Shown: positions 1-64,000 of the stretch, in pieces
How positions within the stretch are numbered: position 1 is the first letter of the stretch
How the letters are laid out: every line of letters starts with the position of its first letter
Assembly: GCF_000300815.1 (NCBI RefSeq)
Contig: NZ_AMRX01000002.1
Span: 1 to 64,000 of the forward strand
Direction: 5' to 3'
Length of the DNA stretch: 64,000 nucleotides
Source: Gayadomonas joobiniege G7
Lineage (GTDB): Bacteria; Pseudomonadota; Gammaproteobacteria; Enterobacterales; Alteromonadaceae
Notes under the pieces: model-generated
Database searches by the model: none
Told to the model about the DNA's origin: nothing
The model's input: the letters and a program-made list of their open reading frames with translations, nothing else
Translations under genes and position numbers: made by a program

Positions 1-77
1 CATCGGCATAAAAGCTCGCACGATACTATTGCGCCTGGGCCACTGGCAATTGTGTTTGGTTGTTTTTTGGGGATTAC

Positions 78-97
78 CAGCGCCTTCGGCGGCGCTG
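78..97. terminator. possible terminator hairpin at left edge
   Basis: A 7-bp GC-rich stem (CAGCGCC/GGCGCTG) with a six-base loop lies 8 bases beyond the stop codon of the minus-strand GFA-like gene. The plus-strand side is followed by a T-rich but interrupted stretch and the minus side has no T run. It could end the GFA gene or a plus-strand gene to the left of the window. Confidence 0.3.
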
Positions 98-104
98 AAT
101 TTAT

Positions 105-503
105 TTACTCTTTGCCCGTATATAGTTCAAATACCTGTTGTCCGGTAAGTTTTTCGGTTTGGTTGCTAAAGCTGTAATATGTTGGCTTTTCGTCGATGAA
201 AATTTCGTTGGATAAATTAAAGTCTTGATCTTGAAATAGTCCTGCAGTCAATACGTACTCGTTATTTGGTTTTAAATAATAAAATAGATGAGTGCCGCAA
301 TGAGTGCAAAATGCTCGTTCGGCCCATTCAGAGGAGTCGTATCTTTTTATCGTATCGCCACTGATTGTAACATTTGATCCCGCGTGTACTGCGAACATAG
401 GGCCACCGGACCATCGTCGACACATAGCACAATGACATAATCCTAGCTCTGTTGTTGTTTCAGTTTCAATTTCTATTTTTCCACACAAACATTTACCTTT
501 CAT
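105..503 (-). CDS. GFA-family zinc-binding protein (Gfa-like)
   Basis: This 132-residue protein matches the GFA (glutathione-dependent formaldehyde-activating enzyme-like) fold. The zinc cysteines are visible as C5/C7 near the N-terminus, C23/C25/C28 in the CHCxxC motif and C66/C69 in CTHCGTH. Members are small cytosolic proteins; a few help add glutathione to formaldehyde, but most have no proven reaction. It stands alone, with an AAGGA ribosome site just before the ATG. The family assignment is firm; the substrate is unknown, so no gene symbol is given. Confidence 0.85.
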   Translation of the reverse strand: MKGKCLCGKIEIETETTTELGLCHCAMCRRWSGGPMFAVHAGSNVTISGDTIKRYDSSEWAERAFCTHCGTHLFYYLKPNNEYVLTAGLFQDQDFNLSNEIFIDEKPTYYSFSNQTEKLTGQQVFELYTGKE

Positions 504-598
504 TGTCCTTGCTCCAATTAAAAATAGATTAATTTCTATGTTGTTGAGTTAGTTTAGTAAAGAGTAATATGAGAGGCTAAAAAATAGACGTAAAAATA

Positions 599-625
599 AT
601 TGACATGACAGAGGTTGATGTCAAT
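599..625. promoter_or_regulatory. dyad, candidate enhancer site for a sigma-54 activator
   Basis: A perfect 8-bp inverted repeat, ATTGACAT and ATGTCAAT, is separated by 11 bases. Its near edge is about 105 bases upstream of the -24 element of the sigma-54-like promoter, a typical distance for an NtrC-type activator. Further TGACA/TGTCA words occur inside and just after it. The dyad is seen directly; activator binding is inferred. In PEP-CTERM systems the expected activator would be PrsR, which is not encoded here. Confidence 0.45.
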
Positions 626-729
626 AATTTTAGACAAATATTTTGATTTCTGTCAGCTTATTTTACATGTTACTAAATGTGGGGCGCGATTTTTTTATAA
701 CCTATTGATTTTTATTTGATATTTAATTG

Positions 730-744
730 TGGCCTCTATTTTGC
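730..744 (+). promoter_or_regulatory. sigma-54-type -24/-12 promoter of the PEP-CTERM gene
   Basis: The motif TGGCCTC-TATT-TTGC has the invariant GG and GC of the RpoN consensus with exactly ten bases between them, GG at 731-732 and GC at 743-744. It lies 53 bases before the ATG of the PEP-CTERM gene, which predicts a start of transcription near 755. It departs from the consensus at the positions after TGGC. RpoN-dependent PEP-CTERM expression has been described in floc-forming bacteria, so the context fits. Confidence 0.55.
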
Positions 745-797
745 TTAATAGATTTAGATTGAAGTTAATTTTTGTATGGTGTTTCAAGGGGTAAACC

Positions 798-1469
798 ATG
801 ATTAAATCTATTTGTAAGTCTTTATTTGCTGTTTCATTTTTCCTATCTTCTATTTCACATGCATCTTTACTGGTTGAACAGTATGATGACTTTTGGAGTA
901 CAGATGTAAACCAACTGATCAGCTATGCTCAAAATAATAACGCTGACAGCTTTGGCTATTACGATATCATAGATTTTACTGATGATCCCAGCGGATTTGC
1001 TGGTAACATAGCAGGTAGCAATCTATGGCCATCCGCTGGTCAGGCAGGTGTATCAGGCGTTAATCATGATCTAAATAACACCTTTTTTGCTCATATTACA
1101 GGCGACTTTTTTATCGACACGCAGGACACATATACTTTTAAAACATATAACGATGATGGCGTATTTGTTTTTGTTGACGGTAATTTAGTTATTAATGATC
1201 CGACTCTTCATGCTGAAAAACAATTCACAGGTAATATAGATTTGAATGTTGGTATGCATAGTATTGAAGTTTATTTTTTCGAAAATGGCGGTGAAGCCTC
1301 GTTAGAATTAACAGTTGCAGACACAAGTTTAGATTTTACCCACTTTGGTGATGAATCCGGTGTCACTCGACTGGCTAAGGTGCCTGAACCTGCAGGAATT
1401 GCCTTATTTGCACTTGCCCTTGTTGTTACGCTTTATCGTGGACGTAAAAGGATTTCAACCACAAAATAG
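798..1469 (+). CDS. PEP-CTERM sorted surface protein with PA14-like domain
   Basis: This 223-residue exported protein has a signal peptide (about residues 1-22, ending SHA). A PA14/fibro-slime-like beta domain follows at about 85-175, with the typical YTFKTYNDDGVFVFVDG pattern. The C-terminus is a PEP-CTERM sorting tag: VPEP at 195-198, a hydrophobic helix, then RGRKR. Such proteins are processed by an exosortase and attached or released together with exopolysaccharide; PA14 domains often bind glycans. The start is supported by AAGGGG 6-7 bases upstream. No exosortase or polysaccharide cluster lies next to it, so it is an orphan target. Its exact ligand is unknown. Confidence 0.85.
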   Translation: MIKSICKSLFAVSFFLSSISHASLLVEQYDDFWSTDVNQLISYAQNNNADSFGYYDIIDFTDDPSGFAGNIAGSNLWPSAGQAGVSGVNHDLNNTFFAHITGDFFIDTQDTYTFKTYNDDGVFVFVDGNLVINDPTLHAEKQFTGNIDLNVGMHSIEVYFFENGGEASLELTVADTSLDFTHFGDESGVTRLAKVPEPAGIALFALALVVTLYRGRKRISTTK

Positions 1470-1490
1470 GTCGTTCTAACGTATTTAATC

Positions 1491-1517
1491 ACAACGCCCG
1501 TTTAAAGCGGGCGTTGT
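1491..1517. terminator. bidirectional terminator
   Basis: A perfect 10-bp stem (ACAACGCCCG/CGGGCGTTGT) with a 7-base loop lies between two convergent genes, the PEP-CTERM gene and the DoxX-like gene. It is followed by T-rich sequence on the plus side and preceded by an A-rich run that serves the minus side. Confidence 0.85.
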
Positions 1518-1521
1518 TATT

Positions 1522-1944
1522 TTAATTAGTCGCCTTTATGGTGAATAAAGTATCCAGATCTCGCAGCAGATACAATGCCAAACAAGCTGCCCACATGGGC
1601 CATGCTGCAAAAAATAGCATGTTGTCATACGGCTCTAAGTAGCGTGGGAATGAAAATAGTGTTGAAGCCCCATGTATGATAAAAATTAAACCATAACTAA
1701 TACGTTTTTTTATACCTAATAAAAAGGCAAAAACTAAAACCGCCTGCAGCACGCCAATCGCATAAGTTAAAGTAATGCTTAAACCTTCAATCGCGTAAAA
1801 TTTCTCAAAGATCGCAATATTATGTGCGGGATTGACAAATTTGTCGGTCATCCAAACAAACATGACTATAAATACGCCAAGTCTTAGCGCCAATAAACTA
1901 ACTTGAAGTGATTTTAACTGATTTTTTGTTATGTTGGTTTCCAT
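1522..1944 (-). CDS. small four-helix membrane protein, DoxX-like
   Basis: A 140-residue integral membrane protein with about four hydrophobic helices (near residues 18-36, 55-76, 83-100 and 108-127). The layout and the short acidic C-terminal segment LLRDLDTLF resemble the DoxX/DoxD-like superfamily, whose members are often redox-linked, but I see no diagnostic motif. It is divergent from the TonB-dependent receptor across about 170 bp and could share its control region. No function is assigned. Confidence 0.55.
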   Translation of the reverse strand: METNITKNQLKSLQVSLLALRLGVFIVMFVWMTDKFVNPAHNIAIFEKFYAIEGLSITLTYAIGVLQAVLVFAFLLGIKKRISYGLIFIIHGASTLFSFPRYLEPYDNMLFFAAWPMWAACLALYLLRDLDTLFTIKATN

Positions 1945-2116
1945 ATTTAGTCCTATATTTTAAACAACTCTGAAGTAAGACCTTTTGATTTCAGATTTAA
2001 TTTCGAGGAATAAATTTTTTCTGTGGTCTGGCCATGAAATAAATCCCGTATAAGCTCGGTCATCTGATAATAAGTGGCGGTACGTCAACACATAATAATG
2101 CCCATAGGATTGCAAG

Positions 2117-4468
2117 ATGCAAAAAAAGAATAAAATTTTAGTGCTCTCAGCGTTGTCGTTTTGGATATCAGTTTCAGTTCAGGCACAATCAAAAAATGAT
2201 ACTTCCGAGCTCGAAGTTATTGAGGTATACGGCAGTGCAAGCTCGGCTTTAATTAATCAAAAAGATGCAGTTGTCGATGGCCCTTTCGGAGCCAATCTAA
2301 ATGCACTGGAAATCCCAAGAGCCTTAACAAGTTTAAGCAGCGAAACCATGTCACAGCTAAATATCACTGATTTACATGATGTTTTAGCCGTTACTCCAAA
2401 TAGTTATTCTGCGAGTGGTTTTGGTAACCCTAGTTTGCCAAGCCTCCGAGGGCAGCTAGGAGATCTTTTTCAAGATGGCATGCGCCGTCAAGCGGGCAAT
2501 AATGGTTTTGGAGTCCCTATTTCGTTTAATGCTATTGAGCAATTAGACATTGTTAAAGGACCAGCCCCCGTTCTATTAGGTACAACCCAACGCAACGGTG
2601 GTTTTGTTAACCTGATATCTAAAAAGGCACATTTGAACCAGTCGTTTGGTCAATTTAATTTTACCGCCGCTCGCTGGGATCAATATACAGCCCAGCTGGA
2701 TTATAGTCATGCTTTTATGCCAGGTGAGCAAGCTTTACGGGTGAGTTACGAACATCAAGATAAAGGCAGCTTCTACGACCATAGTGCATTTTATAGTAAT
2801 AGTTTTTATATAGCTTATGCCAACCAACTGGATGCAGATACGATTTGGAATTTAAACTTTGAATATTATGATGTTGATTATACTGATAACGCAGGGATTA
2901 ACCGCCCGACCCAAAAGCTAATTGACGATGGGCTCTATATTCAAGGTCAAGGTCGCCAAAGCAATGGCAGCTTGGTCCCAGGCGCAGGTGCAGTCATATC
3001 GCCAACAGGCATAGTTAAAATTGCACGGGATAATGTTTATACTCATCCTGATGACATTAATGATGCGAGTACTTACTTACTACATAGTGACTATAAAACT
3101 GTATTGGAAAATGGGCTTGCGTTTAGAAATTTAAGTTACTTTCAGTATCTGACGCGCGAAGAAATAGCGAACAATAGCTTTGTTGAAATTATTGATGCCG
3201 CTTATACATTTGAAAACAGAAGCGAAATAGACTGGCTTTGGGATGATAAAAATACCTCTACTTTTGCATTAGATATACGCTATAACGATGTTTTAGGTTA
3301 TAGCCAGTTTACAACTGAAGCAGATAACCCAGTTGATCTAACGGGGCCTTTGTCAAATCGTGAAATAGCTTTAACGGAAACACAAATAAACCGCCTCATA
3401 CAACTTCGTCCGGGCGTCTATGTGTCGCCCGGTGGGCAGTACGATTTGGATAATGATGGTAGTGGCGACTTTTCTTTGTCGGACACAACGGATTCGCGCA
3501 GCTTGCAGATCGGCCTTGTTTGGCAGCATCAAAGCCGCCTAAGCGAGAAATTAAAGTTAGATCTGGGTTATCGCAGTGACTTTTATGATGTGGATGCAAA
3601 AGATCCTATCGCACCGGACGGTGCATCGGCAGTCAGTGATTCAACTCAAGAGTGGTTACAGTCTTATCAGGCTAGCCTGAGCTATCAAATATCTCAATCT
3701 TTTAATAGCTACCTCAGTTATAGCCATAACGACTCTACCTCAAATAGTATGGCGGGCGGTCATTCATTAGGGGCTGATAACCTCATCAGCCGACAAAACT
3801 TTGCTACCGAAAACGAGCTATTTGAGGTTGGTTTTAAATATGCCCCAGAAAATACAAACTGGTATTTAGATGCGGCTTTGTTTGAGCAAACGCGTAGTTT
3901 AAGAAACCGTGATGGCAGCAATACTGGCATTATTACTCAAGGCGCGGAGGCACAGCTTTGGTATACCCATGAGAACTATTGGTTTAACTTAAGCTACAGT
4001 TATTTAGATGCGCGTTACGATGACTCAACGTCTGCGCAAGGGACTCGCCAAGTTGCCGATGCGTTCGACAACTCTCGCCCCGATATTATCCAAGGGACTA
4101 GTCAAGGCTCCCCCGCGTATACGGTTTTTGCTGCATCTAATAACAAGGTTCAAGGATTGCCACCCCAGATGCTTGGCTTAAATGGAGGATATTGGGTGAC
4201 TGACAACTGGCAAGTCGGTGCGTCAGCTGTCTATACTAAATCCTATCCACTCGATTATCTTGCAACTGTACAGATACGCGATCAACATAGCTTAAACCTT
4301 AATTCTCAGTACAAAATTACCGCGCAGTCCAGTGTTCGTGTGGATGTTATCAATGCAACAGATCAAGATAATTGGCAACCGGTTTTTGAAGGTGGATATT
4401 TTGGCGCAACTTTAGTGATGCCGAATGAACCTGTACACGCCAAAATCAGCTATCAACATATATTTTAA
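2117..4468 (+). CDS. TonB-dependent outer membrane receptor
   Basis: A 783-residue outer-membrane receptor of the ferrisiderophore type. It has a signal peptide (about 1-23), a plug domain (about 45-165, with the IEQLDIVKGPAPVLLG pattern) and a long aromatic-rich beta-barrel ending in phenylalanine (SYQHIF). It imports a scarce ligand using TonB energy. The next gene starts 20 bases downstream, so it is probably the first gene of a transport operon with an ABC importer (YnjBCD-like). The ligand cannot be read from sequence; a metal chelate or vitamin-like molecule is a guess. I did not find a clear Fur box or riboswitch in the 172 bases upstream. Confidence 0.88.
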   Translation: MQKKNKILVLSALSFWISVSVQAQSKNDTSELEVIEVYGSASSALINQKDAVVDGPFGANLNALEIPRALTSLSSETMSQLNITDLHDVLAVTPNSYSASGFGNPSLPSLRGQLGDLFQDGMRRQAGNNGFGVPISFNAIEQLDIVKGPAPVLLGTTQRNGGFVNLISKKAHLNQSFGQFNFTAARWDQYTAQLDYSHAFMPGEQALRVSYEHQDKGSFYDHSAFYSNSFYIAYANQLDADTIWNLNFEYYDVDYTDNAGINRPTQKLIDDGLYIQGQGRQSNGSLVPGAGAVISPTGIVKIARDNVYTHPDDINDASTYLLHSDYKTVLENGLAFRNLSYFQYLTREEIANNSFVEIIDAAYTFENRSEIDWLWDDKNTSTFALDIRYNDVLGYSQFTTEADNPVDLTGPLSNREIALTETQINRLIQLRPGVYVSPGGQYDLDNDGSGDFSLSDTTDSRSLQIGLVWQHQSRLSEKLKLDLGYRSDFYDVDAKDPIAPDGASAVSDSTQEWLQSYQASLSYQISQSFNSYLSYSHNDSTSNSMAGGHSLGADNLISRQNFATENELFEVGFKYAPENTNWYLDAALFEQTRSLRNRDGSNTGIITQGAEAQLWYTHENYWFNLSYSYLDARYDDSTSAQGTRQVADAFDNSRPDIIQGTSQGSPAYTVFAASNNKVQGLPPQMLGLNGGYWVTDNWQVGASAVYTKSYPLDYLATVQIRDQHSLNLNSQYKITAQSSVRVDVINATDQDNWQPVFEGGYFGATLVMPNEPVHAKISYQHIF

Positions 4469-4488
4469 CCAATACACAAGAGCCCGAT

Positions 4489-6642
4489 ATGCTTAAAAAA
4501 CTTTTTTTAATTTTACTCATAGCCGTTGCTGTATTTTGCTTCTTCCACTTTGACTTGCATACACTATTGACCCTAGATGGCTTAAAATCATCTATGGCTG
4601 AGTTTGATCAGTACAAAGCGCAAAATCCAATTTTAATTACCGCCGGTTTTTTCTTATTTTATGTATTGGTGACGGCACTTTCCCTTCCAGGAGCCGCCAT
4701 ATTAACCCTTGCCGCTGGTGCTCTATTTGGTTTATTAGAAGGGTTAATTATTGTCTCTTTTGCCAGCAGCATAGGTGCTTTATTGGCGTTTTTGGTCGCT
4801 CGGTTTATTTTAAGAGATACGGTTAAAAGCAAATTCCCAGAAAAACTTAAAGCAATCGACAACGGGGTGCAAAAAGAAGGTGCGTTTTATTTATTTACGC
4901 TACGACTGGTCCCTGTTTTTCCATTCTTTTTAATCAACTTGTTAATGGGGGTTACCGCAATACGTAGCTGGACCTTCTATTGGGTCAGTCAGCTAGGCAT
5001 GTTGGCGGGCACAGTTGTTTATGTTAACGCGGGTACACAACTGGCCAATTTAGACAGTTTATCTGGTATTTTATCGCCTAACCTTATTTTATCATTTGTT
5101 TTATTGGGCATTTTTCCTTGGATCGCAAAAGCCATTTTCAGCTTTGTTCAGCGTAAAAAAGTGTATGCAGGTTATAAAAAACCAGCCAAATTTGACCGTA
5201 ATTTAATTGTGATAGGTGCAGGTGCTGGCGGTTTGGTCAGTAGTTATATTGCGGCAGCCGTTAAAGCTAAAGTCACCTTGGTTGAAGCCGGTGAAATGGG
5301 GGGAGACTGTTTAAATTATGGCTGTGTGCCCAGTAAAGCTATTATCAAATCTGCCAAATTGGCTTATCAGCAAAAACATGCAGACAAATATGGTTTAACA
5401 CCAACGGACGCAGCCTTCTCATTTAAAAAGGTAATGCAAAGAGTTCATCAGGTGATTGCTGATATCGCACCGCATGATAGTGTTGAACGCTATACCAAGT
5501 TAGGGGTTGAGGTTAAAAAAGGCTATGCCAAAATGCTGGACCCTTGGACGGTAGAAATCAGCTTAAATGATGGTGGTAAAGAGGTTTTAACCAGTAAAAA
5601 CATTGTTATTGCAACAGGCGCGAGACCTTTTGTGCCACCATTACCGGGTTTAGAAGAAGTTGGTTATGTGACCTCGGATACCTTGTGGCAAAAGTATGCT
5701 GATTTAGAGAGCGTACCAAAGCGCCTTGTGGTATTAGGTGGTGGCCCTATCGGCTGTGAATTGGCGCAAGCATTTGCTCGGCTTGGCAGTGAGGTTAGCC
5801 AAGTAGAAATGGCCGACCGTATTATGTTGCGTGAAGATCCTGAAGTCTCTGAGTTTGCGACTGAGACGTTAAAAAAATCCGGCGTTAATATTTTAACAGG
5901 CCATAAAGCTAAATCTTGCCGTCTTGAAAATGGCACCAAATTGATCACCTTAGAAACGTCGAAAGGTGAAAAAGAAATAGAGTTTGACTCATTAATATGT
6001 GCGGTAGGGCGCTCTGCTCGTTTAGAAGGTTTTGGCTTAAAAGAATTGGGGATAGAAACAGGTCGCACTATTCATACCAACGAATATTTGCAAACTAAGT
6101 ATCCAAATATTTATGCGGTGGGCGATGTCGTCGGGCCTTATCAGTTTACTCATGTCGCAGGCCACCAAGCTTGGTATGCGGCAGTGAATGCTTTATTTGG
6201 GCGTTTTAAAAAGTTTAAAGTGGACTATCGTGTGATCCCTTGGACAACTTTTATCGACCCCGAAGTTGCCAGAGTGGGTTTAAACGAAACCGAAGCAAAA
6301 GAAAAAGGAATAGAGTACGAGGTGACTCGTTTTGAATTGGCCGAGCTGGATAGAGCAATAGCTGATAGTGCAACTGCAGGTTTTATTAAAATATTAACAC
6401 CTCCTGGAAAAGATAAAATACTGGGTGTGACTTTAGTCAGTGAATATGGCGGAGATATTTTGGCTGAATTTGTGCTCGCAATGAAACATGGTCTTGGGTT
6501 AAACAAAATATTGGGCACAATTCACGCATATCCAACTTGGGCTGAAATTAACAAGTATGCAGCAGGGGAGTGGAAAAGAGCCAATGCACCCGAAAAGCTG
6601 CTCACTTGGGTTGAAAAATATCACAACTGGGTGCGCCGATAA
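4489..6642 (+). CDS. TVP38/VTT membrane domain fused to flavin disulfide reductase
   Basis: A 717-residue fusion. Residues 1 to about 220 form a VTT/TVP38-DedA-type membrane domain with several helices. Residues from about 228 onward are a pyridine-nucleotide disulfide oxidoreductase of the mercuric reductase/lipoamide dehydrogenase class: GxGxxG near 243, the redox-active pair C274/C279 (GGDCLNYGC), an NADH-binding glycine motif (VVLGGGPIGCE) and the C-terminal dimer motif HAYPTW near 678. There is no HMA metal-binding domain or C-terminal cysteine pair of classical MerA. It probably passes electrons at the inner face of the membrane. It sits 20 bases after the TonB receptor and overlaps the DUF547 gene by one base. 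Confidence 0.85.
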   Translation: MLKKLFLILLIAVAVFCFFHFDLHTLLTLDGLKSSMAEFDQYKAQNPILITAGFFLFYVLVTALSLPGAAILTLAAGALFGLLEGLIIVSFASSIGALLAFLVARFILRDTVKSKFPEKLKAIDNGVQKEGAFYLFTLRLVPVFPFFLINLLMGVTAIRSWTFYWVSQLGMLAGTVVYVNAGTQLANLDSLSGILSPNLILSFVLLGIFPWIAKAIFSFVQRKKVYAGYKKPAKFDRNLIVIGAGAGGLVSSYIAAAVKAKVTLVEAGEMGGDCLNYGCVPSKAIIKSAKLAYQQKHADKYGLTPTDAAFSFKKVMQRVHQVIADIAPHDSVERYTKLGVEVKKGYAKMLDPWTVEISLNDGGKEVLTSKNIVIATGARPFVPPLPGLEEVGYVTSDTLWQKYADLESVPKRLVVLGGGPIGCELAQAFARLGSEVSQVEMADRIMLREDPEVSEFATETLKKSGVNILTGHKAKSCRLENGTKLITLETSKGEKEIEFDSLICAVGRSARLEGFGLKELGIETGRTIHTNEYLQTKYPNIYAVGDVVGPYQFTHVAGHQAWYAAVNALFGRFKKFKVDYRVIPWTTFIDPEVARVGLNETEAKEKGIEYEVTRFELAELDRAIADSATAGFIKILTPPGKDKILGVTLVSEYGGDILAEFVLAMKHGLGLNKILGTIHAYPTWAEINKYAAGEWKRANAPEKLLTWVEKYHNWVRR

Positions 6643-7451
6643 TGCAGAAAAAATTTATCCTTATACTAAGTTTTATGCTCACCTTAGCGACTCAAAGTGC
6701 TGTTTTTGCGGGTGATAATATTCATAGGCTTTGGGACCAGGTGTTAACCGAAAATGTGATAACTTTGCCTGGTGGGCATGCCACTCAGTTTGACTATCAA
6801 GCGGTTAAGAAAAACCCCAAACAGTTAACTGATTATTTAGCTGCTTTATCCGCCATTAAAAAATCTGATTTTGATCGTTGGGGCAAAGATAAGCGTCTAG
6901 CGTTTTTAATTAATGCTTATAATGCCTTTACCGTAAAATGGATTATTGACCACTACCCAATAGATTCAATTAAAGATACCGGCAGCTTTTTTTCTTCACC
7001 TTGGTCAAAAAAGTTTATCTCTTTGTTTGGGCAAAAAGTCAGCTTAGATACGATTGAGCATGACTGGATCCGAGGCAGCGGAAAATTTAACGATCCTAGA
7101 ATTCATTTTGCCGTTAATTGCGCCAGCGTTGGCTGTCCTGCGCTGCGCGAAGAAGCTTATACGGCGGACAAATTAGCGCAGCAGCTGGCAGCGCAAGCGA
7201 CACGTTTCATGTCTGATCGCTCGAGAAATTATGCGGATAAGGATGTAATATATCTATCTGCTATATTTGATTGGTACGAAGAAGACTTCGAGCAAGGCTG
7301 GTATTCAATAGCTAGCCTTTATCAATTTGTTTTAAAACATAAAAAAGATCTTTCTTTAAATCAAAAACAAACTCAGCAGGTGGTAGATGAGTCTGCCGAG
7401 ATAGATTTTTTAGAATACGATTGGTCCTTAAATGATATCAAATCGAGATAA
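6642..7451 (+). CDS. exported DUF547 protein
   Basis: This 269-residue protein starts with a signal peptide (about 1-23) and carries the DUF547 domain. Its hallmark motifs are the early AFLINAYNAF helix and the NCASVGCPALR cysteine motif near 157-167. The biochemical role of DUF547 is not established; the pair of cysteines and export suggest a periplasmic redox or thiol function, which is inference. The ATG overlaps the stop of the upstream reductase by one base and its end overlaps the solute-binding protein gene by 20 bases, so it is translationally coupled within the operon. Confidence 0.85.
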   Translation: MQKKFILILSFMLTLATQSAVFAGDNIHRLWDQVLTENVITLPGGHATQFDYQAVKKNPKQLTDYLAALSAIKKSDFDRWGKDKRLAFLINAYNAFTVKWIIDHYPIDSIKDTGSFFSSPWSKKFISLFGQKVSLDTIEHDWIRGSGKFNDPRIHFAVNCASVGCPALREEAYTADKLAQQLAAQATRFMSDRSRNYADKDVIYLSAIFDWYEEDFEQGWYSIASLYQFVLKHKKDLSLNQKQTQQVVDESAEIDFLEYDWSLNDIKSR

Positions 7452-8640
7452 TTTAACGCTAAGCTCAGTTGTTAATGGTTTGATATTTGCCCTGTATGTC
7501 ATTTTGCATGCAGCGGCTTTTGCTGAGCAGACCGTTTATTTTTATGCTTGGGGAGGGAGCCCTCAGGTAAATCAGTATTTGCAATGGGCCAAACAAGAGT
7601 TGGCGACCGAAAAAGGTATTCATTTGCAACATGTAAAATTAGCAGATACCAGTGATGCAGTCAGCCGTATCCTTGCCGAAAAAGCAGCTGGTAACCTGCA
7701 AAGTGGAAGCGTTGATTTATTGTGGGTTAATGGTGAGAATTTTGCTTCTATGCTCAAGCATAATTTATTAGCTGAACCCTGGGTAGATCAGCTAAAAAAC
7801 TTTAGCTTAACTCGTCCAGAGAAAAACCCTGCAGTATTAAAAGACTTTGGTATTGCGACCGAGAAGAGAGAGGCGCCATGGGGGAAAGCGGCCCTCGTTT
7901 TTTATTATCACAGCGGGCGGGTAAACCAGCCACCAAAACAACTATCTCAGCTAATCCCTTGGTTAAAAAAATATCCCGCTCGTTTTACCTATCCAAGACC
8001 GCCCGATTTTTATGCAACAAGCTTTTTAAAATATGCGATCAGCGTATTAAATGAGCATCAAGCGGACTCAATCAAACAACAGCTATATCAGCCGGTAACT
8101 GAAAAAAGCTTTAACATATTAGCCGCGCCTCTATGGCATTTTTTAGATGAGCTGCATCCACTTTTGTGGCGGCAAGGCCGTTATTTTCCATCCAGCGGCG
8201 CACAAATGCAGCGGTTAGTAGATGATCAAGCCATCTATCTTTCATATACTTTCACCGCAGCCGAAGTGCCTGCTGCAGTGTCACAATATAACTTGCCCCC
8301 TCAAATTAGAACCTATGCTATGCAAGACGGAAGTTTAAGCAACATTCATTTTGTGGCTATTCCGTTTAACGCTAAGCATAAAACAGCTGCTAAGCAGGTC
8401 GCTGATTTTTTACTATCACCAAAAGCACAAGCAAAAAAACAACAGATAGAGGTGTGGGGCGATCAAACTGTGCTGGATATGAGTGCACTAAACAATAGTC
8501 AAAGGGCGATGTTCAATACCCTTCAAAGACACCCCTCAGCATTGCCCGCAAATACAGAGTTTAAACTTTTAAGCGAGTTGCACCCCAGTTGGGTAGACAA
8601 GCTCAATTCAGCTTGGTTACAACGTTACGGGGTGTTTTAG
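7432..8640 (+). CDS. ynjB: YnjB-like ABC solute-binding protein
   Basis: A 402-residue periplasmic binding protein related to E. coli YnjB. The signal peptide ends near residue 31 (AAAFA), and the mature part opens with VYFYAWGGSPQVNQYLQWA, a typical strand-helix of the extracellular solute-binding fold for thiamine, spermidine or iron-like ligands. The ligand is unknown even for E. coli. It lies directly before its permease and ATPase and overlaps the DUF547 gene by 20 bases. The symbol is by homology of the whole ynjBCD-F order. Confidence 0.82.
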   Translation: MISNRDNLTLSSVVNGLIFALYVILHAAAFAEQTVYFYAWGGSPQVNQYLQWAKQELATEKGIHLQHVKLADTSDAVSRILAEKAAGNLQSGSVDLLWVNGENFASMLKHNLLAEPWVDQLKNFSLTRPEKNPAVLKDFGIATEKREAPWGKAALVFYYHSGRVNQPPKQLSQLIPWLKKYPARFTYPRPPDFYATSFLKYAISVLNEHQADSIKQQLYQPVTEKSFNILAAPLWHFLDELHPLLWRQGRYFPSSGAQMQRLVDDQAIYLSYTFTAAEVPAAVSQYNLPPQIRTYAMQDGSLSNIHFVAIPFNAKHKTAAKQVADFLLSPKAQAKKQQIEVWGDQTVLDMSALNNSQRAMFNTLQRHPSALPANTEFKLLSELHPSWVDKLNSAWLQRYGVF

Positions 8641-10334
8641 TGTCATTTTTATATTATTTATTGTCAGCCCTCAGCCGACCTGTATTGTTTGGCATTATTT
8701 TAGTCCCTGTTGTGGCTGGCTTGTTGGGCGTATTACTGCCGGCGTTTAATTATTTTCCAGCGTTGGGAAGCAGCCAATTTTCGGGCGCAGCATTTACTCA
8801 GCTTTTGGCCACACCCGGGCTACTTAAAATGCTGTGTTTAAGTTTATTTTGTGGTTTTTTGGCAACTTGGATTGCGTTTAAGCTAAATATAATGATTTTA
8901 GCGAGCTTTTATCACACGCCTTGGCTCAATCGAATTGAGCAAGGACTGAGTCCAGTATTAGCTGTTCCCCATGCCGCTGCGGCGATTGCGATTGCATTTA
9001 TTTTAACTCCTTCGGGGTGGCTCAGCCGATTGCTTTCGCCCTGGTTAACAGGGTCAAATATGGTAGGTGACAGTTGGCTACCGAATGATCCTTGGGGGAT
9101 TTCAATTATTATTGGTTTGGTTTTTAAAGAGTTGCCATTTTTGTTATTGATGAGCCTGAGTGTATTAAAACAAGCCAACCTGCGCGTTAGGTTATTGCAA
9201 GAATATAAAGTTGCAATCAGTTTGGGTTATCAAGCCGAAGCAGCTTTTATTAAAGTGATTTTTCCACAGTTATATCCATTAATTCGATTGCCTGTGCTGG
9301 CTGTTTTGGCTTATGCCACTGCCAGTGTTGAGATCCCTTATATCTTAGGCCCCAATAACCCAGCAACATTAGCAGTGACCATTTTAAATTGGTTTAATCA
9401 CAGTGATTTAGAATTGAGGTTTGTTGCAAGTGCTGCTGCTGTATTGCAAATAGTGTTGAGCTTAACAGTTATTTTAATCTGGCTTGGCGGCGAATATTTG
9501 TGGCGACGAGCCCGGTCGTTATTCATGGCGATTAATTTAAATCCTTGGGCGCCTTTTTATCGATTTTGCACAGGGGTAACCCTAATCTTATTTGCCGTCA
9601 TCCTTATTGTATCGCTTGGCGGCCTAGTTGTATGGTCGTTTGCTGGTTATTGGCCGTATCCAGCCGCATTGCCAAACAGTATCACAGGTCTACACTGGCA
9701 AAATGCCTTTACTCAACTCGCAGAGCCAATAAGCAATAGCTTATTGATGGCTGTGAGTAGTAGTTTATTAGCATTGCTGATCAGTTTATTCGCATTAGAA
9801 GCGGCCAGTTATCGCACCGCCACAAAATCTTGGTTAGAGTATTTGATTTATTTACCTTTATTAGTGCCTGGCGTTGCTTTTTTATTTGGTTTGCTCTGGT
9901 TACAGCAAGCCTTGTTCAGTGATGCAGTATTTTTACCTGTGTTAATTAGCCATCTTGTTTATGTTATCCCCTACGTTTATTTATCGCTTGCGGTGAGCTA
10001 TCACAATTTTAATCCAGCACTTATTCGTGTGGCGGCTAGTCTAGGCGCAAAACCATGCAAAGTATTTTGGCGTGTTAAGATCCCCCAATTATTTGCGGCC
10101 ATTATGGTTGCCTTTGCTTTAGGTTTGGCAATCAGTTTAAGTCAGTATTTGCCCACATTGTTAGCGGGCGGTGGACGTTACCCAACTTTAACCACCGAAG
10201 CTGTGGCGCTGGCTAATGGAGCCAGTCGAAGAACCAGTGCTGTGTATGCCATTATGCAAATGGTTTTGCCATTGCTTGGATTTATGTTAGCGGCTTGGCT
10301 ACCTAAGTGGGTATATCGAAAAGCCCAAGCTTAA
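8640..10334 (+). CDS. ynjC: YnjC-like two-core ABC permease
   Basis: An inner-membrane permease of about 564 residues made of two fused permease cores, each with about six helices and an EAA-type loop (for example EYKVAISLGYQ and IRVAASLGAKPCKVFWRVKIPQ). It forms the channel for the YnjB-bound solute. I chose the GTG at 8640, which overlaps the ynjB stop by one base and has GGGGTG just upstream. The open frame extends back to an ATG at 8589, inside ynjB, but that would add a hydrophilic 17-residue tail with no ribosome site. Confidence 0.82.
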   Translation: MSFLYYLLSALSRPVLFGIILVPVVAGLLGVLLPAFNYFPALGSSQFSGAAFTQLLATPGLLKMLCLSLFCGFLATWIAFKLNIMILASFYHTPWLNRIEQGLSPVLAVPHAAAAIAIAFILTPSGWLSRLLSPWLTGSNMVGDSWLPNDPWGISIIIGLVFKELPFLLLMSLSVLKQANLRVRLLQEYKVAISLGYQAEAAFIKVIFPQLYPLIRLPVLAVLAYATASVEIPYILGPNNPATLAVTILNWFNHSDLELRFVASAAAVLQIVLSLTVILIWLGGEYLWRRARSLFMAINLNPWAPFYRFCTGVTLILFAVILIVSLGGLVVWSFAGYWPYPAALPNSITGLHWQNAFTQLAEPISNSLLMAVSSSLLALLISLFALEAASYRTATKSWLEYLIYLPLLVPGVAFLFGLLWLQQALFSDAVFLPVLISHLVYVIPYVYLSLAVSYHNFNPALIRVAASLGAKPCKVFWRVKIPQLFAAIMVAFALGLAISLSQYLPTLLAGGGRYPTLTTEAVALANGASRRTSAVYAIMQMVLPLLGFMLAAWLPKWVYRKAQA

Positions 10335-10344
10335 AGGATATAGA

Positions 10345-10986
10345 ATGTCAGCTTTAGAATTAAAAAATGTGAACATTTTTCGAGAACAAACATTAATGCT
10401 CTCCATTAATCAGGAGGTTGAAGGTGGGCAAGTGCTTACTATTATGGGGCCGTCCGGTGTTGGTAAGTCGACTCTGTTAAATTATGTGGCCGGTATGCTA
10501 CCCAAGGCCTTTACTGCGACAGGAGAAGTTTATTTACAAGGGCATAGAATAGACCAAATGCCAGCTTGGCAGCGCAAAACGGGTTTATTGTTTCAGGATG
10601 CACTGTTATTTAACCATTTAACCGTGGCAGAAAATATTGCTTTTGCGATGCCCAAAAGTGAAGGCAATCGTCGGCAAAAAAGAGAAAAAATTCAAATAGC
10701 ATTAGAGCAAATGTCGCTGGCCCAATTGGGTGATGCAGCTGTGAGTCAACTGTCTGGTGGGCAGCAGGCTCGTGTGGCCTTGTTGCGGGTTCTGTTTAGT
10801 CAACCCAAAGCCATTTTATTGGATGAAGCTTTCAGCAAACTAGATAGTCAGCTAAGGCAATCTATCCGGCAGCTTGTATTTGAGCAAATAAAACAGAAAA
10901 ACTTGCCCGCATTAATGGTCACGCATGATTTAGCCGATGCCAACGCTGCCCAAGGGCCAGTTATTGAGGTGCAATCTTTATGTTAG
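10345..10986 (+). CDS. ynjD: YnjD-like ABC transporter ATPase
   Basis: A 213-residue ATPase that energises the YnjBC importer. Walker A is GPSGVGKS (35-42), the signature LSGGQ is at 136-140, Walker B AILLDEA is at 156-162 and the switch histidine is in VTHDLAD. It starts 10 bases after the permease, behind an AAGGATA ribosome site, and overlaps the next gene by 7 bases. The protein is short, without a C-terminal regulatory domain. Confidence 0.88.
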   Translation: MSALELKNVNIFREQTLMLSINQEVEGGQVLTIMGPSGVGKSTLLNYVAGMLPKAFTATGEVYLQGHRIDQMPAWQRKTGLLFQDALLFNHLTVAENIAFAMPKSEGNRRQKREKIQIALEQMSLAQLGDAAVSQLSGGQQARVALLRVLFSQPKAILLDEAFSKLDSQLRQSIRQLVFEQIKQKNLPALMVTHDLADANAAQGPVIEVQSLC

Positions 10987-11609
10987 ACGCAAAATTAACG
11001 CCTGTGGTAAAAAGCTTATTAACACCGTTAGTTGTGTTATTAAATAAGTGCAAAATAAGTCCAGATCAGCTGACCTTTATTGGCTTTTTGATCGGGTTAT
11101 TAGCGCTGCCTTTGTTAGCCATGCAGCATTGGATGGCAGCGCTTACCGTGATTATTATCAACCGCCTGTTTGATGGTTTAGATGGCCAGTTAGCGCGTTA
11201 TCAAAAAGTCTCTAGTAGTGCCGGTGGCTTTTTAGATATTAGTTTAGATTTTTTATTTTATGCCGCTGTACCACTGGGTTTTGCATTTGCTGATCCAGGC
11301 GGAAATGCACTGCCAGCCGCCATTTTGTTGGTTAGTTTTATTGGCACGGGAAGCAGCTTTTTGGCCTTTGCGATAGCCGCTGAAAAGTACCAAATAGATA
11401 GGCCTCAATTTAAATACAAGAGTTTTTATTACCTGCAAGGGCTCACGGAAGGCACTGAAACCATTTTAATTTTTATTGTATTTTGTCTTTGGCCTGAATA
11501 TTTCCCGATTTTAGCTATCAGCTTTGCGCTCTTGTGTTTTATCACTGTCGTGATGCGAATTTATGGGGGCTATAACACCCTTAAACAACTCAAAGCTAAG
11601 TCGTCATGA
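10980..11609 (+). CDS. ynjF: YnjF-like CDP-alcohol phosphotransferase
   Basis: A 209-residue membrane enzyme with the complete CDP-alcohol phosphatidyltransferase motif Dx2DGx2ARx8Gx3Dx3D at residues 65-90 (D65, D68, G69, A72, R73, G82, D86, D90). Such enzymes join a CDP-linked lipid or alcohol to a second alcohol to form a phosphodiester head group. The alcohol used by YnjF-like proteins is unknown. As in E. coli it follows the ynjBCD importer, but here the rhodanese gene ynjE is absent and the gene overlaps ynjD directly. Confidence 0.82.
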   Translation: MLDAKLTPVVKSLLTPLVVLLNKCKISPDQLTFIGFLIGLLALPLLAMQHWMAALTVIIINRLFDGLDGQLARYQKVSSSAGGFLDISLDFLFYAAVPLGFAFADPGGNALPAAILLVSFIGTGSSFLAFAIAAEKYQIDRPQFKYKSFYYLQGLTEGTETILIFIVFCLWPEYFPILAISFALLCFITVVMRIYGGYNTLKQLKAKSS

Positions 11610-12397
11610 TGACTGAAGCCGCTTGGCGCCTAAGTATTTTTTTATTGGTGTTTATTGCGATGGCCGTGTGGCAAACGGTTAAACCCGCACGGCAGGCTCC
11701 GCTGCCTCGTTGGAGGCATTGGCGGGGTAACTTGTTGCTTTTATTAACAGCAGCCGCTACTGTGCGTCTGATTATGCCTGCGGGTTTGGCCGGGGTCGCT
11801 ATAGTTGCGGATGAACGTCAGTGGGGGCTGTTTAATCAATTAGATCTATTCCCTAGTGTGACTCTTATACTCAGCTGTCTAATTTTAGATTTCGCTATTT
11901 ATTGGCAGCATAGGTGGATGCATAAATTTCCGCTACTGTGGAAACTACATAAAGTGCACCATGCCGACAGTCAGGTTGATGTCAGCACAGGTTTAAGGTT
12001 TCATCCAATAGAAATTGTTTTAAGTTTGTTTTATAAGGCGGTTTGGGTCTTGGTATTTGGCATGCCAGTGTTGGCCGTTTTATTATTTGAAATTGCACTC
12101 AATGCGTTTGCTATTTTTAATCATGCAAATGTTCGTTTAACCAACAAGTGGGAAAAGTATGCCCGTTTTTTGGTCATCACCCAAAGGTTGCATCGTATTC
12201 ACCATAGCCAAAAAAAATCAGAAATGAATAGCAACTTCGGCTTTAGCCTTGTTTGGTGGGATCGGTTATTTAGCAGCTATAGCGCGCAGGCTTCTGAAAA
12301 CGACAGGCAGATTAAACTGGGTTTACGACAATCATTCGATGCAAACAAGAACGCCGATTTATTTAACATGCTGAAAATGCCATTTGCAAAAAAATAA
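11606..12397 (+). CDS. fatty acid hydroxylase / sterol desaturase family membrane protein
   Basis: A 263-residue di-iron membrane enzyme of the fatty acid hydroxylase superfamily. The histidine boxes are HRWMH (H102, H106), HKVHH (H115, H118, H119) and HRIHH (H196, H199, H200), with further histidines at 132 and 173. About four transmembrane helices place the boxes in the cytosol. It would hydroxylate or desaturate a lipid acyl chain or other hydrophobic substrate; the substrate is not known. The start overlaps ynjF by four bases (ATGA), so it is coupled to the phosphotransferase. A second ATG follows immediately. Confidence 0.82.
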   Translation: MMTEAAWRLSIFLLVFIAMAVWQTVKPARQAPLPRWRHWRGNLLLLLTAAATVRLIMPAGLAGVAIVADERQWGLFNQLDLFPSVTLILSCLILDFAIYWQHRWMHKFPLLWKLHKVHHADSQVDVSTGLRFHPIEIVLSLFYKAVWVLVFGMPVLAVLLFEIALNAFAIFNHANVRLTNKWEKYARFLVITQRLHRIHHSQKKSEMNSNFGFSLVWWDRLFSSYSAQASENDRQIKLGLRQSFDANKNADLFNMLKMPFAKK

Positions 12398-12472
12398 CCC
12401 CTATTCGGTGTGCCTGTTTGTTAGCTAAAAAGTTCGCTAAAATAGGTGAAATTCATTTCGGAGAAGCTGCTA

Positions 12473-13102
12473 ATGTCTGATTGTTGTGCAATAGAAGCAA
12501 AAAATCGACGAGAACGTCAATTGCTGTGGACTGTGTTAGTTTTAAACGCGGTGATGTTTTTTGTCGAATTTACAGCCGGCTGGTTGGCACGTTCAAGTGG
12601 TTTGTTAGCCGATTCACTGGATATGTTAGCTGATGCTATGGTTTACGCCATTAGTTTATATGCCGTTGGTAAAGCGATTAAACAAAAAGCTAAAGCAGCG
12701 ATGGCAAACGGCATTTTACAGTTTTCGCTGGGGATACTCATTTTACTTGATGTTGGTAAACGAATCTATTTTGATGAGTATCCAACGACCGAAATCATGA
12801 CATGGATTTCGTTGCTGGCATTAACCGTAAATATCATCTGTTTTACGATGCTTTACCAGCACCGCCAAGGGGATATTAATTTGCGGGCCAGTTGGATTTG
12901 TTCGCGAAATGATATGATAGCTAATGTCGGTGTTTTGTTAGCCGCCGTACTTGTGGTTAATTTAAATAGTGCTTGGCCTGATCGTTTAATAGGGCTGTTC
13001 ATCGCTGCGATTATTGTTCGCTCTGCTATCCGTATTATCAGTGATGCTAAATACGCGATTAAACATAACAAAGAATTTAGCTCAGATAGCTGTTGCGGTT
13101 AA
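12473..13102 (+). CDS. CDF-like cation transporter with cysteine-rich ends
   Basis: A 209-residue membrane protein of the cation diffusion facilitator type with about six helices but no cytosolic C-terminal domain. Helix 2 keeps the two acidic metal-site positions (SLDMLAD), whereas helix 5 has NDMIAN in place of the usual HxxxD. Cysteine pairs lie at both ends (SDCCAI and SDSCCG), which could bind a soft metal. The ATG at 12473 has GGAG nine bases upstream; the frame is open back to a GTG at 12446 without a ribosome site. It is 75 bases after the operon above and may have its own promoter. The metal is unknown. Confidence 0.75.
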   Translation: MSDCCAIEAKNRRERQLLWTVLVLNAVMFFVEFTAGWLARSSGLLADSLDMLADAMVYAISLYAVGKAIKQKAKAAMANGILQFSLGILILLDVGKRIYFDEYPTTEIMTWISLLALTVNIICFTMLYQHRQGDINLRASWICSRNDMIANVGVLLAAVLVVNLNSAWPDRLIGLFIAAIIVRSAIRIISDAKYAIKHNKEFSSDSCCG

Positions 13103-13116
13103 CAGATATCTGATAT

Positions 13117-13149
13117 TGGCACCCGATATTTTTGCGCAGGCGGGTGCCA
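13117..13149. terminator. hairpin between convergent genes
   Basis: A 9-bp stem (TGGCACCCG/CGGGTGCCA) with a 15-base loop separates the CDF-like gene and the convergent dehydrogenase gene. There is no long T run, so termination is likely but weakly supported. Confidence 0.5.
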
Positions 13150-13158
13150 TTGGATGAA

Positions 13159-14469
13159 CTAATTTTTTATCAGCTTAAATATTTTACCTGTATCCCCATC
13201 AGGGCCAACATTTTCTGATGTGAGAACCAAAACATCTCCACTTGCTGTTTGCGCAAAGCCTAAAATTTTGTCCTTTAAGCTAGGCACCTGAAGCTCAGCA
13301 AAATCATTTTCACCAGTCAGCACAAATAAGCGACCGCGTGCTAGTTTGTGGCTCATCCATTCAGCGAAGATAAACTTATCTTTTAATGCGTTGATTGGGC
13401 CCTGATAAACATGACCCGCAATGATAGAAATACCTTCTCCTCGGTCGTATTCAACATTTGGATCAGTTAATCCAGCCGGTAAATCAGCTTTATCGGCTGG
13501 AAACACAAAGCCGCCGCCTGTACCATTCATGTCAAAAGCAAATGACCCTTCTTTTAGCGGCCAACCTAAATTTTCGCCGCCTTTAACTAGCGTCAGTTCT
13601 TCAACGCTATTTTGTCCAACGTCAGCAACATAATAGGTACCTGAGTGATGACTGATACGGTATGGGTTTCGCACACCATAAACAAAAATTTCTGGGATAA
13701 ACCCTTTTTTATTTATAAATGGATTATCTTTTGGAATGCCATAGTTCTGGTTGCGGCCATCTTTAGCTAATGGATCAATACGTAAAATAGAACCTAATGG
13801 ATGGCTTGGGTCTTGGCCATTACCACCTTCTACATGACCAGGTCCCTGATCATCGGCTCGACCGCCATCGCCCAGTGACAATAGCAGCATCTTTTGATCA
13901 TCAAAAATGAGGGTGCCGCCATTATGGTTAAATTGAGGTTGGGCAACGCGTAAAATTTCGCGAGGTGCTTCTGTTTTGATTTTAATGCCAGTGGTTTTGT
14001 CTGGGCGGGTTTGCCACTCTTGAACAACACCATGATGGTTCGCTTTAGCACCGTCTTTTAACTCAAAATCAGCTTGGCCTTTAGTGGGCTGCGAGCTATA
14101 GGTATACATTAAACCATTACTCGAAAAATCCGGGTGAAAAGCCAAACCCAACAAACCTCGTTCGTCAAAACCACTGCGCATAGACACTAAAAGATCAGAT
14201 AGGTCGGCAACTAGCGTCAGTTTTTCAGAGCTCAAATTTAAACTATACACTTTTCCAATTTGATCTAAAACGAATACAAAATTATCCAAGCCGGGTGCAT
14301 AAGTACCAGTCACAGGTGAGGTTAAGCCAGATGCAATGGCTTTCATATCTAGTTTAATCTCACTGCTGGTGATACTTTTTTTAATAGGATCAGATAATTT
14401 TAGATCATCGTTCGCTAGACTAAATAGAGGAAGGGCTATCAACAAGCTGGTCGCGATTGGTTTTAACAT
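13159..14469 (-). CDS. PQQ-dependent aldose sugar dehydrogenase (soluble, exported)
   Basis: A 436-residue exported beta-propeller protein of the glucose/sorbosone dehydrogenase family (like E. coli YliI). Visible family motifs include DERGLLGLAFHPDF, FNHNGGTL with the active-site histidine, SLGDGG and VYGVRNPYR. These enzymes oxidise aldoses in the periplasm using PQQ. The start at 14469 gives a clean signal peptide (MLKPIATSLLIALPLFSLA) with AAGGA upstream; the frame is open further to 14550 but that extension would put residues before the signal. PQQ synthesis genes are not in the window. Confidence 0.85.
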   Translation of the reverse strand: MLKPIATSLLIALPLFSLANDDLKLSDPIKKSITSSEIKLDMKAIASGLTSPVTGTYAPGLDNFVFVLDQIGKVYSLNLSSEKLTLVADLSDLLVSMRSGFDERGLLGLAFHPDFSSNGLMYTYSSQPTKGQADFELKDGAKANHHGVVQEWQTRPDKTTGIKIKTEAPREILRVAQPQFNHNGGTLIFDDQKMLLLSLGDGGRADDQGPGHVEGGNGQDPSHPLGSILRIDPLAKDGRNQNYGIPKDNPFINKKGFIPEIFVYGVRNPYRISHHSGTYYVADVGQNSVEELTLVKGGENLGWPLKEGSFAFDMNGTGGGFVFPADKADLPAGLTDPNVEYDRGEGISIIAGHVYQGPINALKDKFIFAEWMSHKLARGRLFVLTGENDFAELQVPSLKDKILGFAQTASGDVLVLTSENVGPDGDTGKIFKLIKN

Positions 14470-14592
14470 AATAAATCCTTGAGCGATATAAAGGTCACAT
14501 GAGTCGAGATAAACAAGTATTAGCATAACTTTGTGTGTTATTTGCTGCAATATGATTACGTAGTCAGTTTGCTTGTCGATCTTTTCTGCTGT

Positions 14593-14613
14593 ATTGATAG
14601 TGGTGTTATCAAT
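14593..14613. promoter_or_regulatory. operator-like dyad between divergent genes
   Basis: A perfect 7-bp inverted repeat (ATTGATA/TATCAAT) with a 7-base spacer lies between the divergent dehydrogenase and methyltransferase genes. A TATAAT -10-like element follows at 14639-14644. It may be a repressor site for either gene; binding is inferred only from symmetry and position. Confidence 0.3.
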
Positions 14614-14686
14614 CTCGCTTTAAACCCCTTGCTTTAGGTATAATCGTTTATATCTATTGCTGAGCTTTTCCAATAAGGTTGATATT

Positions 14687-15322
14687 TTGCAGTGTCCCCT
14701 TTGCCACTATGATAAGTGTGAGTTTTTTTACCAAGATAAAAAACGAAGCTATGTACAGTGTACCCGCTGTGCTCTTGTATTTGTGCCTAAAACCTTTCAC
14801 TTAACGGCAGAATTAGAAAAAGCTGAGTACGATAAGCATGATAATCAAAACGACGACATAGGTTATCGCCGATTTTTATCTCGCACGTTAGACCCGTTAT
14901 TGGCACGATTACCATCAACTCACTTGGGATTAGATTATGGTTGTGGGCAAGGGGCTGTGTTAAGCAAAATGGCCGGCGAGCAAGGTGTGAAAGTGGATAA
15001 TTATGATCTGTTTTATTATCCAGAAACAGCACCATTAAAGCGCTCTTATGGCTTTATTACAATGACAGAGGTATTAGAGCATATTGCAGATCCAGCAGCT
15101 TTGCTGCCGCAGTTAGTGGCCATGTTACAACCTAATGGTGTGCTTGCGATTATGACTAAACGGGTACTTAATGTGCAAGCCTTTAGCCGTTGGCACTACA
15201 AAAATGATCCCACCCATATTTGTTTTTATTCTGAAAGGACTTTTTGGTGGTTGGCTAAAAAGTACTCGCTCAAGTTGGAATTTATTGCTGCAGACGTTGT
15301 ATTTTTAACTAAGCTTAAATAA
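14687..15322 (+). CDS. class I SAM methyltransferase with N-terminal zinc ribbon
   Basis: A methyltransferase of about 211 residues. The N-terminus has a four-cysteine zinc ribbon (CPLCHYDKC then CTRC) followed by SAM motif I (GLDYGCGQG) and a later MTEVLEHI motif, the arrangement of the Methyltransf_23-like family. The target is unknown. I prefer the TTG at 14687, which has AAGG eight bases upstream. A TTG at 14657 is also open but would begin about six bases from the expected transcript start of the TATAAT element. It is 24 bases before ppk2 and probably cotranscribed. Confidence 0.78.
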   Translation: MQCPLCHYDKCEFFYQDKKRSYVQCTRCALVFVPKTFHLTAELEKAEYDKHDNQNDDIGYRRFLSRTLDPLLARLPSTHLGLDYGCGQGAVLSKMAGEQGVKVDNYDLFYYPETAPLKRSYGFITMTEVLEHIADPAALLPQLVAMLQPNGVLAIMTKRVLNVQAFSRWHYKNDPTHICFYSERTFWWLAKKYSLKLEFIAADVVFLTKLK

Positions 15323-15346
15323 TTAACAGCAATCAGAATACAGAGT

Positions 15347-16114
15347 ATGAAAAAAGAAACTTACCTTAAAGAACTCCATAAATTACAAATTGAGCTGGTC
15401 AAATGGCATTATTGGGTGAAAAAAGAAGGCTTAAAGGTTGTTATTGTATTTGAAGGGCGGGATGCGGCAGGCAAGGGCGGTATCATTAAAGCGATCACAG
15501 AGCAACTTAACCCGAGGCAAGTAAAAACTGTCGCTTTATGTACCCCCACAGAGCGAGAAAAATCTCAGTGGTACTTTCAGCGCTATGTGGCGCACTTACC
15601 AAGTGCTGGAGAAATTTGTTTATTTGACCGCAGTTGGTACAACCGTGCTGGTGTTGAAAAAGTCATGGGCTTTTGCTCTGAGCAAGAATATCAGAGCTTT
15701 TTAAAGTCCTGCCCACTGTTTGAAAACATGCTGTTGGATTCAGGCATTATTTTGCTTAAATATTGGTTGTCTGTCTCTCCGGAAGAGCAAGAAAAACGTT
15801 TTAAAAAACGCCTGACAGATCCGCGCAAGCGCTGGAAATTTAGCGACATGGATCTGGCTGGGCGGGAACGCTGGTCTGAATATACCAAAGCAAAGTTAGC
15901 TATGATGGATGCTACAGACACAGAACAAAGCCCTTGGTATCAGGTTCCCGCCGACAATAAAAAGCTCGCGCGATTAAATTGTATTAAACATATTTTATCG
16001 CAGTTTGAATATACAAAAGTGAGCTTTCCAGATATAAAATTGCCGGAGGTAACCGCCACAGGATATGAAAAAGAGCCAGCTGCACATATTCAGATCCCTC
16101 AATTTTACGAATAA
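15347..16114 (+). CDS. ppk2: polyphosphate kinase 2 (PPK2 family)
   Basis: A 255-residue single-domain PPK2, which moves phosphate between polyphosphate and nucleotides in the cytosol. The Walker A GRDAAGKGG is at 37-45, Walker B-like FDRSWYNR is at 93-100 and the lid segment DPRKRWKFS follows later. The length and single domain fit class I, which mainly makes nucleoside triphosphates from diphosphates, but the class cannot be proved from sequence alone. It follows the methyltransferase gene and ends at a terminator. Confidence 0.88.
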   Translation: MKKETYLKELHKLQIELVKWHYWVKKEGLKVVIVFEGRDAAGKGGIIKAITEQLNPRQVKTVALCTPTEREKSQWYFQRYVAHLPSAGEICLFDRSWYNRAGVEKVMGFCSEQEYQSFLKSCPLFENMLLDSGIILLKYWLSVSPEEQEKRFKKRLTDPRKRWKFSDMDLAGRERWSEYTKAKLAMMDATDTEQSPWYQVPADNKKLARLNCIKHILSQFEYTKVSFPDIKLPEVTATGYEKEPAAHIQIPQFYE

Positions 16115-16123
16115 CTTTTTTAA

Positions 16124-16160
16124 GGTGCCTATCAGCATTAGAAACTGACTTTAAGGCACC
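16124..16160. terminator. bidirectional terminator overlapping amylase stop
   Basis: A stem GGTGCCT/AGGCACC with an inner TCAG/CTGA stem forms an extended hairpin after ppk2. Its right arm runs into the last codons of the convergent amylase gene and is followed by CTTTT on the plus strand. Confidence 0.55.
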
Positions 16161-17656
16161 CTTTTATAAGTTGTATAGCCGTGTTTAGCTTTGGTATCTG
16201 GTGCCAAAAACATAAAACTCTTGGCAGGCAAAGTGACTTGAATCAGTCCAGCTTTGATGTAGATCTGGCTGTGAGCACCAGTCAAACAGTTTATTAAACC
16301 ACCCATGTTCATTAAACTCGAATTGCTTGTCATTAGATATTCGCTAACCGGTTGTTCTGAAAAGTTAAATAGGCAAAACACTGAATCCGCGACTTTGTCA
16401 GTATAGCGCTCAAAGGCAATTAACCTCTCACTGTTTATAAAGCGTATATCGCCAATTTTTAATGCAGGGTAATTGTTTCGCATGTTGATGAGCGCAGTGA
16501 GATCATGTAGGTGAGGATTGTCTGGGGTATTTAACTGCCATTGCATAGGGCCGCGCATCTCTGGATCTTCGCCGCCTTGCATGCCGAGTTCACTGCCGTA
16601 ATAAATATTCGGTGAGCCTGGCAGGCTCATCATTAATGCCCGTGCCAGTTGTTGTACCGAATATTCAGGCAGCATAGTTGCTAACCTTGGGGTATCATGG
16701 TTATCTAAAACCAGCCAAGATTTGAGTAATTTTTCTACGCCAATTTCGTCTACCATTTGTGCCAACATAGCTTGTGCAATAGCGGGTTTAATTTGTTTTA
16801 AACAAGTTCGCCAAATGATTTCACGTACTGTAAAGTTCATGACCCCATCCACAGAACCTTGCAGCCAGTCGTTGGGGTAACACCAAATTTCGCCAACGAT
16901 TAAAGCGTCTGGTTTTACTTTATGGGCCGCTTGTGTCAATGATTTTAGCAGCTCATAGCCAATGTCATGAGCAACGTCTAAACGCCAGCCATCAATGCCT
17001 TGTTTTAAATAGCTTTGCACCACAGAGTCGTCGTCTGACCAAAGATGGGCTTGCACATCTGGGTTGTCTAAATTTAGTTCAGGTAAATTCGCTGCATTAT
17101 TCCAGCATCTGTATCCTTCCGGTAAAGTATTGTCAAAAATAAACCAGTTCCTATATTGGCTCGTCTTGTCGGCAAGTGCCTGTTGGAAAATAGGCGCATT
17201 GCGGCCCATATGATTAAACACACCATCAAGCACTAATTTCATATCAAGGGCATGAATTTTCTCGGCCAATTTTAAAAGATCAGAGCGCTGGCCGAATTCA
17301 GGTGAAACTTTATTAAAGTCCAAGCTGTCATATTTATGGTTGGTAAAACCCAAATGCACGGGGTTGAGGTAAATCACGTCCATCGATAAGTTTTTTATGT
17401 AGTCGAGTCGAGTTGCCAAGCTGGCAAAATCACCTCCCCAAAACTCTACCTCGTGGCTCCATAGCTTACTGTCTGCTAAGTAGTGGCCGTGCTGCGGCGT
17501 TTGCTGCCAATCTTTAAGCACTTTCGGTGCTTCATATAAATGCTGTTTAGCGGTGAGCTTGTCTGAAGGGACAAAACGGTCGGGTAAAACTTGATAAATT
17601 AGAGCGCCATTTCGCCAATCTTGTTGTCGTTGTTGATATTTTAGTGTTTTATTCAC
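16151..17656 (-). CDS. GH13 alpha-amylase family glycosidase (cyclomaltodextrinase-like)
   Basis: A GH13 TIM-barrel hydrolase of about 501 residues acting on maltodextrins or related alpha-glucans. The four conserved regions are DGVFNH, GWRLDVAH with the nucleophile Asp near 227, GEIW with the acid Glu near 256, and LDNHD near 321. Similarity is closest to cyclomaltodextrinase/neopullulanase types without their N-terminal domain. The start chosen is the GTG at 17656 with AAGGTGA just upstream. A TTG at 17713 would give a short lipobox-like start (VILGC) but lacks basic residues and a stop codon lies two codons before it, so a cytosolic protein is favoured. Confidence 0.82.
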   Translation of the reverse strand: MNKTLKYQQRQQDWRNGALIYQVLPDRFVPSDKLTAKQHLYEAPKVLKDWQQTPQHGHYLADSKLWSHEVEFWGGDFASLATRLDYIKNLSMDVIYLNPVHLGFTNHKYDSLDFNKVSPEFGQRSDLLKLAEKIHALDMKLVLDGVFNHMGRNAPIFQQALADKTSQYRNWFIFDNTLPEGYRCWNNAANLPELNLDNPDVQAHLWSDDDSVVQSYLKQGIDGWRLDVAHDIGYELLKSLTQAAHKVKPDALIVGEIWCYPNDWLQGSVDGVMNFTVREIIWRTCLKQIKPAIAQAMLAQMVDEIGVEKLLKSWLVLDNHDTPRLATMLPEYSVQQLARALMMSLPGSPNIYYGSELGMQGGEDPEMRGPMQWQLNTPDNPHLHDLTALINMRNNYPALKIGDIRFINSERLIAFERYTDKVADSVFCLFNFSEQPVSEYLMTSNSSLMNMGGLINCLTGAHSQIYIKAGLIQVTLPAKSFMFLAPDTKAKHGYTTYKRVP

Positions 17657-17746
17657 AGCTTCACCTTGATCTTTTTCTCTGTTGCAACCCAATATAACAG
17701 CAGTTAAATACAAATATCATCTACTGCATTTTAGACAGGAGCCAAT

Positions 17747-19270
17747 ATGAGCTTGCAGGATTTACATTTAAGCTTAATTAATTTACAAGAATCTGACTAT
17801 GCTCAGGTAAAACAACTAATGGACATGGTTTATACGGATATTGGCGGCGCTTGGCCCAAAGAAACGATAAGCCAGTTGATTCATGACTTTCCGGAAGGTC
17901 AACTGGGGTTAATGGATGATGACACGCTGATTGGTATTGCGCTTTCGGTGCAAGTGTCTTACGACCGTTTTTCTAACCCCCATACTTATGAGGATCTGAT
18001 CGACAATAGCGAAAAAATTATTAATAACGCAAACGGAGATGCCATTTATGGGTTAGATCTTTTAATTCACCCTGAATATCGTGGTTACCGTCTAGGTCGG
18101 CGTTTATATGATGCGCGCAAAGAGCTATGTCGACAACATAATTTTAAAGCTATTTTGGCAGGTGGCCGTATTACCGAATACCATAAATATAGTGATGAAC
18201 TGACGCCGTCCCAGTATATTCGCAGCGTAAAACGAAAAGAGATTTATGATCCGATTTTAACTTTCCAGCTATCCAATGATTTTCAGGTTAAACGGCTGCT
18301 AAAAAAATATTTACCGGAAGACACTAAATCGGCCGGTTATGCCACATTATTAGAGTGGAGTAATATTTTATACGAACCAGACTCGTTAGTGGTTGATACC
18401 ACACCGACCCAAGTACGTTTAGGTGTGGTGCAATGGCAAATGCGTAAAGTCGAAAGCATTGAAGAAATGATGAATGCGGTTGAATATTTTGTTGATGCTT
18501 TGTCTGAGTATGAAAGTGATTTTGCACTATTCCCCGAGTTTTTTAATGCACCACTAATGGGACTTGCCCCAGATCCGCAGCGTACTGAAGCCATTCGATT
18601 TTTAGCCAGCTATACCGAAGAGTTTAAGCAGCAAATGTCGCGTATGGCGGTTAGTTATAACATTAACATTATTACCGGCAGTATGCCGCTGTTAGAAAAT
18701 AACCGCCTATTTAATATCAGCTACATCTGTCACCGTGATGGGCGTGTTGAGGAGCAGCGTAAAATTCACATCACGCCGCATGAAAAATGGGATTGGGTCA
18801 TTGAAGGCGGTGATAAGTTAAACGTATTTGAAACGGATGCAGGTCGTGTCGGAATTTTAATTTGTTATGACGTGGAGTTTCCTGAGTTGCCGCGTTTGCA
18901 GGCTGAGCAAGGTATGGATATTTTATTCGTGCCATTTTGGGTTGATACCAAAAATGCCTATTTACGGGTACGCCATTGTGCGCAAGCCAGAGCGATTGAA
19001 AACGAATGTTATGTTGCGATTGCTGGCAGTGTGGGTAATTTACCCAGTGTTGACAGCTTAGATGTACAATATGCACAGTCTGCGGTATTTACCCCATCTG
19101 ATTTTGCGTTTCCGCATGATGCCGTCCTATCAGAATCGACCCCGAATACAGAAATGTTGATGTTTGCCGATTTAGATTTGGCTGCATTAAAAGTTTTGCG
19201 TGCAGAAGGGGCCGTGACCAATACCAAAGATAGACGTCACGACCTGTATCAAATTAACTGGTTAAAATAA
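17747..19270 (+). CDS. GNAT acetyltransferase-carbon-nitrogen hydrolase fusion
   Basis: A 507-residue two-domain protein. Residues 1 to about 190 are a GNAT N-acetyltransferase (acetyl-CoA loop EYRGYRLGRRLYD). Residues from about 222 to the end are a nitrilase/amidase-type hydrolase with the Glu-Lys-Cys triad: E264 (FPEFF), a lysine near 338 (RKIHITP) and C373 (ICYDVEFPE). This domain pair recurs in marine gammaproteobacteria; the substrate is not known. An AGGAG site precedes the ATG. It is divergent from the amylase and convergent with polA. Confidence 0.85.
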   Translation: MSLQDLHLSLINLQESDYAQVKQLMDMVYTDIGGAWPKETISQLIHDFPEGQLGLMDDDTLIGIALSVQVSYDRFSNPHTYEDLIDNSEKIINNANGDAIYGLDLLIHPEYRGYRLGRRLYDARKELCRQHNFKAILAGGRITEYHKYSDELTPSQYIRSVKRKEIYDPILTFQLSNDFQVKRLLKKYLPEDTKSAGYATLLEWSNILYEPDSLVVDTTPTQVRLGVVQWQMRKVESIEEMMNAVEYFVDALSEYESDFALFPEFFNAPLMGLAPDPQRTEAIRFLASYTEEFKQQMSRMAVSYNINIITGSMPLLENNRLFNISYICHRDGRVEEQRKIHITPHEKWDWVIEGGDKLNVFETDAGRVGILICYDVEFPELPRLQAEQGMDILFVPFWVDTKNAYLRVRHCAQARAIENECYVAIAGSVGNLPSVDSLDVQYAQSAVFTPSDFAFPHDAVLSESTPNTEMLMFADLDLAALKVLRAEGAVTNTKDRRHDLYQINWLK

Positions 19271-19280
19271 AAACCATTAA

Positions 19281-19301
19281 GAGGCGCTTTTAATGCGCCT
19301 C
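19281..19301. terminator. hairpin at the end of polA
   Basis: A 7-bp stem (GAGGCGC/GCGCCTC) with a 7-base loop overlaps the last codons of polA. Reading out of polA it is followed by TTAATGGTTTTTA, a weak T run, and it may serve both convergent genes. Confidence 0.4.
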
Positions 19302-22031
19302 GTCCCAGTTCTCACCGTGACCAGCTTCTACTAACAGTGGTACATCTAACTGAGCTGCATTTTGCATCAAGGCTTTTATTTCGCTTTCTGCAATTGGTAA
19401 AAAGTCTTCTTTAACTTCGAATACTAATTCATCGTGAACCTGCATTAACAACCTGATATTGCCTTCTTGCTGTTGCTTTAACCAAGCATGTACTGTCAGC
19501 ATGGCTTTTTTTATAATATCGGCTGCTGTCCCTTGCATAGGTGCGTTGATAGCGGCACGTTGAGCGGCTTTACGCACCGCACCATTGCGCGCTTTAATAT
19601 CAGGCAAATGCAAACGGCGGCCAAATAAGGTTTCTACATAACCTTTGTCTTCGGCAAAGGCGCGGGTGTCTTCCATATATTTTAAAACACCTGGATAGCG
19701 CTCAAAATATAAATCCATATATTTTTGCGACTCATGGCGTGGAATACCTAGTTGCCGAGACAAACCAAAAGCAGACATGCCATAAATTAAACCAAAGTTA
19801 ATGGCTTTGGCACTTCGTCTTTGTTCGCTACTAACGTCATCTAATGAAATATCAAATACCTCAGCGGCAGTGGCTCTGTGGATATCCTTGCCTTCTGAAA
19901 ATGCTGTTAATAACCCTTTATCCTGCGACAAGTGGGCCATAATTCTAAGTTCTATTTGTGAATAATCAGCGGCCATAATTTTATAGCCCTGCTGCGCAAC
20001 AAAAGCTTTACGAACTTTACGGCCTTCTTCGTTACGGATAGGAATATTCTGCAAGTTCGGATCGGTTGACGATAAGCGGCCGGTTGCTGTTACTGCTTGG
20101 TGGTAAGAGGTATGCAGGCGACCCGTTTGACTGTTTACCATGCTCGGCAGCTTGTCTGTATAAGTACTTTTTAGCTTAGCTAACCCTCGGTATTCTATGA
20201 TGAGCTTCGGGAGCGGATAGTCTAAAGCTAACTCTTGTAAAACTTCTTCCGCTGTTGATGGGGCACCTTTAGGCGTTTTTTTAATCACAGGGTGGCTTAG
20301 TTTTTCAAATAAGATCTGCTGCAGTTGTTTAGTTGAGCTTAGGTTAAATTGCTCGCCCGCAATTTCAAATGCTTTTTCTTCTAGTTCTGCTAACCTTTGT
20401 TCGATATCACGGCTCTGGCTAGCAAGCTGATGAATATCAATATAAACCCCGGTTCGCTCTATCTCGCAGAGTACTTCAATAAGCGGTTTTTCAATATCTT
20501 GATACACGCTTAATAACTTTTTATCTTCTTCTAGTGCTCGCCACAGATGTTGATGGAGCTGCAGACAGATGTCAGCATCCTCTGCAGCATAAGGCGCCGC
20601 GGTTGCCAAATCGATTTGATTGAAGGTGAGCTGTTTAGCACCTTTACCCGCTATATCTTCGAACTTGGTTGTTTTACGGCCTAAATATTTAAGCGCCAAA
20701 CTGTCCATATCATGACGGCTGCCAACACTGCTAAAAACATAAGATTCAAGCATAGAGTCATATGCAATACCGTTTAGTTCGATATTGTGATTTTTTAATA
20801 CGTGGCGGTCGTATTTTAAGTTCTGGCCGATCTTTTGGTAAGCCGGATCTTCCAACAAAGGTTTTAGTTCACCCAAAACAAATTCTTCACTGAGTTGCTC
20901 TGGCGCATCTGGGTAGTCATGAGCAAAAGGCACATAAGCGGCTTTGCCTGGCTCTACAGCAAAAGACACACCAACGACCTTGGCTTGCATATAGTTAAGT
21001 GAGGTGGTTTCTGTATCAAAGGCAAAACATTTGGCTTCTTTCAACCGACCAACCCAAAGGTTAAATTCAGTTTTGTCTAAAATGCAGCTATATTCAGCGT
21101 CGCTGGCTTGGTTAACCTGTTGAGCGGTAGCCGTTTTTTCATTTGTCTCACCGCCTAGTACATCATTTAGCCAACGTTTAAATTCCATTTTTTGGTACAA
21201 CTCAATTAAAGCCGTTTGATCAGGCGCTTTAATATCTAATTGATCGTGGCTTAATTCCAGCTCACAATCAATTTTTATGGTGGCTAGTTGATAAGAAAGT
21301 TGCAATTGCTCTTGGTTATCTTTGATTTTTTGTGGCATAGATTTCGCACCGCGAAAGCCTAGCTCGGCGACTGCATCAGGGTTGGCAATAATTTTATCTA
21401 CACCGCCCATGCCAAGTAACATTGCCAAAGCAGTTTTAGGGCCAACACCAGGTAGACCCGGGATATTATCAACTTTATCACCCATCAGAGCGAGATAATC
21501 TATGATGAGGTTGGCCGGGATACCAAATTTTTCTTCAACACCGGCTTCATCCATTATGGTGTCTGTCATCGTATTCACTAAGGTCACATGAGGGTTAACC
21601 AGTTGTGCCATGTCTTTATCGCCAGTGCTTATCAGGGTATGGCGACCATCTCGGCTAGCCAACGTTGATAGGGTACCGATAACGTCATCTGCTTCTACAC
21701 CCTCGATGCAAATAAGGGGCAACCCCATCGCTTTGATAATTTCATGCAAAGGGGCAATTTGGCTGCGAAGTTCATCGGGCATAGGGGGGCGATTCGCTTT
21801 ATAATCAGCATACATATCACTGCGAAAAGTTTTTCCTTTGGCATCAAAAATAACAGCCATTTGACTTGGCTGATATTTATTGATCAGGCTTTTGAGCATA
21901 TTTACAACGCCATAGACAGCGCCAGTCGGTTCGCCTTTAGAGTTTGTTAAGTGAGGTGGCGCATGAAAGGCTCTAAATAAGTATGATGAGCCGTCAACAA
22001 GAACGAGCGGGTTGTCAGGGATTTGCGTCAT
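19290..22031 (-). CDS. polA: DNA polymerase I
   Basis: A 913-residue DNA polymerase I, used for Okazaki fragment maturation and repair. All three domains are present: a 5'-3' exonuclease at the N-terminus, a 3'-5' exonuclease with the intact FDTET motif, and the polymerase domain with motif A (DYSQIELR) and motif C (HDELVFEV). The start at 22031 matches family length (E. coli is 928); the frame stays open to 22094 with a poorly conserved tail. A TATAAT-like -10 (22066-22071) and a DnaA box lie upstream. The E. coli neighbour sRNA Spot 42 is not seen downstream. Confidence 0.97.
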
Positions 22032-22065
22032 AGAAATACTTTGTGAGTTGGATAAATTTATTCTT

Positions 22066-22071
22066 ATTATA
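22066..22071 (-). promoter_or_regulatory. polA -10 element
   Basis: A perfect TATAAT on the minus strand lies 35 bases before the polA ATG. No good -35 hexamer is found 16-18 bases upstream, so the promoter would depend on an activator. Confidence 0.45.
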
Positions 22072-22117
22072 CTTAAATATCGGGCACAGGCCATCCTGAG
22101 AAATAAATCCCTGAAGC

Positions 22118-22126
22118 TGTGGATAA
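22118..22126 (-). promoter_or_regulatory. DnaA box upstream of polA
   Basis: A perfect consensus DnaA box (TTATCCACA on the minus strand) is centred about 63 bases upstream of the predicted polA transcription start, a usual activator position. DnaA stimulation of polA has been reported for E. coli, so a conserved link is plausible. Binding here is inferred. Confidence 0.55.
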
Positions 22127-22467
22127 GTATGTTGAAAAACTTCTATTGAGCCTGTTAATAGCTTTGCTTTGAATACCCTGGTTTTTTATTAAGGGTTTGT
22201 TTTATATATTGTTTTTTCTTTTTCATTAAGCTCATTGAAAAGCTACTGCTGATGTGAATAAAACTGAAAAAAGCACATTTAAATACTTGCTATTGCAAAA
22301 ACAGTGGCGACCAATTTACGCTGATCAAAAGTATTTGACCAGTAATTTTATAATCTAAAATTATCTTTATAAATAAAATATAGTTATATATACGATATCA
22401 TAAGCGCTGCAGGGGCATTTTTAAAAAGTGTATATCAGTAATAAAGATTTTTTGTTGGGGTAGGTGC

Positions 22468-23166
22468 ATGGTATTAGAGAAGTTTGACCATATTTATCAG
22501 CGGGCTGCAGAGCGCAAAGGGGGCGTAGCCCACTTAGAAGCTCTACTTGGCCAGCCCTTATCAGCTGCAGAGTTGGCCACACTGGGCGATGATCGGGTAT
22601 TAGCACAGTTAACTAAAAAGGTATTTAAGTCGGGTTTTGTTTGGCGAGTTGTAGAACAAAAATGGCCGGCTTTTGAAACTTTGTTTTTTAACTTTGAAAT
22701 TGAAAAAATACTCATGATGCCGCCTGATATGTTAGAACGCAAAGCATCCGATCCTGCGATTATTCGCAATGCACGCAAAGTTAAAACCATTTACGACAAT
22801 GCGTTAATGATTAAAGACGTGCAAACGCAAACGGGGCACTCCTTTGCAAAATTTATCGCACAATGGCCGAGCAATGATATTGTTTCATTATGGCGATATT
22901 TAAAACAGCATGGCCAACGGTTAGGTGGAAATACAGGGCCTTATGCGCTGCGCAGTTTAGGTAAAGATACTTTTTTATTAACTCAAGATGTCGAAGTTTA
23001 TTTGCGAGCTAATCAGTTGATTGACGGCGGCTTAATGAGTTTACGCAGTTTATCGCAAAGCCAGGACTATTTTAATCAATGGCAGGCTGAATCTGGCCGC
23101 AGTTTGCAAGCGATAAGCCAGATCATTTCATTTAGTGTGGGTGACAATCGTGTAGGGTTAAGTTAA
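22468..23166 (+). CDS. DNA-3-methyladenine glycosylase I family protein
   Basis: A 232-residue protein of the methyladenine glycosylase (Tag-like) superfamily, which removes alkylated bases from DNA. Supporting features are the helix-hairpin segment and motifs such as GFVWRVVEQKWPAFE, DPAIIRNARKVKTIYDNA and LWRYLKQHGQRLGGNTGPYALR. It differs from E. coli Tag by lacking that protein's characteristic cysteine/histidine zinc snap at the termini, so the exact base preference is uncertain. Its stop overlaps the rsmJ start by one base. Confidence 0.72.
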   Translation: MVLEKFDHIYQRAAERKGGVAHLEALLGQPLSAAELATLGDDRVLAQLTKKVFKSGFVWRVVEQKWPAFETLFFNFEIEKILMMPPDMLERKASDPAIIRNARKVKTIYDNALMIKDVQTQTGHSFAKFIAQWPSNDIVSLWRYLKQHGQRLGGNTGPYALRSLGKDTFLLTQDVEVYLRANQLIDGGLMSLRSLSQSQDYFNQWQAESGRSLQAISQIISFSVGDNRVGLS

Positions 23167-23942
23167 TGCAAACACCTATAATAAGTGCGACAACAACCCC
23201 ATATCTAGAGCAAGTTGCCGCTGAATTTCAACTGCCTTTGTTAACTGAAAGCGATGCGCCTTATCAATTACACTGGTCGCAAGAAAAAGATACTTTAGCT
23301 TTAGTACAAACCGATTTGCCAAAGCAGACGGGGGTCAAAGTCGACTTTTTAGACGCCGCAGTCAATTACCGGCGAGCGAATATCAGTGTTAAAAACGAGT
23401 TGATCGCTCGCGCCTGTGGATTAAAAGGCCAACAAAGGCCTAGCATTATTGATGCGACTGCAGGGTTAGGGCGAGATGCTTTTATTTTAGCTGCATTGGG
23501 CTGCAAGGTGACACTGATAGAGCGCACGCCCGCAGTGGCTGCGTTATTATTTGACGGCTTGCGCAGAGCTAGGTTGCATCCTGATTTAAGCGACTGGATA
23601 AGTCAGCGGATGCAGTTAATATATGCAAATGCGTTACAGTTAAGCGAAATCAAACAAAAACGCCAGTTGAAAGCAGACGTTGTTTATTTAGACCCTATGT
23701 TTCCACACAAAAAAAAGTCAGCCGCGGTTAAAAAAGAAATGAAATCATTTCAAGGACTGGTAGGCGCTGATGCTGATGCTGACCTGTTACTGCCACAAGC
23801 AAAATCCTGTGCCTCAAAGCGGGTAGTGGTAAAACGACCCGGATATGCTAACTTCATTAATGATGAAACCCCAGACTTTAGTGTGAAATCTAAAAAACAT
23901 AGATTTGATGTATATTTAACAATGACTGAGCAGGAGAATTAA
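23166..23942 (+). CDS. rsmJ: 16S rRNA m2G1516 methyltransferase RsmJ
   Basis: A 258-residue SAM methyltransferase that modifies G1516 of 16S rRNA. Typical RsmJ features are DATAGLGRDAFILAALGC (motif I), the LIERTPAVAALLFDGL segment and the catalytic-region motif YLDPMFPHKKKSA. The start overlaps the upstream glycosylase gene and its stop abuts the next gene's ATG with no spacer, so the genes are coupled. Confidence 0.93.
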   Translation: MQTPIISATTTPYLEQVAAEFQLPLLTESDAPYQLHWSQEKDTLALVQTDLPKQTGVKVDFLDAAVNYRRANISVKNELIARACGLKGQQRPSIIDATAGLGRDAFILAALGCKVTLIERTPAVAALLFDGLRRARLHPDLSDWISQRMQLIYANALQLSEIKQKRQLKADVVYLDPMFPHKKKSAAVKKEMKSFQGLVGADADADLLLPQAKSCASKRVVVKRPGYANFINDETPDFSVKSKKHRFDVYLTMTEQEN

Positions 23943-24323
23943 ATGGGCTTATTTGATGCAATTTTGGGCAATGCCAGTGAAGCGAATGTGGAAGAAGTCG
24001 CGGCTGAATTAGCGCCTATTTTGGCTGATGACGAAACACTTGTATACGCAGCTAAAGAGATTCGAGATATGTATGTATTCACTGACCGGCGTTTATTGTT
24101 GATTGATAAACAGGGCGTAACCGGCAAAAAAGTTGAATACCACAGCATTCCATACCGAGCGATTAGTCACTTTATTATAGAAACAACAGGCCACTTTGAT
24201 TTAGACGCTGAGCTAAAGATTTGGATCTCGGGTAGCGATGAAGCCATCGAAAAAGAGCTTAAAGGTGGTGAAACAACGGTCGCCATTCAAAAAGCGTTAG
24301 CGAATTACGCATTAAAAAAATAG
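23943..24323 (+). CDS. bacterial PH-domain protein
   Basis: A 126-residue cytosolic protein made of one bacterial pleckstrin-homology-like domain (bPH_1 type; formerly DUF1696). The strand pattern includes YVFTDRRLLLIDKQG and the KVEYHSIPYRAISHFIIET segment. The family is widespread but has no assigned biochemical role. Its ATG directly follows the rsmJ stop, with CAGGAG supplied by the end of rsmJ. Confidence 0.82.
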   Translation: MGLFDAILGNASEANVEEVAAELAPILADDETLVYAAKEIRDMYVFTDRRLLLIDKQGVTGKKVEYHSIPYRAISHFIIETTGHFDLDAELKIWISGSDEAIEKELKGGETTVAIQKALANYALKK

Positions 24324-24341
24324 TAGGAGAAAATAAATACA

Positions 24342-24824
24342 ATGCCATCATTTGATATTGTCAGTGAAATAAATATTGAGTCAGCGCGCAATGCGGCTGA
24401 CAACGCGCAACGAGAATTATCGACTCGGTTTGACTTTCGTGGTGTCGACGCCAGTTTTGAATACAGTGACGGTGTTGTAAAAATGCAAGCCGAAGCTGAG
24501 TTTCAGCTCAATCAAATGCAAGATATGTTGCGAGGTAAATTAGCTAAACAAAATGTTGATCCTCGCTCTGTAAAACCGGGAAAATTAGAACACTCAGGCA
24601 AAACTTTCCGGCAAAATATCACTTTTGTGCAAGGCATAGATGCTGCAACCGCTAAGAAGCTAACTAAGTTGATTAAAGACAGCAAAATTAAAGTACAAAC
24701 TCAAATTCAAGGTGAGCAGGTTCGGGTAACAGGTAAAAAGCGAGACGATCTTCAGCAGGTTATGCAGTTGGTTCGTGAATCCGACTTAGAACAAGCTTTT
24801 CAGTTTAATAATTTTCGTGATTAA
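24342..24824 (+). CDS. yajQ: YajQ family nucleotide-binding protein
   Basis: A 160-residue YajQ/UPF0234 protein with two ferredoxin-like folds ([10 protein letters not shown] start, STRFDFRG motif, [18 protein letters not shown]). Xanthomonas and Pseudomonas relatives bind cyclic di-GMP and act on transcription; whether this one does is not known. It starts 18 bases after the PH-domain gene and ends at a strong hairpin. Confidence 0.93.
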
Positions 24825-24831
24825 ACTCTTA

Positions 24832-24862
24832 CCACTTAGCAGGTTGTACACCTGCTAAGTGG
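24832..24862. terminator. bidirectional terminator after yajQ and cysE
   Basis: A perfect 13-bp stem (CCACTTAGCAGGT/ACCTGCTAAGTGG) with a 5-base loop lies between the convergent yajQ and cysE genes. No uninterrupted T run follows on either side, but the stem is very stable. Confidence 0.65.
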
Positions 24863-24873
24863 ATTGTTACTGT

Positions 24874-25713
24874 TTAACTTTTATTCATAACCGCGGATTT
24901 TTCAGGCCGCTTTATACTGGTGTCATCAAGTACATTTTGCTGCATAGAACGGCAAGGCTCACTACATCTAGGTACGCCAACTTGTTTCGCTGGCACCCCC
25001 ACCACAGTCGTATGAGGCTTTACATGGTTAAGTACTACGCTGCCCGCGCCCACTTTAGAGTTACAGCCAATCTCTATATTACCAAGCACTTTAGCGCCGG
25101 CACCAATCATGACGCCGCGACGAACTTTCGGATGGCGGTCGCCGGACTGATTACCTGTCCCCCCCAAAGTGACGGACTGTAAGATAGAAACATCATCTTC
25201 TATCACTGCAGTTTCTCCAACGACTATTCCTGTAGCATGATCAAACATAACACCTTTGCCGATTTGACAAGCGGGGTGAATATCAACTGATAATACTTGG
25301 CTATTTTTACTTTGAATGAATAATGCCAATTCACGCCTGTCTGAGTGCCATAAATGGTGCGCTAACCTATGTATTTGAATCGCTTGAAACCCTTTTAAGT
25401 GCAAGAGAACGGTTAAATAAGAATGAATGGCCGGATCGCGATCAAAAACAGCTTTAATATCGTAACAGACAATATCTAAAGTAGCAGGTTCTTCTTGATA
25501 AAAGGCGTAAAATAGCTGACTGAGCTTTTCTACTGGCATTACATCATCTGCCAGCTTTTGAGCAAAAATAAAGGAAAATGCCTCAGCAGCAGAATTGTGC
25601 GTTAAAATACATTGTTGAATATAAGCTGACAGCAGAGGTTCTTTCTGCGACATCTGTCGAGCTTCTGATTGAATTAGAGTCCAAACTTGGTTACTTTGCA
25701 TAGTCTTAGTCAT
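24874..25713 (-). CDS. cysE: serine O-acetyltransferase
   Basis: A 279-residue enzyme that acetylates serine as the first step of cysteine synthesis. The N-terminal helical SATase domain (EARQMSQKEPLLSAYI) is followed by left-handed beta-helix hexapeptide repeats with DIHPACQIGKGVMFDH, GVVIGAGAKVLGNI and VGVPAKQVG-type segments. The C-terminal tail after the helix is normally the cysteine-feedback and CysK-binding region. A second ATG lies four codons in. It is transcribed alone and ends at the shared terminator. Confidence 0.95.
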   Translation of the reverse strand: MTKTMQSNQVWTLIQSEARQMSQKEPLLSAYIQQCILTHNSAAEAFSFIFAQKLADDVMPVEKLSQLFYAFYQEEPATLDIVCYDIKAVFDRDPAIHSYLTVLLHLKGFQAIQIHRLAHHLWHSDRRELALFIQSKNSQVLSVDIHPACQIGKGVMFDHATGIVVGETAVIEDDVSILQSVTLGGTGNQSGDRHPKVRRGVMIGAGAKVLGNIEIGCNSKVGAGSVVLNHVKPHTTVVGVPAKQVGVPRCSEPCRSMQQNVLDDTSIKRPEKSAVMNKS

Positions 25714-25814
25714 TTTTTCGCAGATTAAGAGTTCAGGATAGGTTCTGAAGCCGTTGATATCAAGTTTGTCATTAAAACTTATTCAGATAAACCGTGTCGC
25801 TAAGGGTGCAAGTT

Positions 25815-26891
25815 ATGATAAAACTCGTCTTATCTATATCTTTATTGGTATCTATTATTGCAAATCTTGCACTTTATCAAGCATGGCAAGAAGCTCGTCA
25901 AGTGATAGTTGCAACGCCACCAGAAGTAAGTTATCAAACAATAAGTGCACAGGCAAAACAGGCTTTTGTGAATGCTGATTATTTAACGGCTAGCCAGTTA
26001 GCCGCCATAGCGAGTGACAAAAAAGCAATAGAGCAAGCTTGGTACCAGCAAGCGGTGAAGGCGCTGACTGATCAGCAGCCAGATTTAGCCAAAAATATCC
26101 TTGAAGCCACTGCTGGTAAAATAACCAGACCCTGGCTGGTCAGATTGGCCCTACGATATCACCTTGCACTACAAAAATACTCAGAAGCCGCTGACATTAT
26201 ATATTCTCGAAGCCAAGCAGAGTTAACCGACATCGAGTATCAAAGTGAGTGGTTATATTTCGAAGCGCAAATGCTCGCTGTTTATGATGATCTGAAACAG
26301 CAAGGTCATTGGGAAAAAGCAGCGAAAATATTTGAAACCTTGTATTGGTATCAAGATGATCATCCAAAATTTAGCTTAGCCTTAGCTGAAAGCTACTATC
26401 ATTTAGGAAAAAAGTCACAAGCGGAACAAATTTTATTATACGTGGCCGCTGATCCCGATTATCAAAGCCAAGCTGAAGCGTTGCAGGCTAAATTGTTGCA
26501 AAAGACAGTTAAATATCCGCTAAACCGGACTGGGGCGCATTATATTCTTGCAGTGAAAATTGGTCAGCAACCAGCTAACTTGATGATAGATACGGGGGCG
26601 AGCATTACTTCATTAAGTCGCCAGTTTGTTGAGCAATATATCACTGATTACCAACATCTTGGGTATAAAACGGTTAGCACGGCCAATGGCTTAGCGGAAG
26701 CAGAAGAAATTCTAGTCGCCGAGTTTACTTTGGGCACATTAACCCTAAATGATTTTACTTTGTTAATATTGGATAATTATTTTTCTCACAATGATGGCTT
26801 GTTGGGAATGAATTTTTTATCCAGATTTAAATTTAATATTGATCAGCAAGCCAGTATGCTAGTGTTGACTGAGCGTAAATCGAGCGATTAA
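25815..26891 (+). CDS. membrane-anchored retropepsin-like aspartic protease with helical repeats
   Basis: A 358-residue protein with one N-terminal membrane helix (about 3-25). A tetratricopeptide-like helical region follows (about 35-230), then a C-terminal retropepsin-like domain with the aspartic motif DTGAS at 259 and the LLGMNFLSRF closing motif near 332. The clan-AA fold and single DTG suggest a homodimeric protease facing the periplasm. The ATG at 25815 has AAGGGTG upstream; a GTG at 25794 is also open. The substrate is unknown. Confidence 0.75.
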   Translation: MIKLVLSISLLVSIIANLALYQAWQEARQVIVATPPEVSYQTISAQAKQAFVNADYLTASQLAAIASDKKAIEQAWYQQAVKALTDQQPDLAKNILEATAGKITRPWLVRLALRYHLALQKYSEAADIIYSRSQAELTDIEYQSEWLYFEAQMLAVYDDLKQQGHWEKAAKIFETLYWYQDDHPKFSLALAESYYHLGKKSQAEQILLYVAADPDYQSQAEALQAKLLQKTVKYPLNRTGAHYILAVKIGQQPANLMIDTGASITSLSRQFVEQYITDYQHLGYKTVSTANGLAEAEEILVAEFTLGTLTLNDFTLLILDNYFSHNDGLLGMNFLSRFKFNIDQQASMLVLTERKSSD

Positions 26892-26982
26892 TAAATTTAA
26901 TTCGCTTTTGGCCTTTTAATGCTCGACCTTTTATTTAAAGGTTTGTATTTTGTACCTATGATAAGTGAATGATAGATTTCTA

Positions 26983-27813
26983 ATGCAGATTAACTTTACA
27001 AAAATGCATGGGCTTGGCAACGACTTTATGGTTGTTGACAACGTCACTCAAAACGTTTTTTTCTCTCCTGAGCAGGTGGCTAAACTAGCTAACCGTAATT
27101 TTGGTGTCGGCTTTGACCAATTGTTAGTGGTTGAGGCACCTTATGATCCAGAAGTTGATTTTCACTACCGGATTTTTAATTCAGATGGCAGTGAAGTAGA
27201 GCAATGTGGTAATGGTGCTCGCTGCTTTGCACGTTTTGTTCGATTAAAAGGGTTAACCAACAAACAGAACATATCTGTCAGCACAAAAAGTGGCAAGATA
27301 ATTTTGCAAGTCGAGCGAGATGGGCAAGTGACGGTTGATATGGGGGTGCCCAAATTAGCACCCAAAGAAGTCCCATTTATTGCAAATACAGAAGAAAAAA
27401 CTTACATCTTGCAAAGCAAAGGACAAAATGTTTTAGCTGGGGTTGCTTCGATGGGAAACCCACATTGTGTATTGACCGTAGAAGACGTAGACACTGCTCC
27501 TGTTGAAACTTTAGGACCAGAGCTAGAAAGCCATGAAAGATTTCCAGAAAAAGCGAACATTGGGTTTATGCAGGTTGTTGATCGCTCAAATATTCGCTTA
27601 AGAGTGTATGAGCGCGGAGCTGGGGAAACTTTAGCTTGTGGCACTGGGGCTTGTGCCGCTGTGGTTGTTGGTATTTTGCAAGGTAAACTAAACAATCAGG
27701 TTGAAGTAAAACTGCCAGGGGGCAAGTTAAACATTATCTGGCCAGGCGAAGGGCGATCGGTCAAAATGACTGGCCCAGTTGCTCACGTGTATGATGGGCA
27801 GATAAATATATGA
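26983..27813 (+). CDS. dapF: diaminopimelate epimerase
   Basis: A 276-residue cytosolic epimerase that converts LL- to meso-diaminopimelate for lysine and peptidoglycan. The two active cysteines appear in EQCGNGARC (near 73) and TLACGTGAC (near 218). The start at 26983 gives the family's [14 protein letters not shown] opening; a GTG at 26965 is open but not family-like. It begins the dapF-yigA-xerC-yigB operon and its stop overlaps the next gene by four bases. Confidence 0.97.
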
Positions 27814-28505
27814 GTCAGAACACAGATAAACATAAGCTTACAGAGCAGGCCATAGCAGACTATTTGTTAGCTAATCCAGATTTTTTGCTGCAAAGACAGG
27901 ATGTACTCGAGCAGTTAAAATTAGTGCCTCCAATTGCTGGCACAGTTTCTTTGTTGGACCGACAGCAAGCGCTATTGCGTAAAAAAAACCAAAAACTAGA
28001 ATCTGAAATGGCCGAGTTGATCAGCACAGCCAAACGCAATGAAAATATCTATAAGATATTTATTAAATTGTATATGCAGCTATTGGAGTGTCCTGACAGT
28101 GATAATTTGTTGTATTTACTCAACCAAGTTTTGCTCGATCAAATAGAACTGGATGGTTTAAAGCTAATTTTGTTTATTGCAGGCGGGGATGAAAAAACAG
28201 CTGCACTCGTAGTACCACGCCAAAACTACCAAAAAATTTTGCATGATAGGCTAAAACAAACGGACTTTTATTTTGGCCGTTTGAATCGACAAGAGATGGC
28301 CATGTTTTTTGATCCTGAAACAGATATACGTTCGGTTGCGTTGATCCGTTTAGGAGGCAATAAAGAGATGGGAATTCTGGCATTTGGTAGTCAAGATGAA
28401 TTGCATTTTCAAGGCGATATGGATACGCTTTTTTTAACGCCAATGGTGACTTTGATCAACCGTTTATTGTTGGATTTTTCGAAAGAAAATAGAGAACTAG
28501 GCTAA
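27810..28505 (+). CDS. yigA: DUF484 family protein
   Basis: A 231-residue protein of the DUF484/YigA family, with a GAF-like C-terminal fold and the opening motif [36 protein letters not shown]. It is always found between dapF and xerC in gammaproteobacteria; its role is unproven. It overlaps dapF by four bases and sits four bases before xerC. Confidence 0.92.
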
Positions 28506-28509
28506 CCTT

Positions 28510-29409
28510 ATGGTGACGTTTGACGAAGCATTAGAAGCTTATTGGGCGTATTTAAAGTTTCAAAAGCAAGTCTCTGAAAAAACCTTAATCAGTTACCAAA
28601 AACAGTTTCGCCAAATTTTGCAACTGCAACCTGCAAGCCAGCTCACTGAGCTCACTGTTCGTTATGTGCGCTCGGTTTTATCCAGCTTGCAATCAAAAGG
28701 CTATGCAGCGAGTAGCATTGCACAGGCATTGGCAGCCCTGCGTAGCTTTTGCCGCTTTGCAGTAAAACAAAATTGGCTGACAAGTAATCCAGCCGAACTG
28801 GTGCAGGCGCCGAAAGCGCCACGTAAATTGCCTAAAAACCTTGATGTAGATGAAATTCATCAATTATTAGATAGCTATAACCCAGATGATACTGTAAGTA
28901 AAAGAACCAATGTGATGATGGAATTAACCTATAGTTGCGGTTTGCGGGTTGCCGAACTAAGCGGACTTGATTGCGGTGATATCAATTGGTCAGAAAAAAC
29001 AGTCAGAGTGCTGGGTAAAGGTGAAAAAGAGCGCGTATTGCCGGTTACACAAGTGGCATTAAATAAGCTCAAAAGCTGGTTGAAAGATCGTTCGATATGG
29101 TTAAAACAAGACACAGAGGCACTCTTTATATCTAATCGGGGTAATCGTTTAAGCGACCGAGTGATCCGAGAACACATGCGTAAAGCGGCAGTTGAGCAAG
29201 GGTTAAGTAAACATCTGCATCCGCATAAGTTGCGTCATTCGTTTGCAACTCATATGTTAGAAGCCAGCCGTGACCTGAGAGCCGTGCAAGAGTTGCTTGG
29301 CCACCAAAACTTATCGACAACTCAAATTTATACGCATTTAGACTTTTCCCATCTAGCTAAAGTTTATGACGAGGCACACCCAAGAGCTAAAAAACGAGGT
29401 ACTTCATGA
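28510..29409 (+). CDS. xerC: tyrosine recombinase XerC
   Basis: A 299-residue site-specific recombinase that works with XerD at dif to resolve chromosome dimers. The catalytic residues are R146, K170, H239, R242, H265 and nucleophile Y274. The N-terminal SAM-like domain spans about 1-95. The position after dapF and DUF484 is the standard location and distinguishes it from XerD. It overlaps yigB by four bases. Confidence 0.97.
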   Translation: MVTFDEALEAYWAYLKFQKQVSEKTLISYQKQFRQILQLQPASQLTELTVRYVRSVLSSLQSKGYAASSIAQALAALRSFCRFAVKQNWLTSNPAELVQAPKAPRKLPKNLDVDEIHQLLDSYNPDDTVSKRTNVMMELTYSCGLRVAELSGLDCGDINWSEKTVRVLGKGEKERVLPVTQVALNKLKSWLKDRSIWLKQDTEALFISNRGNRLSDRVIREHMRKAAVEQGLSKHLHPHKLRHSFATHMLEASRDLRAVQELLGHQNLSTTQIYTHLDFSHLAKVYDEAHPRAKKRGTS

Positions 29410-30107
29410 TACGTTTTTACCGCAAATTTAAGCGGCCCAAGGTGCTTAGTTTTGATTTGGACGATACACTTTACGACAATGTGCCTATTATTTTGCGTGC
29501 AGAAGAAAGCTTATTATCATTTATCAACGATGAAGTAATGGATAAGCCGCTCACCGCTCAACAATGGTCACTGCATAAACAAACTTTCAGTAAGCAAAAC
29601 CCACATTTAAGTCATGATGTTTCTGCCTTACGACAAGCTTTTTTGGTGGATTTTATTGCAAAACAGTTGCCTAAAAGCGAGCCCGAATTGGCGGCAAAAG
29701 CTTACCAGTTGTTTTTTGAGCAGCGTAATAATTTTAGCGTCGCAGATGCGCAAGTTGACTTGTTGCTCAGTTTAAAAAAACGCTATTTATTGGTGGCGTT
29801 AACAAACGGCAACGCCAGCCCTGATATGATTGGGTTAGGTGGCATCTTTGATTTGCAAGTCAGGCCAAACGCAGCATTAAAAATGAAACCGGATGGAAGC
29901 ATTTTTAAACATACAGAACATTTGTTAGAGGTTGCCTCTGCTGATATTTTACATATTGGGGATAGCCCGCTAACAGACGTTAGCGGGGCGATTATAAACC
30001 AGTGGCAAGCGGCGTGGTACAATCCGAACAATAGTGCTTTAAATGGCGCACCCTTACCGCATTTTGAATACAGTCAGAGCGATGATTTACGCGCTTTATT
30101 ATGCTGA
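29406..30107 (+). CDS. yigB: HAD phosphatase YigB (flavin precursor phosphatase)
   Basis: A 233-residue HAD-family hydrolase with DxDxT motif SFDLDDTLYDN near the N-terminus, TNGN motif (ALTNGNA) and HIGDSPLTDVSGA. E. coli YigB dephosphorylates 5-amino-6-(5-phosphoribitylamino)uracil in riboflavin synthesis and also other phosphates. It closes the dapF operon and overlaps the convergent djlA gene by 34 bases. Confidence 0.92.
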   Translation: MIRFYRKFKRPKVLSFDLDDTLYDNVPIILRAEESLLSFINDEVMDKPLTAQQWSLHKQTFSKQNPHLSHDVSALRQAFLVDFIAKQLPKSEPELAAKAYQLFFEQRNNFSVADAQVDLLLSLKKRYLLVALTNGNASPDMIGLGGIFDLQVRPNAALKMKPDGSIFKHTEHLLEVASADILHIGDSPLTDVSGAIINQWQAAWYNPNNSALNGAPLPHFEYSQSDDLRALLC

Positions 30108-30895
30108 ACGATGCACTCATAAGCTGCTTGAATATCTTGGGTTTTTTCTTTTGCCATCAACACCGCCTGTTGTGGTACGCCTTGTGCACTTAATTTGTCT
30201 GGATGATGCTGTGACATTAAACGCTTATAGGCCCGTTTAACCTCTTTTAAGCTGCTTTGTTCCACTAAACCTAACACTTGATAAGCTTGGCTGATTGTCA
30301 TCGCGCGGTTATATTTAGCTGAGTTATGATACTGGTTTGCGGCCATTGCCTGTTGAATTAATTGGTCTAGTTGTGTTTTGTCAAACGATAAAATTTTGCC
30401 GGCGGCATATAATAATTCTTTCGCTTTAGGGTGTAATGTCTGGTTAGCCACTGCAGCTTGAATTTGTATTTCCATATATAACTGCATGAATTCGCGGCGG
30501 CCAAAACAATAAGCTTTAAAGGTTTTTACTGTATCAGAAAATGCAAAGTCAGTATTTTTCCCGGCCCGATATGCCTGTTGAGCTTCCTGACGAACTTCAT
30601 CTTTTAATTGCATGCGGTCCATTAAGGCAGATGCTAACGCGATGTCTTTTTCGGTAACGCGGCCAGAAGCTTTGGCAATATGCCCCATCACCGAAAATAA
30701 TGAATGGAAGAATATTGCGCGATTTTTTAATTTAGACGACGGACTAAAAAGTCCCGAAAATCCCCCTTTTTCTTTAAAGGCTTTTGCATACCCTTTATCA
30801 AAGTAGTGTCCCAATAACAGGCCTAAAATTAAGCCGGGCCACTTTAAAAACATAAAACCAAAAATAGCGCCTAAAATTTTTCCCCAATTGCTCAT
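30074..30895 (-). CDS. djlA: membrane-anchored J-domain co-chaperone DjlA
   Basis: A 273-residue co-chaperone for DnaK. An N-terminal membrane helix (residues 7-28) is followed by a TerB-like helical domain and a C-terminal J domain with the HPD motif (MSQHHPDKL). In E. coli DjlA tunes envelope signalling such as Rcs. Its ATG overlaps the stop of murU by four bases, so it is the last gene of amgK-murU-djlA. The end overlaps yigB on the other strand. Confidence 0.95.
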   Translation of the reverse strand: MSNWGKILGAIFGFMFLKWPGLILGLLLGHYFDKGYAKAFKEKGGFSGLFSPSSKLKNRAIFFHSLFSVMGHIAKASGRVTEKDIALASALMDRMQLKDEVRQEAQQAYRAGKNTDFAFSDTVKTFKAYCFGRREFMQLYMEIQIQAAVANQTLHPKAKELLYAAGKILSFDKTQLDQLIQQAMAANQYHNSAKYNRAMTISQAYQVLGLVEQSSLKEVKRAYKRLMSQHHPDKLSAQGVPQQAVLMAKEKTQDIQAAYECIVQHNKARKSSL

Positions 30896-31590
30896 TCTTC
30901 GTTCGCTCTTTGTAAAAATTTATTTAATTGCGCAAGCCGTTCAGGTGTGCCTATATCAAACCAGTTACCCAAGTAGTTATGTACTAAAACTTGCTTATTT
31001 TGGATGGCAGTTTTCAGAACTGGGCCCAAGGCTAACGGAAAACTATCATAGCCTTCGAATAAACTGGGAGCGAAAACGCCAATGCCTGCGTAGGTGAGTT
31101 TATGCTCTCCCGTGAGTGTTGCCAACTGCCCATGCTCGGCAAAGTCTCCTTGAGGATTGTGCGGCGGATTATTCACCATTACAATTAATGCTTTATGATT
31201 GCCTAGACTAACATGGCGTAATGGCGAAAAATGCATGTCTGTCCAGATATCCCCATTGACCAAAATAAAAGGCTTTTTGCCTAATAAAGGAAGGGCTTTA
31301 ATAATGCCGCCTGCTGTTTCTAAGGTGCCAGGCGTTTCAAAACTATATTGAATTTTGCAGTTATAGGTGCTGCCATCCCCTAAGGTATCGGCAATTTGTT
31401 GGCCGTGCCAGCCGCAATTAATGACAATGTTTTTAATGCCCGCTTTTACCAAATCATGGATGCGATACTCAATTAGGGATTGCCCTGCAGCTTTTAATAA
31501 AGGTTTGGCGGTATGATCCGTCAACGAGCTCATCCGTTTGCCGCGACCGGCGGCCAGTATCATAGCAGTATCAATTAAAGGATTATTCAT
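30892..31590 (-). CDS. murU: N-acetylmuramate-1-phosphate uridylyltransferase MurU
   Basis: A 232-residue nucleotidyltransferase opening with the ILAAGRGKRM motif. Its position after amgK and close to lptD matches MurU of Pseudomonas putida, which makes UDP-MurNAc in the anhMurNAc recycling route. The ATG at 31590 has GGA upstream and overlaps amgK by eight bases; a TTG at 31602 would add four residues. Related enzymes acting on other sugars cannot be ruled out by sequence. Confidence 0.82.
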   Translation of the reverse strand: MNNPLIDTAMILAAGRGKRMSSLTDHTAKPLLKAAGQSLIEYRIHDLVKAGIKNIVINCGWHGQQIADTLGDGSTYNCKIQYSFETPGTLETAGGIIKALPLLGKKPFILVNGDIWTDMHFSPLRHVSLGNHKALIVMVNNPPHNPQGDFAEHGQLATLTGEHKLTYAGIGVFAPSLFEGYDSFPLALGPVLKTAIQNKQVLVHNYLGNWFDIGTPERLAQLNKFLQRANEE

Positions 31591-32563
31591 ATTTGGTTCC
31601 AAACATTTGGGTGAATAAAGTGTGCTGCTGAGCCAGTTCAGAGTATTTTGCTGTCACTTCTAGAATATAGGTTTTTACTAAAGGCAGATGTTTTAGGTAG
31701 CTTGTTTTACCATCCCTTTTAGCTAAACGAACAAAGATGCCTAAACATTTTAGGTGACGTTGCAAGCCAGTCAAATCAAACCAGTATTGCCATTGTGTAT
31801 CGTCGATATCCGGATAATAACTTGCCCTATATGCTTGCGAGAGCATACAGACTTGTGCTGGTGGCCATTGTTGATAACAATCTTTTAATAGTGAAACCAG
31901 ATCGTATGTGAGTGGTCCTTGCACAGCCCCCTGATAATCTATTAGGGTGAGTTTATCATTAAGGTCATACATAAGATTGCGGCAATGGTAATCTCTGTGA
32001 ACCAAAACTTGTTTTTGTTCGGCAAATACAGTTTGTAAACGCTCGTTTAAATTTGAGAGTATCTCTAGGTCTTTTTTTGAAAGTGTGTAATTACTTACTT
32101 CGGGTAAATACCAGTCCATAAAGATCTTGAACTCGGTGGCTATCATGGCGTTGGAATAGCTCGGCAAACCTTGTTGGTTTGCATCCAGTTGTTGAATTTG
32201 AGCGAGTTGTTGAAAACACTCTTGGTAACACTCAGCATAATTGTGTGCGTTTAAACGATCGGCTAAGTGGATTTGCGGCAAGAACTCCTGACGCATAAAC
32301 CCTTGCTCAAGGTCAGCTGAGAGGACTTGGCTCACACGAATGCCTTGCTGCGTAAACCACTGGCTGAGGCGCACAAATAATGCATTGTCTTCAGTCTCTG
32401 GCGGGGCATCAACGGCAACCTGTTTAGTTTGATCGTTAAAATCGATTAAAAAATAGCGCCTAAAGCCAGCATCGGTCGAAAGTGGCGTTATGCTAAAAGG
32501 TCTATCAAGTGACAATTTAAGCCAGTCAGTCATGGCCTGAATACGATTTTTTTTCTGTGACAT
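31583..32563 (-). CDS. amgK: N-acetylmuramate/N-acetylglucosamine kinase AmgK
   Basis: A 326-residue kinase of the aminoglycoside phosphotransferase fold, with the catalytic motif VLVHRDYHCRNLMYD and the metal motif LIDYQGAVQGP. In Pseudomonas it phosphorylates MurNAc at the anomeric position for peptidoglycan recycling. The adjacent overlapping murU supports the role. It is divergent from lptD, the usual placement in this group. Confidence 0.85.
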   Translation of the reverse strand: MSQKKNRIQAMTDWLKLSLDRPFSITPLSTDAGFRRYFLIDFNDQTKQVAVDAPPETEDNALFVRLSQWFTQQGIRVSQVLSADLEQGFMRQEFLPQIHLADRLNAHNYAECYQECFQQLAQIQQLDANQQGLPSYSNAMIATEFKIFMDWYLPEVSNYTLSKKDLEILSNLNERLQTVFAEQKQVLVHRDYHCRNLMYDLNDKLTLIDYQGAVQGPLTYDLVSLLKDCYQQWPPAQVCMLSQAYRASYYPDIDDTQWQYWFDLTGLQRHLKCLGIFVRLAKRDGKTSYLKHLPLVKTYILEVTAKYSELAQQHTLFTQMFGTKYE

Positions 32564-32684
32564 ATAAATCTATAGGTTAAAATTAGCCGATAGTGGCTTT
32601 TTGTTTTATCATAGCCGTTTCATAGGAGTAGGGTAACCCTGCAAACCTCTCTTGTAAAAATAATAAATTGGTTAATTAGATATA

Positions 32685-34973
32685 GTGATTCGTTATTTTA
32701 CCGCCTTGCTGAGTTTTTTCTCTTTCACCGTGACAGCGGCAGAAATGGCATGCTACGCATCAGCTAAGGTGCATAATACTAACATCAACAGCCAACAAAA
32801 AGCTTGGCCCGAAGCAGCTGATGATGCTTTGCAGATATTGTCTGATAGTACTGAAGTTGGGGTGGATCAGCCTGCGCGATTCAGAGGGCGAGTCAGTATT
32901 ATCAATGGCGAAAACAGGATCACTGCTGATTCTGCTCAAATTTCGGCCAACCGGGATACACTAACCGCCCAAGGCGGAATAGAATTTATTACCCCGAATG
33001 TCACCGTTAAGAGTGATTCGCTTGATGCCAACATGGTCAATAAGGTCCTGCAATTGCATAATAGTAATTATCAGCTAGATAATTTTATGGGTCATGGAAG
33101 CGCTGAGACGTTTAAGGTCGATCAAATAAAGCGGCAAGTCTCATTAGCTGATGCCAGTTTTACGAATTGTCCACCGCAGAATCGACCCGACTGGCAAATT
33201 AAATCTACAGAAATACGGCTAGATATTGAAGAAGAATGGGGGCAAGCTTGGCACAGTCGAATTGAAGTTTTTGAAGTGCCAATACTCTATTTACCTTATT
33301 TATCATTTCCGTTGAGTGATAAAAGAAAATCTGGCTTTTTATATCCTTCGATATCTACTTCTTCTCAGCGCGGTTTAGATATTTCAGTCCCTTATTACTG
33401 GAATATAAAAGAAAATTTAGATGCCACTTTAACAACCAGAACGATGACCGATAGAGGCGTGCAATTAGGTAGCGAAGTAAGATACTTAGGGCAGGCGTAC
33501 AATGGTGAATTATATCTTGAGTGGATGCCACATGATCGCCAGTTTGCGAGTTTGACTGACGGTTCATCGGCACAGCGTAGCGCTATGACATGGCAGCACC
33601 AAAATTATTTTGCCAATGATTGGCTGTTTGATGCAGATTTAACCTTTGTTAGTGATGATTCGTATGTTTCTGATTTAGAGTTTCGTGATATTAATAGTGT
33701 TGATACTTATGTTGAACGTGAACTAAATTTGCAAAAAATTGCTAAAGATTGGACGCTAGATATCAGTATCCGAGATTTTGAAGTGTTTGGACAGCATGTA
33801 AAACCTTATCGTACCTTGCCAGAAGTCAGATATTGGTATGGTGGAATGGCGCAGGCTTCTGGCTGGTCGTTTGAAATGCCGGTGGAGTTTGCTTGGTTTC
33901 AGGCACGGGATACGAGTTTACCTGAAGCCATTCGTAGCCATATAGAACCAGAACTAAGCTGGTCTATCTACCAGCCAGCGTGGGACTTTAGAGCCGAAAC
34001 TTCGTTGCCTGCAACCTATTATCGGCAGGAGCAAATGCAAGACGGAGAGGTATTAAAAGATAACTACCAAACCATTACACGCGTTCTGCCTAGGTTTAGA
34101 ATGAATGGGCGTTTGGTCTTTGAGCGACCACTTGATTGGTTTGGCAATATGATGGTCCAAACTTTGGAGCCCAGGGCGCAATATTTGTATGTGCCGTATC
34201 GCGATCAGTCTGATATCGGTCTGTATGATACCGCTTTGCTGCAAGACGATTATTTGGGGTTATTTCGCGAAAATCGTTTTAGTGGTTTAGATAGGATCCC
34301 TGAGTCTAACCAAATTACATTAGGGGTCACCACTCGCTTGTTAAATGACGAGAGTCGAGAAAAGCTGCGATTGTCGGTGGGCCAGATACTATTTTTAACA
34401 GAATCAAGAACGGATTTTGTTGACTACCGAGAAACAACAGAGCGAGGTGAATCAGCATTAGCTGCTGAGCTGGACTTTGATATTCGTAAAACTTGGTTTT
34501 TACATTATGGTTTGCAGTATGATACCGAAAACCAAGAGACGAGCAAAAGTCAATTAACAATAGATTATTATGTCGATGATGCTCATATAGTCCAACTTGG
34601 GCACAGGTATGTTCGTGATGTTTCTGGTAACCAGATTCAGCAAGTGAACTTAACATCGTTATGGCAATTAAATAGTCAGTGGCGGGGTTATGCCAGTTAT
34701 CATTATGATTTAGAATTAGACAGAACTGTTGAGTCCCGCATTGGTCTATTATATGAATCGTGTTGTTGGCAATTATCATTTGGCTGGCAAAGTAAGATTA
34801 AAAGTGACCTAACAGCAGACGATAGTCAGTCGTCGGTTGCGACCGAACAGAGAGACTCTGGAATGTTGTTAAGCTTTACGATACGTGGATTTGGCGCCAA
34901 CAGTACCCAATCTGCAAAAATTCTCGATGGTGGCATTTTTGGCTACCGCAAACCCTATTTTTTAAACCAGTGA
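32685..34973 (+). CDS. lptD: LPS assembly outer-membrane protein LptD
   Basis: A 762-residue outer-membrane protein that inserts lipopolysaccharide together with LptE. A signal peptide ends near residue 19, an OstA-type beta-jellyroll follows (about 60-190), and the rest is the beta-barrel. Four cysteines sit in the classical positions: C23, C162 and C693/C694, matching the disulfide pairs of E. coli LptD. The start codon is GTG without a strong ribosome site. It heads lptD-surA-pdxA-rsmA-apaG-apaH. Confidence 0.95.
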   Translation: MIRYFTALLSFFSFTVTAAEMACYASAKVHNTNINSQQKAWPEAADDALQILSDSTEVGVDQPARFRGRVSIINGENRITADSAQISANRDTLTAQGGIEFITPNVTVKSDSLDANMVNKVLQLHNSNYQLDNFMGHGSAETFKVDQIKRQVSLADASFTNCPPQNRPDWQIKSTEIRLDIEEEWGQAWHSRIEVFEVPILYLPYLSFPLSDKRKSGFLYPSISTSSQRGLDISVPYYWNIKENLDATLTTRTMTDRGVQLGSEVRYLGQAYNGELYLEWMPHDRQFASLTDGSSAQRSAMTWQHQNYFANDWLFDADLTFVSDDSYVSDLEFRDINSVDTYVERELNLQKIAKDWTLDISIRDFEVFGQHVKPYRTLPEVRYWYGGMAQASGWSFEMPVEFAWFQARDTSLPEAIRSHIEPELSWSIYQPAWDFRAETSLPATYYRQEQMQDGEVLKDNYQTITRVLPRFRMNGRLVFERPLDWFGNMMVQTLEPRAQYLYVPYRDQSDIGLYDTALLQDDYLGLFRENRFSGLDRIPESNQITLGVTTRLLNDESREKLRLSVGQILFLTESRTDFVDYRETTERGESALAAELDFDIRKTWFLHYGLQYDTENQETSKSQLTIDYYVDDAHIVQLGHRYVRDVSGNQIQQVNLTSLWQLNSQWRGYASYHYDLELDRTVESRIGLLYESCCWQLSFGWQSKIKSDLTADDSQSSVATEQRDSGMLLSFTIRGFGANSTQSAKILDGGIFGYRKPYFLNQ

Positions 34974-34980
34974 GTTGTGC

Positions 34981-36285
34981 ATGCTAAAAAGAACAAAATT
35001 AGTCGTCTGGATGCTGTGTTTTGCGACCTTATTAGTCGCCAACAATGTGCGCTCGGCCGAGTTACTTGACCGAGTTGCTGTTATTGTCAACCAAGACGTT
35101 ATTCTAGAAAACCAAATAGAAAAAGCGATTGAAAATCTTAAACAACAAGCCGCTAGAAATGGCCAAGAGTTGCCGTCAGACAAGGCGTTACGGGTGCAAG
35201 TTACCGAAAAACTTATTTTAAACGCATTGCAACAGCAAATGGCTGAGCGGATTGGTTTGCAGGTAAGTGATGCTCAGGTGCAGCAAGCTGCGCAAAATAT
35301 TGCTAAAGAACAAAAAATGTCGTTGGCTCAATTTCGCAATACCTTGATTGCACAGGGTGAAGATTATGAAGCTTTTTTAGACCAACTCAAACAAGAGATA
35401 ACAGCCAACGAAGTGAAGCGTGCTATGGTCTCACGTAGAGTTTATGTCTCTCAGCAAGAAATAGATGGTTTGGTGACCTTGTTAAAAGAGCGTGGGCAAC
35501 AATCTGAAGAATACCACTTAGGTCATATTTTGATCGGATTACCATCTGAACCAAAAGTCGAAGATGTAGATGCGGCAAAGCTACGTGCAGAAAAGGTACT
35601 TGAATTACTTCAAGACGATAGCAAAGACTTTAAAAAAGTTGCGATTGGTGCTTCATCTGGTCCAAAAGCTTTAGAAGGTGGCGATTTTGGTTGGATGAAT
35701 ATTAATGAAATGCCTACTCTGTTTGCCGAGGCTGTCACAGGTCAGAACAAAGGCAGTTTGATCGGGCCGATTCGAAGTGGCGCTGGTTTTCATATTTTAA
35801 AGATTTTTGACATTCGTGGCCGTCAATCGGTCGAAAAGTTTGAGGTAAATGCACGACATATTTTGATCAAACCGAATGTGATATTAAGTGACGCTAAAGC
35901 AAAAAATATGCTATCGGCTTTACTTCAACAGGTCGAAGCGGACGAAGCTGATTTTGCCGAATATGCGCGCTTAAATTCTGATGATCCAGGTTCAGCCGCT
36001 AAAGGAGGGGAGTTAGGTTGGGCCGATCCTGAGATGTATGTACCTGCGTTTAAAAATGCGTTGGCTGAATTAGAGCCGGGTGAATATTCAGAACCTTTCA
36101 AATCAGTTCATGGTTGGCATTTAGTACAGTTGTTAGATCGCAGAACCAGAGATGCGACAGAAACGGCTTATGAGGATCATGCTTATAGAATGTTGTTTAA
36201 CCGAAAATTTAACGAAGAAGCTGAAGCATGGCTGCGAGAATTGCGCGAGCAAGGTTATGTTGAGGTTTTGGGAAAGGATAATTAA
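34981..36285 (+). CDS. surA: periplasmic chaperone/peptidyl-prolyl isomerase SurA
   Basis: A 434-residue periplasmic chaperone for outer-membrane proteins such as LptD. Signal peptide (about 1-22, ending RSA), a helical chaperone N-domain, then two parvulin domains (about 170-275 with GHILIG and 285-385 with ARHILIK), and a short C-terminal helix. The ATG at 34981 is preferred to an in-frame TTG two codons upstream. It starts 7 bases after lptD and its stop overlaps pdxA by one base. Confidence 0.96.
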
Positions 36286-37274
36286 TGACATATCGAATAG
36301 CGATAACCCCAGGTGAACCCGCTGGGATAGGACCAGATTTAATACTGCAGTTGGCGCAGCAAGCTTGGCCTGCGCAGCTGATAGCGGTTGCGTCGACTCA
36401 ATTATTACAACAACGCGCTGAACAGTTAGGCATAGATATTACTTTATTGCCTTATGATGAAAATGAAACCGCTTCACCACAGCAAGCAGGGACTTTGCAT
36501 ATTATAGATGTGCCGCTGCAAGTGCCTGTGGTTTGTGGTCAACTAGATGCACAAAATGGCCATTATGTTGTAGAGACTATGCGTATCGCCTGCGAAAAAA
36601 ATATGACAGGTGAGTTTGCTGCTATTGTTACTGGGCCGGTCAACAAAGGCATAATTAATAAGTCGGGGATCTCTTTTAGTGGACATACCGAATACTTTGC
36701 GCAAGAGTCTAATACGGCAGATGTGGTAATGATGTTAGCAACTGAGGGGTTGCGCGTTGCTTTAATGACTACTCATATACCTTTGGCATATGTGTCTAAA
36801 GCGATTACTTATGACAGAGTTATCAAAGTCACAGAGATTTTACATAGCGAGCTAAAAAACAAGTTTGGCATAAGCAATCCTTGTATTTATGTTTGTGGGT
36901 TAAACCCCCATGCAGGTGAAGATGGTCATTTAGGGACTGAAGAAATGACCACAATCACGCCAGCATTGGATCACTTGCGTACGCAAGGCATGGATATTGT
37001 TGGACCCTTGCCAGCTGATACCTTATTTCAAGAAAAATACCTGAAAAAAGCGGATGCCGTTTTATCTATGTACCACGACCAAGGTTTAACCGTGCTCAAA
37101 TACAAAGGGTTTGGACGGGCAGTAAATATTACCCTAGGTCTTCCTTTTGTGCGTACTTCTGTTGACCATGGCACAGCGCTAGACTTAGCAGGCACAGGCG
37201 AAGCGGACTGTGGCAGCTTTAGAGTGGCATTAAACGAAGCAATAAAATTAGCGGCAGAGCATAATAATGACTGA
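36285..37274 (+). CDS. pdxA: 4-hydroxythreonine-4-phosphate dehydrogenase
   Basis: A 329-residue cytosolic enzyme of pyridoxal phosphate synthesis that oxidises 4-phosphohydroxy-L-threonine. Family marks include [13 protein letters not shown] at the start, the HTEYFA metal-histidine segment, LNPHAGEDG and MYHDQGL. It lies between surA (1-base overlap) and rsmA (8-base overlap), the normal operon order. Confidence 0.97.
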
Positions 37275-38067
37275 TGGTATTCATTTGGGACACAAGGCCC
37301 GCAAGCGCTTTGGACAAAACTTTTTAACCGACGATAATGTAATTGATAATATCGTTCACGCTATCGATCCAGATGATAAGCATATTATGGTTGAAATTGG
37401 GCCTGGACTTGGTGCGCTGACGTTTCCGGTTTTAGAATATTGCTCGCACCTAAATGTGGTGGAGTTAGATAAAGACTTAGTTGCGCGTTTTGAAGAAGAT
37501 GCTTTGTTAGCCAGAAAAATGACCATCTATCAAGCCGACGCAATGAAGTTTGATTTTTCTAGCTTGTTACAAGCAGATCGAAAGCTAAAAGTATTCGGAA
37601 ATTTACCCTACAATATCTCTACCCCTTTGATGTTCCATTTATTTAACTACTGTGATCAGATTGCACAGATGCACTTTATGTTGCAAAAAGAAGTTGTTGA
37701 TCGCATGTGTGCTGAGCCAGGCAGCAAAGCTTTTGGTAAGCTTTCTGTGATGACTCAGTATTATTGCCACAACGAGGTGGTGATAAAAGTACCACCAACA
37801 AGTTTTAACCCCCCACCCAAAGTGGACTCAGCTGTAGTGAGGTTAACGCCAAAAGCCGAGCGTGCTGATATTGAGCCGGCAATCCTTGAGCGAGTGGCTG
37901 CTGCTGCTTTTAATCAGCGCCGTAAAACCATTCGCAATAGCTTAAAAGAGTTAATCTCAGCCGATCAGTTGATCGCATTAGATTTAGACCCAACTGCTCG
38001 AGCGGAAGCTTTGCAGTTGGATGATTTTGTTCGCATTGGTCAATTTATAAGTCGTAATCAATCATGA
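37267..38067 (+). CDS. rsmA: 16S rRNA dimethyladenosine transferase RsmA (KsgA)
   Basis: A 266-residue methyltransferase that dimethylates A1518 and A1519 of 16S rRNA. It shows the KRFGQNFL opening, [11 protein letters not shown] motif I and the catalytic FGNLPYN motif IV. Overlapping starts with pdxA and apaG keep it in the conserved operon. Confidence 0.97.
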
Positions 38068-38450
38068 ATGAAGAATTAGCAAAGCAGGTAAATGTCAGTA
38101 CTGAAGTGCATTATATTGACGATCAGTCCGATCCTGAGCAAAATCGTTATGTATTTGCTTATACTATCAGTATTACTAATGAGAGTGAGGTTGCTACCCA
38201 GCTTAAATCTCGCGCTTGGGTGATCACAGACAGCAATGGTAAAGTTAGCGAGATTAGTGGTGAAGGCGTAGTCGGTAAACAGCCAGTGATAGCGCCTGGG
38301 AAAACTTTTGTGTACACAAGTGGCGCAGTGGTGGAAACGCCCGTTGCAACCATGCAAGGAAAGTACAATATGCTTGATACAGAGATAGGTGTGGGCTTTG
38401 AGGTGGATATTCCAGTGTTTCGTCTAGCGCAGCCTAATATTTTAAACTAA
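38064..38450 (+). CDS. apaG: ApaG domain protein
   Basis: A 128-residue ApaG protein with a fibronectin-III-like beta fold; motifs include YTISITNES, RAWVITDSNG and GEGVVGKQPVIAPG. It has been linked to cation homeostasis in Salmonella, but no activity is firmly known. It overlaps rsmA by four bases and apaH by one base. Confidence 0.95.
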   Translation: MNEELAKQVNVSTEVHYIDDQSDPEQNRYVFAYTISITNESEVATQLKSRAWVITDSNGKVSEISGEGVVGKQPVIAPGKTFVYTSGAVVETPVATMQGKYNMLDTEIGVGFEVDIPVFRLAQPNILN

Positions 38451-39262
38451 TGGCACATTATTTTGTTGGCGATATACAGGGCTGTTATGACGAACTGAAT
38501 CGTTTGTTAGAGCAGGTGCGTTTTGATCCAGCAAAAGATATTTTGTGTCCGGTTGGTGATTTAATTGCTCGCGGCCCAGCCTCAGAAAAAGTGGCTGATT
38601 TAATGCTGCAGCTAAAAAGTTCTGTGCTACCTGTGCTGGGTAATCACGATATTCATTTTTTATCGGTTTGCCACGGACTTTTTAAATTAAAAAAGAAAGA
38701 CGGCTTGGCTAAGTTATTTGACTCAGCTTGGCGTGATGAATACACCCGTTGGCTCGTGCAGCAGCCCTTGATCCGTTACTTTCCACAGTTTGATCTTTAT
38801 ATGAGTCACGCGGGTTTACATCCTCAAGTCGCTTATACCCAGCAAATCGAGCTGGCTGAAGAAGCTATGCAGAATTTGCGAGGGAAACAGCAAAAAGAAT
38901 GGCTTAGCCGTATGTACGGGGCTAAAACAGGATCTTATAACGAGCAACTGGGCAGAGCAGAGCGGTTTCGTTTTATTATTAATGTGACAACCCGGATGCG
39001 TTATTTACATGAAGATGGTTCGTTGGAGTTTGCCCATAAAGATGCGCCTGACAATACCCCTAATTTGGTACCCTGGTTTGATTACCCACAAAAGCATAAT
39101 AATAACAGCCGCATAGTGTTTGGTCATTGGGCATCTCTGTTAGGTCATACACAAAGAGACGACAGGCTTGCGTTAGATACAGGCTGCGTTTGGGGCAACA
39201 AATTAACCGCCTATTGCCCCGAGCACAATAGATATTATTTTCAAGCATCGGCCAGCGGCTAA
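38450..39262 (+). CDS. apaH: symmetrical bis(5'-nucleosyl)-tetraphosphatase ApaH
   Basis: A 270-residue phosphoesterase that cleaves Ap4A to two ADP. Metal-binding motifs are GDIQGCYDEL, GDLIARGP, GNHDIHF and, near the end, FGHWA. It is the last gene of the lptD operon and overlaps the convergent mgtE gene by four bases. Confidence 0.97.
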   Translation: MAHYFVGDIQGCYDELNRLLEQVRFDPAKDILCPVGDLIARGPASEKVADLMLQLKSSVLPVLGNHDIHFLSVCHGLFKLKKKDGLAKLFDSAWRDEYTRWLVQQPLIRYFPQFDLYMSHAGLHPQVAYTQQIELAEEAMQNLRGKQQKEWLSRMYGAKTGSYNEQLGRAERFRFIINVTTRMRYLHEDGSLEFAHKDAPDNTPNLVPWFDYPQKHNNNSRIVFGHWASLLGHTQRDDRLALDTGCVWGNKLTAYCPEHNRYYFQASASG

Positions 39263-40617
39263 ATTAATAACCATGAAGCTGTGCCGAGAAATGCAAAAAT
39301 ACCCACGATATCTGTTACAGTTGTTAATATTACACCGCCGGCTAATGCAGGATCTATTTTAAATTTTTTCAAAATAAGTGGCACAGCAACACCTGAAATA
39401 CCTGCGGCTAACATATTCATCAGCATCGCAAACGCGATGACGCATGCTAACAAAACATCCTGTTTCCAAATCCCGACAATGCCGGCAATTAAAATGGCCC
39501 ATATCATGCCATTTAACATCCCAATGGTGATCTCTTTTAACATTAAACTTCGGGTATTACTGCTGGACACATGGCCCAAAGCAATTGCGCGGATCACCAA
39601 TGTTAGCGTTTGGTTTCCGGCAACTCCGCCCATGCTAGGGACTATGGTATTTAATATAGCTAATACTGCTAATTGACTTAAAACATCTTCAAATAAGCCA
39701 CTAACCATAGCGGCAAGCAAGGCCGTGACTAGGTTAACAGCAAGCCAAATAGAACGTTTTTGAGTACTCTGTACAACAGGTGCAAAGGTATCTTCTTCAT
39801 CGTCTAGACCCGCCATACTCATCATTGAATGTTCTGCGTCTTCACGAATAATATCCACCATATCATCGATCGTAATTCGGCCAAGCAGGTGGTTACGTTC
39901 GTTCACAACTGGGGCTGAAACCCAATTATGACGTTCAAACATCTTTGCAGCTTCTGTTTCTGATAAAGTTGCGGGAATGGCTAAAATATCTTGCTCCATT
40001 AAATTTGCAATTTCAGTTTCTGGCTGCGCGGTTAATAAATCACTTAAGGCGACTCGACCAATTAATACATCATCCTTATCAACCACAAATAGGCTATCGG
40101 TATCATTGGGTAATTTAGCGCGCATACGCAGATATCTCAGCACAACTTCTACCGTCACATCTGGCCTGATAGTGACAGTGTCGGTGCTCATAACCGAGCC
40201 GGCGGTAAACTCGTCATAAGCCAACGCCAGCTCTGCGCGATGTCTATCTTGGCTATCTAACGAGTTTAATACTTCTTGGTAGAGGTCATCAGGTAAGCTT
40301 CTCAGTAACTCAGCTAAGTCATCAGTCGCCATGCCTTCGGTTGCTTCAGCAACAGCTTCGGGCATCATTTGGCTCACAATGCTATTACGAACTTCTTCAC
40401 TTAGCTCTTCAAGGATCTCACCATGAAACTCAGAGTCAATGAGTTGCCAAAATGCAGATCGGGTTTTAACCGGTGAAGATTCAAGGATGAAAGCAACATC
40501 ACCGACCGGCATATTGTGGAGGGCATTACGCACGTGCACAAACATACCGCGGTTGAGGGCTGCGGTTAGTTCATGCAAGGTGTTACTGGAAAGAGTTTGC
40601 TCGTAAGCTTCAGACAT
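39259..40617 (-). CDS. mgtE: MgtE magnesium channel
   Basis: A 452-residue magnesium channel: an N-terminal helical MgtE domain (about 1-130), a pair of CBS domains (about 135-255) that sense magnesium, and five transmembrane helices (about 285-452) with the GNQTLTLVIRAIALG and AGISGVAVPLIL segments. It sits 71 bases after ptsO and may be read from the long upstream operon or from its own promoter. Confidence 0.95.
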   Translation of the reverse strand: MSEAYEQTLSSNTLHELTAALNRGMFVHVRNALHNMPVGDVAFILESSPVKTRSAFWQLIDSEFHGEILEELSEEVRNSIVSQMMPEAVAEATEGMATDDLAELLRSLPDDLYQEVLNSLDSQDRHRAELALAYDEFTAGSVMSTDTVTIRPDVTVEVVLRYLRMRAKLPNDTDSLFVVDKDDVLIGRVALSDLLTAQPETEIANLMEQDILAIPATLSETEAAKMFERHNWVSAPVVNERNHLLGRITIDDMVDIIREDAEHSMMSMAGLDDEEDTFAPVVQSTQKRSIWLAVNLVTALLAAMVSGLFEDVLSQLAVLAILNTIVPSMGGVAGNQTLTLVIRAIALGHVSSSNTRSLMLKEITIGMLNGMIWAILIAGIVGIWKQDVLLACVIAFAMLMNMLAAGISGVAVPLILKKFKIDPALAGGVILTTVTDIVGIFAFLGTASWLLI

Positions 40618-40688
40618 ATAACTGCCTTATTCCGTTGTGCAGTGAAATAATTGCAGATTAGTTTAACCAAAGTATTGGTAATTACCAG

Positions 40689-40964
40689 TTAATCTGCCTC
40701 ATTAAATCCCGCTTCTATGAGCTGCTGCACAGCTTGCATGGCCGATTCAGCATCTGTGCCGGTGCAGCGAACCAGAATCTCACTGCCAGTGGCACCTGCC
40801 AGCATTAATAACGCCATCACACTATTTGCATTTGCTTTTTTATCACCACAAATAATTAAAACTTCACTTTGATAAGATTGTGATAATTGCACGAGTTGAG
40901 TGGCTGCTCTGGCGTGTAGTCCCAGTTTATTTTTAATATAAAGTGTTTTTTCAACAGTTCGCAT
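40689..40964 (-). CDS. ptsO: nitrogen PTS phosphocarrier NPr
   Basis: A 91-residue HPr-like phosphocarrier of the nitrogen phosphotransferase chain, passing phosphate from PtsP to PtsN. The phosphorylated histidine is H17 in KLGLHARAA. The start at 40964 lies inside the end of rapZ (14-base overlap). The open frame extends 47 codons upstream inside rapZ, but that part is out-of-frame coding and not NPr-like. Confidence 0.94.
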   Translation of the reverse strand: MRTVEKTLYIKNKLGLHARAATQLVQLSQSYQSEVLIICGDKKANANSVMALLMLAGATGSEILVRCTGTDAESAMQAVQQLIEAGFNEAD

Positions 40965-41832
40965 TTGGTTTGTATTTATCTTCTTCTCGATGGATGGTTG
41001 AGACATCCACATTGTTATAACGCCCGTTAAAGTGCTTACCAAGTTGATCTGCAATATAAACAGATCTGTGTTTTCCACCAGTACATCCGATAGCCACAGT
41101 GACATAGCTGCGGTTATTTTGCTCTAACATGGGCAGCCAGGTTTCAATGCAGTCGGCTACTTTTTCAATAAAGTCGGGTACTTCTTTATGGCCAGATAAA
41201 AATGCCTGTACGTTTGCATCTAATCCTGTATTCGCCCTCAATGATTCATCCCAATGAGGGTTGGGTAAAAAGCGAGCATCAAATACATAATCAGCATCTG
41301 ACGGTAAGCCAAATTTAAAACCAAATGATTGAAAAACTAACCTTAAATGACCTGCTCTTTTATTTAATACTTTTTGGGTAATTATCTTATTTAGGTCATG
41401 AATACTCAGCTCACTGGTATCTATTAATAAATTGCTAATTTCTTTAATCGGTGTGAGCAGCTCTGCTTCTTGACGGATAGCTTCTTCTAAATTTAGGCCT
41501 GCTTGTAGTAACGACAGAGGATGCACACGGCGTGTTTCTGAATATCTTTTCAGAAGCGATTTATCACTTGAGTCCATGTATATTACATTCACATCGTAGG
41601 ACTTTTGTAAGCTAGTTAAAGTGCCTGTTAAATCATGCCGCCAATCTGAAAAGTTTCGGATATCTAGGTTTAATGCAACTCTAGGATACTTATTGTGCAG
41701 GGCCTCTGGTAAAAACTGAAGCAATTGAATTGGTATATTGTCAATGCAGTAAAAACCTGCATCTTCAAGTTGATCCAAGGCGGTTGATTTTCCCGAACCT
41801 GAGCGGCCGGAAATGATAACAAGTTGCAGCAT
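40951..41832 (-). CDS. rapZ: RNase adapter/nucleotide-binding protein RapZ
   Basis: A 293-residue protein with an N-terminal P-loop (SGRSGSGKST, 8-17) and a C-terminal RNA-binding domain with GCTGGKHRSVYIAD. In E. coli RapZ delivers the sRNA GlmZ to RNase E and so controls GlmS and amino-sugar supply. Location between ptsN and ptsO is conserved. Confidence 0.96.
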   Translation of the reverse strand: MLQLVIISGRSGSGKSTALDQLEDAGFYCIDNIPIQLLQFLPEALHNKYPRVALNLDIRNFSDWRHDLTGTLTSLQKSYDVNVIYMDSSDKSLLKRYSETRRVHPLSLLQAGLNLEEAIRQEAELLTPIKEISNLLIDTSELSIHDLNKIITQKVLNKRAGHLRLVFQSFGFKFGLPSDADYVFDARFLPNPHWDESLRANTGLDANVQAFLSGHKEVPDFIEKVADCIETWLPMLEQNNRSYVTVAIGCTGGKHRSVYIADQLGKHFNGRYNNVDVSTIHREEDKYKPNANC

Positions 41833-41835
41833 GGC

Positions 41836-42282
41836 TTATTCCGTGATGGCGTTATATAACTCTTGGTTAGTTTCTGCACATCTTATCTTTTTTATTGTCT
41901 GTTTGTCAGATAATTTTTGCGCAACTGCAGCAAGTGACTTGAGATGGGCATTACACTCGCCATCTGGCACTAAAAGGGCAAAAAAAACATTCACTGGTTG
42001 GTTGTCTATCGCATCAAACTCAATGGGTGACTCTGTCGTAACCAAAACAGCAACAGGTTGACCTGCATTTGGCAAACGGCCATGCGGAAGTGCAATGCCA
42101 TTGCCTATGCCTGTACTGCCGACACGCTCTCGATTTAACAGGGCATCTAAAATTTCTTGCTCGGTTAAATTGCTAACATGTTGAGCAGCGATTTGGCTCA
42201 CGTGTTCGATGAGGCGTTTTTTACTAGAAACCGGCACTGCACACTCAGTGCAGTCCGGTGTAAGAAAAGATTTGATATCCAT
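41836..42282 (-). CDS. ptsN: nitrogen PTS EIIA component
   Basis: A 148-residue EIIA-Ntr protein. The phosphorylated histidine is H67 in GIALPHGRLP. It receives phosphate from NPr and, in relatives, regulates potassium transport and envelope stress rather than moving sugars. It starts at the base overlapping the hpf stop and lies three bases before rapZ. Confidence 0.95.
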   Translation of the reverse strand: MDIKSFLTPDCTECAVPVSSKKRLIEHVSQIAAQHVSNLTEQEILDALLNRERVGSTGIGNGIALPHGRLPNAGQPVAVLVTTESPIEFDAIDNQPVNVFFALLVPDGECNAHLKSLAAVAQKLSDKQTIKKIRCAETNQELYNAITE

Positions 42283-42569
42283 TAATGGCGTTTCATTTTT
42301 TCTTTATGTTTAATAACCTGGCGATCTAGCTTGTCGATTAAAGAATCGATAGCTGCATACATATCGTTGTGTTCAGCGTTGGCAAATACTTCACCACCGT
42401 TTAAATGCAAAGTTGCTTCGGCAATTTGATTGAGCTTCTCAACATTGAGGATGACATACACATTATTTATGTGGTCAAAATGACGCTCAAGCTTTGCAAA
42501 CTTAGTGTCCACATAGTTTTTTAATGAGTCTGTAATATCTACATGTCGACCGGTTAAATTGATTTGCAT
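42282..42569 (-). CDS. hpf: ribosome hibernation promoting factor (short form)
   Basis: A 95-residue short HPF/YfiA-fold protein that binds stationary-phase ribosomes and supports 100S dimers. Features are MQINLTGRHVDIT and the basic C-terminus. The ATG at 42569 has a strong AAGGA site and gives the family length; the frame is open 10 codons further. It follows rpoN with 26 bases between, as in most gammaproteobacteria. Confidence 0.94.
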   Translation of the reverse strand: MQINLTGRHVDITDSLKNYVDTKFAKLERHFDHINNVYVILNVEKLNQIAEATLHLNGGEVFANAEHNDMYAAIDSLIDKLDRQVIKHKEKMKRH

Positions 42570-42595
42570 AGGCTGTTTCCTTCTGGTTAAGACCT

Positions 42596-44074
42596 TCAAA
42601 GAAGGCTTTTACGTTGATTAGATGGCGGAATTGATAGCGACTCGCGGTATTTGGCAATGGTCCTTCGGGCCACCTTAATACCTTGATCGGCTAACAAATC
42701 TGCTATCTTACTGTCACTTAAAGGTTTTGCTGCGTTTTCAGCAGAAATCAATTTTTTAATTAACGCTCGAATTGCGGTTGATGAACACTCACCGCCATTT
42801 TCAGTACTCACATGACTTGAGAAAAAGTATTTCAACTCAAAAATGCCGCGTGGCGTATGCATATACTTTTGTGTCGTCACCCGTGATATGGTCGACTCAT
42901 GCATTTCTACTTCTTCTGCAACGTCATTTAATACTAAAGGTTTCATAGCTTCATCGCCATGCTCAAAAAAACCTTGTTGTTGTTTTACAATACACCTTGC
43001 TACTTTTAACAGAGTTTCATTGCGACTTTCAAGGCTTTTTATAAACCATTTGGCTTCTTGCATGTGACTGCGGATAAATTGACCGTCTGCACTATTGCGC
43101 GCCGTTTTACTCAAAGCAGCATACTCAGAGTTAATTTTAAGTCTAGGAACACTGTCAGGGTTCAGCTCAACAACCCATTCATTTTTATTTTTAAAAACAG
43201 CGACATCCGGCACTATATATTGTGCTTCTTCGGCCACAACGGCATTGCCTGGGCGCGGATTAAGTGAATGAATTAATTTCATCACTTCTTTTAGGTCACT
43301 TTCTTTTAGTCTAGTCTTCCTTGCCAAAGTTCGATAGTCCCGATTGGCTAAAAGATCGATAAAATTTGCGATAATGTGTTTGGTTTCAGCTAGAAAAGGG
43401 GTTTCAGGTACAAATTGATTCAATTGTACTAATAAACATTCTTTTGTATCACGTGATGCAGCGCCAATTGGATCAAACATCTGAATACGTTTTAGAACCG
43501 CTTCAACTTCGTCTAACTCTATTTCTTCGTCACCTAAGCTGGCTAAAATATCTTCAATGGGGATGGTTAAATAACCTGAGTCGTCCACTGCGTCTATGAT
43601 AGCGGTTGCAATACAGCGATCCGTTGGGCTAAAGGGAGTTAAATCCATCTGCCAAGCAAGATGGTCTCTGATCGAGGTAATGGTTTCACCTTGGTAAACT
43701 GAGTCATCATCTGGCATCACACCACCGGCAGCGCTGCTGCTACCTGAACTAAAATGGTCGTCCCAGTTACTGTCAGTTGGCAGGTCCTCGGGAATATCTT
43801 CGCGTGATATTTCGTCTCTGCTATCAGATTGTTTATCTATTTCATTGTCGTTATTAGCTTGTTTTTCTAATTTTTCTTGTTTTGCACTTAATGCATCAAG
43901 CGATTCAAATTCTTCGCTGTTTTCTTCGTTTTCTAACATTGGGTTGGCGTCTAGCGCCTCTTGAATCTCTTGCTGTAAATCCAATGTCGACAACTGCAGC
44001 AAGCGGATAGCCTGTTGCAGTTGTGGGGTCATTGTTAAGTTTTGACCAAATTTTAGTTGAATCGATTGCTTCAT
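42596..44074 (-). CDS. rpoN: RNA polymerase sigma-54 factor RpoN
   Basis: A 492-residue sigma-54. Region I is glutamine/leucine-rich ([21 protein letters not shown]), region II acidic, and region III holds the core-binding and DNA-binding parts, ending with the RpoN box ([10 protein letters not shown]) near residue 477. It directs transcription from -24/-12 promoters with NtrC-type activators. A candidate promoter of this type lies in the same window before the PEP-CTERM gene. It follows lptB by 13 bases. Confidence 0.97.
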
Positions 44075-44087
44075 GAATGACTGCTTT

Positions 44088-44813
44088 TTATAACTTAAAT
44101 TGTTCGCCCAAATAGACGCTGCGAACCTGCTGGTTATTTAACACGTCTTTTGGACTACCCGATGCAATAAGTTGTCCTTGACTAACTATATAAGCTTTTT
44201 CACAGACATCCAATGTTTCTCTTACGTTATGATCTGTGATCAGCACCCCTAAACCACGATCTCTTAAATGCGTGATGATCCTTTTTATATCTATTACTGA
44301 GATAGGATCAACGCCGGCAAAGGGTTCATCCAATAAAATAAACTTTGGATCCGCTGCTAATGCGCGGGCAATTTCAACTCGGCGACGTTCACCACCAGAT
44401 AATGCCATTCCCTCACTATCTCTTATATGGGTGATATGAAACTCTTCAAGTAGTTCTTCCATTTTTGCTTGTTTTTCTTTTTTGTTTAGGTCTTTTCGCA
44501 TCTCCAAAATGGAGTACAAATTTTGCGTGACGGTCAACTTGCGAAAGATAGAAGATTCTTGCGGTAAATATCCAACCCCTGCCCGAGCTCTTTCATGCAT
44601 AGGAAAGTAGGTCATATCAACGTCGTTCATCAAGATTTTGCCTGCATCGTTTTCCACGAGGCCAACAATCATATAAAAGGTTGTCGTTTTACCAGCACCA
44701 TTGGGCCCTAATAATCCAACAATGCTGCCGGAATCTACTTGCAAAGATACGTTTTTAACGACTTGGCGCTTTTTATAAGATTTAGCGAGGTTACTTGCGC
44801 TTAACGTAGCCAT
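44088..44813 (-). CDS. lptB: LPS export ABC ATPase LptB
   Basis: A 241-residue cytosolic ATPase that, with LptF and LptG, drives LPS from the inner membrane. Walker [10 protein letters not shown] (36-44), signature [13 protein letters not shown], Walker [14 protein letters not shown]. It overlaps the stop of lptA by one base. Confidence 0.97.
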
Positions 44814-45334
44814 TATTCTTCCTGTTTACGAGGGGTTAATACGGTTCTAACTTTCTCGCCTGATTTTTGTTTACTAGAGGCAACCAGTTTTTGCTCATTC
44901 AGCTGATATTCAATTTTTTCACCGCTTATGTGACTGCCTGGTTGGCTTAATTTAGCTTGGCCGGTTAGCGTTAATATACGGGCCCCCACTTGGTAATGAA
45001 TAGTTAGCGCTTCTGCGGTTAACTGCTCGCCATTATCTAATGTTTGGCGATAAATGGCTGGGGTGCCAGTTGCAATTAAAACATCTTGGCCTTGTTCTTC
45101 ATTATCGGCTTTAATCACCTCTAACTTAACAGCTTGCATGCTGAGTGAGCCTTGTTGTACTTCTACTTCGCCGCTAAAAGTTAGGGTATTACTTTTAATA
45201 TCCAGCTTTTGCTCATTCGCATCGATGACTATGTTTTGGTTAAAATCGCTTTGTACTGCGTAGCCGGGTAGAATATTCAACAAACACAGGATTAATACAA
45301 GTTTTTTATTCAACACTATATTGCGCCTTAACAT
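44813..45334 (-). CDS. lptA: periplasmic LPS bridge protein LptA
   Basis: A 173-residue periplasmic protein of the OstA/LptA beta-jellyroll fold that forms the bridge between LptC and LptD. An N-terminal signal ends near residue 26 (PGYA). Typical pieces are [20 protein letters not shown] and the [12 protein letters not shown] strand. The ATG lies 29 bases inside lptC; a TTG seven codons later is an alternative. Confidence 0.94.
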
Positions 45335-45857
45335 TATTTTTTAGTTCAAACTCTTTAGTTTTTAAGTCACCCGTTAGCCCTTGGCCAGTAAAGGTAAGTC
45401 GTTGGGCTGTGCCTTTTACTTCAGACGTCGTGGATATTTTTTGGTTGTTTAAGTCGATCACCAAACGCTTAACATATAGGGTATCAAACCAAGGCGTAGG
45501 GGTTTGCGCAGCGACTTGTACATTACCTTCTAACTCTAATTTATTGTTTTCATAAATCACACTTTCATCTGAACTTATCTGCCAATTGTCTTTTTGCTGT
45601 TGCGAATAGAGAAAATATACTGGCTTTTTAAAATAGGTAAATTTTAGCTCTTGGTAATGCTCTAATGAGGCGGCACTAAGTTGCCTGAGTGGGGTACCTG
45701 ATTCACTATATTCGCGCCGTGTTAGCTTTTCTAGTTTATAATCCGGTTGCACCACTTCTTCTTGTCGGTTTTGTTCCTGTTGCGGTTCACTCCAGCTTCG
45801 CCAAAAATATTGGCTAATTGCAATTATGATGACGACTGAAAGCAGTAACTGCTTCAT
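45306..45857 (-). CDS. lptC: LPS export protein LptC
   Basis: A 183-residue bitopic protein with one N-terminal membrane helix (about 2-20) and a periplasmic jellyroll that passes LPS from LptBFG to LptA. The sequence is divergent, as usual for LptC, but position and fold pattern (LELEGNVQVAA) are clear. Overlaps kdsC by four bases and lptA by 29 bases. Confidence 0.92.
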   Translation of the reverse strand: MKQLLLSVVIIIAISQYFWRSWSEPQQEQNRQEEVVQPDYKLEKLTRREYSESGTPLRQLSAASLEHYQELKFTYFKKPVYFLYSQQQKDNWQISSDESVIYENNKLELEGNVQVAAQTPTPWFDTLYVKRLVIDLNNQKISTTSEVKGTAQRLTFTGQGLTGDLKTKEFELKNNVKAQYSVE

Positions 45858-46405
45858 ACACTCATTCCTTGCGCCTGTAATAGTTGTCCACGGCTTTCTA
45901 ATAATAAATCACAGATTTCACGAACCGCGCCAAAGCCACCACGTGTTTCGGTGGTATATTGACTTATGCGGTTAATGATTGGGTGCGCATCGGCCACGGC
46001 GATGGCAAGTCCAACCTGTTGCATGACCGAATAATCTGGCATGTCATCGCCAATATAAGCAATGTTTTGATCTTCTAGTTGGCAGGCTTGTTTGAGCTCG
46101 TTATAAGCAGACACTTTGTTTTCTTGACCTTGATAGATATGTTGAATGCCTAAACTATGCATTCGTTTTTCTACAATGTTAGATTTTCGCCCGGTGATCA
46201 CTGCTACTTGTATACCCGCGTTAATAATTGCTTTTATACCAAAGCCATCGCGGGTGTGAAAGGCTTTAAGCTCTTCACCTTGATTGCCCAGATAGATACG
46301 ACCATCTGAAAACACACCATCAATATCACAGATCAATAATTTTATATGGCTTAGCTGTTTAAAAAGTTTTTCTTCTATTGGTCCGTAAAGTGTATTTTTT
46401 ATCAT
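45854..46405 (-). CDS. kdsC: KDO-8-phosphate phosphatase KdsC
   Basis: A 183-residue C0-type HAD phosphatase that makes free KDO for the LPS core. The catalytic DxD is D27/D29 in CDIDGVFSDG; later motifs are VITGRKS and YIGDDMPDY. It starts two bases after yrbG. The isomerase gene kdsD, which sits between these two in E. coli, is absent here. Confidence 0.95.
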   Translation of the reverse strand: MIKNTLYGPIEEKLFKQLSHIKLLICDIDGVFSDGRIYLGNQGEELKAFHTRDGFGIKAIINAGIQVAVITGRKSNIVEKRMHSLGIQHIYQGQENKVSAYNELKQACQLEDQNIAYIGDDMPDYSVMQQVGLAIAVADAHPIINRISQYTTETRGGFGAVREICDLLLESRGQLLQAQGMSV

Positions 46406-46407
46406 AG

Positions 46408-47385
46408 TTATCCCGCCTGATTAAAAAGTAAAAATTGGTAACCGACAAAACAAGCAAACAAGACACCACCTTCAATTCGGTTAATTTTTTTTACACCACG
46501 GTCAAACCCAACTGCAAGAATAATCAGCAGCAAAGTAACCCCTAACATGATCACACCGTCACGATTGACGGCAGCCGGGTCAATTGCACCTGGTGCAATA
46601 ATGCCGGGTATGCATAACACTGCTAAGGCGTTAAAAATATTTGACCCAACTATATTTCCAAGGGCTAAGTCATCTTCGCCCTTTAAGACACCTGCAATCG
46701 AAGCAGCTAATTCAGGCAATGAGGTACCAATGGCAATAATAGTTAAGCCAATCACTAAATCGCTAATACCAAAATACTGGGCGATGAAAACAGCAGATTC
46801 GACTAAATAATGACTGCTGGCTAATAACAATATTAAACCAAATACAAGCCAAAAAATTGCCCTTGGCAAGGGCACATTGTCAGGTACTTCTTCGTTAACA
46901 TCGCTGGCAAACTTATCTTCTGCTGTTTGTTTTTGCGCGCGAATCGAAGAAATGGCCAGCCAGCTCAGTGTGATGATAAACAAAACTGCCAAGCTAAAAC
47001 CTTCAAACCGAGTAAAATTTAAGTCCCAAATACAATAAACGGCTATTATCGAAGTTAGCATTATGATTGGAAGTTCGCGGCGAATGGTCTGAGAACCCAC
47101 TAACATCGGTTTTAACAAAGCGGTTGCACCTAATACTAAGGTAATATTTGTGATGTTGGAGCCAATCACATTACCTATCGCTGTATCTGGTTTGTCGGCT
47201 AAAGCAGCCGCAGCGGCGACCATCATTTCTGGGGCCGAAGAGCCCATAGCTACGATTGTTAAACCTATGATAAGTGGCGATAAACCAAAGTTACGGGCGA
47301 GTGCGGCAGCACCGTATACAAATTTATCGGCACTCCAAACTAAAATAGTTAAACTAATAAGCAGTAAAACAACGTTTAAAAGCAT
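46408..47385 (-). CDS. yrbG: calcium/sodium antiporter family protein YrbG
   Basis: A 325-residue inner-membrane cation/calcium exchanger with ten or so helices and two alpha-repeats: MGSSAPEMMVAAAAAL...GNVIGSNITN in the first half and IGTSLPELAASIAG...GNIVGSNIFN in the second. The transported ions in vivo are not proven for this group. It is the first gene of the long minus-strand operon and diverges from mlaF. Confidence 0.93.
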   Translation of the reverse strand: MLLNVVLLLISLTILVWSADKFVYGAAALARNFGLSPLIIGLTIVAMGSSAPEMMVAAAAALADKPDTAIGNVIGSNITNITLVLGATALLKPMLVGSQTIRRELPIIMLTSIIAVYCIWDLNFTRFEGFSLAVLFIITLSWLAISSIRAQKQTAEDKFASDVNEEVPDNVPLPRAIFWLVFGLILLLASSHYLVESAVFIAQYFGISDLVIGLTIIAIGTSLPELAASIAGVLKGEDDLALGNIVGSNIFNALAVLCIPGIIAPGAIDPAAVNRDGVIMLGVTLLLIILAVGFDRGVKKINRIEGGVLFACFVGYQFLLFNQAG

Positions 47386-47528
47386 GCTGGTCCGTAATGA
47401 TACAAAAAAAAGGGCTGTGCTGGCTATTATACTGATAACGCCAAGACTTGCATTAAATCTGTTTCCGGTACTTGCTCACAAAATCATTTGAAACTTTTAG
47501 CACTAAAAAGGGTTCTAGATATTTTAGC

Positions 47529-47556
47529 TTATCAGTAGGCTGCTTTTTGGTAGAAT
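47529..47556 (+). promoter_or_regulatory. candidate sigma-70 promoter of the mla operon
   Basis: TTATCA and TAGAAT are separated by 16 bases, 44 bases before the mlaF ATG. The hexamers match the consensus at 4 and 5 of 6 positions. It lies in the 214-bp divergent region with yrbG. Confidence 0.4.
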
Positions 47557-47599
47557 GCTGCCATAATTAACTTTTATTCATGTTCGTTAGGGAAATTGA

Positions 47600-48406
47600 A
47601 TGTCCGCAGATAATATTGTCGAATTAAAAAAGGTCACTTTTTCACGGGGTGAGCGTGTTATTTATGATGCCATAGATCTGCACATTCCGCGGGGGAAAGT
47701 GGTTGCGGTAATGGGCCCTAGCGGGATAGGTAAAACAACCTTATTAAGACTGATTGCGGGTCAAATTAAACCAGATCAAGGGTCAATAAATTTTGATGGT
47801 CAGATTATTAATAAAATGTCTCGTCCTGAATTGTACGAAGCCCGTAAAAAAATGAGCATGTTGTTTCAATCTGGCGCTTTATTTACTGAAATGAATGTGT
47901 TCGACAATATTGCTTTTCCGATCCGTGAACATTTTGATTTGTGTCCTGATGTTTTGCAAAGCATGGTGTTAATGAAACTCAACTCAGTCGGTTTGCGTGG
48001 CGCTGCTGAGCTGATGCCAAGTGAACTTTCCGGTGGTATGGCACGCCGCGCCGCACTGGCTAGAGCGATAGCACTGGATCCCCAACTAATTATGTACGAT
48101 GAGCCGTTTACTGGCCAAGATCCCATCTCTATGGGTGTATTATTAAAATTGATTCGACAATTAAATGATGCGTTAGGGTTAACCTCAATTATTGTCTCGC
48201 ATGATGTCAGTGAAGTGATGAGCATTGCCGATTACGCTTATATTCTGGCGAATAAAAAAATTATTGGCCAAGGCACTCCAGACAAATTGTTCAAATCAGA
48301 ATCACCCTTGATCCATCAGTTTTTAGCTGGTGAAGATGATGGGCCGGTTCCCTTTCATTATCCTGCTCAGCCGCTTGAGCAGCAACTCAAGGAGATTTTT
48401 GACTAA
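47600..48406 (+). CDS. mlaF: Mla phospholipid transport ATPase MlaF
   Basis: A 268-residue ABC ATPase powering phospholipid exchange that keeps outer-membrane lipid asymmetry. Walker [10 protein letters not shown], signature [14 protein letters not shown] and Walker [14 protein letters not shown] are present. Its stop overlaps the mlaE start by one base. It opens the mlaFEDCB-ibaG-murA operon. Confidence 0.96.
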
Positions 48407-49188
48407 TGCTAGGTAATGGGTTAGCAGCGCTCGGGCGCAATGGTACTAATATCATAATGGCATTAGGCCAATCGGGTTTGATGTTATTTAATGCAATTTG
48501 GGCGTTACCAAACTTTTCGAAAAATGCCCCTTTAGTGATTAAACAATTGTATGTGGTGGGGGTACAGTCACTGGCCATTATTCTGGTTAGTGGTTTGTTT
48601 ATCGGCATGGTTTTGGGGTTGCAAGGTTATACCATTTTAATTGGGTATGGCGCTGAAAACAGCTTAGGACCAATGGTGGCATTGTCGCTATTAAGAGAGT
48701 TGGGGCCTGTGGTAACCGCATTGTTGTTTGCCGGTCGTGCCGGTTCAGCGTTAACAGCCGAAATCGGTTTAATGAAAGCGACAGAGCAGCTATCCAGTAT
48801 GGAGCTAATGGCAGTGGATCCACTAAGACGAGTCATAGCGCCTAGATTTTGGGCTGGTTTTATAAGTATGCCCATTTTAGCATTGCTGTTTAGCTCAATC
48901 GGCATCATAGGTGGTCATTTAGTTGGTGTCGAGTGGCTAGGGGTGGATGTTGGTAATTTTTGGAGTGTCATGCAGGCTGCGGTAGATTTTCAGGATGACG
49001 TATTAAACGGTGTGATTAAGAGTTTAGTGTTCGCCTTTGTTGTGACTTGGATTGCGGTGTTTAGAGGGTATAGCTGTGAACCAACCTCCGAAGGCATCAG
49101 TAAAGCCACTACACAGACTGTTGTTCATGCATCGCTGGTCGTTTTGGGTATGGACTTTGTATTAACCTCTTTAATGTTTGGAGAATAA
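48406..49188 (+). CDS. mlaE: Mla permease MlaE
   Basis: A 260-residue inner-membrane permease of the MlaE/YrbE family with about five helices; the conserved [20 protein letters not shown] segment contacts the ATPase. Works with MlaF, MlaB and MlaD. Confidence 0.96.
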
Positions 49189-49194
49189 AGCAGG

Positions 49195-49677
49195 ATGAAT
49201 AACCGTAAAATTGAAATTTTGGTAGGTGGTTTTATCTGTATCGGGCTTGCAGCCTTGCTGTTTTTGGCGCTAAGTGTAGCCAATACCAGCTCGGTAACGA
49301 ATGGTGAAACGTATCGTTTGTATGGAAAATTTGACAATATTGGTGGCTTAAAGGTGCGATCTCCCGTTAAAGTGGGGGGCGTAGTGGTCGGTCGTGTCAC
49401 GGATATTTCGCTTGACCAAGAGTCTTATCTGGCAGTGGTATCTATGGATATATCGGGCCGATATAAAGGGTTTCCTGAAAGCAGCACGTTAAGCATTTTA
49501 ACCGCAGGTTTGTTGGGTGAACAGTATTTAGGGTTAGAACCTGGATTCATTATGCCAGGCGAAGATCCCGAAAGTCAGATTTTGACCGATGGTGATACCA
49601 TCCAAGATACCAAGTCGGCGTTAGTTTTAGAGGAACTAATTGGGCAATTTTTATTTAGTCAAAGCAGTGAAGATTAA
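49195..49677 (+). CDS. mlaD: Mla MCE-domain protein MlaD
   Basis: A 160-residue protein with one N-terminal membrane helix (about 7-27) and a periplasmic MCE domain (about 39-120, FDNIGGLKVRSPVKVGGVVVG). It forms a hexameric ring on MlaE that carries phospholipid. Six bases separate it from mlaE. Confidence 0.96.
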   Translation: MNNRKIEILVGGFICIGLAALLFLALSVANTSSVTNGETYRLYGKFDNIGGLKVRSPVKVGGVVVGRVTDISLDQESYLAVVSMDISGRYKGFPESSTLSILTAGLLGEQYLGLEPGFIMPGEDPESQILTDGDTIQDTKSALVLEELIGQFLFSQSSED

Positions 49678-49688
49678 TAGGTATATTT

Positions 49689-50351
49689 ATGCAGAGGTCA
49701 GCTAAGTTTTGGTCGTTCAATTGGATGAAAGCAGTATGTTTAGTACTTGCAATAATCGCGTATCCAGTCCGTAGCGAAACTATCGAACAAACAAACCCTT
49801 ATCTGTTGTTTGATAAAGTAGCTCAACAGGCCTTTGTTCGTTTTAAACAAGAATGGCCTAAAGTAAAACAAGATCCAGATTATTTAAAAACCATCATCAA
49901 AGAAGAACTTATGCCTTATGTTGATCATGAATATGCAGCGTTTAAGGTGTTAGGTAAATATGCTCGTTCGATAAAAGCCGAAAAAAGACGTGAATTTGTT
50001 GATGTGTTTGAAGGGTATGTCGTGTCAGTGTATGCGAATCTATTTGCCCAATACCGCGAAACTCAAACGGTCCAAGTGGATACTTCTCCGGCAATGCCGG
50101 ATGGGCGAATTGCCGTAGTGAGAGCTAAAATTGTTGAACCTGCGCGCCCAGATATCGATTTGATATTTAAGTTAATTAAACGAAACGACCGCTGGCGAGC
50201 GTTTGATATGGAGGCTGAAGGTATTTCAGTGTTAAATAATAAACGTAAAGAAATCGCGAGTGCCTATCGAAGTTTAGGGATTGATGGCATTATCAAAGAT
50301 CTAAAAATGAAAGCAGAGCGTTCAATTACGTTAAAAGATAATGAAGGATAA
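49689..50351 (+). CDS. mlaC: periplasmic phospholipid carrier MlaC
   Basis: A 220-residue soluble shuttle between the outer-membrane MlaA complex and MlaFEDB. Signal peptide ends near residue 29 (VRS). Family motifs include EELMPYVDHEYAAFKVLGKY and the LINKxxGWRAFDMEAEGIS-like strand near the end (RNDRWRAFDMEAEGISV). A second ATG lies 12 codons in. Confidence 0.94.
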   Translation: MQRSAKFWSFNWMKAVCLVLAIIAYPVRSETIEQTNPYLLFDKVAQQAFVRFKQEWPKVKQDPDYLKTIIKEELMPYVDHEYAAFKVLGKYARSIKAEKRREFVDVFEGYVVSVYANLFAQYRETQTVQVDTSPAMPDGRIAVVRAKIVEPARPDIDLIFKLIKRNDRWRAFDMEAEGISVLNNKRKEIASAYRSLGIDGIIKDLKMKAERSITLKDNEG

Positions 50352-50354
50352 ACC

Positions 50355-50654
50355 ATGGTCATTCAACTGACTGAGCAAAAGGTTGATCATCATTTCTGGA
50401 AAATGACTGGCGATTTAACCATTAAGAACAACCTTGAAACAATTCCAGATCTGCCTTGTAAAGAAGCTTGTAATATTGAAGTTTCTTTGCAAGAAGTTGG
50501 CAAAATTGACACTGCAGGTTTAGCTTACCTGATCAAATTAAAATTAAAGTTATTATCCCAATGCGATGTGAAAATTCGCTATATCCATGGAAAGGAGAAT
50601 ATTATCAATTTGGCAAAATTATACGGAGTATCAGAACTCCTGGAGTTAAATTAA
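50355..50654 (+). CDS. mlaB: Mla STAS-domain protein MlaB
   Basis: A 99-residue cytosolic STAS-domain protein that stabilises and activates MlaF. The phosphorylation-loop position DTAGLAYLIKL is visible. Its stop overlaps the next ATG by one base. Confidence 0.9.
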   Translation: MVIQLTEQKVDHHFWKMTGDLTIKNNLETIPDLPCKEACNIEVSLQEVGKIDTAGLAYLIKLKLKLLSQCDVKIRYIHGKENIINLAKLYGVSELLELN

Positions 50655-50908
50655 TGAACTTAGAAGTAATCAAACAATTAGTTGGTGACGCCATCGAGCA
50701 CGATGAGTTAATTGTTGAGCACGAAGATAACTATTATTTAAACATTACGATAGTTTCACCCTTGTTTGAAGGTTTACGATCAGTAAAACGTCAGCAGATG
50801 GTCTACCAGCCACTAAATGACATGATTGCCGATGGCACAGTGCACGCAGTAAAAATTAAAGCTTTTACCGACGCAGAATGGCAAAAACACAAAAAGCTTA
50901 ATTTTTAA
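50654..50908 (+). CDS. ibaG: BolA-family protein IbaG
   Basis: An 84-residue BolA-like protein that binds iron-sulfur clusters with monothiol glutaredoxin. Conserved pieces are FEGLRSVKRQQMVYQPLND and the HAVKIKAFT strand. The ATG at 50654 overlaps the mlaB stop; the longer open frame upstream is out-of-frame mlaB coding. Confidence 0.93.
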   Translation: MNLEVIKQLVGDAIEHDELIVEHEDNYYLNITIVSPLFEGLRSVKRQQMVYQPLNDMIADGTVHAVKIKAFTDAEWQKHKKLNF

Positions 50909-50918
50909 CTGGGGTTAG

Positions 50919-53264
<2,346 letters not shown>

Positions 53265-53277
53265 GGGCTGACCTTAA

Positions 53278-53309
53278 AAAAAAGTGGCACCAAATGATGC
53301 CACTTTTTT
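53278..53309 (-). terminator. intrinsic terminator between degQ and degS
   Basis: A 12-bp stem (AAAAAAGTGGCA/TGCCACTTTTTT) with an 8-base loop follows degQ. The minus-strand arm ends in a run of T, so degQ transcripts should mostly stop before degS. Confidence 0.85.
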
Positions 53310-53329
53310 GCCCTTAAATTCAAACCTTA

Positions 53330-54706
53330 TCAGCGAATAACTAAATAAAGTTGAGTATTACCACGCATCACATTCAGCGCAATGATGCCATCTTTATATT
53401 CTTCTAATTTATCTCGAAGGACTGCGATATTAGTCACACGCTGGCGATTAACGCCAATGATCACATCACCATCTTCTAACCCGATAGACGCAGCTGCTGA
53501 ACGCGGTAACACTGACTTAACGAGAACACCCGCGTCGCCTGATTGGGTTTCGCCATTTTCTAGTTCGGCACCTTTAAACGCTGGATGCATGCTTTCAGCG
53601 GCAACGGCTGAGCCTTTGGCTTCACGCAGAACGACATCCACTTCAATGTTTTTACCGTCGCGAATAATCCCTAAGGTCACTTTATTGCCCGCACCCATAG
53701 TGCCAATCTTGGCTCGCAATTCAAAGAAGGTTTGTACTTTGCGGCCGTTGATACTAATGATGGCATCACCCGGTTTAATGCCAGCTTCAGCTGCTGCTGT
53801 ATTTTCAAATACTTGACGGACGATTGCCCCTTGCGAGGTTGGCAAATCAAACGCTTTTGCCATCGCCGCATCAATGTTTTCGCCTGAGATGCCCAAAATG
53901 CCACGTCGTACTTCGCCGTATTCTAAGATTTGGTCAACCAGGTTTTTCATCATATTACTTGGAATCGCAAAACCAATGCCTACATTACCGCCATTAGGAC
54001 CTAGGATTGCCGTATTAATACCAATTAGTTCGCCATTCAAGTTGACTAAGGCACCACCTGAATTGCCACTATTAATCGCAGCATCCGTTTGGATGAAGTT
54101 TTCGTAACCTTCAATACCTAAACCGCTACGGCCCAAAGCACTGACAATGCCTGAGGTGACCGTTTGACCAATAGCAAAAGGGTTACCGATAGCGACAGCA
54201 AAATCACCTACTCTTAATTTATCAGAGTTGGCGAGTGGCAAGTCGGTAAGATTCTTGGCATCGATTTGAAGTAACGCGATATCGCTTTCTTTATCATGGC
54301 CTAGTTTGTTTGCTTCAAACTGACGGCCATCTTTTAGCGTGATTAATACTTCGTCGGTATCAGCGATTACATGATAGTTCGTTACTACGTAACCTTTTTC
54401 AGCATCAATAATCACCCCTGAACCCGCAGTCTGAAATGGCTGTTCTTTGACTTGGTTGTTTGGGCCATTAGGGCCAAAAAAATATCTAAAGATTTCTGGA
54501 ACTCGCTGAGTATTTTGCTTCATCCCAGTTGCGGAAATATTAACCACAGCAGGGGTGGCTTTTTCCAGCATAGGTGCGAGCGTTGGTGTTTTCTGTTGGT
54601 CATCATTACCAAACCAAGGCAGCGCCGAGTTTGCTTGCAATGGAACTAGGGTAAGGCAACTAGTTAACACTGCAACTTCAAAAATTTTTTTAACTTTATT
54701 TTTCAA
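53330..54706 (-). CDS. degQ: periplasmic serine protease DegQ (Do family)
   Basis: A 458-residue periplasmic protease/chaperone with signal peptide (about 1-28), trypsin-like domain (H112, D142, S216) and two PDZ domains. Its LA loop is short and lacks the long Q-linker and cysteines of DegP, so DegQ is the better name. It degrades misfolded envelope proteins. A sigma-E-like promoter lies just upstream. Confidence 0.93.
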   Translation of the reverse strand: MKNKVKKIFEVAVLTSCLTLVPLQANSALPWFGNDDQQKTPTLAPMLEKATPAVVNISATGMKQNTQRVPEIFRYFFGPNGPNNQVKEQPFQTAGSGVIIDAEKGYVVTNYHVIADTDEVLITLKDGRQFEANKLGHDKESDIALLQIDAKNLTDLPLANSDKLRVGDFAVAIGNPFAIGQTVTSGIVSALGRSGLGIEGYENFIQTDAAINSGNSGGALVNLNGELIGINTAILGPNGGNVGIGFAIPSNMMKNLVDQILEYGEVRRGILGISGENIDAAMAKAFDLPTSQGAIVRQVFENTAAAEAGIKPGDAIISINGRKVQTFFELRAKIGTMGAGNKVTLGIIRDGKNIEVDVVLREAKGSAVAAESMHPAFKGAELENGETQSGDAGVLVKSVLPRSAAASIGLEDGDVIIGVNRQRVTNIAVLRDKLEEYKDGIIALNVMRGNTQLYLVIR

Positions 54707-54752
54707 TGCATGTCTCCTGAATTGACAGAGCTTAACAATAGTTATGTTTTCT

Positions 54753-54781
54753 AAAGACTGGTTGAAGCTTTATAAAGTTCA
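54753..54781 (-). promoter_or_regulatory. sigma-E-like promoter of degQ
   Basis: On the minus strand TGAACTT (6 of 7 to the sigma-E -35 GGAACTT) and GTCTTT (4 of 6 to GTCTAA) are 16 bases apart. The -35 overlaps the zapG stop codon and transcription would begin about 40 bases before the degQ ATG. DegP-type proteases belong to the sigma-E regulon. Confidence 0.45.
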
Positions 54782-55225
54782 CTTCTGTTTTTTCTCTTGT
54801 TCGCTAAAAATGCCCATTTTGTCATCAGAATAATCTAATGGTGCTGCTTCTGACGGGGTTTCTGTTGCACTTTTAGTTTCGCTTTGAGCTGGTTTAGTAT
54901 TTTTCAACAGGTGCTCCGTATCGCCACCAAAATACGCTAAACCTTCATCTGCTTCTTCGGTTTTGGCATGATGCAGCTTCAATTGTTGTTTTTTTGCGTC
55001 TTCAGCAGCCATGCTGGCTTTTTCTGCAATGTCTGTCATGGTTTGTGCGTATTTGTTCAAACAACCTTCCATATCTTCTTTTAGCTGAGTTGACGCAGTT
55101 TGTTGCTGTTTTAGTTCGTTTGCTAATTGATAATGTTTGCCGCCGATCATCGGAGAAAAACGTGTGACTAACCAGCCTAACAATAAACCAGCTGCAAAAA
55201 TACAAAGTCCAATTATCCATGTCAT
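54779..55225 (-). CDS. zapG: cell division/envelope protein ZapG (YhcB, DUF1043)
   Basis: A 148-residue inner-membrane protein with one N-terminal helix (about 3-20), a coiled coil (about 30-90) and an acidic disordered C-terminus. It belongs to the YhcB/DUF1043 family, which links envelope synthesis and division in E. coli. Placement before degQ is conserved. It diverges from zapE. Confidence 0.88.
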   Translation of the reverse strand: MTWIIGLCIFAAGLLLGWLVTRFSPMIGGKHYQLANELKQQQTASTQLKEDMEGCLNKYAQTMTDIAEKASMAAEDAKKQQLKLHHAKTEEADEGLAYFGGDTEHLLKNTKPAQSETKSATETPSEAAPLDYSDDKMGIFSEQEKKQK

Positions 55226-55296
55226 GGTGAATTACCTCGAAAAAAAGTTTAGGATTAATAGCATTATAAATTAACTATACGTGTTTTTGGCCAACA

Positions 55297-56397
55297 ATGA
55301 CCACCCCATTACAACAATATCAGGCAGATGTGAACTCGGGCAAACTATTACCTGATGCCGCGCAGGCGGCTGCGGTTGATGCGTTAGAGCGTCTTTATCA
55401 TCAGCTTGTTGCATTACAAACGCAAAAAAATAGTATTTGGTCCAGATTTAAATATTTGTTTTCCGACGTAAAAAATCAAGCTCCACTCGGACTATATTTT
55501 TGGGGTGGGGTGGGAAGAGGAAAAACCTATCTGATGGACCTCTTTTATAGCCAGTTGCCTTTTGATGAAAAAATGCGCGTTCATTTTCATCGTTTCATGC
55601 ATCAGGTTCACAGCGAACTTGAAGCGCTTAAACAGCAATCGGACCCTTTATTAGTGATTGCGGACAAGTTGGCGGCCAAGACCAAAATCATCTGCTTTGA
55701 TGAGTTTTTTGTCTCTGATATTACAGATGCAATGATTTTAGGCGGATTGTTTGAAGCCTTGTTTGCCCGCGATGTGGTGTTGGTTGCAACTTCTAATATC
55801 GAACCGGAAAATTTATATAAAAACGGCCTGCAACGAGCCCGCTTCTTACCAGCAATTAAATTAATTCAAGCTCGTTGCGAAGTGATTAATGTGGATGCGG
55901 GCAAAGACTATAGATTGCGCCAATTGACCGGGGCAGATATTTACCATTGTCCACAGACCGCAGAAATTCGTGAGCAATTGGAAAATGCTTTTTTGCAAAT
56001 GTCGGTGGGTGAGGTATCCAACCATACTTTTGTTGAGGTTAACAACCGCAAAATTGAAGCATTAAAAATTGCTCAAGACCTTGTTTGGTTTGAGTATTCT
56101 GACTTATGTGAAGGGCCGCGCAGTCAAAATGATTATATTGAATTAAGCCAGTGTTTTCATACTGTGTTTTTAACGGGCGTTAAACAGATGGGAGAAAAGA
56201 ATGATGATGCAGCGCGTCGTTTTATTGCTTTAGTGGATGAGTTTTACGAGCGACATGTGAATTTAATCATTGCCGCAGAAGTTCCGCTAGCAGAATTATA
56301 CAGCCATGGCCGACTGACATTTGAGTTTCAACGTTGTTTGAGTCGTTTGCAAGAGATGCAATCAAAAGAATATTTAGCGAAACCACATTTATCTTGA
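55297..56397 (+). CDS. zapE: cell division ATPase ZapE
   Basis: A 366-residue AFG1-like P-loop ATPase that helps Z-ring constriction. Walker A GGVGRGKT (70-77), Walker B IICFDEFFVSD and a sensor segment VVLVATSNIEPE. Its stop codon overlaps the -35 hexamer of the L13 operon promoter. Confidence 0.94.
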   Translation: MTTPLQQYQADVNSGKLLPDAAQAAAVDALERLYHQLVALQTQKNSIWSRFKYLFSDVKNQAPLGLYFWGGVGRGKTYLMDLFYSQLPFDEKMRVHFHRFMHQVHSELEALKQQSDPLLVIADKLAAKTKIICFDEFFVSDITDAMILGGLFEALFARDVVLVATSNIEPENLYKNGLQRARFLPAIKLIQARCEVINVDAGKDYRLRQLTGADIYHCPQTAEIREQLENAFLQMSVGEVSNHTFVEVNNRKIEALKIAQDLVWFEYSDLCEGPRSQNDYIELSQCFHTVFLTGVKQMGEKNDDAARRFIALVDEFYERHVNLIIAAEVPLAELYSHGRLTFEFQRCLSRLQEMQSKEYLAKPHLS

Positions 56398-56422
56398 ACA
56401 CAAATTAACCGTCCTGTATACT
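56394..56422 (+). promoter_or_regulatory. promoter of the rplM-rpsI operon
   Basis: TTGAAC and TATACT are 17 bases apart, followed by a GC-rich discriminator (GCGCGCC) before the predicted start near 56429. A GC discriminator is typical of stringently controlled ribosomal promoters. Confidence 0.7.
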
Positions 56423-56428
56423 GCGCGC

Positions 56429-56554
56429 CTCCCAAACCCGGTTAGGCTGAAAGAGTGCCTTTGTTTCAGAGTCTCGAAGGGGTCTTTGACATAAACTAGG
56501 GGAGGCAAATGCCTCTGAAATGTGGAATTTTTTTGTATTTAGGTCAAATTCGAA
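56429..56554 (+). promoter_or_regulatory. rplM leader, candidate L13 autoregulatory RNA
   Basis: About 126 bases of untranslated leader precede rplM. CCTCCC near its start can pair with GGGAGG near 56510, and a short GAGGC/GCCTC hairpin sits at 56512-56525. L13 controls its own operon through the leader in E. coli; the equivalent here is inferred. Confidence 0.4.
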
Positions 56555-56983
56555 ATGAAAACTTTCTCTGCAAAGCCTGAATCTGTAAAGCGTGACTGGT
56601 TCGTAGTTGACGCTGACGGTAAAACTTTAGGTCGACTGGCGACTGAAATCGCTCGTCGTTTACGTGGTAAGCATAAACCAGAATATACACCTCATGTAGA
56701 TACTGGTGATTACATCGTTGTTATTAATGCTGAAAAAGTAGCGGTTACCGGTGCTAAGCGTAGCGACAAAATCTATTATTCTCATTCTGGTTTTCCAGGT
56801 GGTTTGAAGTCAATCAGCTTCGAAAAACTGCAAGCGAAAAAGCCTGAGATGATTATCGAAAGCGCTGTTAAAGGCATGCTTCCGAAAGGTCCTTTAGGTC
56901 GTGAAATGGCGCGTAAATTAAAAGTTTACGCAGGTGCTGAGCACAATCATCAAGCACAACAACCTCAAACTTTGGACATCTAA
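56555..56983 (+). CDS. rplM: 50S ribosomal protein L13
   Basis: A 142-residue large-subunit protein with the family opening MKTFSAKP and motifs [16 protein letters not shown] and [14 protein letters not shown]-like ([17 protein letters not shown]). First gene of the L13-S9 operon, 15 bases before rpsI. Confidence 0.98.
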
Positions 56984-56998
56984 TTCGGAGACAAGACT

Positions 56999-57391
56999 AT
57001 GGCAGAAACTCAATACTATGGTACCGGTCGTCGTAAGAGCTCAACCGCTCGCGTCTTTTTAAGACCAGGCACAGGTAACATTACAATTAACAAGCGTTCT
57101 ATTGAAACTTATTTTGGCCGTGAAACTTCTCGTATGGTTGTTCGTCAGCCATTAGAATTAGTTGAAATGGTAGAAAAGTTTGACTTATATATCACTGTCG
57201 CTGGCGGCGGTACTACAGGTCAAGCGGGTGCAATTCGCCACGGTATCACTCGTGCTTTAATGGAGTTTGACGAAAGTTTACGTCCTGCTCTACGTAAAGC
57301 AGGTTATGTGACTCGTGATGCACGTCGTGTTGAACGTAAAAAAATCGGTCTTAAGAAAGCGCGTAAGCGTCCACAATTCTCAAAACGTTAA
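56999..57391 (+). CDS. rpsI: 30S ribosomal protein S9
   Basis: A 130-residue small-subunit protein ending in the conserved basic tail [11 protein letters not shown] that reaches the P-site tRNA. Opening [15 protein letters not shown] is typical. A strong terminator follows. Confidence 0.98.
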
Positions 57392-57413
57392 TACGTTTAG
57401 TACCGATTTTATT

Positions 57414-57437
57414 AAAACCCGGCTTAAGCCGGGTTTT
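57414..57437 (+). terminator. intrinsic terminator of the rplM-rpsI operon
   Basis: A perfect self-complementary segment, AAAACCCGGCTT followed by its reverse complement, forms a GC-centred hairpin and ends in a T run (to 57439). Confidence 0.9.
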
Positions 57438-57525
57438 TTATATGTGAAAAATAGTCGGGATAGTTTGATCCCAAGCAAAAATATTTGTCTTTTTAGCCTT
57501 TTTTTGCCCTTTTTGGGGGATTTCC

Positions 57526-57555
57526 TTGTCAGTTATCCGGTTTTTTTTATATCAT
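57526..57555 (+). promoter_or_regulatory. candidate petABC promoter
   Basis: TTGTCA and TATCAT are 18 bases apart in the 240-bp gap before petA; a second -10 reading (TATATC, 16-base spacer) overlaps. It is the best pair seen in the gap. Confidence 0.4.
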
Positions 57556-57631
57556 TCGCATTATTTTTATTACAAGTCAGAGATACATAACAGACTTGCC
57601 TTTTTATAAATCTAGTCTCGGAGAAGATTGA

Positions 57632-58222
57632 ATGAAGAATGCGCCTGTTGATAACGGTCGCCGTCGCTTCTTAACCGTCGCAACTTCGGTTGTTGGTGGG
57701 GTGGGTGCTGCCGGAGCAGTTGTTCCTTTCATCGCGTCCTGGAACCCGAGTGCCAAAGCAAAAGCTGCGGGTGCGCCGGTGGAAGTGAATATCAGTAAAA
57801 TACAGCCTGGGCAAATGCTGCGCGTTGAATGGCGGGGTAAACCTGTCTGGATCGTGAAGCGAACTCAAGCTATGTTGGATGAGTTAGCTAACCACGAAGA
57901 CCAGCTACGTGATTCAGAATCAGAAGTTGAGCAGCAACCAGAATATGCAAAAAACCGCTATCGCTCAATTGAACCTGAAATATTTGTTGCCGTGGGTATT
58001 TGTACTCACTTAGGTTGTTCACCTCAGTATTTACCAGATTCATTTTCTGGTCAGATCCAAGGGGTTGCATCTGGCTTTATGTGTCCTTGCCATGGTTCTA
58101 AATTTGATATGTCTGGACGTGTTTTCCAAAGTGTTCCAGCGCCAACTAACCTGGTGGTTCCACCTCATAAATATCTTGATGAGAAAACAATTCTTGTCGG
58201 TGATGACTCGGGAGTTGCATAA
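57632..58222 (+). CDS. petA: cytochrome bc1 Rieske iron-sulfur subunit
   Basis: A 196-residue Rieske protein carrying the 2Fe-2S centre of complex III. A twin-arginine signal/anchor (GRRRFLTVATSV) is at the N-terminus. Cluster ligands are C124/H126 (CTHLGC) and C151/H154 (CPCHGS), with the disulfide pair C129/C153. GGAG precedes the ATG. First gene of petABC. Confidence 0.97.
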   Translation: MKNAPVDNGRRRFLTVATSVVGGVGAAGAVVPFIASWNPSAKAKAAGAPVEVNISKIQPGQMLRVEWRGKPVWIVKRTQAMLDELANHEDQLRDSESEVEQQPEYAKNRYRSIEPEIFVAVGICTHLGCSPQYLPDSFSGQIQGVASGFMCPCHGSKFDMSGRVFQSVPAPTNLVVPPHKYLDEKTILVGDDSGVA

Positions 58223-58224
58223 TC

Positions 58225-59493
58225 ATGTGGAAAAACTTACTTGATTGGATCGAATACCGCATTCCTATGATGCGCGTAGCAAATATGCATGCGCTGCAAT
58301 ATCCAGCACCCAAAAATATGAACTTTTGGTATGTGTTTGGTTTTATTGCAACAGTTGTATTAGTGAACCAGATCTTAACCGGTATTTGGTTAACCATGAA
58401 CTATGTTCCGAGTGCCGAAGGTGCATTTGCATCAGTTGAATATATCATGCGTGATGTCGACTATGGTTGGGTATTGCGTTATATGCACTCAACAGGGGCG
58501 TCAGCCTTTTTTGTTGTTGTTTATCTACATATGTTCCGTGGCATGATGTATGGCTCTTACCAGAAACCTCGTGAGCTTTTATGGTTATTTGGTATGTTTA
58601 TTTACCTAGCCCTGATGGCTGAAGCTTTTATGGGGTATTTATTACCTTGGGGGCAAATGTCATATTGGGGGGCTCAGGTCATCATCTCATTGTTCGGTGC
58701 TATTCCTGTTATCGGTGATGACTTAACCTTATGGATCCGAGGTGACTATGTTATTTCTGGCGCAACTCTAAACCGCTTTTTCGCCCTACATGTTATCGCG
58801 TTACCTTTAGTGATTGTGGTGTTGGTATTTTTACACATTGTTGCTCTGCATGAAGTGGGCTCAAATAACCCACAAGGGATTAACATCAAACATCCTAAAG
58901 GATCGTTAAAAGAAGAAGAAAAAACTAAGTATAAAATCCACGAATATTATACTGAAAAATACGACATCATTGACGATGTAGTGCCTTTTTTCCCCCATAT
59001 AGTGTTGAAAGATCTGGTGGCATTTACATTGTTCTGTGCAGCTTGTGCTTATGTAATTTTCTTTAACCCAGCCATGGGCGGTTTATTCCTTGAGCCACCT
59101 AACTTTGAGCCGGCAAACCCGTTAAAAACACCAGAGCATATTGCACCTGTTTGGTATTTTACACCTTTCTACGCGATCTTGCGTGCGGTACCTGATAAGT
59201 TGTTAGGGGTTATCGCTATGTTTGGTGCGATTGTTATGTTGGCCTTGTTGCCTTGGATCGACCGCTGTAAAGTACGCTCGGTTAAGTATCGCTGTGGTTT
59301 CCATAAACTAAACTTGGCCATGTTTGTGGTTGTATTTGTATTATTGGGATGGTTAGGTCTTAAACCTGCAACACCAACTTTTACCTTGATGTCGCAAATT
59401 TGTACCTTGCTGTATTTCGGCTTCTTTGCTTTCTTATGGTTATACAGTAAGAACGAAAAAACCAAACCTTTACCAGCGAGAATTTCGAAATGA
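58225..59493 (+). CDS. petB: cytochrome b of the bc1 complex
   Basis: A 422-residue cytochrome b with eight or more membrane helices, paired heme histidines (for example RYMHSTGASAFF and FFALHVIALPL) and the quinol-site PEWYF-like motif as PVWYF. It catalyses quinol oxidation in the respiratory chain. It overlaps petC by four bases. Confidence 0.97.
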   Translation: MWKNLLDWIEYRIPMMRVANMHALQYPAPKNMNFWYVFGFIATVVLVNQILTGIWLTMNYVPSAEGAFASVEYIMRDVDYGWVLRYMHSTGASAFFVVVYLHMFRGMMYGSYQKPRELLWLFGMFIYLALMAEAFMGYLLPWGQMSYWGAQVIISLFGAIPVIGDDLTLWIRGDYVISGATLNRFFALHVIALPLVIVVLVFLHIVALHEVGSNNPQGINIKHPKGSLKEEEKTKYKIHEYYTEKYDIIDDVVPFFPHIVLKDLVAFTLFCAACAYVIFFNPAMGGLFLEPPNFEPANPLKTPEHIAPVWYFTPFYAILRAVPDKLLGVIAMFGAIVMLALLPWIDRCKVRSVKYRCGFHKLNLAMFVVVFVLLGWLGLKPATPTFTLMSQICTLLYFGFFAFLWLYSKNEKTKPLPARISK

Positions 59494-60230
59494 AAAAACT
59501 GATAATAACTTTTTTCGCCTTGTTACCGAGTCTAGCAGTGGCCGCAGGTGGTGGTTTTTCTTATCCTTTAGAAAAAGCCAATATCGATTTGCATGATAAA
59601 GCGTCTCTGCAACGAGGTGCCGCTTTGTTTGTAAACTATTGTTTGGGCTGTCACCAAATGCAGTACCAGCGCTATCAGCGAACAGCTGAAGATTTGGGCA
59701 TTCCTGTTGATATTGCTAAAGACAACTTGATTTTTAGCGACCAAAAAGTGGGTGAGCAAATCACTAACGCAATGGAAAAAGAAGATTCGGCAAAGTGGTT
59801 TGGTAAGCAGCCACCGGATTTAACTCTGGTTTCACGCGTGCGTGGAGACGATTGGGTATATACTTATTTAAAAACCTTTTATGTTGACCCAAATAAAACA
59901 TTTAAAGTAAATAATGCTGTGTTTAAAGACGTGGGTATGCCACATGTGCTTGAGCCCCTACAAGGAACTCAAGAAGCAGAGATGGTATATGAAACTTTGC
60001 ACGGCGAAAAGGTACTTTCTGGAATAAAGCTGACTCAAAAAGAGCCTGGTGCATTGAACCCAGAAGAATATGATCAAGCGGTTCGCGACTTGGTTAACTT
60101 TCTAGCATATGTTGGTGAGCCTTCAAAGTTAGAATCGCATCGAATTGGTACTTGGGTGTTAGTCTTCTTGGCCGTATTTTTTGTTTTCATCTACTTGCTG
60201 AAAAAAGAATACTGGCGCGAAGTACATTAA
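59490..60230 (+). CDS. petC: cytochrome c1
   Basis: A 246-residue membrane-anchored c-type cytochrome. Signal peptide (about 1-19), heme site C51-L-G-C54-H55, and a C-terminal membrane helix (about 223-240). It accepts electrons from the Rieske protein. A terminator follows, separating it from sspA. Confidence 0.97.
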   Translation: MKKLIITFFALLPSLAVAAGGGFSYPLEKANIDLHDKASLQRGAALFVNYCLGCHQMQYQRYQRTAEDLGIPVDIAKDNLIFSDQKVGEQITNAMEKEDSAKWFGKQPPDLTLVSRVRGDDWVYTYLKTFYVDPNKTFKVNNAVFKDVGMPHVLEPLQGTQEAEMVYETLHGEKVLSGIKLTQKEPGALNPEEYDQAVRDLVNFLAYVGEPSKLESHRIGTWVLVFLAVFFVFIYLLKKEYWREVH

Positions 60231-60253
60231 AACAAATACCTAATTTGCTTTTT

Positions 60254-60279
60254 AAATGGGGGGCTTTATGCCCCCATTT
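60254..60279 (+). terminator. terminator after petC
   Basis: A 9-bp stem (AAATGGGGG/CCCCCATTT) with a short loop and trailing TTTG lies 24 bases after petC. Confidence 0.75.
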
Positions 60280-60309
60280 GTCGTATATTATGGTCTGTAG
60301 TTTGGATCG

Positions 60310-60329
60310 GCCAATAAATCGATATTGGC
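60310..60329. promoter_or_regulatory. operator-like dyad before sspA
   Basis: A perfect 7-bp inverted repeat (GCCAATA/TATTGGC) with a 6-base spacer lies 28 bases before the sspA ATG. It may be a protein-binding site or a leader hairpin. Confidence 0.35.
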
Positions 60330-60356
60330 ATTTATAGTAATCTTTGGAGGAAATTC

Positions 60357-60989
60357 ATGGCTGTTGCTGCCAATAAACGTTCGGTAATGACATTGTACGC
60401 AGATTCAGTGTCATTACACAGTCATCAGGTCAGAATTGTTTTGGCCGAAAAAGGGATCAGTGTTGAAATTAAATTTATTGATCCGACCAATAAACCTGAA
60501 GAATTGTTCGAGTTAAATCCCTATGGAACCATTCCAACGTTATTAGATCGCGAGCTGGTTCTTTATCAGTCTAATATCATTATGGAATATTTAGACGAAA
60601 GATTTCCTCATCCACCTTTAATGCCGGTTTATCCTGTTGCGAGAGGTACAAGTCGCTTGATGATGCATCGCATTGAAAATGATTGGTACAAACATGTTGT
60701 TACTATAGAAAATGGTACCTCAGAGCAAGCAATACAAGCACGTAAAGAGTTACGCGAAAGCATTTTGGCGATTGCCCCAATTTTTCAAGAAACGCCTTAC
60801 TTTATGAGTGAAGAATTTAGCTTGGTCGATTGTGTCTTAGCTCCTTTATTATGGCGTTTACCAAAACTGGGTATAGAGCTGATTGGACAGGGCAGCAAAG
60901 AAGTTAAAGAGTATATGAGCCGTGTTTTTGAACGAGAATCTTTCCAAGCTTCATTAACCGATGACGAAAGAGAAATGAGAGGACAGTAA
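60357..60989 (+). CDS. sspA: stringent starvation protein A
   Basis: A 210-residue glutathione S-transferase-fold protein that binds RNA polymerase and affects stationary-phase and acid-stress transcription in E. coli. N-terminal thioredoxin-like part (MTLYADSVSLHSHQVRIVLA), then the helical C-domain. A strong GGAGG site precedes the ATG. Five bases before sspB. Confidence 0.96.
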   Translation: MAVAANKRSVMTLYADSVSLHSHQVRIVLAEKGISVEIKFIDPTNKPEELFELNPYGTIPTLLDRELVLYQSNIIMEYLDERFPHPPLMPVYPVARGTSRLMMHRIENDWYKHVVTIENGTSEQAIQARKELRESILAIAPIFQETPYFMSEEFSLVDCVLAPLLWRLPKLGIELIGQGSKEVKEYMSRVFERESFQASLTDDEREMRGQ

Positions 60990-60994
60990 GTGTT

Positions 60995-61459
60995 ATGACA
61001 GGCAATGATCTACAGATGACAAATTGTAAGCCTTATTTATTGAGAGCGATTTATCAATGGATTGAAGACAATGCCTGTACGCCTTACTTGTTGGTGGACG
61101 CCAACTATCCGGGCGTCCAGGTTCCGTTTGAATACGTTAAAGATGGCCAAATTGTTTTAAATGTTTCTAGTAGTGCTACGGGCAATTTTGTTATTGGCGA
61201 CCAAGACGTTGAGTTTAATGCACGTTTTGGTGGTACACCTCGACATTTAATTGTTCCGGTTGCGGCTATTTTATTTTTATACGCTAAAGAAAATGGCGAA
61301 GGTATGCCATTTGCGCCGGAAGCTTACCCAGAAGCATCAGCGGATAAAAATATCTCTTTGCAACAGGTTGACAGTGGCTCTGATATAGAACAAGGCGATA
61401 CAGAAAAATCAGAGACGGCTAAAAATAATAAAGTGTCTCATCTTAAAGTAATCAAATAA
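60995..61459 (+). CDS. sspB: ClpXP adaptor SspB
   Basis: A 154-residue adaptor that hands ssrA-tagged proteins to ClpXP. The folded part (PYLLRAIYQWIEDN to ILFLYAKENGEGM) is followed by a flexible linker and the C-terminal ClpX-binding tail HLKVIK, matching LRVVK of E. coli. An internal ATG seven codons in is an alternative start. Confidence 0.95.
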   Translation: MTGNDLQMTNCKPYLLRAIYQWIEDNACTPYLLVDANYPGVQVPFEYVKDGQIVLNVSSSATGNFVIGDQDVEFNARFGGTPRHLIVPVAAILFLYAKENGEGMPFAPEAYPEASADKNISLQQVDSGSDIEQGDTEKSETAKNNKVSHLKVIK

Positions 61460-61482
61460 TTGGGTTTATCTGAGCGGCGTTT

Positions 61483-61502
61483 GCAGTATTTAAAAATACT
61501 GC
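61483..61502 (+). terminator. possible terminator after sspB
   Basis: An 8-bp stem (GCAGTATT/AATACTGC) with a 4-base loop lies 23 bases after sspB, but no T run follows at once. Confidence 0.3.
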
Positions 61503-61533
61503 TACAGGCCAAGCTTTTGTTAATTTTTAGGAT

Positions 61534-61905
61534 ATGATTGTGGACACGAAAGCTCAATATGGTTTTTACCATGAAGTTGCACAAAGTTTTTGTTTATTTA
61601 CCATAGTGGATGCTGCTGGCATTCCAACCCCAGCAAATGAAGACGGGCAAAAAACCATGCCGTTTTGGTCTAATGAAGAAAAAGCGCAAGCATTTATTCA
61701 GGCAAATCCAGACTTTGCTGGGTTTCAACCTTTGCGTGTTGACTGGGCGGTATTTGAAGACAAGTGGTTCGCTGGTATCGTGGCCGATGATTTAGTGGTG
61801 GGGTTGAATTGGTTAGATTATCAAAATGAAAATTTAATCATTGAAGTTGAGACGTTGCAAAAAGAAGTCCACAACATTATTAAAACTCAACCTCTTAAAA
61901 AGTAA
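61534..61905 (+). CDS. DUF2750 domain protein
   Basis: A 123-residue cytosolic protein of the DUF2750 type; the MPFWSNEEKAQAFIQ and FADDLV-like segments (GIVADDLVVGLNW) are characteristic. Function unknown. It starts 74 bases after sspB and converges on tusA with one base between the stops. Confidence 0.78.
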   Translation: MIVDTKAQYGFYHEVAQSFCLFTIVDAAGIPTPANEDGQKTMPFWSNEEKAQAFIQANPDFAGFQPLRVDWAVFEDKWFAGIVADDLVVGLNWLDYQNENLIIEVETLQKEVHNIIKTQPLKK

Positions 61906-61906
61906 T

Positions 61907-62152
61907 TTAAACGAGTCCTTTTTTAATTAAATATTGAAAGGGACGAGTGTCTGTTTGTTTGGCTAACAAACTATGATCCATGAAACGACAAAAGCTTGGA
62001 ATATCACGCGTTGTCGATGGGTCATCAGCCAAAATTAACAAAGTTTCGTTGTCTTGCATTTGTCGAACAGCTTTGCGCACCATCATGACTGGCTCAGGAC
62101 ATAATAGGCCACAAGCATCTAAGCGGTGATCTGGATTATCAAAAATAGACAT
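61907..62152 (-). CDS. tusA: sulfur carrier/transferase TusA
   Basis: An 81-residue TusA (SirA) protein. The active cysteine is C18 in the CPEPVMM motif. It relays persulfide sulfur from IscS to the tRNA 2-thiouridine pathway and other acceptors. It is transcribed alone and diverges from the glycosyltransferase gene by 65 bases. Confidence 0.95.
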
Positions 62153-62217
62153 AAACTCAACTCTTAATCTAAACAGGCAGCTAGTTTAGCAAAAGCTTGC
62201 CTTGAATTTAATTTTTT

Positions 62218-63459
62218 ATGCAGCAACTTCTTGTTATTGGAACTGTTTGGCCCGAACCTAATTCTACGGCAGCTGGCCAGTATATGATGACTCTGCTGAG
62301 TTACTTTAAGCAGCAAGGGTATCGGATCACATTTGCGTCTAGCGCAGCGCCTAGCGCTCATAGTATAGATTTATCCGCACTTGGCATCGATTGCCAAGCG
62401 ATTCAATTAAACTGTAGCAGCTTTGATGACTTTGTCGCAGACTTAAGGCCAGATATAGTGCTGTTTGACCGTTTTATGATAGAGGAGCAATATGGTTGGC
62501 GGGTGCAAAAATATTGTCCAGACGCCGTCCGTATTTTAGATCTAGAAGATTTACATGGTCTTCGTCAGGCACGTCACCAAGCGCATAAAGCTGGTCGTAC
62601 AGTCGCAGCCAAAGATTATTTAAATGATACCTGCCTACGTGAAATTGCGGCGATTTGGCGCTCAGATCTGGCGCTCGTTATTTCAACCGCCGAGCTTAAA
62701 ATTTTGCAAGACGTGTTTGCCGTTCCAGCAGAAAAATGCTGTTATTTGCCATTTGTATGTTCGCGACACCGGATTGCACAAATAGAACAGCAACCCAGCT
62801 ACGAAGTACGCGAGCATTTTGTGACGATAGGGCACTTTAGACATGCTCCGAATTGGGACTCAGTCTTATTTTTAAAACAGCAGATTTGGCCTAAAATCCG
62901 AAAGCAACTCCCTTCGGCAGAGTTACACGTGTACGGAGCCTACCCAAGCAAAAAAGTTGTTCAACTGGATTGTATAAAAACAGGTTTTCGTATCAAAGGT
63001 TGGGCCGAAGATGCTTATCAAGTTATTCGCCAAGCTAGGTTGATGTTAGCACCACTAAGATTCGGGGCGGGTTTAAAAGGCAAGTTATTTGATGCTAGCT
63101 GTACGAATACACCTTTTGTCACGACAGATATCGGCGCAGAAGGCCTCTTGCAGCAAGGTTATATTGAATATTCTCAGCAAGTTGCAAATGATGCATCTGA
63201 GTTTGCCACTAAAGCTGTCCGTCTATATCAAGATGAAGTGCTATGGCGGCAAGTGCAAAATAGCCAATTTAAGAATTTAGTGGAGAATTTTGACCAAGCG
63301 GAACACCAACAAAGGTTAACTGAAACACTCCAACAGCTTAAACAAAACCTAGTCGATCATCGCCTGAAAAACTTTACCGGTGCAATGTTAATGCACCATA
63401 CAATGAAAAGTACTCAATATATGGCACAATGGATTGAAGCTAAAAACAGGTCTTTGTGA
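62218..63459 (+). CDS. GT4-type glycosyltransferase
   Basis: A 413-residue protein with the two-Rossmann GT-B fold. The C-terminal half carries the nucleotide-sugar region, with the LKGKLFDASCTNTPFV and TDIGAEGL segments that define GT4-like enzymes. N-terminal motif WPEPNSTAAGQYMMTLL is typical of envelope glycosyltransferases. Donor and acceptor are unknown, and no polysaccharide cluster is next to it. A strong terminator follows. Confidence 0.8.
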   Translation: MQQLLVIGTVWPEPNSTAAGQYMMTLLSYFKQQGYRITFASSAAPSAHSIDLSALGIDCQAIQLNCSSFDDFVADLRPDIVLFDRFMIEEQYGWRVQKYCPDAVRILDLEDLHGLRQARHQAHKAGRTVAAKDYLNDTCLREIAAIWRSDLALVISTAELKILQDVFAVPAEKCCYLPFVCSRHRIAQIEQQPSYEVREHFVTIGHFRHAPNWDSVLFLKQQIWPKIRKQLPSAELHVYGAYPSKKVVQLDCIKTGFRIKGWAEDAYQVIRQARLMLAPLRFGAGLKGKLFDASCTNTPFVTTDIGAEGLLQQGYIEYSQQVANDASEFATKAVRLYQDEVLWRQVQNSQFKNLVENFDQAEHQQRLTETLQQLKQNLVDHRLKNFTGAMLMHHTMKSTQYMAQWIEAKNRSL

Positions 63460-63472
63460 AAGTAAAGCAGTG

Positions 63473-63495
63473 ATGGCCCTTTGGGGCCATTTTTT
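63473..63495. terminator. intrinsic terminator after the glycosyltransferase gene
   Basis: A 7-bp stem (ATGGCCC/GGGCCAT) with a 4-base TTTG loop is followed by six T. It lies just before the panC stop on the other strand and may serve both genes. Confidence 0.85.
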
Positions 63496-63496
63496 G

Positions 63497-64000
63497 TTAT
63501 GTTCGGTCAATTTCAATATTGTCTATTAAGCGGGTAGAGCCCATAAAAGCGGCAGCTAACAAGACTAAATGTTTATCTTCTTCATTGGCTGGTTGCATAG
63601 TGTCTCGGTTAGCAAATTCTATATAATCACAATCGAAACCCGCACTGGTTAGCTGATCTTTGATATAGCTAGTAGCTGTGCTTAACGTCCAGCTTTTTTC
63701 TTTAACTTGATCTGCCCCCCGACAGAGTGCTTTGTACAATAATGAAGCTTGCTCTTTCTGATCTGCTGAGAGGTAGCCATTGCGGCTACTCATGGCTAAA
63801 CCGGAAGCTTCTCTGACAGTATCTACACCAATGATCTTTATGGGCATGCATAAATCTTCCACCATAGTTCGGATCACTTGTAATTGTTGGTAATCTTTTT
63901 TACCAAACATAGCATAGTCTGGCTGCACCAGGTTAAACAATTTATTAACAATGGTGGCAACTCCCCTAAAATGCCCATCTCGCGAAGCACCACAAAAGTG
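63497..64000 (-). CDS. panC: pantothenate synthetase, C-terminal part (cut by window edge)
   Basis: About 167 codons of pantoate-beta-alanine ligase are present; the frame runs off the right edge. The motifs [29 protein letters not shown] and SSRNGYLS belong to the ATP and pantoate sites. It makes pantothenate for coenzyme A. The N-terminus with the HIGH-like motif lies outside the window. Confidence 0.94.

Follow-up and report, generated by a model that had tools for sequence, protein, structure and literature searches.

An envelope operon of Gayadomonas joobiniege as a possible import-based counterpart of the ArsS pathway

Introduction

ArsS clusters, in which TIGR04167 is accompanied by the TIGR04282 and TIGR04283 glycosyltransferases, an ArsM-like gene, and an MTA phosphorylase, are among the closest described systems to the operon examined here, and only a subset of them carries a VTT membrane domain fused to a flavoprotein. 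In E. coli, a related set is arranged as ydjXYZ-ynjABCDE with ynjF on the opposite strand, and the first-pass annotation of our locus was right to describe that set as related but split. FNR is reported to activate E. coli ydjXYZ-ynjABCD directly (PMC3688515). The available extracts of the literature on E. coli ydjX, ydjY, ydjZ, ynjE, and the ynj genes dealt only with regulation, structure prediction, and listings. A further set is found on a Sphingopyxis FD7 plasmid, where a TIGR03169-like gene, a VTT-flavoprotein, a TonB receptor, a nucleoside transporter, and YnjF occur in that order. Literature searches joining arsenosugars with TMEM64, DUF547, sterol desaturase, CDP-alcohol, or ynjB found no publication, and those joining arsenosugars or ArsS with TVP38 yielded a single review that does not mention TVP38; a search joining DUF547, TVP38, and TonB returned nothing related.

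Gene content and boundaries of the operon

The window analyzed is a 64,000-nucleotide stretch of contig NZ_AMRX01000002.1. It was confirmed that eight open reading frames lie on its forward strand at 2117-12397, each at the position previously noted, and the family assignments proposed for them were supported by profile matches. The tight spacing described earlier was also borne out, as five of the seven junctions overlap and the remaining two are gaps of 20 and 10 bases. Read in order, the junctions are a gap of 20, overlaps of 1 and 20, the YnjB/YnjC overlap, a gap of 10, and overlaps of 7 and 4.

The first gene (2117-4468) encodes a TonB-dependent outer-membrane receptor, in which both the plug (PF07715, 39.4 bits) and the barrel (PF00593, 48.3 bits) scored above cut-off; it had no match among NCBIfam or PDB sequences at E 0.001. 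The second (4489-6642) encodes a VTT/DedA-type membrane domain fused to an FAD disulfide oxidoreductase (VTT_dom 82.9, Pyr_redox_2 210.4, and Pyr_redox_dim 95.8 bits). This VTT-flavoprotein has the redox motif GGDCLNYGC, both cysteines of which were kept in all 63 compared homologues, and the C-terminal motif HAYPTWAE. The DUF547 protein that follows (6642-7451; PF04784, 96.8 bits) has an N-terminus that appeared signal-like by eye. Its residues H155, C160, and C165 were invariant in an alignment of 30, and comparison with solved structures by sequence gave one chance-level match.

A complete YnjBCD importer was recognized from a binding protein above its curated cut-off and contiguous permease and ATPase genes. 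YnjB, the periplasmic substrate-binding protein (7432-8640), scored 459.9 bits against NF008633 (cut-off 203), and no solved relatives were found by sequence. The long permease YnjC (PF00528 BPD_transp_1, 30.3 bits) was called mechanically at 8589-10334 from a TTG at 8589; its start is likely the GTG at 8640, giving 8640-10334 and a 1-base overlap with the YnjB stop. YnjD (10345-10986) is the ABC ATPase (PF00005, 107.8 bits).

The final two genes encode YnjF, a CDP-alcohol phosphotransferase (10980-11609; PF01066 CDP-OH_P_transf, 49.7 bits), and an FA_hydroxylase or sterol-desaturase-type membrane enzyme (11606-12397; PF04116, 100.5 bits). The CDP-alcohol phosphotransferase motif, D-x2-D-G-x2-A-R-x8-G-x3-D-x3-D, was seen by eye to be intact in YnjF as DGLDGQLAR-x8-GGFLDISLD. 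The nearest NCBIfam model was archaetidylinositol-phosphate synthase (75.9 bits, under the cut-off of 180), the nearest PDB entries were 4mnd and 4o6m, and no curated model that would name the acceptor alcohol reached its cut-off. In the last enzyme, HxxxH, HxxHH, and HxxHH clusters were seen by eye. It has the FA_hydroxylase domain in common with OlsE-type ornithine-lipid hydroxylases, and identification as OlsE itself was rejected (NF052566, 84 bits; cut-off 475).

The extent proposed in the first pass leaves out a divergent gene beside the eight. This gene (1522-1944, reverse strand) encodes a DoxX-like small membrane protein (PF07681 DoxX, 19.0 bits, under the cut-off of 23.6) and is probably a ninth member of the set. 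Twelve of the 24 same-family loci examined have a homologue, always on the opposite strand, and in locus L082 the gene lies within the operon. In the intergenic control region between the DoxX-like and receptor genes (1945-2116), no convincing promoter or palindrome was seen. A shared operator 5' of the receptor was rejected after a simple count over 27 upstream regions gave no enriched palindrome. Riboswitch control (thiamine, FMN, or cobalamin) was likewise rejected, as an Rfam search of 1-14000 gave no match up to E 1. Downstream, a CDF-like gene begins at 12446, 48 bases after the operon, and had no match when used as a query against the relatives' loci.

Conservation of the gene set

An association of these genes conserved in relatives had been predicted, and gene neighborhoods upheld it. 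YnjB matched in 52 other genomes, and 24 same-family loci were fetched from these. All eight genes were collinear on one strand in 11 of the 24 loci and present in any orientation in 14, a conservation far above chance. The receptor, VTT-flavoprotein, YnjBCD, and YnjF shared one strand in 21 of the loci, and a receptor homologue was found in 22. The eight genes were also collinear in Alteromonas lipotrueiana (L002) and on named plasmids of Catenovulum adriaticum and two Pseudoalteromonas strains. Many YnjBCD loci occur alone or with YnjF only.

The VTT-flavoprotein in ArsS and YnjB contexts

The new observation of this analysis is that some, though not all, ArsS ("arsenosugar") clusters also carry the VTT-flavoprotein fusion. 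Among 398 sampled genomes, the full fusion was present in 58, of which 21 carried YnjB, 25 carried ArsS, and 12 carried neither. No fusion-carrying genome had both ArsS and YnjB (0 observed against 9 expected; P 1e-7, a value uncorrected for descent), and nowhere among the 398 genomes did ArsS and YnjB occur together. Co-occurrence with ArsS within one genome was rejected, the opposite pattern having been observed. In loci L113, L114, and L117, ArsS, the VTT-flavoprotein, TIGR04283, and TIGR04282 are consecutive, and the window protein matches the L113 protein adjoining ArsS at 63% in the FAD part and 61% in the VTT part. The L114 protein is split into two ORFs by an in-frame TGA between its VTT and FAD parts, and a selenocysteine reading of that codon was rejected. 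DUF547, FA-hydroxylase, TIGR04282/TIGR04283, TIGR03169, and DUF3047 neighbors and an E. coli-type YnjA were common to the ArsS and YnjB sides.

The flavoprotein tree intermingled the two contexts, with seven switches in a quick tree and fewer when only well-supported branches were counted. Within family f124, the flavoproteins of one genome with ArsS (G909) and two with YnjB (G318 and G799) grouped together (SH-aLRT 94). Several results weigh against the ArsS-counterpart reading. The YnjB-adjacent group needed only two changes on strongly supported branches, and long branches accounted for three of the tree's rows. The fusion occurred in 25 of 116 ArsS genomes (within 15 kb in 12), so most ArsS clusters lack it; it was absent in full form from 30 of 51 YnjB genomes, and the 12 fusion genomes with neither partner point the same way. 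Across the 398 genomes, co-occurrence of the fusion was weak with ArsS (odds ratio 2.1, p 0.018), against an odds ratio of 5.9 with YnjB (p 4e-7). TIGR04283 lay within 5 kb of YnjB in one family only (f186). In the genome of the window, TIGR03169 was absent and TIGR04283 had no match at E 1e-25, both of which also count against this reading. The best ArsS match there reached 26.3 bits (cut-off 300), and the only ArsM-like match was generic and partial (60.5 bits, cut-off 263); the ArsM-like genes of ArsS loci likewise score under the cut-offs. The lack of ArsS, of TIGR04283, and of a specific ArsM match in this genome also speaks in favor of an import-based route. NCBI assigned the "arsenosugar" label of both glycosyltransferases, possibly itself on the basis of neighborhood, a further point against the reading.

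Plasmids and islands gave further contexts. An Acinetobacter plasmid carries arsS, VTT-flavoprotein, DUF547, TIGR04283, TIGR04282, and ArsM-like genes in order, with mtnP and a sterol desaturase adjoining. On a Citrobacter plasmid, a DUF2282-DUF692-DNA-binding-DoxX run precedes the VTT-flavoprotein, a TIGR03169-like gene, YnjBCD, and YnjF. The same run leads into the VTT-flavoprotein on a Burkholderia glumae island, followed by TIGR03169-like, TIGR04282, TIGR04283, and mtnP genes, with ArsS 10 kb on. A nucleoside transporter accompanies the VTT-flavoprotein and YnjF in two loci of another family (L141 and L142), as it does, together with the TonB receptor, on the Sphingopyxis plasmid. A YnjA homologue (46%) adjoins ArsS in Cupriavidus, and YnjA lies among multicopper oxidases in Ilyobacter. 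It was noted that plasmid annotations name the VTT-flavoprotein fusion by its domains only.

Discussion

The first-pass outline of entry, redox treatment, and lipid attachment is partly supported: it fits the families and intact motifs, and it had overlooked the sharing with ArsS clusters. Because the key enzyme and other parts are common to some ArsS clusters, the host, a marine and probably alga-associated bacterium, may scavenge arsenic-containing sugars rather than make them. We tentatively propose, from gene content, that the operon could be an import-based counterpart of the ArsS (arsenosugar) pathway, and we consider functional equivalence of the ArsS side and the window operon probable. 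The VTT-flavoprotein, DUF547, and FA-hydroxylase families occur in some ArsS clusters and therefore suggest a candidate identity for the outside molecule, which might be an organoarsenical riboside, although we lean slightly against it.

Under this proposal, the receptor would bring a 5'-modified riboside of low abundance, in all likelihood an arsenosugar from algae, through the outer membrane, and YnjB with YnjCD would transport it inward. The VTT-flavoprotein would pass NAD(P)H electrons via its cysteine pair to pentavalent arsenic or a thiol carrier. With CDP-diacylglycerol as donor, YnjF would place a phosphatidyl group on the sugar or on its glycerol tail. The result would be an arsenosugar-phospholipid, a lipid end product that we regard as conceivable but doubtful. 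The FA-hydroxylase would then alter the lipid, and the VTT domain, the exported DUF547 protein, and the DoxX-like protein would work at the membrane. A broader and equally doubtful scenario is that bacteria on or near seaweeds feed algal arsenosugars into the downstream machinery of the ArsS route to form arsenic phospholipids, with ArsS, YnjBCD, and the nucleoside transporter as interchangeable sources of one intermediate and E. coli ydj-ynj as a stripped relative. Against the arsenosugar reading, E. coli carries the ynj set and is not known to handle arsenosugars.

The nucleoside transporter found with the flavoprotein and YnjF also fits a salvage route for 5'-modified nucleosides or ribosides that lack arsenic (methylthio-, deoxy-, seleno-, or thio-), in which case the treatment of a 5'-modified ribose is all that the ArsS clusters would have in common with it. 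This agrees with the MTA phosphorylase within ArsS islands and with an 8-oxoguanine deaminase that L073 and L148 have next to or close to the flavoprotein and YnjF. Rhodanese, found in the sets of E. coli, L053, and Clostridium, agrees as well. However, ordinary nucleoside salvage needs neither a disulfide reductase nor a lipid transferase, and a nucleoside-cleaving family is absent from all eight window genes, so we consider it rather unlikely. An inositol-phosphate or sugar-phosphate importer supplying YnjF for an ordinary phosphatidyl-polyol lipid would suit a YnjF closest to inositol-phosphate-using transferases (under their cut-offs) and the fact that YnjBCD with YnjF is the pair most widespread without other genes. 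It explains neither the flavoprotein nor why this protein partners either ArsS or YnjB, and we judge it quite improbable.

Another metal is possible because of the DUF2282-DUF692-DoxX runs that adjoin the flavoprotein on plasmids, which we take to be copper/gold genes, and the YnjA beside multicopper oxidases in Ilyobacter. The operon would then take up or handle a soft metal or metal-ligand complex (copper, gold, or chalkophore-like) with a MerA-like reductase, in keeping with its TonB receptor and a TIGR02053 score of 383.5 bits. That score is under the cut-off of 454.45, and the window flavoprotein lacks cysteines close to the C-terminus, the place of the MerA cysteine pair; MerA identity was therefore rejected. 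With DUF692 and DUF2282 genes absent from the window operon and YnjF, the FA-hydroxylase, and the nucleoside transporter left unexplained, a soft-metal role is unlikely. Least probable to us is an island for defense against oxidants or reactive electrophiles, where a product of thiol stress would be reduced by the flavoprotein and a protective metabolite would come in through the importer. Plasmid neighbors include AhpD-like, haloacid dehalogenase, ECF sigma, and AraC or TetR genes, some with thioredoxin and CcdA; several isolates came from milk or cattle; and the flavoprotein scores with the RclA (208 bits) and hypothiocyanous-acid-reductase (229 bits) models, though far under the cut-offs of 740 and 650. 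Yet the window operon holds none of these neighbors, and sampling may account for the isolate sources.

The arsenosugar proposal offers a testable substrate class for the YnjBCD importer and the YnjF lipid transferase, for neither of which an assigned substrate was found, and for the VTT-flavoprotein fusion. If true, it would hint at a mechanism for arsenosugar recycling in marine bacteria, identify a route to arsenolipids, and open the uncharacterized E. coli ydj-ynj operon to experiment. Even without arsenic, an importer in the place of ArsS points to a shared intermediate.

Compared with the ArsS subset, the window operon has homologues of the VTT-flavoprotein fusion, DUF547, and the FA-hydroxylase/sterol desaturase, and TIGR03169, DUF3047, and both glycosyltransferases are matched in other YnjB loci. 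One ArsS plasmid has a DoxX-named gene, for which similarity to the window's DoxX-like gene was not detected. Unlike ArsS clusters, the window has a TonB receptor, YnjBCD, and YnjF, in a genome with no ArsS above cut-off and no ArsM-like or TIGR04283 gene. The E. coli stretch resembles it in the YnjBCD and YnjF families and in VTT proteins, but these are unfused to a flavoprotein; it has YdjY, YnjA, and YnjE, and the receptor, DUF547, and FA-hydroxylase are all absent. In Sphingopyxis FD7, a concentrative nucleoside transporter stands in place of YnjBCD and extra genes separate the flavoprotein and receptor, while the receptor, an inner-membrane importer, the VTT-flavoprotein, and YnjF are shared with the window.

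Operon organization and flanking genes

The first-pass annotation had placed eight genes in one envelope operon (2117-12397, forward strand): a TonB receptor, a VTT-flavoprotein, DUF547, YnjB, YnjC, YnjD, YnjF and an FA-hydroxylase. All eight open reading frames were confirmed in position, strand and family. The short gaps and overlaps described there were also found, with overlaps at five of the seven junctions and 20 and 10 bases separating the genes at the other two; the probable start of YnjC is a GTG (8640) overlapping the stop codon of ynjB. In a consensus scan, a terminator-like hairpin was noted upstream of the operon at 1491-1517 and no terminator between 12397 and 12446, promoter-like and terminator-like sites being about as frequent as in shuffled sequence. 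No tRNA or tmRNA gene was found in the window with ARAGORN.

A short CDF-type cation transporter (12446-13102, forward strand), with a CC pair close to each terminus (MSDCC..., ...DSCCG), starts 48 bases past the operon; used as a query, it had no match beside the operon in the loci of relatives. The PA14-domain protein at 798-1469 (forward strand) has the C-terminal end VPEPAGIALFALALVV...RGRKR, which we take to resemble a PEP-CTERM sorting motif.

Conservation and modularity

YnjB was found in 53 of 196 same-family genomes, 11 of 40 relatives, 14 of 369 genomes of the class and 51 of 398 of the phylum. Only two of the eight genomes of the window's genus, its own included, carried it, and it is therefore not fixed even within the genus. 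We fetched loci from 24 of the 52 other YnjB genomes of the family, and this comparison bore out the proposed gene association: the eight genes were collinear in 11 loci, all present in any orientation in 14, and the receptor, VTT-flavoprotein, YnjBCD and YnjF shared one strand in 21. Single genes (at least 70 bits) were counted as receptor 22, VTT-flavoprotein 23, DUF547 18, YnjB 24, YnjC 23, YnjD 24, YnjF 23, FA-hydroxylase 19 and DoxX-like 12, the last being the divergent, probable ninth member (1522-1944, reverse strand). The exceptions included L062, with YnjBCD and a weak FA-hydroxylase match only, and L050, without the receptor. A scan of genome contigs gave four loci, among them Alteromonas lipotrueiana (L002), with all eight genes and the DoxX-like gene, and a Shewanella MAG stretch (L001) without receptor and DUF547. 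A Catenovulum adriaticum plasmid (672,341 bases; strain source, algae) carries the same genes, as does G007, of the window's genus, in the same place.

A cupin/AraC-type protein encoded upstream of the receptor in L098, L099 and L109 (Pfam run on the L099 copy) is a candidate regulator of the system; AhpD-like peroxidase, DoxX-like and DUF547 genes were also noted in a divergent run in L099 and L109.

Outside the window's family, the gene set is modular. Only YnjBCD and YnjF occurred in L003 (a short contig), L071, L072, L079, L085, L086 and others, YnjBCD with YnjF not detected in L052, L062, L081, L083, L084, L087, L088, L089, L095 and others, and YnjB alone in L054, L056 and L070. A Clostridium locus (L004) combined rhodanese, VTT, YnjB, two YnjC-like genes, YnjD and YnjF, and L082, from another family, held the whole set in a different order with the DoxX-like gene inside.

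The VTT-flavoprotein in YnjB and ArsS contexts

Between YnjBCD and the VTT-flavoprotein of L078 lie TIGR04283 (266 bits, cut-off 182) and TIGR04282 (157, cut-off 134), arsenosugar-biosynthesis glycosyltransferases by NCBI name, and ArsS (TIGR04167), the radical SAM protein of such clusters, was therefore searched for. At E 1e-60, 116 of 398 phylum genomes had ArsS, 114 of them over cut-off; none of these was among the 51 YnjB genomes, where about 15 would be expected with descent ignored. Twenty ArsS loci were picked for spread over families. The row ArsS, VTT-flavoprotein (two ORFs in L114), TIGR04283, TIGR04282 was found in L113, L114 and L117, and the flavoprotein lay near ArsS in L118, L120, L121, L122 and L127, the last also with DUF547. 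In L128 and L130, the only match was to a more remote FAD protein that lacks VTT, and the stretches of the other ten (L115, L116, L119, L123, L124, L125, L126, L129, L131, L132) gave no flavoprotein match; in L116, the gene directly before ArsS encodes an FA-hydroxylase with a partial-length match of 50% to that of the window. The VTT-flavoprotein is thus a recurrent member in a subset of ArsS clusters.

The full fusion of the VTT domain to an FAD disulfide oxidoreductase was present in 58 of the 398 phylum genomes, leaving out ten weaker ones (E 1.8e-170 or weaker; five with YnjB, three with ArsS, two with neither). YnjB lay within 15 kb in 16 and elsewhere in 5; ArsS lay within 15 kb in 12 and elsewhere in 13; 12 had neither and none had both, where 9 would be expected under independence (chance 1e-7, descent ignored). 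Across the 398 genomes, the fusion was strongly associated with YnjB (odds ratio 5.9, p 4e-7) and weakly with ArsS (odds ratio 2.1, p 0.018). With 25/116 ArsS and 21/51 YnjB genomes carrying it, the fusion recurs in both systems but is standard in neither.

The 63 flavoproteins placed in a quick-search tree came from YnjB loci or genomes (39), ArsS ones (15) and others (9). This tree, with SH-aLRT support only and three long branches, needed 7 changes between ArsS and YnjB contexts; its strongly supported branches alone forced only 2, for the YnjB-adjacent group. In family f124, the flavoproteins of G909 (with ArsS) and of G318 and G799 (with YnjB) grouped together (SH-aLRT 94). Both redox cysteines were kept in 63/63.

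Of the 12 genomes with neither partner, two (L141, L142) have a nucleoside transporter, and L149 has DUF547, TIGR04282 (205 bits) and an ArsM-like gene. In two others, the gene beside the VTT-flavoprotein encodes a radical SAM protein of another kind (L144:8012-8977, L145:7922-8884), which stays below cut-off with both the Rv1681 family model (93-99 bits) and ArsS (40-48 bits); it is possibly another C-As-forming enzyme. L144 also holds TIGR04282/04283-like (by BLAST) and ArsM-like genes.

The gene order in L141 and L142 is TIGR03169, VTT-flavoprotein, a small membrane protein (DoxX-like, below cut-off), nucleoside transporter, YnjF; the L142 transporter scored 219 bits to PF07662 (cut-off 32.3) and 286 to TIGR00804, below its cut-off of 442. 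The Sphingopyxis FD7 plasmid carries a TIGR03169-like gene, the VTT-flavoprotein and four small or thioredoxin genes, and further on a TonB receptor, a nucleoside transporter (70% to L142), YnjF and a peroxidase-related enzyme; at E 1e-60 this transporter was matched in one of 72,556 plasmid records, its own. ArsS is described as adenosylating arsenic (PMC12159101), and a seaweed arsenosugar as a 5'-deoxy-5'-dimethylarsinoyl riboside (PMC6656958). For a scavenging version, one would expect this kind of arrangement: a nucleoside importer instead of the enzyme producing an arsenical nucleoside.

Neighbors common to both contexts

In L134, L135, L149 and L151 the gene after the flavoprotein is DUF547, and in L136 a single gene separates the two; the genomes of L134, L135 and L136 have ArsS elsewhere, and that of L151 has YnjB elsewhere. 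A DUF3047 cluster, named from the scan of one member, was found at YnjB loci L073, L076 and L094 and ArsS loci L117, L118, L120 and L121. TIGR04283 exceeded cut-off in 7/51 YnjB genomes, 8/9 ArsS genomes and 0/20 controls, the last being an unmatched sample of genomes without YnjB from the window's family and order, among those listed. It lay within 5 kb of YnjB in four genomes, all f186, and 11.5 kb away in G799; seven further YnjB genomes gave sub-cut-off matches of 93-104 bits. TIGR03169 at E 1e-40 was found in 17/51, 5/9 and 0/20, respectively, 8 of the 17 YnjB-genome matches falling within reading frames longer than 700 aa that are perhaps fusions to SelD. Neither TIGR04283 over cut-off nor TIGR03169 at E 1e-40 was found in the window's own genome. 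ArsM-model matches of at least 160 bits were found in 2/4 ArsS and 0/8 YnjB genomes, and none of these 12 reached the model's cut-off.

An 8-oxoguanine deaminase was noted near the VTT-flavoprotein and YnjF in two distant loci (L073:3968-5368, 666 bits; L148:11595-13076, 711 bits; cut-off 532).

Plasmid islands

The clearest comparison of ArsS with YnjBCD came from named plasmids. An Acinetobacter portensis plasmid carries arsS, VTT-flavoprotein, DUF547 (47%), TIGR04283, TIGR04282, an ArsM-like gene and a phosphate transporter, followed by mtnP and a sterol desaturase (43% to the window's). Burkholderia glumae and Citrobacter amalonaticus plasmids share the run DUF2282, DUF692, DNA-binding-domain protein, DoxX, VTT-flavoprotein. 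In Burkholderia, there follow TIGR03169-like, TIGR04282, TIGR04283 and mtnP genes on the other strand, with arsS 10 kb on and a distant DUF547 (28%); in Citrobacter, a TIGR03169-like gene is followed by YnjB, C, D and YnjF. The Citrobacter island has AhpD-like, haloacid dehalogenase, sigma and TetR genes in common with Burkholderia, and SulP and universal-stress genes in common with Acinetobacter. By tblastn, an unannotated Cupriavidus record holds ArsM-like (34%), YnjA (46% to E. coli), ArsS, FAD, VTT, TIGR04283, TIGR04282, MTAP and distant DUF547 matches. ArsS and YnjB plasmids had no genus in common among the matches listed (52/52 ArsS and 60/72 YnjB records).

Plasmids with VTT-flavoprotein, YnjF and YnjBCD were found in bacteria isolated from the seaweeds Fucus and Grateloupia, a link to algae that, having no comparison set, is suggestive only. 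An Edwardsiella plasmid carries the flavoprotein but, over the annotated stretch, none of these partners, and Paracoccus seriniphilus has it with YnjF alone, the stretch stopping at the record edge.

L165, L170 and similar records place the YnjBCD/VTT-flavoprotein island on a conjugative Citrobacter plasmid, and Klebsiella, Salmonella, Providencia and E. coli plasmids give flavoprotein and YnjB matches of the same identity to the query; hosts of such plasmids came in a number of cases from milk or cattle. An Ilyobacter plasmid (L177:6980-7549) has a YnjA homologue among multicopper oxidase and heavy-metal-sensor genes.

Proposed function and comparison with known systems

Judged from the gene families, a substrate would enter by TonB-driven transport, be captured by YnjB and imported by YnjCD, and be reduced by the VTT-flavoprotein via NAD(P)H, FAD and a Cys pair; YnjF would then carry out a transfer out of CDP-diacylglycerol, the FA-hydroxylase would act on the lipid and the VTT domain would move it. 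Lipid movement is a role of DedA relatives, and the C-terminal H...PT..E of the flavoprotein resembles that of disulfide reductases. One His and two Cys of DUF547 are invariant in 30/30 aligned sequences, so that the protein may act as a thiol enzyme or bind a metalloid.

In a partial literature collection, arsenosugar never occurred together with TMEM64, DUF547, sterol desaturase, CDP-alcohol, ynjB or TVP38. What is described for the E. coli ydj-ynj genes is regulation, such as direct activation by FNR (PMC3688515) and a slight BaeR-linked induction of ynjA and ynjB (PMC2731931). We consider it probable that the operon is functionally equivalent to the ArsS side.
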